A DNA stretch of 38,515 nucleotides. Origin: Saccoglossus kowalevskii. Lineage: Eukaryota; Hemichordata; Enteropneusta; Harrimaniidae. The stretch is from positions 452,734 through 491,248 of the forward strand of contig NW_003158224.1 in NCBI RefSeq assembly GCF_000003605.2, given 5' to 3'. Below, in pieces: positions 1 through 38,515 of this stretch; the stretch's first letter is position 1, and each line of letters begins with the position of its first letter. The position numbers and the translations under genes were made by a program. Under the pieces are notes generated by a model that was not told the origin of the DNA, did no database searches, and saw only the letters and a list, made by a program, of their open reading frames with translations.

Positions 1-466
1 GATTTAAAAATAAATATTCCAACCAGTTCAAACTGTATTATTACAACTCAATTTAGTGCACGGGTGAAATGTGAAAAAACTTTAGGTACATTCCACCCGA
101 CTTTCATCCTTGTGGTTTTAATAAGGTTTATAAAACCCACATAATCCCGACCCCGTGAATGGGGAGTTTATTTGTGAATTCGCCCGGCAATGTGAATTAT
201 ATAGCAATTAAGACTTCACCCAAATACACCTCGTGTCGTAGTAAGCATAATTACGATTTAAAAATAAATATACCAACCAGTTCCAACTGTATATATAACT
301 CAATTTAATGCACGGAGAATGTGACAAAACTTAGTACATTCACCCGACTTCATCCTTGAGATTTAATAAGTTTATAAAACCACATAATCCAACCCGTGAA
401 TGGGAGTTTATTTGTGAATTCGCCGGCAATGTGAGTTGTGTAGCAACTAAGACTTCATCCAAATCT
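1..466. repeat. Imperfect tandem duplication (~254 + ~212 bp)
   Basis: Positions 1-254 and 255-466 start with the same GATTTAAAAATAAATAT and stay collinear to the end. Most differences are extra bases in homopolymer runs of the first copy (CCCC against CCC, GGGG against GGG, ACTTTC against ACTTC). No coding potential is seen. It may be a true tandem repeat or the same locus assembled twice, once from a read with homopolymer over-calls. Confidence 0.85.
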
Positions 467-641
467 CAGACTAGTTTAATAGTCTGAAAGTAAAACTTAT
501 AAATCTACATTGTGGCCATCCTGTTCACTTGTAAATGTGCTAATTGCGCTGACCACCCTACAAAGGAGCGAGTAGACCATGTTAAAATCTATAAAGTTTA
601 TTTTTCAGTAAACACAATGTTACTACACTCACACCGCCACA

Positions 642-1821
642 TTAGGGATTGGTCAGTTACTTCGGCCTATGGGGGTTCGGCAGATTCCATTTTGCCAGCT
701 GTAAATCTCAGTCAAATAAAAAAAGTGGGTGACCCCCCCCCCCCCCACATTATATTTTAAAACTTAAAACATGCTGACCCCCTAAAAAACAAAGAAACAT
801 TAACAGTTTTGGCTCTGACATGATTACAAAAAGTATTATATGTGCATTATATGGTTTGCCATAATTTTGACATAATTTTTTAGCGTTTGCATTTAATAGA
901 CCTTAGGAGGGGAGGGGAAACATAAAGCCAAAAAATGACTACAGAAAAGGCTGCAGAAGGAGGAAATCTATTCTGCTAAAGATAGTAAATAAAAGCAAAG
1001 CTGTGGAGTACTTACTCGATAAACGCCCTTATAAGATAGGAAAAGAGGATTTGAATCTAGGCGGTTTGAACTCTTTGAAAACTAAGTTGGATTTAAAATA
1101 TCTTTCATATCTTATAGACCGGGAAAGCTTTCCACCCGAAGCACAGTCTGTGCTTATGAAAACAAAGGAAATTTTGATTTTTGCTTAAATTTGTGTTGGA
1201 TTTTGGTATTTTACAGAGCAAAATATGCATATTTAAAAGTTAAAAAAACAAAAAAACTATTTATTTATTTTTTCATCATTTATTTTAATTTATATATTAG
1301 CATTTTCACAAATTTAACTTTTTTGATTTGCTGAACAAAAGCTGTCACTGCTCTATGTACTAATTGCTGTGTTGTCTTTCCGTCTCCTGTTATAATTGGA
1401 TAAATCCAGTAAGTATCTTATACAATAGTGACTTCAGACTTTAAATAAAATAATCTGATATCAGCAGCACATGGACTTGGGATTTGTTTAAAACTTAACT
1501 GTATAATTGGGGTTCTAGCCACATTGCATAATCTGTTAGTTATTTGGCAAAATATTTAGCCTATAACATTTTTTGCATTAACAAATTTATAGGCAATATA
1601 GGTAATAGTTATTATTAAAAACACATTTGTACGATTAACTTTTTTAGCGTTTGTTCTGAAATAAAATTTAAAAAAATATATGCATGAGCGCATGTGTGAA
1701 TTCTGAAAAAACATGATATCAAAAACAGAGTGACCTCCCCTATTCGCACAATCAAAAACAGGGTAACCCCCCTACTGATCCACCGACCCCCCTTAGGCCG
1801 AAGTAACTAACCAATCCCTAA
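642..1821. mobile_element. Non-autonomous DNA transposon with 39-bp TIRs
   Basis: The left end (642-680, TTAGGGATTGGTCAGTTACT...) and the reverse complement of the right end (1783-1821) match at 36 of 39 bases. A TA dinucleotide is present at both borders (643-644 and 1819-1820), which would fit a Tc1/mariner-type TA target duplication, but the family is not recognised. The interior has C-rich runs (14 C at 733-746, further C tracts at 1735-1796) and one open frame at 907-1188. No transposase motif is seen, so it is probably mobilised in trans. Its borders are clear; its superfamily is a guess. Confidence 0.75.
907..1188 (+). CDS. Unrecognised ~93-codon open frame inside the TIR element
   Basis: This frame runs from just after a TAG at 904 to TAA at 1186-1188, with no early ATG. 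The N-terminal part is basic (KGCRRRKS), followed by a polar, Leu/Lys-rich segment containing LNLGGLNSLKTKLDLKYLSY. I recognise no domain. It may be a fragment of a transposon-borne or captured gene, or chance. The lack of an initiating ATG at the natural start argues against an intact gene unless it is an internal exon. Confidence 0.2.
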   Translation, partial: EGRGNIKPKNDYRKGCRRRKSILLKIVNKSKAVEYLLDKRPYKIGKEDLNLGGLNSLKTKLDLKYLSYLIDRESFPPEAQSVLMKTKEILIFA

Positions 1822-2791
1822 ACTACTAGTAAGCAACTTTCTAGAGATAACCCCATATGTACAGTTTATGAATAATCCCATTTGTAACAAACGTTATACG
1901 TTGTCATAGTGCAGATATACCCCCATAAATACAAGAATGTATGAACTTGAATGATATAAAACAATGGCTTTTGAACGCGAACATTCACTCACCGCTGATC
2001 ATGTACAGACAAGAAGTGTTAGCGCCCTCAAAGCTCAAATGAGTTGTTTCGTATCTCGGTTGTTTAATTAAATAATCTCAGGTATTTTCAAGTTATTTTC
2101 AGGTATATACGAGCAAAGCCATCAAATCTACATCACCTGATGTAATCACGTGATTGTCCTAGATGATTTTATTGATGCCAGAACAGTTAAATGAACCTCA
2201 TACTAGTAATACAATTGTATTACTAGTCTGAGCATGAACAGTCAATGTGAAGCGCACGTTCAAAATCGGTGCCACGTGACGTAAAATAAATAATATTTAC
2301 CAACTCAACTCAATATGTCCCAGAGAAAATAAAAATAGTAATAGAGAACATAACAAATAAAGAAAAACAACAACAACAAATCTTCAAATCCATTCAAAAC
2401 ACGGCATTAGTAATAACTCAGACGATTCAATGAATTGAGCGATCATTGCAAGTGACTTATTTTTGCTGCTCATAACGTATGCAACGAGTAAAAAAATACA
2501 CGGCACGCTTTATTTAATTTTACACACTGTAAACACAAAAAAAGGAAAATGGGACGGCAATATTGCAGCATGAAACACTGTTAACGTTACACTGTAGCCA
2601 TATATATAGCACAGTATAGCCGCTCCATTATGTATTTTGATCAAAGTAATGAATATGCGTTATGGTGGTTTCTATCGTCTATCTTCCTTCCGTCTTATAG
2701 ATCCACATATACAGAGACTGTAAGTCCGAAAGTTAGAGGAGATCAGCCGTTAACAGTAAAGTTGGGTCATTGAGAGCAAAATACACAATTA
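1822..2791. other. Intergenic DNA, no gene seen
   Basis: No protein-like open frame or RNA gene is visible here. One exact TCF/LEF octamer lies at 2639-2646. The phrase TAGCGCCCTCAAAG occurs at about 2019 and again near 3162, so there are traces of repeated sequence. Confidence 0.6.
2639..2646 (-). promoter_or_regulatory. TCF/LEF octamer (GATCAAAG)
   Basis: Exact match to CTTTGATC on the minus strand, in a palindromic TTTGATCAAA context. It is the most distal of six exact octamers upstream of Sp5. Function is inferred from motif and position only. Confidence 0.4.
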
Positions 2792-3060
2792 TTTTAAGAA
2801 ACGTGTCAAATATCTTCAAGTGTTGTTTTGTTAGAGTCTAAAGAGATTCCCTCCTATCTGACTGCGCTGTAGGAGATTTTGAGACGTTAGTTTTTAACGG
2901 TTAAGGGTTCCAGACACGCCAAATTCAGTGAATTGTCAGTTACTTTTGTACCAACTATCTTAAATAAAAGATATCGGTTCACACTATCAAAACCAGACGT
3001 ATTGTCATCACAGTTCAGACACTGGGCGCTTCACACCACAAGCTTACTGAAAAAGCGCAC
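2792..3060. repeat. Direct repeat, copy A (~270 bp)
   Basis: Collinear with 3656-3926 at roughly 80% identity by eye. Shared blocks include TATCTTCAAGTGTTGTTTTG, GAGACGTTAGTTTTTAACGG and TAAATAAAAGATATCGGTTC. The copies are about 865 bp apart. Confidence 0.85.
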
Positions 3061-4784
3061 TCGGTTGTCAATATAGGCTACAGTCATGACTTTGACACAT
3101 CACGTGTTGTCGCGAATTTCTTCAGAAACATGTAACGAACTTGAACTCTTCAAGATCATGTTTAGCGCCCTCAAAGTCATAATTTACTTTTTTTTGTTTT
3201 TATTTTGTTTCGATTCTGAACATGAAAAATGTGTGCTACGAACAATCTGTTTAAAATATCTTTTAAAAGTTCTTAAAATTTGTGAACGGAACAATAAATC
3301 CACTTTTGTCTCTTGAAAAAAGGACTGTTTATCTTACAGTCATTATTTATGTTCATGTTTTTAAAACTATTAAACGGCGGTGTTCGACATTTTTATAACA
3401 TTTTTATAACTAAATTATAACAGTTCTTCACGTTGACCGTCGGCATTTAAATAACAAAAATATATATCAAAAGGGAAATAAAAACACAAGTTGAGTCGAG
3501 TTAATAATTCTCTAATTGCTCTTCTGTATTCGCATCCCTACTGATTTTACAAAAGTTTAAAAATAAATATCGGGGTATATACGAAGATTGGGTGTGGGAA
3601 AGGCCAGTAACTATTAACAGGAATGCTGGGTCTCCTATAAAAGTAGAAAACACGATTTTTAAGAAAGGTGACTAATATCTTCAAGTGTTGTTTTGTTAGT
3701 GTCTAAATAGATCCCCTCCCTACCTGACTACACTAAAAGAGATTATGAGACGTTAGTTTTTAACGGTCAAAGGCTCTAGACACGCGAAAATGAGTGGTAT
3801 GTCAGTTTCTTTTGTTCAAAACTATTTAAATAAAAGATATCGGTTCACACTATCAAAACTAGACGTATTGTCATCATGTTCCAGACAGTGGGTGCTTCAC
3901 ACCAACAGGCTGCTGAAAGAGCGCACCCAAGAGTTCGACGTGGACTACAATAGCAGCCGATCGACACGGTTGAAAACCAGACGTATTCAGATGTGCTATC
4001 CAGACATGTGTGGTGTCACTGGTGCATCGGCTGCCCGAACAGCGAACGGAAGCTTGCGTAGTTTCTGTTTCTGAGGGCTAAAATTGTGTGGGAGTTTTTT
4101 AGACGTCGCGCTATGTCACACGTAACGAACGATGGCCACTCCCCTGTTTATGCAGTAATGCCGAGTCGACGTCAATTTTGTTGAAATGTGTCGAAAATCA
4201 TATATAATATACAAGCATAAAATGTTCTCACTACTGTGTCGGACGCCGAACAATTGTCGATTCGTATTCCTATTTCGACACTATTCCCGAAGTTTTATCG
4301 TATAACCTAGTAATGCCATTGAAATTCTCGAACATCCACACGTTTGAAATCAGACATATTGTGTCGTATCTTCAGACGGCCAGTCTTTTCTCTTAGGAGT
4401 GCGCCGTCAAGCGGTCGATTGTATAAGGGACTTTGCACTTTCAGAAAACTAGACGCATTGTTTCAAAATATTAGCACGTTGCACAGACGGCCAGTTCGAG
4501 CCGATAGGTGTCAAATGGGTTTCAATTTGCTAATTGTTGATTTCTGGAACAATTGAGTAAGTTGAATTGTAACATAAAAAAAACCCATAGACCTAACAAT
4601 ACTACGTACTATTACCATTTTATTCTGTGTTTCATTATTATTTTACTACTTTAGTGTGGAATCAAGATACATTCAATCACATGTGTTATATCGTCATTTA
4701 TTTCCTCCAGTGGTACACGCACATCGTGTAAGCACTTGAAATCAGACATATTGTGATGGAAATAAGGCAAATCCAGACATCGTG
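2988..4784. promoter_or_regulatory. Repeated CAGAC-doublet motif (six occurrences)
   Basis: A short phrase like AAACCAGACGTATTGT or AAATCAGACATATTGT occurs six times, its AGAC core at 2995, 3861, 3979, 4352, 4451 and 4744. Each is followed by a second CAGAC 22, 22, 23, 22, 34 and 30 bp on. CAGAC is the core Smad-binding element. The first two copies belong to the 270-bp direct repeat; the others lie outside it. A regulatory role is inference. Confidence 0.35.
3656..3926. repeat. Direct repeat, copy B (~270 bp)
   Basis: Second copy of the unit at 2792-3060. A 94-codon open frame (3790-4074) starts inside it and runs past its end, but the equivalent frame in copy A is not kept, so it is not called as a gene. 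Confidence 0.85.
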
Positions 4785-4880
4785 TTTATCTCAGCCGGCA
4801 TGTAGAAAGCGCGCCACCAGCGGGGAAAATTGACACCTCGCCAACAAAAGGAACAGAAGTGTTTTTCTTGCCCGGTCAGC

Positions 4881-4913
4881 CTCAAAGCCGCCCCAGAGAC
4901 CCGTCAATCAACT
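4881..4913. promoter_or_regulatory. TCF-like plus PBX/MEIS-like module, copy 1
   Basis: CTCAAAGCC followed by CCGTCAATCAACT. The second half is one base away from the PBX-MEIS/PREP composite TGATTGACAG, read on the minus strand. It closely matches a module at 7828-7858 with the same order and almost the same spacing. Confidence 0.4.
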
Positions 4914-5054
4914 GACTTTAAGCGTCAAAGGGACGATCAGGGGGATGGATGTTGCTTTCACCGGCAACATTAAAGGGCACCGCTGGTGATCAAATTTGCA
5001 TCCGTGACAGAATCCCACGTAGTCCTCTGTACTGTATTTACCAAGCGTTAGTGA

Positions 5055-5062
5055 GATCAAAG
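5055..5062 (-). promoter_or_regulatory. TCF/LEF octamer (GATCAAAG)
   Basis: Exact match to CTTTGATC on the minus strand, in the context AGATCAAAGTGG, about 5 kb upstream of the Sp5 start codon. Confidence 0.45.
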
Positions 5063-5582
5063 TGGGCCGCTCGAGCTCATAAGTATGTCAACAAAACTAG
5101 TTCTACAATGGATATCGACAATGGTCCATCACGGACGAGACTAGTATGTTTACGGGCCTCTGGGTAGAGCCACAGGCGTGAGTAAACATCTCACGAACTT
5201 TCCAAATTTTCATTCGCAAACAGACTGTATTATTTTTCTTCTTGAACAAAATAGATCCCGGCATGGCTGCTCTATTGAGTCACCAATTTAAAGATAAACA
5301 AGCTTACCAAATAAGACAAAAAAATAATAAACACATAAGTCGGTCCAACTGGAAAAAACAATCTTCTGGGGTGATCGTTTATTTTCAAGTCTCAATCGGG
5401 GCGCGTGAAATAGCCGTACAAATCTTGTTATTGCGTGATTGTCTTTTTTTGCCATATTATTGGTACATGCGATATATGAGTGAGTGTGGGAAAATGTCTA
5501 CTACTGGCAGATCGTCGCCGTAGCAAATAATATGGTCTGGAAAACCCGAGCAAAATCCGTCGGAATTACAATCCTGCAACTA

Positions 5583-5590
5583 CATCAAAG
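5583..5590 (-). promoter_or_regulatory. TCF/LEF octamer (CATCAAAG)
   Basis: Exact match to CTTTGATG on the minus strand, about 530 bp from the site at 5055. Confidence 0.4.
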
Positions 5591-6446
5591 CGGTGGATCG
5601 CCACCGACAAAGCCAAATCGGGAATAGGCAAATATAATAGAAATTGGAATTACTTTTTTTCCCACAATACCGGAATTTAGGAAATAGTGTCAAAGTTACG
5701 ATGGTAATGTCACACTACAAATATAATGTGCATAAACTATTTCTCGCGCATCCTAAAATAAATAGAATGATGTGAACCCGCATACGCACGTTAGTTACAA
5801 CATGTTTCAAGTCTCAATACAAAATCTTAGCTTATCGTAGTCGGCTGAGATCTAAAGGTAATCCCCCATGCCAGTCAGCAGCATGCTTTGTTTCGTAGGT
5901 TGGATAGGGGCTGGAAAGTTGTTCTCAAGTAGCAAAGATAAAAGTAAACCGACTCAGTTGGTTGCCAGCATATTTAGCACATATCTAACCAAGCCTCTGT
6001 TAAGATTGCAATTAACGCGGTCCTCAAAGTCGACCGACGCCTGTCAGTCACTCTGTGATAACGAGTAATGCCTATGGATTGTCATTCATACACTTAGACG
6101 TTTGTTTGTGTCAGTTTGTCTGAAATTTATGGTTATTAGTCTAAAATTGACACCCATTGAAAGGATTAAAAACGGACAGAAAAGACCACCTTGGTTTGGT
6201 GCTAGACAGCCGTTTTACAAATTTTGCTCTCACGTACGATGGAGTTGTCACTTCTAGACTAAAGTTAAAATTACGACTTCGGAAAATTGAAAATGCTTGA
6301 CTGTCATTTACGCGCGTATCGCACATACTGATAATTGCTATATATATAAATGTAATTTATTGTGGTTGAACGTTTCAATAGGACACACCGTGGTAATAAT
6401 GGGCGGGCAACCGGGGATTAATATGGTCGTTCATTTCTAATTGATA

Positions 6447-6454
6447 GGCGGGGC
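6447..6454 (+). promoter_or_regulatory. GC box (GGCGGGGC), possible Sp/Klf site
   Basis: A canonical GC box. Related G-rich boxes occur near 6403 (GGGCGGGC), 7364-7370 (CCGCCCC) and 9403 (GGGCGG). Sp-family proteins bind such boxes, so Sp5 feedback on its own upstream region is possible but not shown. Confidence 0.3.
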
Positions 6455-7265
6455 ACTGCGCTGGTGTGTCACTAGGAGCCGCCAAGAGGTCCGCGGCATG
6501 CCAATGCTACCGTGTGAGAACTGGCAGATAGTTAGCGGTGGTATGGTAACCCCTGTGTAATGTAATCTACAACTGAACGTTCCGATGAGAAATATACCGG
6601 TCATACGGGCGAGAAAACCAACTATGATTAGCGTTACCATCGCTATTATAGTATACGAATAAATTCCGCGTGAAGTTACGGCTGATATAGTCGTAAATCA
6701 ATCGATTTGTCTAGCGATAAATCAATCGATCCCATCTATCAGCGAGTAGGCAATCAAACAAACTCCTCGACAATTGCCGCATGTGACTGCCCGCCTTGAT
6801 AAACTCTTCATGCCAGTGGCTTAAGTGTCTTTTGTTTTTTAAACTTTTATAACCGTTTGTAAATTGGGATACCGGTTTTGAGGATAATTTCGTGGGGTTT
6901 ACTCGCGTCGTGTATAAAGAATACGAGCAATTATTCACTAAACAGGCGTTGTTGCGCGGGGTCAGTGTTTATATAAATAGAACCAAGGCTTTTATGGGGG
7001 ATGATTGTATTTAATTTTTTAATAATATCAACGTCAGATTGTAAGGTTGTTATAGCACGGAAGGTTATGGTAACATGTACGGTTTGAGCATGGGTGTGAC
7101 GGGTAAAAGTTTTGAGTGTCAAGCTTTGTTTTCGCTTTGCTGTTCGGCAACTGGGAAATGACCGTGTCGGGTAAGATCAGAGGTCACTACCCGCTGTCAC
7201 TCAGTCTTTTGTGCTATTGTTTGGAAGGCATGGTGGGGGTTGGAGTTTTTTCTACACATATCGAA

Positions 7266-7273
7266 CATCAAAG
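7266..7273 (-). promoter_or_regulatory. TCF/LEF octamer (CATCAAAG)
   Basis: Exact CTTTGATG on the minus strand in the context AACATCAAAGCGTCC. It is the fourth of the six upstream sites. Confidence 0.4.
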
Positions 7274-7827
7274 CGTCCCGATCTATGCTATGATTAGCAC
7301 AATGCACGCATTCAGCACCACTGTCTGTGTACTTATCTTCCGAGCTTCTGTACTCACAGTTCACCGCCCCTTGTCACCTAAACTCAAGTGTAAATGGTTT
7401 GTCTGATTTTTTGAAATGTGTCAGTCGCGAGTGTATCACGACCGTCTCAATTTTATGTACATTAGCGAAAAGTGTGAAGCGCTGGCTGGCCAGCATCACT
7501 GCAAACGTTAACCATACCCGATGATGGAAATTTCAGGCGAAATAAAAATATATTTTATTCGTAATCGAGCATTAAAACTAGCATTATTTGTGTCTTCCAG
7601 AATTGTTCTACTCTGGTGTTGTCGCGGCTATGCACACACTGAATTTCGTTTTAAAAAATGGACTACGAACTATCGACCACTGTGGTATCGAGTAACGAAC
7701 TCAGTGGATTCCGACCGCTGCCGTGTGTGTCAGCCACGGTTGAATCGACGCCACTATCACCTACACCAGCCGCAGTTTGCGTCTTGCATGTTTCAGCACT
7801 GTTCACATTGTGGCGCATAGCGGCGGA

Positions 7828-7858
7828 CATCAAAGCAACCCTAGACCTGTCAATCAAC
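7828..7858. promoter_or_regulatory. TCF/LEF plus PBX/MEIS composite module, copy 2
   Basis: An exact TCF octamer CATCAAAG (7828-7835) is followed at 7847-7856 by CTGTCAATCA, the exact reverse complement of the PBX-MEIS/PREP decamer TGATTGACAG. The bases between and after match the module at 4881-4913 (TCAAAGC, CCC, AGA, GTCAATCAACT), with a 2-bp length difference. Confidence 0.5.
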
Positions 7859-9539
7859 TCCGCCACTGTTAATCACTTTAGCCAGGGAAGCTCCACGTGC
7901 CGGCTGGCTGAATCCAACGAGGCAAATATATTTTAGGCTTCGCATAAAACGTTACATGGTCATAAAATAAATGATAATTGTTGTGTGCGTGGTTACACAA
8001 GTAGTCGAGACATAAATCAGACATTGCGTTAACTTGACAATAGTCAGCTAATGTCTATCGGACAATTACGAACATTCGACACAATCCATCGCTTCTGTTT
8101 CAAAAATCAGTACCTAGCACTTTTTTAAATTTGTAAATATCCTCTAGGTTAATGAATATAAAAATGGGTCCATGCGTGCATGGGCAACATTATAACAAAA
8201 ATAATTTCGTACCCATTTCTGTTTTGGGAAAATTGAAACTCCCACTGGTGTTCCACGCACCGTGACTAGTGGTACACCGCCGATTAGAGGACACACGCAC
8301 ATATATGTTGCTGGAAGTCGGCGGTGAAATTCAAAGCTGGGAAAAAAAAGCCGATGTTACCAAGAGAACACAATGCCAGAGAGGAAACCCCAGTGAATTC
8401 TAGCATCCGGTGTGATATCGAGATGTAATAGCAATTTCCCGATTGAGTGGCACATTCACCAAAGGCGGGTCAGTAAGGCGGAGCAGTGTGTGGCCGCCGT
8501 CATCAGTTGGCCTCCTGCCTTTTGAAGCTGCCTGCCTTCAGCTGATTACAAAAATGGAATTTAAGACTTAATTTTGTCTGTTTTTCCTTCGGCAAAAATA
8601 AGATTACTGCTCACTGTCGATGGCGTTTCTGCCCCATCCTATCCTAAATTGTGAAAACAGATTTCCGCCGCAAGAATATCATGACAAGCGGGAATAGAAT
8701 CATAATCGTTTTCAGTGTTGACTCGTAGTCAGAGACCGGCATTGGTAAACAAATGGAGTACATGCCATGCGGTTTAGTCTAGTTGGAGCTCTATGAGTAA
8801 TCGTGTGCGTGTATGTGCAATGACATTTTACCTGATATGAGCCTACTAACTCATTCACAAGTGATTCATTTCTCAGAGATAGTTTTTTTTTATCTCCGTA
8901 TATTTGTACCAAAGACCGTATTATTCAGAATGTATTGGCGGTGATTCAAGCCGCCAACAAAGTTCGGCTATTAACAAAGTGCTTCGCAGGGAAAGCATTT
9001 TATTCTCCCTCTCGCTGTTCTAAAACAGATGCAGAAATTTTGTTCACATGGCCCCTGTATAAGCGCCTTTGTCATGGCACGCATTATATCCTATACTGTT
9101 ATCCCCTTGTACATTGCCGACAAGAAACGTATTGAAATTGTACGCCGACAAAACCTCACCAAGAGAGCGCGAGAGAGAACCACTCCAAGCCGACATCGAC
9201 AAATAGAATCATTAATACCAGACTGTGTTGCCTTAGATAGAGACGCGGCAATAGCGATGGTTTTCGCGTAACCGGTTCGAGCCATAATTTAGCCGGAGGC
9301 GATAATAAATCAGAAAATGCCCCGGGCAAGCTTTGTAGACACGCGCGAACGCAGGGAAGCCTCACCGCTACTGCTGTGTATTCAAGCTACCGGCTCCCCT
9401 TCGTGGGCGGCGAACTTTTATCTTTTTATCAATGGAGTTCCGTGGAGACAAAAAATGAGCCAGCTCTGAACTGCGATCCGAGCAAACAAAAACACTCTGC
9501 GCTGCCTTATCACTTAATCGAGGGCCTTGTCAGTGGCGT

Positions 9540-10059
9540 CCAATCAGTGGACAGTTTGGTCGGTGACACGTCTTTGATGGCACGAATCCAATTTGCAGTG
9601 TGTCTAAAAGTGGCACATAGTGATTACTTCATTTACTTGCCCGCCTTTTGTCCCGCCTTGCCCTGCCCACGTAATAATCGCTTCTATTATATGTGTCAAC
9701 AAACACACAGCAGGCCCTTTGTCAGCACAAAAGATTCGATTTCCTTTTAAATCACCCGCTAGTTGGCGCTAATTGGACAGCGGTAAAGATGACACGAAGT
9801 GCCCTCCAATGCGATTGGTTGGCGGTGTTTCAAAGCTCCTCGTTCGCGTCTGATGTGCGACCGCCTATTCACACTTCTCGTGTACAAATTGGACAGCGCT
9901 GGGAGGAGAACGAACATAACTTCCCTACCCACACTCGTGTTAAGATCACTGTCTGCACTTGTGCCAAAGGCTCCGTGACCCGTCAACCCACCGTTCGTGC
10001 TCGTGCCAGAGTAAACTACCAAAATTCCTGAGGATTCAGTCTTGTTCTGTTCCGAGGAT
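9540..10059 (+). promoter_or_regulatory. Sp5 proximal promoter: CCAAT cluster and TCF site
   Basis: CCAAT or its complement ATTGG occurs at 9540, 9588, 9773, 9806, 9814 and 9889, about six times in 350 bp; 9806 and 9814 form an inverted pair. AATTGGACAGCG is repeated exactly at 9771-9782 and 9887-9898. An exact TCF octamer CTTTGATG lies at 9572-9579 and a weaker GCTTTGAA (minus strand) near 9829. No TATA box is obvious, so the transcription start cannot be placed exactly. Confidence 0.5.
9572..9579 (+). promoter_or_regulatory. TCF/LEF octamer (CTTTGATG)
   Basis: Exact TCF/LEF consensus about 480 bp upstream of the Sp5 ATG, the site nearest the gene. Sp5 is an established direct Wnt/beta-catenin target in vertebrates and Hydra, which makes this the most credible of the six. 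Confidence 0.5.
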
Positions 10060-10113
10060 ATGGCCACCGACAGAGCTTCCAACCAGCAACATTCGGCTGC
10101 ACGGTTTATTCAG
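10060..10113 (+). CDS. Sp5: Sp5 exon 1 (18 codons)
   Basis: Short coding exon reading [18 protein letters not shown], ending phase 0 at CAG|GTTAGT. It joins exon 2 at [17 protein letters not shown], directly before the SP box, the same place as the intron in human SP5. Confidence 0.9.
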
Positions 10114-11521
10114 GTTAGTTTCGATTCAGTATTTACTTGCTCAAAAAAAGGGGTATGAGCTTTTATTATATATTCACTGTTGTGTTTTGGCGAACCTCAT
10201 CGTTTGTCGATCGTTTAAAATCACTCGTGGTAATTATGTAGTAAACATCGAGAATGCGTATTTTAGGCCATCGTACGTATGTCAGCCAGCCCGAGGGTTA
10301 CACCTCACTATTAAACATTTGCCATGCTTATACTAATAGTCGTTTTTATTTTTTTATTTATAGCATCCAACTCCAACTTCTGCAGACTTATCGAAACCAA
10401 GCCCGTTAGCTATGTTAGCGGCAACTTGTAGTAAGATCGGCAATGAGTCAGTTATCCTGCGTCAGCCAACTGCACCAGTTGTTCAGCAAGTCAGCACTGC
10501 GCCATCCATTATGACAGCCGCTCCAGTTGTTAGCGAGCATAAGAGCTACTTTCATCCGTGGACTCAATCTACTACCGTTGTTCCAACTGTGCCGTCTATG
10601 AATCTTATTCAGAGTGCCCGGAGCCCAATCGCCGCGTCGACACCTCTACCCTACCAGCCGATGGTCCATCACCATTCACCAACTCCCGGGGCAACAGTTT
10701 TACCCAATTACCATCACCATCTTGCCGTGTCCGTCTCACCAGGATCGTATACACACGAACTACCACTTACGCCGCCAGCAGAACCAACATTTACACCCGG
10801 ATTTGCGTATGAACTAAATCATAGTCCAGTTAAAATTGTACAAAACAGTGCCTGTTCCAGTGCGTTTACAAGCCCAATAATGGCTTCACCGTCCCAGTTC
10901 GCCGGTCATCATCACCCACTTGCCATTACAACGGCACATCGACAAGTTCCAGCGTTCGAGGAGGCAAGCAGGGCGCCATGGTGGAGTGTCGATTCGCACC
11001 CATCAGCCAAGGGACATTCACCGTTAACACCGTCCGTATCACCCACCGGTTTCTGTATGCAGCCTATTATGTACGGATCTGCACCGACTTACCCAGTTCA
11101 GATAGGCGGAAGGTCCACAATTGCTACAGCCCGGCGCTGCAGACGATGCCGATGTCCCAACTGTGTCAACGCCACAAACTCCAACAACCCAAGCAAGAAG
11201 AAGCAACACATCTGTCACATACCCGGTTGTGGAAAAGTTTACGGCAAGACATCACACTTAAAAGCACATCTTCGCTGGCATACCGGTGAAAGACCGTTCG
11301 TCTGCAATTGGTTGTTCTGCGGAAAAAGTTTCACCCGATCTGACGAACTCCAGCGCCACCTTCGCACACATACCGGCGAAAAGCGATTCGTCTGCACAGA
11401 ATGCGGCAAGCGGTTCATGCGTAGCGACCATCTCTCCAAACACGTGAAAACCCACACATTGAAGAAAGCGATAACTACAGCGACAAAAGCACAGGACAAA
11501 GAAAACGAATCTTCGCAGTGA
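10060..11521 (+). CDS. Sp5: Transcription factor Sp5 (two exons, 403 aa)
   Basis: A sequence-specific nuclear DNA-binding protein of the Sp/buttonhead family. Exons are 10060-10113 and 10364-11521; the 250-bp intron has donor GTTAGT and acceptor TTTATAG, phase 0. In order the protein shows the SP box [14 protein letters not shown] (residues 31-44), a Ser/Thr/Pro/His-rich region with APWWS near 222-226, the buttonhead box CRRCRCPNC (277-285), and three C2H2 fingers at 302-324, 332-354 and 362-382. Finger contact residues KTSHLKA, RSDELQR and RSDHLSK are the Sp-family GC/GT-box readers. Length is close to human SP5 (398 aa) and, as in human SP5, a tiny first exon of about 18 codons ends in F-x-Q. 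ATG 10060 is chosen because it is in frame through the splice and matches that exon. Sp5 is a Wnt target and feedback repressor in other animals. Confidence 0.96.
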
Positions 11522-11835
11522 ACTCTATTTTGAGAAAAGGACTCAATTAATTTGTAACATGTGCAGTACTAGTAACTTTTACGTTGGATTACTCCGACCC
11601 CACCGATGTACCCTAACTGGGCACAGAACTTATTTATTTTTGTACTATTTAGCATTAATGCTAAAGCTTTTCTTCCTTTTCTAAAGCAGTTATTATTTAG
11701 AAATCGGATAAAAGTTGTTTGAAACCTTCGCTCATCAAATGAGTCGTTAGGTATTCATTCTGTAATTAATTGTAATTACTGCGTTTTTTTTTTACTTATA
11801 ACAGTGTTAAAATAAAAGACACGTTGAATTCTATG
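11522..11835 (+). other. Sp5: Sp5 3' UTR with AU-rich element
   Basis: About 300 nt from the stop codon to the poly(A) signal. It contains TTATTTATT (11630-11638), the AU-rich nonamer associated with rapid mRNA decay. Fast turnover would suit a dynamically regulated Wnt target; this is inference from the motif. Confidence 0.6.
11811..11816 (+). terminator. Sp5 poly(A) signal AATAAA
   Basis: Canonical hexamer about 290 nt after the Sp5 stop, followed by a GT-rich stretch (GTTTGCTGGCGTGTG) as expected of a downstream element. Confidence 0.8.
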
Positions 11836-11839
11836 TCAT

Positions 11840-13020
11840 TGTTTGCTGGCGTGTGATTTTGTATGTGAGATTGAGTCGCCCCTTATCGCCCTCCAAACAC
11901 CCCTGTATTATATTTCTGCGAGGCCAACACAGTACTAAAGCTCAATACAATCAACAGAGTTTGCCTGTATTTTGTACTGCAGAGTTTCTCAGAACATTTG
12001 CACGTACAATGATAAGATTCGATTCCTATTGCCACGGTGTTGCCACATTCATAGTTACAAAGTTGTGCACTTGAACAAACCCTGATGTGCATGATCCACC
12101 CACATATAGCCGGTAATTGATATATTATTATGATATATAAGTTGTGTTTTTAGTTATGCATAACATTTACACAAATTAAAAAAAAAATATCGGTTTACTA
12201 CTTCTGGTATATTGCCCCATGTCTCTGAAATAATGCTAGGTACTAACATATGTGTCCGGGAGTTTACCGTCTTCGATCCTATACGTGAGCGTTTGCCTCT
12301 CGGCGCTGTTACGAGAATAAATTCACTCGTCCAATAATTTATTCAATGGTGTATGGTGTGGTTTCATTGTACACATTCCAACCCCCAACAAGATATATTT
12401 ATTCCTGTAATTAAGATTTTGTGGCTCGCGTGTTTAACTATATATTGTTATTATTTCAGTACGTGTTTATGTTAGCTTGTTTTTTTAAAAAGTGTAGAAC
12501 ATGTGACTATGGCCAGCCATATTTTTTCATCTGTTCTTACAGGCCGTTGTGGAAATATACACGGTGAAAACAGAATATGAATAATCCTGTGTATTACATG
12601 CCATGTGCCGTTGTACTACTTGTCGGTGTTCATGGTAACGTTTTTTTTCTAAAACTGTTGACAAATTATGGTTATTATTTACAAAAAAACGCACCGCGAG
12701 TTATAATCCCCGAACGGTGAACATACAAATAAAAACAGTTTAATATAAACATTTTTAATTAAAAACGTAGACATGGACCATTTGTCACATTTGCAATTCT
12801 TATCTGTATACCGAATGTTCATTTGTCCACGCATTGTTCTAACCACTTTTTCAAACGACTCGGTGATTGAAATACCCCCATATAATCGTGTAAATAACAT
12901 AAGTCGAGTTTTTATCCATTCCTATAGAACTTTAATTTAATAGTAACAATATTCTTCTTATTTTTAAAAAAAGTTACGTTTCCAACAAGATTTGTCGAAT
13001 TCATGAGATCTACCCAGCAC
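11840..13020. other. Intergenic, no gene seen
   Basis: AT-rich DNA with short open frames only. A 73-codon minus-strand frame at 12679-12900 has no recognisable domain or good splice sites and is not called. Confidence 0.6.
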
Positions 13021-13025
13021 ACACT

Positions 13026-13241
13026 ATGCGTAGTTTAAAAACCTGTGTATTTCTTGTATTTATTGAATTAATTTTTGTTATTACCCCAGCAATTATCATA
13101 GAAGCCCGAACACTAACAGGGAAACTGTGTCGTTCATGTAGAGCCCATAACCTAAATACTAGTAGTTGTAATCTAAAATATACATCATGTTTTATTCCAT
13201 TTTCATTTCAAATTCAAAGCGAAGAAAAGGTAAAAAACTAA
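13026..13241 (+). CDS. Candidate small secreted Cys-containing peptide
   Basis: A 71-aa frame whose N-terminus looks like a signal peptide: MRSLK, then the hydrophobic run CVFLVFIELIFVITPAIII, then EA. The mature part has four clustered cysteines (LCRSC, SSC, TSCF) and an N-glycosylation sequon NTS. The start context has A at -3. A possible splice donor AAG|GTAAAA at 13229/13230 and an acceptor TTGTTGTCAG at 13271-13280 would define a 51-bp intron, giving 74 aa ending FEASAE. I recognise no family; a chance ORF in AT-rich DNA remains quite possible. Confidence 0.3.
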   Translation: MRSLKTCVFLVFIELIFVITPAIIIEARTLTGKLCRSCRAHNLNTSSCNLKYTSCFIPFSFQIQSEEKVKN

Positions 13242-13356
13242 GGATTTCTAAATTTCTCGTGCTGAACGTTTTGTTGTCAGTTTGAAGCCAGTGCGGAGTG
13301 ATCCCCGTGCCAGCATAGGAACAATCATCGATAACGAACATTTGGCAATTTCACCC

Positions 13357-13369
13357 GTTTCCAGGCAAC
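13357..13369. promoter_or_regulatory. X-box-like site (GTTTCC-A-GGCAAC)
   Basis: One perfect RFX half-site (GGCAAC) and one imperfect half-site with a 1-bp spacer, the same spacing as the perfect X-box at 21382. A frame beginning ATG at 13379 runs 13 codons to a strong donor GTGAGT, but I found no matching downstream exon. Confidence 0.3.
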
Positions 13370-13562
13370 AATTACACGATGACTGTAGCCTCCAAAGGAA
13401 CAGGAACAATTTCCACTGTGAGTTTCGGAATAAATCGGCACATTTTCACATGACGCTTGTACCTCGGCACTCAAACTGTTCTTTCCATGATCGTTTTCGT
13501 AATTTGTCAATTTCGTCTTCTGTTGTCAAGCCTATTTTCGATTATTTGAAATCACGCTAAAT

Positions 13563-13572
13563 GCGCATGCGC
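13563..13572. promoter_or_regulatory. NRF1 palindrome GCGCATGCGC
   Basis: Exact NRF1 consensus (TGCGCATGCGCT in context). Such sites usually sit near transcription starts of broadly expressed genes, so an unannotated promoter around 13.4-13.6 kb is possible. Direction is unknown; a minus-strand frame begins ATG at 13510. Confidence 0.45.
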
Positions 13573-13599
13573 TACAAACATCGGCATATCTCATAAAAC

Positions 13600-16500
13600 A
13601 AAGGGAGATTAAAATACAATAAAAATAACTACCCGTAGGACGAATCTTGGCAAAAACATTTTACTTTGAGGGAACTTCCGACATCTTTTATTTCCAGAAA
13701 TTACATCAGCTAATATTACTTATTTTTTTGAAATTCACTTTGCTTACATTTTGACTGAATTGTGACAAATGAATAAAATGTCTTTCCGCCACAAATTCTC
13801 ACGAGAGTACTGTATGTACGTGCACTTTCTATAAATACAATTATATATATAATTATTAAAATTCAAATTAAAAAAAAGTTTCACCAGTAAGTTATAAAAA
13901 GACGAGAATTAAACATGAATACAGGAACAATTTATTGTACTGCGTTCATAAATGGATAGGAATAGGAAACGCGATATTCTGTCTCGCCGGAAATTTGTTC
14001 TTGTCTACAACTATCATAATTCTTATGCATGTCTAATCGTGGTCGTATGATATGCGAAACCATTTACTTATTTGGCGAGGACGCCATTTTGGAATTACAA
14101 AAGAACTACAACACGGAGTTACAAGTATAAACATAAAACACTCAATAATTATCTATGACGTCATTAACAACGCCTGTTACGCGGTAATTATCATTGTAAC
14201 AAGCCGTCTTTTATTTTATGTAAATTTACCCAATAGATTAATAATGGAGTAAACGACCAATTATTCAACATCGATTTTTAATGGTTACGTTGTTTTTCAA
14301 TACGCAAACTTTAAGTTAGGTAATCGTGAACAAAATCGCAGCCCGAAATTTAGGCGCCGATTTGTTTTCATCTTTTCTGTTTTAAGCTTAAAACTGTAGA
14401 CGGGACATGCCTCTTTGTCTGGTCGTAATGGGACAAATGTTCCGACCATTAGCATATGTAACTAGTTCGATGTGTCGATTGAGAGGTCATCCTCACCCGG
14501 CCACCCAGTAACACGGACAACTTATAACCAAACCGCGTGTGGCACAACCAGAAATGCCATGTTCTGGTAGTATTCTGCTTATATTTCGGATGTACAATTT
14601 TCTCCGTTTCAGTTGGAGATTGGAGATCACGTTGATGTTCCGCTGAGACAACCGGGTGGTCGTGAAAAGTGAGGAGCACTTGCGTAAACATTCCTGATCG
14701 GGTGTGAGGTGGGGTGGGTGAATGAATTAGATGATGTTATTAGTCGGCGTGAATCAGACGATTTACCGAGAGTAAGCCGGTTGTGTGTGGCATATATTAA
14801 CTCTTTGTAATCATCCCTAGTTACTTTGATGTATAAGGACTTTAAAACATAAAACCAGCAGATAGTCAGATAAAACTATTCCCTTTATTTTGTACATGTG
14901 CCGTGTAATCGGAGTAGAACGGCGCCCTCAGCAGTCGCAAGGGGAGCAAAAAAACCCACAACATGTCATTTTACTAGTATCAGTTGGCATTTATACACAA
15001 CGGCTTCCCGAAGTACGCGTTTTGCAATATATGTTCTGCTACAGAGATTGGTTTACGACGATTAATTAATTAAATGTTGGTTATTGACAGGTACTCGAAA
15101 AAAAACGAGCTCCTAGAGACCTTGAAGTCAACGACGCTCGTCACGGTAGATTTGAATACAGTCTCTTGCTTGTTTTTATTTGTGTGTGTTTCCAATATTA
15201 TTTGAGTGTATAATTGGCGAAAGTCGAGTTGCCGCGTTCTAACCGGCCTTTTCGTTAACCCTGCTTTCGCTATTTATACAGTCACATCCTACTAATATTT
15301 TATTTTATTGAAGAAAAAAAGAAAAAGAAAAAAAAATATCCGTTGATACCAGTTATAACTGATCTGAATATACAAAATTAATAATTTTACTATCGTATAA
15401 TGATTTATTCAAACTACTTGTTAGTCTACAATTAAACATACATTGCTCTGGTATTCAACTCGTGTAAAATAAATAACCATGCTTGAAATATAGAAATGGT
15501 CGGCGGTTCGTGGAAACAACACTTTAAGCCAAAAAATGATTCGGCCCGCCGAGAAGCATATTTGACGATTTGAAATAGAATTTAATTTCTTCTGACGATT
15601 TCACTGCCCATAAAACAATTTCCTCAAAAAAAAAATGAAGTATGAACATAAAGCTAAAAGGTATATTTTTAGTAAGATTTTTTCAACACGCACATTAATT
15701 AAAACTGCAAACAGCTTTTGTTGTCAGATTACAACTCTGAAATAATAAAGATTGTTTATTTGTTTTTAATTTTTGCGGTAAAATTTGGTGGCGTTTTGCA
15801 AAAATGACCATCTGATCATTGCGATCGATGTGTTTGCATATGAATATGGCTACGATAAAACCGGAGAGGATTATGAGTTTTTAAACAGGACTCTGTGGCC
15901 TTGTACAGAGATTTGAATCACCAAGGTTAGCAACACCGACAAATGTTTGAGCTGAAAAGTGGAGATTCAATTGAAAATTTGATACGATCGGCGACGAGTT
16001 TCTCTAGCGCTGTAATGATGGAGCCTATAATCAAAGCCGTGTCGTTGAAGTGCACGTTACTACGCCCAGAGCTGCGCTCACTGACGATGTGCTGGCTGAA
16101 AGCACAGGACCAACTCGCGGAGAATTAAAAAAAAACTATTATTGAAAATAATAGCAGGGGTCTTCAATTTTATGATTAAAACGCCAGCAAATGGAACTCT
16201 AAATAACTTCCTTCGGCATTTTGCAACCGTGATACCAGTCCGCCGCAGGTAAAATAGCGTTTTCAATGAAAACATATCAACTCGCGGCGTGATAACCAGC
16301 TAAACCGCCAGACAGTTTCCCGCCCATTTTTGCACTGAATATTACCACTATACAACTATACAACTATACATTTACCATTTTTAGATGTTTTAAATTCTTT
16401 CAAGTTAAAAGGTATTATTTCAAAAATCTTGGAACAGCAAACACTTTTCACAAACAATCCTGATCGTTACATCCCACCATTAACGGCACTCGACAGCGGC

Positions 16501-17180
16501 ACAAATAAATCCACGAAAATCAGCGTACTGTTTCAATGCAACTTGAAGGGGCACCCAAATCCAGTCGAGCGAGTGTGTTTTGTATCCAAGAAGATAAATT
16601 GCAAATCTAAATACTACCAAAACATTAGAATTTCTCTTTAAATAGAAGAGATTTTCATGTTAATGAACTCACATATTTAGACAATATTTAAATTACTGAT
16701 AGTACGGACGAGCTGGTAGCATATTTAATTCGCTGAACCAGTTCGCCACGTTTAGCGGTAGAGTAAACGGATCTGACCCCAAACTAATATTTCCGCCATA
16801 AACTCCCTGAATCTCGAATCCACAATGCATTATTGTACATGTCTATAGCATATCACTCAACCATTACCGTGTTCATATTACCTTACACCGATAATGTTAA
16901 AGCGCGGTGGTCGTCGCGTAGCGCGTGTTCGAATTTCATGTAAATAAACAATGTATTTTACACGCGTTGTATACGTCGCTATGAGTCCCACATCGAACAG
17001 GACGCGGCAGTCGTCGACTGCCGCCCTTTAAAATCAACGTCGGACCGTTCCCATACTAGTATATGCTATTTATTGAAAAAAAAATAGTCGTAGAATTTAG
17101 ACAATCTGTATTGTGTATGCAATATACAAATAACTAAAATGATTTATACTGAAAAAACTAATGAACCTGGACAGTTTTTG
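13600..17180. other. Intergenic, nothing firm
   Basis: No recognisable gene. There is an exact TCF octamer CTTTGATG at 14824-14831. A 61-codon frame at 15943-16128 begins MFELKSGDSIENLIRSATSF; its composition is protein-like but it is too short and isolated to call. Confidence 0.5.
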
Positions 17181-17185
17181 CATCC

Positions 17186-17520
17186 ATGGTAAATCTTCCA
17201 GTCCAACACGTGACTGTTCGTGAGTCGCTTCATTCACAAAAGGGAGACGAGGACGATTTTCCTGAAAAATCGACAGCCCAGAAAATTAACGATTTTGATA
17301 ACAAAATTACAGAATGGATCCAATGTGCCGGCCTGTTCTCGCTAAGTGTCTCTAAAGCGCATTAAAAGGCTTGCCGAAAGAAGAACGCCCCAGGCAACGA
17401 AACGCACCGCCTTTGCCACAACAGCTGCCTATCCGTCAACTAGAAAGTGACGAGCAGGACGCCCTCGGGCGTTCAACCCAAGAACAAGCGACAGTGTTTA
17501 CCGTTTATACAGAAATATAA
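17186..17520 (+). pseudogene. Possible broken gene: two protein-like frames, shifted
   Basis: Frame 1 (17186-17365) starts MVNLPVQHVTVRESLHSQKG and stays polar and protein-like to TAA at 17363. Near 17353 a second frame opens (17356-17520) reading SALKGLPKEERPRQRNAPPL and on through an acidic, Gln-rich stretch to TAA at 17518. A one-base shift near TCTCTAAAGCGC would join them into about 110 residues. I recognise no domain. It could be a decayed gene, a gene with a sequencing error, or coincidence in a locally GC-richer patch. Confidence 0.25.
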
Positions 17521-17822
17521 AGAAACGCAATTTTTCAGGTTGTTGATACATTTCCGGCATAAACAACGTGATGAAGCCAACATCGTCACACCCACAATTG
17601 TAGGAGATCTATTAAAAAAAAATAATCTTTCAAAAACGCAAACCCAATTAAAAATAACCGAATGTAGACACGAAGTTCGATAAGTTCAGAACTGAGTGAT
17701 TCCACACTGACTGTTAGCGTATAGAGCAGTTTCTCAACATCGATATTCAGACTAACGATAATTTGTTTCTTGAAAGACACTTTCTTATAATGTGTTAGTT
17801 TGTTTTGTTTTTTCAACGAAAG

Positions 17823-18003
17823 GAGTTGCAGCGGTTAGATCAAGTGTTCGATTCGGTGATAGGCCACCCGGGTAGACCGCCGACTGGGACGGCGTGGTGT
17901 CTTACCAACGGTGTTGCGGCAACCACACATGTTAACCTCTTCTCGAAACAAGATCACCACGCTGGACTGAACGTGTTAAACGGTGTTATTTTTGTCGACA
18001 ATT
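17823..18003 (+). CDS. Possible exon of unknown gene
   Basis: After a pyrimidine-rich stretch and AG at 17821-17822 (TTTTGTTTTTTCAACGAAAG), a 59-codon frame begins ELQRLDQVFDSVIGHPGRPP and ends at TAA. Composition is protein-like (Gly/Pro/Val rich, HVNLFSKQDHHAGLNVLNG). Phase does not fit the frames at 17186-17520, so no gene model is built. Confidence 0.2.
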
Positions 18004-18009
18004 AAGACG

Positions 18010-20320
18010 GAGATCGCCGAGATATATATTCGAGATGGAGTTTGAGTTACCGGCAGAACAATTTTAAGTTATCTCACTTATTAGTAGTTGGTAAACAAAC
18101 AAGTGGTACACGCGAAAAAGTTCTAAACTAAGCTTACAATCGAACCACTGACATTACTTCCGCTGAGTGTCGCCCGGTGTTTTCACGGTGAACTTGGCAT
18201 TGGTGGTACGCCCCGATGCCGTGTCCGGTACACTTAAATACCATTCCAACACACTTTTAAAGAACCGCTTTATGGCCATTTTTGTCGTAGTTTTTAATCA
18301 ACGTTATTCGGTCCACAATGACTTTCGAGGTCGAACAAAAAAAGGATTTCCCAGCTACTATTAGCAGAATATACGCCAATTGATGTGACATATTGCACCG
18401 TGTTTGAAACTACTAGTGTTCCAATTTATTTGTTCAGTATAACATGAAATAAACAATATTTTGAAAATAGTGAAACATACAGCTCATGTGACTAGTGTGA
18501 CGTCACGTTGGTTTAAACCATATTCGTTTTTAATTGATAGAAAGTGTGGCGTTGGCCGAAACTGTGCTGTATTGCAACATGGACGTTTCCCCCCCATAGA
18601 TGACATCATAAAACAAGAAAATAACATGTAATTTGTCATGTTTCCAGTTAGTAGTATACCATCGACCCACAATTATATCCCAATGATTTTGTGATTGACC
18701 GTATAGCTTATGAATCTCTTGTGTGAATTATGAAAACGGACCCCTAGCTGCCATCTTGAACTTGTTGACATTCGTTTATGAAATTAGTTTCGTACAATAT
18801 ATATTTTGTAATAAAAGAAAGCTGACTTGTACTATATATTTCATGAAATACACCAGGAACTCGTCCTAGACCTGAAATTGAATTTTTAGAATGTCGACAA
18901 CAAAAAAAATGACTTTAGTATACGCATAAAAACTTCGCTTTAGGCGACATGTTTTTTTTTCTTCACGTTATCCCTAGACCCCGGAAGTTCTCTAGGGCCA
19001 TATGCGTTATCTAGATTCCGTTGAATTGAATTGCATATCGCTATACATTAAATGCACGGGAATGCCTTTGATAGTAGTGTGAATAGGAATGAATGGATGC
19101 TCGCGGTTTTAAATATGCTATGTGGATAACTTTGAGTTTTTAAATTTTGTCTTATATCGCATCAGCAAGTTGTCACAGACATTAGATTTGTCGTACTAAA
19201 AATAATAGTATTCTGGCTGTAAACGTGTCGTTCGATGCAATATGCAAACGCGAGTTTACATTTACCTATACATACAGATAAATGAGAGACGCATGTGTAT
19301 TAGAGGAAACACTGCCATGTTTGTTTGTTTTTTTGTTTAGGATAAAAAATACTTTTAATTAATATGTAATATCAGGATGAAATTTCAAAAAAGAAAAATA
19401 TCAAAAATGCTCAGAAATACCCAAATCAACATTTTCTCTTTAACTTAATATAAAATTGTGTCAAATAATAGTTATTGTTGTTTACCGTTGACAAAATTAC
19501 GAGTCATTGTGAATCATATAGTAATAGTATAATGTATGGTTTAGTAAAGTCATCCATTGATTAAAATAATTAGCAAAGTTACTTTCAGTCCATGTTGGGA
19601 ATTTGACAGGGTAGCTTTACCTGCTCTAGTTTGTTCTAACAGATAAGGGCAAAAGGAAACTTCGTCAGAAGAATAGTCAGATACGCTACTGCTCCCCCTC
19701 CTCCTTCGGCGATGTGTCCGGAGTCAAATCTCGACAAATTACCATCTTTTCCTTTTGTAAAAGCCTATCAAGTCCGATCTATTAGAGGTAGACCGTTATA
19801 AGATTATGGACGGGAATATTAGAGACACACTGCGCACATTTTTTTTTCCATTTCCTTTGTGTACCAGTTTCTTCCCCTGGTGGTGTTAGTGTAAATCTCG
19901 CATTGGCTGACTCTCCCTTATGTTTTTTTTTTTTTTTTTTTTTTTTTGTGCAGCAAAATCCACCCTAAAGTTTTCCGAACAATAAATATTACCTCACGGC
20001 TTACAACTTAGAATGTCCTTATAATTAAGTTAGTTCTGATTTCAGGAAATTGTAGTCTCCGAAATACTAATAACAAATCAAATAGCAAGTATTTTTTTTA
20101 ACATTGTGCTTTTTGTGGGGGTGGGAGAATTGTCTGCAGTGACAAATCCCATTACACTAGCCATGTTGATTGTAGAACGCTTGGACCGTGACAAAGCTCG
20201 TCGTCGCAGGATTTCCACAAACTAGTTACGAATAAACTATTTCTCCTTCTTTTCAGTTGCTGTTTTGATTTTTGTCAGAATAATTATTTAAATTGCCGAT
20301 AAATATGCGCAAAATTTCGT
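18010..20320. other. Intergenic, no gene seen
   Basis: AT-rich, no convincing frame. A 25-base T run lies at 19923-19947. Several ATG-led frames of 60-66 codons are within chance expectation. Confidence 0.6.
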
Positions 20321-20324
20321 TCGT

Positions 20325-21189
20325 TTATAGAAAATATTTGATAAAATGCATATAAAATTGTCGACCGGTCGCATCAAACAAGATGGCGACTGTAAAAATA
20401 GACGAAAAAGTACCGACAGACGATGTTCGGGTGAATGCATTTTTATTCACGTCAGGCACGAGAGAAATGAAGCTGAAAAATGAAATATTACAATATGGTA
20501 GATAGTGAATGGAGATAAGGCACGGGTCGGTGCACAAAACACACAACATAAAGAGCAGCGAATTACCATAAAGAAAAATGCCGCGCTGTTTGTCGACGCT
20601 AAAACTCACGCCCATATTGTTCATCGTCTGCGTGACACAAACGTCGTTTAGGTGGCGCAAATGTGACTTCGGGTTTTTAAAGGTGTAATTGTTACAATGA
20701 AAAAAAATACGACAAAATACTGTCCAGTTTCGACAATTCATCTCACCGCTGTTATCTCGGCGCCGACTCTAGATCAGCTCTCGGATCAGCGCCGTTGCAT
20801 AGAGACGACCAATTTGCCAGTTTACAATCGGACATTGCATTGAGATTAGAAACACTGTCCCGCCACATGCCTAAATACCAGTTGTATTTCCTTTCCCCAA
20901 ACCGCCGAATTGCAAGAACGTTTAGACCGAAGACTGCCACCCAGTAATAAAACGGTGTAGACGTCAGTTGTGAACGGCTTATATGTCCCATACTCATCGA
21001 CACATGTTGTAGACTATTTTGAATAGCTTCTGTGTACCCGGGTCTGTGTAGTTTTTTTTTCAAATGTGAAGATTTACAACGAAAGTTGAAAAATTTATAA
21101 CATTCCCGCTGTAAATCGAACATACTGTGTCCAAATGTACTTTTAATCTTCGATCCAATCGGATTTAGATTTTGCAAGGTATCATACAA
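20325..21189 (-). other. Two adjacent long open frames, status unclear
   Basis: On the minus strand a 145-codon frame (21189-20752, MYDTLQNLNPIGSKIKST...) is followed by a 138-codon frame (20741-20325) in another frame. The first starts about 190 bp from the X-box at 21382, so a divergent X-box-driven gene is conceivable. On the plus strand the same DNA holds ATG at 20383 in the strong context CAAGATGGCGAC (also a YY1-like motif), reading MATVKIDEKVPTDDVRVNAF for 39 codons, and a 90-codon frame to 20945. No domain is recognisable in any of them. By composition, one frame of this length is expected by chance in a window this size. Confidence 0.25.
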
Positions 21190-21193
21190 GCCG

Positions 21194-21197
<4 letters not shown>

Positions 21198-21231
<34 letters not shown>
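21198..21231. repeat. (AT)n dinucleotide microsatellite
   Basis: Seventeen uninterrupted AT units, between the minus-strand frame ending at 21189 and the X-box promoter region. Confidence 0.95.
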
Positions 21232-21234
<3 letters not shown>

Positions 21235-21381
21235 TTGCGAGTAGTTCTAATAGGCGCGAAAGCAGTGGCTCTGTTTTTTTTTCCGGACATTCAACGAGCA
21301 CCTTAGCAACAAGCCACATTTGCACAACAGCATGCCGTCTGTCGTATGCTCAGTTTGTCAGCTCCGTTGAACGTCTCGCCG

Positions 21382-21394
21382 GTTGCCTGGCAAC
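21382..21394. promoter_or_regulatory. RFX X-box, perfect palindrome GTTGCC-T-GGCAAC
   Basis: Both half-sites match the RFX consensus with a 1-bp spacer. An extra half-site TTAGCAAC lies at 21303-21310. The X-box is the hallmark promoter element of ciliary genes and usually sits within about 200 bp of the start; here the candidate ATG is 162 bp downstream. Being symmetric, it could also serve a minus-strand transcript. Confidence 0.75.
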
Positions 21395-21555
21395 GCCCAA
21401 ACGCGTTATCACAACAAATCCACCCCGAGTGTTATCCTTATCAAAATTGTAGCGGGCATCACAGTGTTTGATCACCAAGAGGAAGCGCTGAAATCAAAGC
21501 AAAAACACGAAGCAAAACGTACGTAAACACGGCGTCCTTGGGTTGCTCGGATCGT

Positions 21556-22042
21556 ATGCCGGACAGTAGCAGTAACATGGAAAACGTGATTGACGGTATT
21601 GTATTGATATCAATGATGATAACTCTATCCGGTTCTCTGAGGTCATTTCTACATTACATTTTACTTTAGTTGAATAGGGGAAGCTACTTTCCGGTTAATC
21701 GAAATTAAAATAGTTGCAATTTAAACTTTAATAGCATTTTTGTTTACAAGTTTACACGTGAATTAAATTCCACCTACTTTACAAAACCATGTTAGATGGT
21801 CTCCATTATAGTTCATTGATTTTTAGTCGAAGAACGGTCACAGACAAATAACCAGACGGCACCGGTTCGGCAGCTGAGTAAAAACACAGCCCGTCATCCG
21901 TACCGCTGTGCCATAACCCTGAACACCCCGCATGCTAAGTAAATGTGAGTAAATATGGCACTGACCTAAAATTAAACATTTATTTCCTCGTTTTTACAGA
22001 AGACCGACGATGCGAGTTTATGGGTATCGCCATCCAACATAA
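21556..22042 (+). CDS. Candidate ciliary micro-gene, three exons, ~64 aa
   Basis: Exons 21556-21595, 21827-21938 and 22000-22042. Phases are compatible: GAC G|TC and GCT AA|A. Donors are GTATTG and GTAAAT; acceptors are TTGATTTTTAG and an excellent TTTCCTCGTTTTTACAG. The protein starts MPDSSSNMENVID, has a polar middle, and ends RHPYRCAITLNTPHAK then RPTMRVYGYRHPT and TAA. A perfect RFX X-box lies 162 bp upstream and AATAAA 138 nt after the stop, so all parts of a small gene are present. If the second donor is not used, the frame stops two codons later (AAG TAA), giving 51 aa. I do not recognise the family; short basic Tyr/His/Pro-rich proteins are common among axonemal microtubule inner proteins, but that role is inference. 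The first donor is weak. Confidence 0.55.
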
Positions 22043-22179
22043 GAACCGTAATCCCAAAACTTCCGTAATCAAGATAACACACCAAGCGCGGACAAACCTC
22101 AAAGCACCACATATGTAAATTAGAGTACAGCGCCACCAACGTGGGCGGTACTTTACCTAACTTGCCACTTGGGGGCGCT

Positions 22180-22185
22180 AATAAA
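22180..22185 (+). terminator. Poly(A) signal AATAAA of the micro-gene
   Basis: Canonical hexamer 138 nt after the TAA at 22040-22042, followed by T/G-rich TGTAACAAGTTTTTGAATG. Confidence 0.55.
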
Positions 22186-22209
22186 ATGTAACAAGTTTTT
22201 GAATGCAAA

Positions 22210-25200
22210 TCTCTAAATTTTCAACCAAATTTGGATATGGTATCAGAATTATTAAGCCAGTAACAGAATTAAGTGACATTTTATTGAAGTATCAGTGTGG
22301 TTAAATCAGATTCATTCTTTGATTAATTTAATAGAAAAACAATAAAAACATTTTAAAAAGTGTTAGGGTTACAAACATATCTGAACTTTAGACAAATTTG
22401 CATAAATAAACATGACTGGGGCTGAATTCAAGTTCAGGGGATAACAATTTGAGATTTGCTACTTGAATCTTTACAGGTTAATGACTGCTGTTCCACAAAC
22501 TGACACGACAAGTGGGGTAATATTTGCCAAAATAAACACATTTTCTTGAACAATTTTTACAAGTCAGATTCATAGGTAGAATAAAATGTACATCACTGTC
22601 AAAATAAAATAAACAACATAACAAATAATGCACCACAGACAACCAAATATCTGGATGTCACTGACACTTTGAAATCAAGTTTTTCCAAAGTGTAAATATA
22701 ATGTTTAGGTCTGAATTGTCAGAGTCAACCATGTTCAGCAAAACAGAACAAAACAAAAAATGGTTTCATTTTTCGAAGAGACACAACTAGACATTTTGAA
22801 CATTTGATATATGTGTATTTCTTTCATTTCTTTCTGTCAAACAAGCTTAAAAATCTGTGATGAGTACATTTTTAAATGATTATCAAAAACTTAAATATTT
22901 GTTTTTGGGTTTTTTTTAAATGAAAAAAAATGCTCCATTAGCTACAGTGAAAGGCATAAGACTGTGATCATTATAAACATATTAAAAATATATTTTTATA
23001 AATCAAAATGAATGTTTGAATTCAAATTGACTTATTGTATTGTGACATCATCGTTGCTTCTGATGAATATTAATGAGATGGTTCAACATTATCCAATCAG
23101 CAAGCGCCTCATTTTGAATATGAGGGCGGTTACAGTTGCTATGTCATGTGAAGGCATGTGTGAGTATTATGAGCGTAGACAATGTTTAGCGCATGAGCCA
23201 ATCACTGTTAAATATTTGAATTTGAGTGAAAGCTGACGATCAGCATTCCCAAATATTTATAAATACGTTTATAAACAAAGCCCGACTTTTTTACAGTATA
23301 CACTATGAAACTTCTACGTGGTAATAGTCTTATGAAACACAGCTGAATAGCACTGAAAATAAAATCAAGGTAAAACAGATTACTGTAGTTTGTAATGTTT
23401 ACAAGAATTGTATGCAATTACAGAAGCTACATGCATAATATTTCGCAAACGAGAATTAAAAAAAAAAAAAAAATTAAATCCCTCCTGAATACAAACATAA
23501 ATGACCTTTCACATCTTCACAGGTTAAAGGTCACAATGACGGAACAACTACTCCCAAAAATGGAACTGGAGCCAGATTTATGTATAAATTTAACAATGTT
23601 TTAAAATTGGAATGTTTTTCATCAAGGTGTCGTACACCACCAAACAAAATTAAAATATTCAACAATATAGAAAATTAGAATATATTAACTTTTGTAAACT
23701 TTATTTAATTAATTTGAAATAAACTGTAAAACATGTCTTTTTCGCGAGCATGTCTTTTTTGCAAATTTATTATCAATGACTTTATTATCAATTCAAAATG
23801 GCCGCCAAACAAAGAAATCAATGATGACAAGAGAGATTTGCTAAATCAACATGTCGCTATTACGTCATTTAACTACAAATCGCTAAAATTGCATGCCGCT
23901 TTTTCAACATGTTTTACTGTAGTTAGTTTTCTAGAACCAATAATATATAAAACAAAGTTCTTAATTTTCAACATTTTATGAGATTTACTAAATGTGAGCA
24001 AAAAAAATGTTTTTTTTTTGTTTTTTTTTCAAATACACAAATTGAGGTCAAAGTGTCAGGAATGTTGTGAGTGTATATTGAACCACAGATTGCACTTGTA
24101 GAGCAAATACATCATGATTTTGTTAAGGTAGAAGCCCATCATGATTTTAAATACCCAGAATTTATTATTTTTTAATAAATTGTACTTCTGGTCAATATAA
24201 GAATATTGACTTAAAAAAAATTGGGGGTCACCAGGTTAATTTCTGAGAAAATCATGTTTGTATTTTAGTGGATAGCAGCCATTTTGGCACTATTATAATG
24301 CTTTTACCAAAGATTCCTATGGAAGAGATATTATGCCATATCTCAAATTGTAGGCTGGTGACATTGTCATGCGATTTATGACCAACTTTCTCAAAAATAA
24401 TGAGTAGGCTTATGGGTACATTAGAATTCAACTCAATTGCGATTAGATCAAATGAAAGCTTACGTACATGGTGAGAGTTTGATGCTAGTAATAATAAACA
24501 TTGCACATAGAGGCATCAAATATAATATTAATCCTTGATTGAATAGTAAATCACATATTTTCATAATTTTGTCCAATAGTTATGAAGTGAAGTTTAAATA
24601 AATAGACCTTGGATGGCGAAGATGAGTTTGCATGTAGTGGATTTGTAAAATATGAAGAGAAAAATGCCCCTAAATGATTGTTATTATTGTTGATCTTGAA
24701 ACAATCCATTTTGAATTATATTTTGGATTTCTGGTTAGTTTCAGATTCAGCTTCATCACTGATGGCTTTGTATTCACTTTTTCTAATCATTTATCTGAAC
24801 TGTGAAATCAACTTTCATTTTTCTATACTTGTGATTTCACATGTCACCAACTTGACGCTTGAGCACTTTCACCCTGGTTTATAAATTCAATGACCTGGAG
24901 GTCATAGTTCAAAGGTCACCACTTATATCAAGACATCGCCATCTTTTTGATATAAGTATTTAAATCTGCGATCTCAACTATCGAACACAACATGCAGTGA
25001 CCGATAAATGCTGCAACATTACCACAAAACACATTTCATGTCAAACATGCAACCATTTTTTTTTCAAATATTATGAAATGCTGAAAAAATAGAAAATGAT
25101 GTTATCTGGCAGTGACACCAAATATATTTATAATTGATATGAATATTTAATTACATGATTAAAATACAAACCTGAATAAATATATTGACATAAAAAAACA

Positions 25201-25490
25201 CTTGTTATAATTTAGTTGTATAGTGATAATATTTTCAAAATATTATTAAATCTTTGAAATCTAACATTTTTTTCACCTGTACTGTGGTGCAACACTTTTC
25301 ATGTTTTTATGAATTTTTTTTATAATTTCTTGTAAATTTTAGTCGAAATTGACATAATTTCCAATTGGCTAGAGGTCTTGATCAATTTAAAAAAAAATTA
25401 TTCATCTTTATTTTGAGAAAGGTGAAAAAGTTGAGATTGCTGCACGATGGTTAACATCCACTGACAACAACAGCTTTGCAGTGGCATGCA
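22210..25490. other. AT-rich intergenic region
   Basis: Base composition becomes strongly AT-rich here and stays so to the right edge. Frames of 60-85 codons are present but none looks protein-like. No RNA gene seen. Confidence 0.6.
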
Positions 25491-25501
25491 TAAACTGAAC
25501 T

Positions 25502-25530
25502 TTTATTAAATATTTGCATAGAGTTTTATT
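25502..25530 (-). terminator. Candidate Myo3 poly(A) signals
   Basis: Two AATAAA hexamers on the minus strand (25530-25525 and 25507-25502), about 400 nt after the stop codon. The second is followed by a GT-rich stretch on the transcript strand. A weaker ATTAAA is at 25648-25643. Confidence 0.45.
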
Positions 25531-25923
25531 TTCTGTACATATTGTAATATTTTCCCCCCTCACAATATTCTGCCAATCCCTGTATATTTGTACTTTGGGA
25601 TGATCCAAGCACAAATGCAGTGTTGTGTGGGTCATACCATTTTTTAATAGGCAGGTACAGGTACTAATGCTGAGGGTGAAGAAATGTGACTTTCTTCAAT
25701 CTTGATATGAACATGATATGTAAATTAACCAAGTTATAACAGTTTTTTCATCAACATGTGGCAGTTATTTTGATACAATGTCATAAAAATTATTCGTAAA
25801 GTTGCAATAAAGATAATAAATAATAAATTCATGACATAAATGATCTAATCATTGCAAACGGCACCACTTGCGAGTTTCATAAACTTTGTAACTGCCAAAA
25901 ACATTATTAGCATTTACTGTATT

Positions 25924-26098
25924 CTATAATGCTGTAATAACACGCCCGGTAAACGCAACATCTGAAGGCACTCTTCTCAACATACCACGCACATTAAACT
26001 GTCCGTAGGAATCCATCTGAAGTTCGGCTCCATTGCCAATGGCGGGCATTATACCCCCAGGTCCATGTGGCGCACTCCCGTGACCAGCAGGTTTCACC
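25924..26098 (-). CDS. Myo3: Myo3 terminal exon
   Basis: 175 nt, acceptor CTATTTGGTAG, stop TAG at 25926-25924. It has a Gly/Pro-rich part (HGSAPHGPGGIMPAIGNG), then YGQFNVRGMLRRVP and the end VAFTGRVITAL. The basic patch is in the position of the class III tail homology II actin-binding motif; that identity is inferred. Confidence 0.75.
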
Positions 26099-29000
26099 CT
26101 ACCAAATAGAAATAAGAACACACTGTTATTAATAAATTGCAAAAAATCCTGACAGCAAAAATTTTGAATTTATTTCTTGGTGGATCAAAAATTAATAAAT
26201 GTGTGAGATAAAAAGATGATATTCTATCTCTCAAAAACCTCACCTGTTGCCTGATATAGCTTCTACAGTTTTGAAAGAGGATTTTTTCTCAACTAACGGT
26301 TGGTGGTTTATCTCTACTTGAACTTCTATTTGATGAGATTCCTGTGAAATGAACTCAATTATTATACATCTGTCACCGTAACGCCATAAGTTACAGCGTG
26401 CCGTAATTTTGCGGTATTTTATGTGGTATTTTCGTCTTACCACATTAGGAAATGGAAATTCGAAATATGGAATGATTAGGCACGTAAGCGTCCTCTAATA
26501 ATAAAAACAAACATGGCTGCCACGAGAGTTTGACCGGATTCAACACAAAGAAGTTCGCTGATTCTGTTCTAAACATTTTGAATTTCGGCATTCCCATGGT
26601 GTATCCTCAGAAGAAAAAGATGTATAATAATAAGTTTATTACGAGAATACCTCAANNNNNNNNNNNNNNNNNNNNNNNNNNNNNNNNNNNNNNNNNNNNN
26701 NNNNNCGCTAATCAAAGTGTAATCAGTGAGGACAAAGCTACGACTCCAACTGGATGTACTTGATTCTGCATCCATAATTAAATTAGCATTATTAGGCGTC
26801 ACCAACAATTTTTTTTGTTTTGAGGCTGATGGATTTTCTAAAACATTCAATAGCCCCCTCTAGTGGTGAACCTTCATAATGATGTAACAAGTCTTTCAAT
26901 ATAATAGAACAACGTATTTAAATTGTCATTTATCAATTATATTAACTGCAACACGAATTCCCAAAAATTTGAATTTACTGCACATAAGTGCAATGCATTA
27001 TGGGTGAGAATGTCTCATTTATATAATTGAAAACTATTACTATACTGGAAACTCACTAAAAACGGGAATTTGTTGTATTGTTTCAACAATATTAAGATTC
27101 ATATCAATAAACATGATTTTTTTATTGTATCTTCATGATGTGAAGAAACAAATTAAATTTAAAAATGAAAATTTTAACATTTTCCCATGACATTTCAGAC
27201 CAATCAAAGACTACAATTTTTTGTCATGAAAAAGATGACATATAATATTTAAATTAGTTTAAACCTTAACAGGACATATGTGTATACTAACCGCTTTATC
27301 AAATGAGTTCCTCTCGAAGGCGTCATGGTAACCAAAACCATTAAGATTCCCATTCCATCCACTGATGGCTGATTCATCAACCGGTTTGTCATAGAGAGAA
27401 AACCTGTTTGGTCTGCAAAAAAGAGAAAATATGATTTCACAAAACTAACACCATCATTTTATATTCATTGACAGAAATGATGTATTTTCAAAACTTGTCA
27501 ACTCAAAAAGAGAGTTGAATTTCGTCACTGCCATGACGACAACAATTTTGTACAAACATTAGTAATTAATTAATTCTTGTGATGCTGATGAACGTCCTCA
27601 TATTTTCTTGATTCAAGGGTTGATTAGTGGAAGAGTTATGTGCATATGTGTAATATATATATAATATTTCATTGTAGCTACATGTATATACTCTGTCACG
27701 TTTGTCACATGATTTCAGACAAATCTATCACTGTATATGCACGTCACCTTATAACTGGAGCCATCTTATTGCCGTAACTATGGCGATTTTTATTGATATT
27801 TGCATGTATGTGGTGTCCACTCTGCGTCTCAGGGTTGCTCAGCTGTCGTAATGGAATTTTACTTGGTGATGATGAATCAAAACCGTTCATCATGCTTGAA
27901 TCGGTACCATTGCTCTGCATACTGTTATAGTACTCGGTGTCGCTGCTTGACGTAAGTTGTTTCAGTTCACTGCCAACAAGAGAAGAGATGACACAAAATA
28001 AACACTAGGATAGTTATTTAAACTTAGATCTTTATGTACAAATGTTGCCGAGCACATGTTATAATTTCATGTAATTTACAAGCACTACACTTCCACTTTT
28101 GTCACCTAATTTTTTTGAAATGAAATATTGTGCCAAAAATTAAATTCTCACATGTACGAACGGTAAGTCTAAAATTTTGTTTCTAAAAAGTAACTGAAAC
28201 TTGACATATGTTAAGTTGTTCGTGTATACAGACATGCATTTGATCAGCATGCATTAGTTGATTTCAACGAGCATTGTGTCGTATATAAAACTACGCAGGA
28301 GAGAAATCAACATGGAATGCACCTCTGATCTAGAGGGCAATTGATATAAAAGTCAAATAAATACCGACACATTATAAGTACGCATGCAATTATAAAACAC
28401 ATTTACACGTACAAAAACAGATTTTTTTGTGTGAGTTAACAATCCAGATGTAAAATTCATAATGATATAGTTGTATACCCACTCAGTGGTTCCTGGAATG
28501 ACTTCCCAGACACAGTGAACATCCTTTAAATCCAACCAATCAGAAGGTGGTGCTCATCACATTTCGGGGTGTTTTTTGTAAAACCGTGCATAATTTGTTT
28601 GACACCAAGCATGCGGATGTGGTAAAAGTACTCCCATATTTTCCCAACCAAAAACATTTATTTCATGTGCAACATTTTCTTATAAATAATTTCTCAAAAA
28701 AAAAAAGTTATTTTGTATCAATACAGTTTGAAACATAAGTTTAAACAAATTACAAAACAATTTTATTTTTAGTAAACTTTGGCAGGAAACAAGTTATAAT
28801 TGTTAAAACTGAATTCATGCAGTATAGTGTGAATGAAGAGTAACCATGTCACATGCAAATATATAATATTCAAAAATAAAATTTGCATGCTACACTTAAA
28901 AGCCAATCAGAAGTAGATATAAATTATGTATGCAAAAAAGTTTGGCAAAATTCCAAAACTCAAACAACCAATCAGAGTGAAGACTCATTAATTATACATG

Positions 29001-32000
29001 CCAGAGCCAATCCCAGAACAAAGATCCCAGTTCAAAAGACAGAAAATAAAATCAGTTATATTTAAATTGGATGAAAATGATACTTTTATAGGCACAACGT
29101 GGTGGAGCTTGAGGAAAAATAACAAACAAAACATTACATGAATGGATGATATGATTATGTGAGGAATGGGATATACAAGCAGGGCTGGTAATAATTAATA
29201 TGCAAATGAGACAATTAATATGCACAAATTGAGCCTTTAAGACATTATGCATACAATATCCACAAACATTGTGGCTATTTTGCATATGGAAGAGTTGTTG
29301 ATTGATTTTGTGAATTTGTTTTATTTTTTGTCTACCAAAAATCAAGCAACACACATGAATGACTATTTTTAAAGTGTCTGAGACATGTCATACACAAGCC
29401 TGTATTTTTAAATGGGCCTTGCCCTAGTTTATGATTTTGTAGCAAATTTAAAACAACAGAATCTAAGCATTCAGCAGAAAAATGATGATTACTTTAAGTT
29501 TGGCCCACCCCACTTGTGGATCTTGAGTTTTTTCACCCACTGAAAAGTTTTTACACTGGAAATATGTTGGTTTTTGATTATCTGCAGAAATAAGAGTTTC
29601 CTTTCAGAACAGGGCAAAAATGCCACATTAGTTTCACAACTACTGGTAATCAGATGAGATAAAAAGAGCAAGGCGATGGTTGTTCTAGTTTTTCTAGGGA
29701 TATGTTTTTTTTAATGGGCTACTTTTAGCTTTAGAACGCATATCAAGATTCGCTGTCTTGGTCTCCAAAGTGCATTACTAACAATATTCAGCAAACAGGG
29801 GTGAACCACATCTCCAACAAGAAGAAGTCATTAAAAGTGTACTGATCCCTTGAAAAAAATGAAATGCCATGCCTGGGTCATGTCAAACATAAACAACATA
29901 CCGGTAATACTTGTGTTTCGAAAATTATACTCATAGTTAATAACATGCATTTAAAAATTCTGATTCGTAATAATACTAATTTACAAATGATTCTATTGAT
30001 TACAAGAGATGTATATTAATATTGGAGTTTTTAAAAATGAAAGAACTTGATTCTGAAATTTCATATTCCACAGTGCCTATGCAGTGGAATGCAAGCTTGT
30101 ATTCACTAGGAAACATCACAAACTTCTTTTGCAGAGCTTCAACCCTGCTTGAGTTTTCAACTGTTTGTGACCTTAGACATTTTTCTGAGTCAAAAACAAT
30201 ATTCCTTAATAATGTCTAATCAGAAACACTCACAAGTATTATTTGGCCATATTGTTAGCTAGGAAAACATCGTCCATTTCTTAAGCACTTCAATCAGAAC
30301 TCATTGTGGGATTTTATGAACACAAATATACGTAAACTACCCGGTAACACAACTCTACCAGTGGCATATTATTCTGTTTATTTGACCATCTTCTTAACAC
30401 TTCGCCAGATTTTATTATTTGATAATTTGACTACCATTTTAGTTAATTCTATTGTCAGAGGCTACACTAATTCTGATTGGGTGAATGTTTTAGACATGCA
30501 TCCAATCATATCTATGTATTTTACCAAGGTTGAACACGCATCCTCTTGGTAGAATCACGCATAGCTTCATGGGAAATTAATGTTTACATCAAATTCACAT
30601 TCAATTGAATATATTTCATTGTATATTTTGCGCCAGAAATACCTATTGTCTACTGGAGTTGATTAACATTTTTGAAAAAAATATTTCAACATCTATATTT
30701 TGAAAGGTGAAAAGAGTTATGTAATTTAATTCATCTGAGGTAAACAAAATTTGTGCAACTGAAATAAACATATGGAAGAGATCGAATCGTTCTATATAAT
30801 AACAAAGTGAACAAGAATGTAGCCAATGTTAATTTGTTTTTGATTCTACAAAGGAAAATATATAAAAATGTTGCACTATAATTTGGGCGGGAAAAATTAA
30901 TGTTCAAATAAACAGCTTGAAAGTAAAAAAAAAATTTCAGAATGATTTGGTATTATCATCATCATATTAATTTTTCTAAAAAAAAAATAAAACAAGCAGC
31001 CTGTCGGCTGAGATAGCTCCGCTGTTAGCAATGCACATTTCAATTAAAGAACTGAAGATATCATTAAAAAATGAACAATATGTATAGTATCAAACTTGCT
31101 GTAGTATCGGACTTGCTGTTTTCAACAAGAAGTGAAAAACATCACTTTTTACCAAAAATGACAAAAATATTCACCAAAATTTGAGAATTAAAGATATCAT
31201 CACAAAATGAACAAATCTGAGAAAGGTCCACATGTAGTATACCTATATTTGTAATATCAAAGCAATTGGAGTTACGGTTTTTAACAAGAAGTCGAAAATA
31301 TCACTTTTTACCAAAAATGACAAAAATATTCACCAAAATTAGAGAATTTAAGATATCATCACGAAATGAACAAATCTGAGAGATCCACATGTAGTACCTA
31401 TATATGTCATATCAAAGCAATTAGGGTTACGGTTTTTAACAAGAAGTCGAAAATATCACTTTTATTCACCAAAAAATAGAGAATTTGAGATTTTGACATG
31501 AAATGAACAAATCTGAGAAAGAACCATCCAAGGTACTTGCATATCAAACTTGAAAACATTCTGACTTGCGGTTTCGAAGAAGAAGTTAAAATTGTGAAGA
31601 CGGACAACGACGGACAATCAGTAATATGAACAGCTCCGCTGTGTCGACTTTGTTTAATGCTCAAAATGTACAGCACATGAGAGACAGTTATAGAAGGAGG
31701 GGTTTGTTGTGATGTCTGTCATAATGCCGTTTTCCTATAGTCTGATTGGTTCTGCAGAGAAGCACACACTGTTCATATTTATAATGGTCAATGACTGCTT
31801 AATTACAGGCCTGAATTGTTAAGCTGTAATCCCAGCATAATCTATCAGGTTTTAATCTAGTATAAAGTCATCACATTCCTGAATCAACTAATATGCAAAT
31901 TTTGATAAACAGTTTCATCAGCAATCAAAAACGCAATTATTTTAATTAATTAGAATATTAATGAGGCCATCTAATATCATTCAGTTTGACCATTTTATGC

Positions 32001-35000
32001 TTTTATATTTTAGTATCAACTGTCCATTGTCATCTGTCACAACACATTGTCGGCTGATGCTTTTTCCCCAATCATTTCAAATATCCATAGAGGGTTACAG
32101 CAGGTATGTAATAATATCATTTAATAAACTGTGTTTTTGATACTTTGAACATTAACTTACCCAGTCATCTTTCCTTTTCTCCGGTACACCTCTGTACCAG
32201 AATTAATTGCACCATAATATGCAGCATCCTGTAGAGAGTACGGCACCTTGACCAATCCAGCTCGTTTCATCTGACGAAGTCGCCGGTCTGATAGCTGTAC
32301 ATCGCCGTTTTGCATGTTAATTTGATGTAATGGCATCTCAGCATCTGGGAGGGCTGGAGTGTTGATTTTGTGCAAAGCGTCATGGAACTCTTCACCATGG
32401 TTCTTGATCTTTGTAAAGGTTAAAGTTCAAAGGTTACAATACAATTTTCAAATAACAGAGACAGGGTAAATCATAATTTAAAGAATCAAAAGGTTTTTTC
32501 CAGGTTTTACGTGCATGGTCTTGGGGACTCCAGTAAAGTGTTGACTGCTACATTATTCCGTGATTTTTACAGATCCACTCATGAAATCCAAAACAGGAGA
32601 TGACAATCTTTTTTTATGAAATTCAGTTTACATGAAAGCTCTTAAATCATGAAATTTCTTATCATAAAAAACCAAATGGTTACTGTATACGAGTAAAACC
32701 AATATTATTTCCAATGAAAACTAAACTTGGTTGTATACTGTAAAATACTTTATTTTAGCTGGAATTAATTTTCACTGAAAAGACTTTCTGGGTGTTTTGT
32801 ATGGAATTTATTTTCACTGATTTTTGATGAGTTGAATGTAAAATATAGGAAGAAAGGTATAATTGCTGGGTTTTATTTCCACTGAATTATTTCTTCATTC
32901 CTTTCGCGAAAATAGCGAAAATTAAATCCAAGCCAAAATAAAGTATTTTACAGTAGTCCTTCATGACATAAGCATACTTGATGTGGAACATTCCATTTTA
33001 AGGTAGGGATGGGTTAAACCACTATGAATATAGGGGGTTCTATACCTGCTGTAAGAAGAAAATCAAGCGTGTTTCTTGCTGCGACCTGTATAGCTGTATT
33101 TGCTGATACAGCGATCGTTTCTTCCACATTCGGAACCAGCGCTGCAGTAGGATGGACGAGTCCCATTTCTTACTATCATGTCGTGCTTTGATTACTTTGT
33201 ACTGCTGTCGACATAAGAAACCCCTCACAGCTACGGGTACGGAGAAAAATAATAATGTCAGATACATGACAGACATAAAATGTGATTATCGGCATCATCA
33301 GTTTTTTTACTACAAATTAAAAAAGTAAGTTTTCAGAATAAATTTTCCTCAAATATACGAACAAGCACTAAAAACCAATCAAAACATATACCCCCCACTA
33401 AAATTGACATAAAAGTTAAAGTTACAATTAAGGTAGAACCCTACTTATAATCTTAGAAAAAGTTGATCACTGACACTGTTTTTTAGTTTATTATGAACAA
33501 TCGTAGCGCTATAATTCCATAGTAACATGAAATAGCATTCAATTGTGTTACAGTGTTATATTTTGGGAAATTTGCCAAATACCATTAAAATATTTTTCAG
33601 AACAGTTCCATAGAACAAAATTTAAAAAAAGCCAAACATCATATGTTGTTAATTTCCAAAATAAATGGCATAACAAAAAATAGAATGTATAATACGTTTA
33701 TGTATAATACGTTTTATTATGTTAACACGAGAATACCGTACGAAATATGGAGAGATTACGCACATATGCATTCCAGGGGTTTGACTGGTCCCAACACAAA
33801 GAAGTTTGCTATTAAAATCTGAAGACAACTTCAATTAGTCATGAATACAATTTATTACTACATAAATAAATTCTAGGTATTGTTATTTATGAGTAGGCTT
33901 CTACCTTAACATAAAAATAAGTGTTTTCAGGTAATGGATTAAATGAATGGATTAAAAAACATTGACGGCTGATAAGACTAGAACTACGATATTCGTCTTA
34001 CAACTAGAAAATGCACAGGTCTGATAAAAACAATAAATATTTTCCGTTTTATATTTTGTCAGAAAAATGATAAATAGCAAAAATATAAAAAAAACAGAAA
34101 AATAACACATTAGTACCATATTCAACAATATGCAAATAGCTGATGCCATATATGGCGTTATGCAAATAGCTGATGCCATATATGGCAATATGCAAATAGA
34201 TTGATGACATATATGGTAATATGCAAATAACTGATATTTGGCATACATGGGGAAAAATGCAGATTGAGGGACTACAAGGTAATATTACCGGTAGTAAGGA
34301 AACTAGAAGTAAACTAAAGTAACACAAAGTATGCCTGTCATATTCTCAACCATAGACTAAAATTTTCAACATGGCTGCTAGGCATTGATGTAGCTTTCAG
34401 ACACTGGGAAAAAAGCAGTGAAGCCCCACTGAAACACGAATGGCTATTTTATTTTACTTTACTGTTCAGTAATATTATGCACTTAAATTGTTAAATATAG
34501 ACAAAGATATTGTTGTGGGCAGAAATGAACATAATTTCAGTGAGAATATCATCACTAACATTATGTTGTTTGTTCCACGATACCTAGATCCCCTGTGGCC
34601 GAGAATATGACAATTGAATGACAGAAACAATGACAGTGTCACTCATAGCATGCTTATTTTTATTACTACATTTTTAACACAAAATATTTTTCACAAGCTT
34701 AGCATGCAGCTCACTACCCCTCTGTTCTGATTTGTCTCTGTTACAAAATCCATCTGCAAGTCTACTGACCTCTATGGTGAGTCCATGAATACTTTTGTTT
34801 TTCAGTGTAACAGAGAGAATCCACAACAAAAGAATATCACCAGACTAATATACAACAACTATTTCTTCAGCAAATTTTAACCTGACTGCACAAGAAGAAG
34901 TTGTTCCTCTTTCACATGCAACGTTTCAAATGATTCCTCCACTTTCCCAATATCCATCTTAAGTGTTCCCTCATCTGGGTTGATGTCCAAAACGGAAGCT

Positions 35001-37893
35001 TTGATAATGTCTGTCACCATTTTCGCAGCCTCTAAAGGTGACTCTGGGTATCTCTGTTCCAGGAAATTTTCTTTTGTCTGTGTCTCATCGTCATTAATTT
35101 CGCTTTCCACTTTCTTCAGCACTGCAGTATTCTCATTTGCTTCATCTTGTTTTCTTTCAAACTGGTTTTCATTTTCCAGATCTGAACTTTTTGTCTCTCG
35201 TCGATTGATTTCTGCGGTGACATTTACAATATTTTTGGAAGGAGGAGTGACGGCAATATCTGAATTCGGATTGGTTCTTGCATCATGCTGACAATCATCA
35301 GTTATTTCTCCATCACTGGATGCTTTTCTTTCTACGTTGTTGATTTCACTCAACTGTCTTATGATCAGATCATCAGCTTTTGGAGTAACAACACTTTTCA
35401 TTACATTCTCTTTATTACTTCCATGCCCTTTAAAAATCCCTTCAAAATAACTTTCTAATTCATGCACTAAATTTCGCCGCATAGTTTTAGCTCCAGGTTT
35501 ACCATTCTCGCTAAATCTACGATTTCTGAAACTAAATTTTCGATTTTTAATTCCTGATCCATTTCGTGTAACCACAGCCGGATGATTTTCATGAAAACTA
35601 AGTTTTTTATTTCTAGTGGCAGATTCATCACATGATTTTAGTAATTGTTCTCTGAAACTAAGTTTTGGATTTCTAGCCACAGATTCATTCCTTAAATTTA
35701 AACTGGGGCGAATACAGGAGCGCAGATTGTCGTCTGTTTTCTTATAACCAATTAGCTCAACTTTGTCGGAAAATGCTATGATCTTTCTTTTCTTTTTCTC
35801 TTTTGAAAGTTTTCTCTCAGTGACAATTCCGGCTTCTGTGCTTGTTGATGGTGTGTGAGGAATTACATTTTAAATAAACGGGAATATAAGCAATGATATT
35901 AAAAAAAGGGACAAGTGGAAAAAAGAAGAGAAAAAAATTTGCATGACATTAACAAAACTATTTTGGTTGCAATTAATACCTTTTCAAAAAAAAGCATGCA
36001 GTCAAAATAACGGTATGCCATTTTCATTGTCATGTGATAGCAAATGTAAAAACTTATAATAAAATCTGTTTTTTTGCCCGGAAGGTACTTTTTTTAAATA
36101 TTTTCTTGAAACTTTAATATGTTGATAGTTCACAATTTGCATCCAAATTAACAGTGAATTATGTTAATCGCTAAAACATAGTTTGCTGCATAACTCTTTT
36201 TGATCGAAAAAGATAAAAAAAGTTGTTCTGCTTTTGTGGAAATGTATCGTATCATGGCATTATATTTTGTGAAAAATAACAAAAGTTTATATGGTGGGTG
36301 AGGTTAACCTGAAATATTAATATTAATACAGCAAAAGTTGAATTATTGATATGTATTATCAGACTTTTATCAGATTTTTTTTGTTTCAAAACATTCAACA
36401 AATTTTGCCAGAATACTGATAATTTTGTTTTTAAAACTGATGATTTACAAGTTTACATTTTGTTTTAATAGATACCAACTGACTAGGCACACCATTACTT
36501 TAAACTGAGGGAAAAACAACAGCAGTCAGTGTTGAGTCATGTGACTATCATGTGACTATCAGGCATAAGACATGCAGTACACAATGAAACGTTGCTACAG
36601 GAACAAGTTTTGTAGTGCAAAAATTAACAAAAACAACAAAAACAGAAACAAATTTGCAGTTGAAAATAATCTTGCAGAAATTTCAAATTTCATTTAAAAA
36701 AAACATCCTCCCCAATAGAGAACAAATCAGAGGCACAAGTACTTGAAAAAAAACAATCCAAGAAAAAAAACATGCTCAAATGTGCAAAAAAAACAAATCA
36801 AAAATGTCACATGTTTTTGTAGCATATTACACCTACAACAAAATAGTATGCTCCATCTAACAATAAAGGAATGTTCCATTTCAAATTTATGGGAGGGGAA
36901 ACTCACCTGCTTGTGCAATGATTATTTTTCTCATCTGCATCCTGTGGTTGAGTTCCTTGGCTTTTCGAACTCGATGTCCCCTCCAGTACGATTGGATGGT
37001 GATAGTAGACATGAGACGTTTGTACTTATACCGGGCGATGTATCCTCGATATATCCGCTGAATTGTAATAGCTGCCTTGTTGTTCCTTGACAGTTCCTCA
37101 GCATACCTTTTCATCGCTAACTGACGTCTAAATGCTAATTAATATGAATATAAATGTAGATTATCTTGAAGATTATCATAATCCTAGCAGAAAACAGCTT
37201 CAAAAAATTATAAATATATTACAATTAAAAAATTACTAAATTAAATACTAAAATTTTGTGAGAAAATTTATGAGTCTGGAAGAATCCAAAAACTTCATAG
37301 CAGTTAGTGATTTTCCTAAACAATAATTCTCCATGAACGTGCATCGATTTTGGAAAATTAATATCCAGGAATTATTTTTGACCTTGTACATTTCTAGAAT
37401 ATGCCTGGGAGAAATAAGATCATATTTTTTTCCAAAATCAGATAGATTAAATGAAAATAAGCAAAAAAATTGTTGTAGTAGTTGCGCTATGTTACCTTGG
37501 AGCTGACAAAGTCAGATAAAAATGATCAAAAATAAAAGTCCAATGAAAAAAAAAACAGACTAAATTTAATATTCAACATATAAACTTTGCTGGTACCTGC
37601 ATATATTGTATTACATACACATCCATATATGGCAATATGCAAATACTGTAGTTAATATTTGCATATTGCAATAAATGGTGTTTGTTTTGTTATCATTTTA
37701 ATCTTATCAATATACATAACAATACAAACTGATTATACATTCACAAATATGATTAAAGTTTATTTGCATAAAACAGTTAAATCTTCTCAAAGCCTATATT
37801 AGATTATCTTACCCTGTTGTATTTTATAAGCGGCCATCCATCTGCGTGCAGTGATTCGTCTATACCGTATTCTCGCCATCCAACCTTTTACAC
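25924..37893 (-). CDS. Myo3: Class III myosin, neck and tail (5' part beyond window)
   Basis: Nine minus-strand exons: 37893-37813, 37134-36907, 35835-34882, 33230-33046, 32408-32161, 27969-27748, 27412-27292, 26341-26244 and 26098-25924. All junctions are GT-AG and all phases agree, giving 769 residues and a TAG stop. Six IQ calmodulin-binding motifs are seen: residues 1-12 (partial), 24-37, 51-65, 73-85, 418-431 and 449-461. IQ2 and IQ5 are each split by an intron and only become complete after splicing, which supports the model. Residues 103-420 are a charged insert; 483-769 is a tail ending with the basic patch FNVRGMLRRVP. The call rests on neck/tail layout, the C-terminal basic motif (compare the actin-binding 3THDII of MYO3A) and vertebrate MYO3B-SP5 adjacency. 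Class III myosins carry an N-terminal kinase and motor and work at the tips of actin protrusions; those domains would lie past the right edge. Another IQ-rich myosin is the alternative. Confidence 0.75.
26244..26341 (-). CDS. Myo3: Myo3 tail exon
   Basis: 98 nt, acceptor TTCATTTCACAG, donor AACAG|GTGAGG. Reads ESHQIEVQVEINHQPLVEKK and on to AISGN. Confidence 0.75.
26440..26655. repeat. Dispersed repeat copy at the gap
   Basis: Shares CGAAATATGG, the phrase AACACAAAGAAGTT and ACGAGAATACC with 33690-33815, in a permuted order. This suggests tandem or rearranged copies of one element, one of them lost in the gap. Confidence 0.5.
26656..26705. other. Assembly gap (50 N)
   Basis: Exactly 50 N, probably a placeholder length. 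It lies in the Myo3 intron between 26342 and 27291, and its left flank resembles sequence at 33.7 kb, so a repeat probably caused it. Confidence 0.98.
27292..27412 (-). CDS. Myo3: Myo3 tail exon
   Basis: 121 nt, acceptor CTTTTTTGCAG, donor GCG|GTTAGT. The spliced frame reads PNRFSLYDKPVDESAISGWN and on to AFERNSFDKA. A longer open frame on the same strand is a different, out-of-phase reading. Confidence 0.75.
27748..27969 (-). CDS. Myo3: Myo3 tail exon, Ser-rich
   Basis: 222 nt, acceptor CTTGTTGGCAG, donor ATAAG|GTGACG. Begins ELKQLTSSSDTEYYNSMQSN. Both phases fit their neighbours. Confidence 0.75.
27970..32160 (-). other. Large Myo3 intron (4.2 kb)
   Basis: Longest intron in view. Frames in it are AT-rich and not protein-like. 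The CCAATCAGA phrase recurs near 28536, 28902 and 28968, and ATGCAAAT occurs near 29200. It also holds the tandem array at 31.0-31.65 kb. Confidence 0.6.
31005..31660. repeat. ~155-bp tandem array (3-4 diverged units)
   Basis: Units begin AACAAGAAGT at 31124, 31284 and 31438, with a diverged one near 31575. Shared text includes GAAAATATCACTTTTTACC, GAAATGAACAAATCTGAGA and AGGGTTACGGTTTTTAAC. GCTCCGCTGT is present on both sides (about 31016 and 31631), and a GACGGACAACGACGGACAAT tract is at the end. It resembles abundant non-coding interspersed repeats of marine invertebrates; the family is not identified. Confidence 0.8.
32161..32408 (-). CDS. Myo3: Myo3 tail exon
   Basis: 248 nt, donor GG|GTAAGT. 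Starts IKNHGEEFHDALHKINTPAL. An acceptor six bases further in (ATCAAG|AA, 32402) would keep frame and drop two residues. Confidence 0.75.
33046..33230 (-). CDS. Myo3: Myo3 exon: rest of IQ5 and IQ6
   Basis: 185 nt, acceptor CCCGTAG, donor CAGCAG|GTATAG. Reads AVRGFLCRQQYK and later ILLQRWFRMWKKRSLYQ. Ends phase 0. Confidence 0.8.
33660..33835. repeat. Dispersed repeat copy (cf. 26.4-26.7 kb)
   Basis: Contains ACGAGAATACCG, CGAAATATGGAGAGATTACG and CCCAACACAAAGAAGTTTGC, matching the region beside the gap. It lies in the Myo3 intron 33231-34881. Confidence 0.5.
34116..34250. repeat. 30-bp tandem array with octamer and CArG motifs
   Basis: ATGCAAAT (POU octamer) at 34130, 34160, 34190 and 34221, with CCATATATGG (exact SRF CArG box) at 34146-34155 and 34176-34185 and a degraded one near 34207. 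Period is 30, 30 and 31 bp. It lies in a Myo3 intron. Confidence 0.85.
34882..35835 (-). CDS. Myo3: Myo3 exon: 318-residue charged insert
   Basis: 954 nt, the longest exon seen. The acceptor GCACAG was chosen because only it fits the incoming phase; the donor TCAG|GTTAAA is weak. It has a basic start (EKKKRKIIAF), then repeated [KR][LF]SF motifs (residues 160-163, 180-183, 202-205), then a long acidic Glu/Asp/Asn-rich stretch, and the first half of IQ5 (VQS). If the weak donor is skipped the frame stops after one more residue, a possible short isoform. Confidence 0.75.
36907..37134 (-). CDS. Myo3: Myo3 exon: rest of IQ2, IQ3 and IQ4
   Basis: 228 nt, acceptor TTAATTAG, donor GCAG|GTGAGT (consensus). 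Contains ITIQRIYRGYIARYKYKRL and ITIQSYWRGHRVRKAKEL, two clear IQ motifs. Confidence 0.85.
37620..37679. repeat. Imperfect palindrome related to the 34.1-kb array
   Basis: CCATATATGGCAATATGCAA at 37623 onward is followed by its near reverse complement (TATTTGCATATTGC at about 37655) ending AAATGG, making a hairpin of about 55 bp. The arm is the same unit as in the array at 34.1 kb. It sits in a Myo3 intron. Confidence 0.75.
37813..37893 (-). CDS. Myo3: Myo3 exon: IQ1 (partial) and start of IQ2
   Basis: 81 nt with acceptor TTAAATAG and donor CAGG|GTAAG. Reads VKGWMARIRYRRITARRW then ends YKIQQ, phase 1. The first codon is split with an exon outside the window. Confidence 0.75.
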
Positions 37894-38220
37894 CTATTTA
37901 ATAATATGGGGTCAAGGGTCAAACACATGCTGTCATGCAGTTATATGTGGTGAGATGTGGATTGTGGAACGTTTCATGCAAGAAGACCCACTGTTGCAAG
38001 TTAATGATGTAGATGGTGATATTAATTAACAGAATTAATTAATTTCAGTTATAAAATAACATCTCATGCCATGATATGCATCATGATTTTAAGAATTTTC
38101 ATAAATTATTACTAAGTACAAATTATGCATAACACAAAGTGCTCATTAATATACATGTATCTGGATTTTCAAAGAGTTGAAGTTAATAAATAACTGAATT
38201 CACATTTTAATCACATTAAA
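37894..38220. other. Myo3 intron, nothing seen
   Basis: AT-rich sequence upstream (in transcript sense) of the first visible Myo3 exon. No further exon recognisable before the window edge. Confidence 0.6.
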
Positions 38221-38515
38221 GTTAGAGGGTCTTTGCAATATTGTAAGGTTTTATGTGGGCCCACTGTTAGAGCTTTCCAGTAATACCAAGTTAGGGTGAC
38301 ATAATGCTGTACTGTCAAGTTAGGAGGCCTTGCTGTAGTTGTTGGATAGTGGGCCCTAACGCTGTAGTATAAGGTTAAGGGGTCCTTGCTATAGTGTCAG
38401 GTTAGAGAGTCTTTGCTATAATGTCAGGTTAGAGAGTCCTTGCTATAATGTCAGGTTAGGGGGTCCTTGCTATAATGTCAGGTTAGAGAGTCCTTGCTAT
38501 AATGTCAGGTTAGGG
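38221..38515. repeat. 27-bp minisatellite, runs off the window
   Basis: Regular units of 27 bp beginning GTTAGAGAGTCCTTGCTATA start at 38374, 38401, 38428, 38455 and 38482. Diverged units lie at 38221-38373. Some units contain the vertebrate-type telomere hexamer TTAGGG (GGTTAGGG). It lies inside a Myo3 intron, so it is interstitial. Confidence 0.9.

Follow-up and report, generated by a model that had tools for sequence, protein, structure and literature searches.

The window, a stretch of 38,515 nucleotides from Saccoglossus kowalevskii contig NW_003158224.1, contains a perfect palindromic X-box followed on the plus strand by a putative transcription unit of three short exons, together with a zinc-finger gene, two exons encoding IQ motifs, and a minus-strand open frame. 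Numbered from the first base of the window, these features are:

10364–11521, plus strand: Sp/KLF-type zinc-finger gene with three C2H2 fingers; CxCPNC box and Sp subfamily assigned by eye
20752–21123, minus strand: ATG frame of 123 codons, with no Pfam family
21382–21394, no strand: perfect palindromic X-box GTTGCCTGGCAAC, an exact match to an RFX dimer site with spacer 1
21395–21595, plus strand: putative exon 1, TSS position not fixed; coding sequence from ATG 21556 or ATG 21577
21523–21529, plus strand: GTAAACA, a Fox-type core between the X-box and the ATG
21596–21826, plus strand: intron 1, 231 nt, GT..AG; donor 2.9 bits, acceptor 5.5 bits
21827–21938, plus strand: exon 2 as originally predicted; extends to 21944 with the stronger donor
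21939–21999, plus strand: intron 2, 61 nt (55 nt with donor 21944); acceptor 10.1 bits
21940–21942, plus strand: in-frame TAA; with donor 21944 the protein would end here, at ...TPHAK
22000–22200, plus strand: exon 3, end approximate; the last 13 codons and stop 22040–22042, or all 3'UTR with donor 21944
22180–22185, plus strand: AATAAA, probable poly(A) signal, at a drop in GC and CpG o/e
33103–37078, minus strand: two IQ-motif exons, ~37019–37078 and a weaker one at ~33103–33159 that is below Pfam's cut-off

Pfam scans of all six frames (E up to 1) yielded no family in 11,601–22,600 and IQ motifs only in 23,601–38,500, and Rfam gave no family in the window. The two IQ-motif exons, between which lies a 330-aa open frame (34880–35869), may be alternative ends of a single IQ-rich gene. 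Myosin III, which lies next to Sp5 in human, was considered for the IQ-motif gene, a reading that was dropped because none of 56 myosin-head matches (from 65 of 70 candidates scored) is located on the window's contig, C4723, and because the minus frames of the 6 kb beyond the window contain no Pfam family. Tandem repeats are present at 34126–34235 (30-bp units), 31118–31463 (159-bp units), and 38382–38513 (27-bp units).

The X-box consensus GTNRCC N0-3 RGYAAC, and a tie between X-boxes and ciliary genes, are reported in PMC3414849. The site GTTGCCTGGCAAC matches this consensus and is the only one in the window to do so, bearing out the original prediction of a perfect palindromic RFX X-box, and the abundance of such sites in the genome (572 Mb) is beyond chance, with the window's own spacing, GTTGCCNGGCAAC, found at 84 sites compared with 2 for a reversed control. 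Across spacers of 0–3, GTTGCCN{0,3}GGCAAC occurs 323 times, versus 8 for the pattern read backwards; four of the six spacing-2 loci fetched share flanks, so that this total stems partly from one repeat family, and the spacing-1 count is therefore relied on here. None of the 14 spacing-1 sites fetched has a flank in common with the window over 300 bp either side, and comparison of the 14 among themselves reveals only one weak flank match of 34 bp, and these 14 are therefore not copies of one repeat. Given that the motif lies ~40-fold above its control, the simplest interpretation is that it works as an RFX site, and the X-box at 21382–21394 is very probably functional.

A dispersed repeat family (loci L034, L036, L037, and L038) carries GTTGCCATGGCAAC or a close form of it, which inflates perfect X-box counts and may scatter RFX sites. 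A second near-perfect X-box in the window, GTTGCCTGGAAAC, is found on the minus strand at 13357–13369, beside ORFs of unclassified nature.

The X-box begins 174 bases before ATG 21556 and 195 bases before ATG 21577, the latter being in the better context (AAC ATG G compared with CGT ATG C). There is no ATG between the X-box and 21556, a property shared by 452 of 5,000 base shuffles. The Fox-type core GTAAACA occurs in 15 copies in the window, counting both strands, and its presence near the X-box is therefore mildly unexpected at most, with a chance of ~6% (worked out by hand) for a stretch of this length.

From ATG 21556, the exons 21556–21595, 21827–21938, and 22000–22042 join in matching phases across two GT-AG introns to give a spliced ORF of 64 codons, with the stop and the AATAAA all as the original prediction described them. 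Its very good rating of the final acceptor holds, this site ranking 9th among 1,883 AGs, but the model as a whole was overstated in that the donors are weak: they score 2.9 and 2.6 bits with matrices not trained on this species, and rank 359th and 401st of the 2,230 plus-strand GTs. The GC content is 0.48 in exon 1, 0.30 in intron 1, 0.545 in exon 2, and 0.295 in intron 2. A blind segmentation on GC alone, at a penalty of 6, places breaks at 21596/97, 21825/26, and 22178/79, within 1–2 bases of the end of exon 1, the start of exon 2, and the AATAAA. At a penalty of 4 the exon 2 break shifts to 21851/52 and extra breaks arise, 21935/36 among them, and at a penalty of 8 the break at 22178/79 alone remains of the three; intron 2 is isolated at none of these penalties. 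Across 22178/79 the GC content falls from 0.47 to 0.29, and the CpG observed/expected ratio from 1.21 to 0.11. The region just past the AATAAA, 22186–22600, has a CpG observed/expected ratio of 0.11, compared with 0.95 for the whole window.

Anchoring a search at the X-box with site thresholds applied returns exactly one three-exon model starting from the first ATG, that of the original prediction, with laxer thresholds returning 71 models, three of which are equally good in splice scores and one of those also in GC contrast. Among 2,852 other anchors, taken from the window and from 20 further loci, 149 give some model and 125 a model with equally good splice scores, and none matches both the splice scores and the exon-intron GC contrast when a frame is required. 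With local GC kept and a frame required, neither 2,000 mask-keeping randomisations nor 2,000 shuffles of 20-bp blocks produced anything as good. Removing the frame requirement, an equally good two-intron structure was again obtained in none of 2,000 mask-keeping randomisations and none of 2,000 block shuffles, the real sequence giving two structures, one of which uses another first donor, 21693. The two-intron layout is more than chance against local GC, although in these layout comparisons the splice matrices were not trained on this species, the thresholds lay at or slightly below what was observed, and anchors close to each other do not count as independent. The DNA of the candidate is single copy in the genome, and the transcript is likely to be real.

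The protein that would be made depends on the end of exon 2. The best donor within 21382–22185, 21944 (AAT/GTGAGT, 8.0 bits), lies six bases past 21938 (2.6 bits), and its use would place the in-frame TAA at 21940–21942 within the exon, yielding a product of 51 aa from ATG 21556 or 44 aa from ATG 21577, so that the final 13 residues are possibly never translated. Termination two bases short of the end of an exon, leaving an intron in the 3'UTR, is unusual, and both donors are therefore kept here, with the stronger donor slightly favoured. The product of ~64 aa is thus confirmed as a model in the sequence, but as one of several forms (44, 51, 57, and 64 aa). Similarly, the C-terminal RPTMRVYGYRHPT, stressed in the original prediction, is contained in the 64 aa model but needs the weaker of the two neighbouring donors, being preceded by a stop otherwise; that it is made is somewhat doubtful, and it should not serve as a family signature. 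The exon 2 peptide, EERSQTNNQTAPVRQL...TPHAK, is read in the only one of the three plus-strand frames to be open up to the TAA. The predicted peptide is basic, with a pI of 9.2–10.2, and hydrophilic.

Taken by itself, the open frame is near chance: dinucleotide shuffles do as well as the first-ATG frame of the spliced RNA in 353 of 5,000 cases, and as well as that of the alternative transcript, spliced at donor 21944, in 502 of 5,000. Of 214 null ORFs, 16 score as high as the candidate in codon use (14 for the 51 aa form), as do 31 of 2,000 base shuffles; the score was trained on only 845 codons, all taken from the window and 330 of them from an ORF presumed coding. That the locus encodes a protein is weakly supported, and the case for the candidate being coding is evenly balanced. 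The spliced peptide matches no Pfam family at E values up to 10, and no credible match is found in the PDB, the best being a bacterial-type dehydrogenase (E = 0.063) that presumably matches by chance. A search for paralogues in the genome returns the locus itself and one match at E = 3, and scans of prokaryote and viral contig collections reveal no relative of the candidate.

These results bear on a reading in which the RFX-driven spliced RNA is real but untranslated, or constitutes the 5' exons of a transcript coding elsewhere, with the frame incidental. Consistent with such an RNA, the structure retains its significance when no frame is required, the frame considered alone lies close to chance, the strongest donor cuts that frame short, and the candidate protein is without relatives in the searches made; however, the codon score lies above 198 of the 214 null ORFs, and the first two ATGs share the long frame, with one in good context. 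We consider this reading unlikely.

The X-box could also be real but serve another gene, either a leftward gene on the minus strand or one reached as an enhancer, in which case the three-exon model would have arisen by coincidence in a promoter patch rich in GC. X-boxes are near-palindromes able to act in both orientations, and such a role would draw on this generally recognised independence of orientation, on a GC content that is high to the left of the X-box too (0.49 at 21232–21381), on the weak plus-strand donors, and on the 123-codon minus-strand frame, whose ATG, at 21123, lies 259 bp to the left of the X-box. This frame is, however, poorer in codon use, with 48 of 214 null ORFs scoring as high, compared with 16 of 214 for the candidate, and it is preceded, leftward from the X-box, by minus frames of 28, 45, and 41 codons, with the first minus-strand donor above 5 bits located at 20747. 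Furthermore, the six frames of 11,601–22,600 contain no Pfam family, and the layout statistics (0 of 2,852 anchors, and 0 of 2,000 in each of the two kinds of randomisation) argue against coincidence; we consider this reading rather unlikely.

Finally, FAM229 (UPF0731, PF14982), a family of small proteins enriched in testis, is a very remote prospect for the candidate, which would then be its invertebrate form: a colinear weak match to human FAM229B (P.RQL, then H and C) was picked after the fact and its pairwise score is reached by 278, 92, and 71 of 5,000 shuffles at three gap costs, whilst PF14982 does not match the candidate at E values up to 10 but matches the human FAM229B control at 1.1e-51. 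The two are alike in length and in the order of a few residues, a resemblance that appears from these sequence comparisons to be within chance, and the candidate fails to match the family profile; the testis enrichment is that of mammalian FAM229, as reported for FAM229B (PMC7401351). A search of the genome with PF14982 found nothing, the control likewise being without a match there.

The original suggestion of a small axonemal protein had the X-box and the residue composition as its sole basis, and neither a family assignment nor a convincing match to a solved structure backs it. In a choanoflagellate, RFX motifs are reported in 21.9% of conserved ciliary promoters, versus 2.0% of all promoters (PMC10530576), and in Drosophila an X-box upstream of the ATG is described as not predictive by itself (PMC2375033). 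Control loci in the present genome comprised four tektins (from 4 of 4 contigs with matches), one B9-domain gene, and six dynein heavy chains (from 6 of 8 contigs with heavy-chain N-terminal matches), not all of which are necessarily axonemal. In the flank examined (1.2–4.4 kb each), none of these 11 loci has a strict site or one fitting GTNRCC...RGYAAC, the apparent start having been recognised by eye at 7 of the 11; a one-mismatch X-box, GTTGCCAGTGACAAC, occurs at the dynein locus L047, ~0.24 kb upstream of the apparent ATG. Around X-box sites themselves, 104 of 110 ORFs, chosen by length and GC at 20 sites, gave 10 Pfam families, among them RIMBP2 Ig, OATP, and integrase, and six frames read 1.75 kb outward from 14 sites gave nine, among them AA permease, colipase-like, LRR, and RIMBP2 Ig, none clearly ciliary in either survey. 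Beyond the X-box itself, nothing found here shows a ciliary role, which we put forward only tentatively for the candidate.

As in the RFX-regulated ciliary genes of animals, a palindromic site lies shortly upstream of the putative start, with a Fox core nearby; unlike those genes, the candidate encodes no known ciliary protein and is very short. Small microtubule-inner and axonemal proteins include PIERCE1/2 and CFAP141. The candidate resembles such microproteins in being a short, basic, and hydrophilic chain behind an RFX-type site, but differs in having no Pfam match and no credible match in the PDB, a collection that includes axoneme structures.

The evidence from composition and splice sites supports a short spliced transcription unit downstream of an RFX site. 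The original prediction retains its sequence facts, X-box, and layout, but its donors are weak and its ~64 aa product is one of several forms. The best explanation, in which our confidence is about evenly divided, is a short spliced gene driven by the RFX site, probably for a small basic protein of unassigned family. Such a gene would consist of a single-copy, three-exon transcription unit of ~0.8 kb, starting beside the functional RFX site and ending at the AATAAA at 22180. RFX, possibly together with a Fox factor acting through GTAAACA, would switch the unit on in ciliated cells or sperm, and two short introns would be removed, with the first ATGs opening one frame for a basic, hydrophilic peptide of 44–51 aa (donor 21944) or 57–64 aa (donor 21938). 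The peptide may work by attaching, as a short chain that stays unfolded, to a larger ciliary structure; its predicted basic, hydrophilic composition is compatible with such binding to a larger assembly but is no demonstration of it.

Taken alone, the locus would represent one small gene whose family is unassigned. A lineage-restricted ciliary or sperm microprotein (44–64 aa) under direct RFX control, missed by annotation based on ORF length, is a more speculative and rather unlikely reading, which, if true, would place this microprotein in a set whose other members could be catalogued by searching away from each of the 84 perfect X-boxes of spacing 1. Should the transcript prove real, perfect X-boxes combined with the coincidence of GC blocks and splice signals would provide a way to very short ciliary genes of the kind dropped by standard gene finders.
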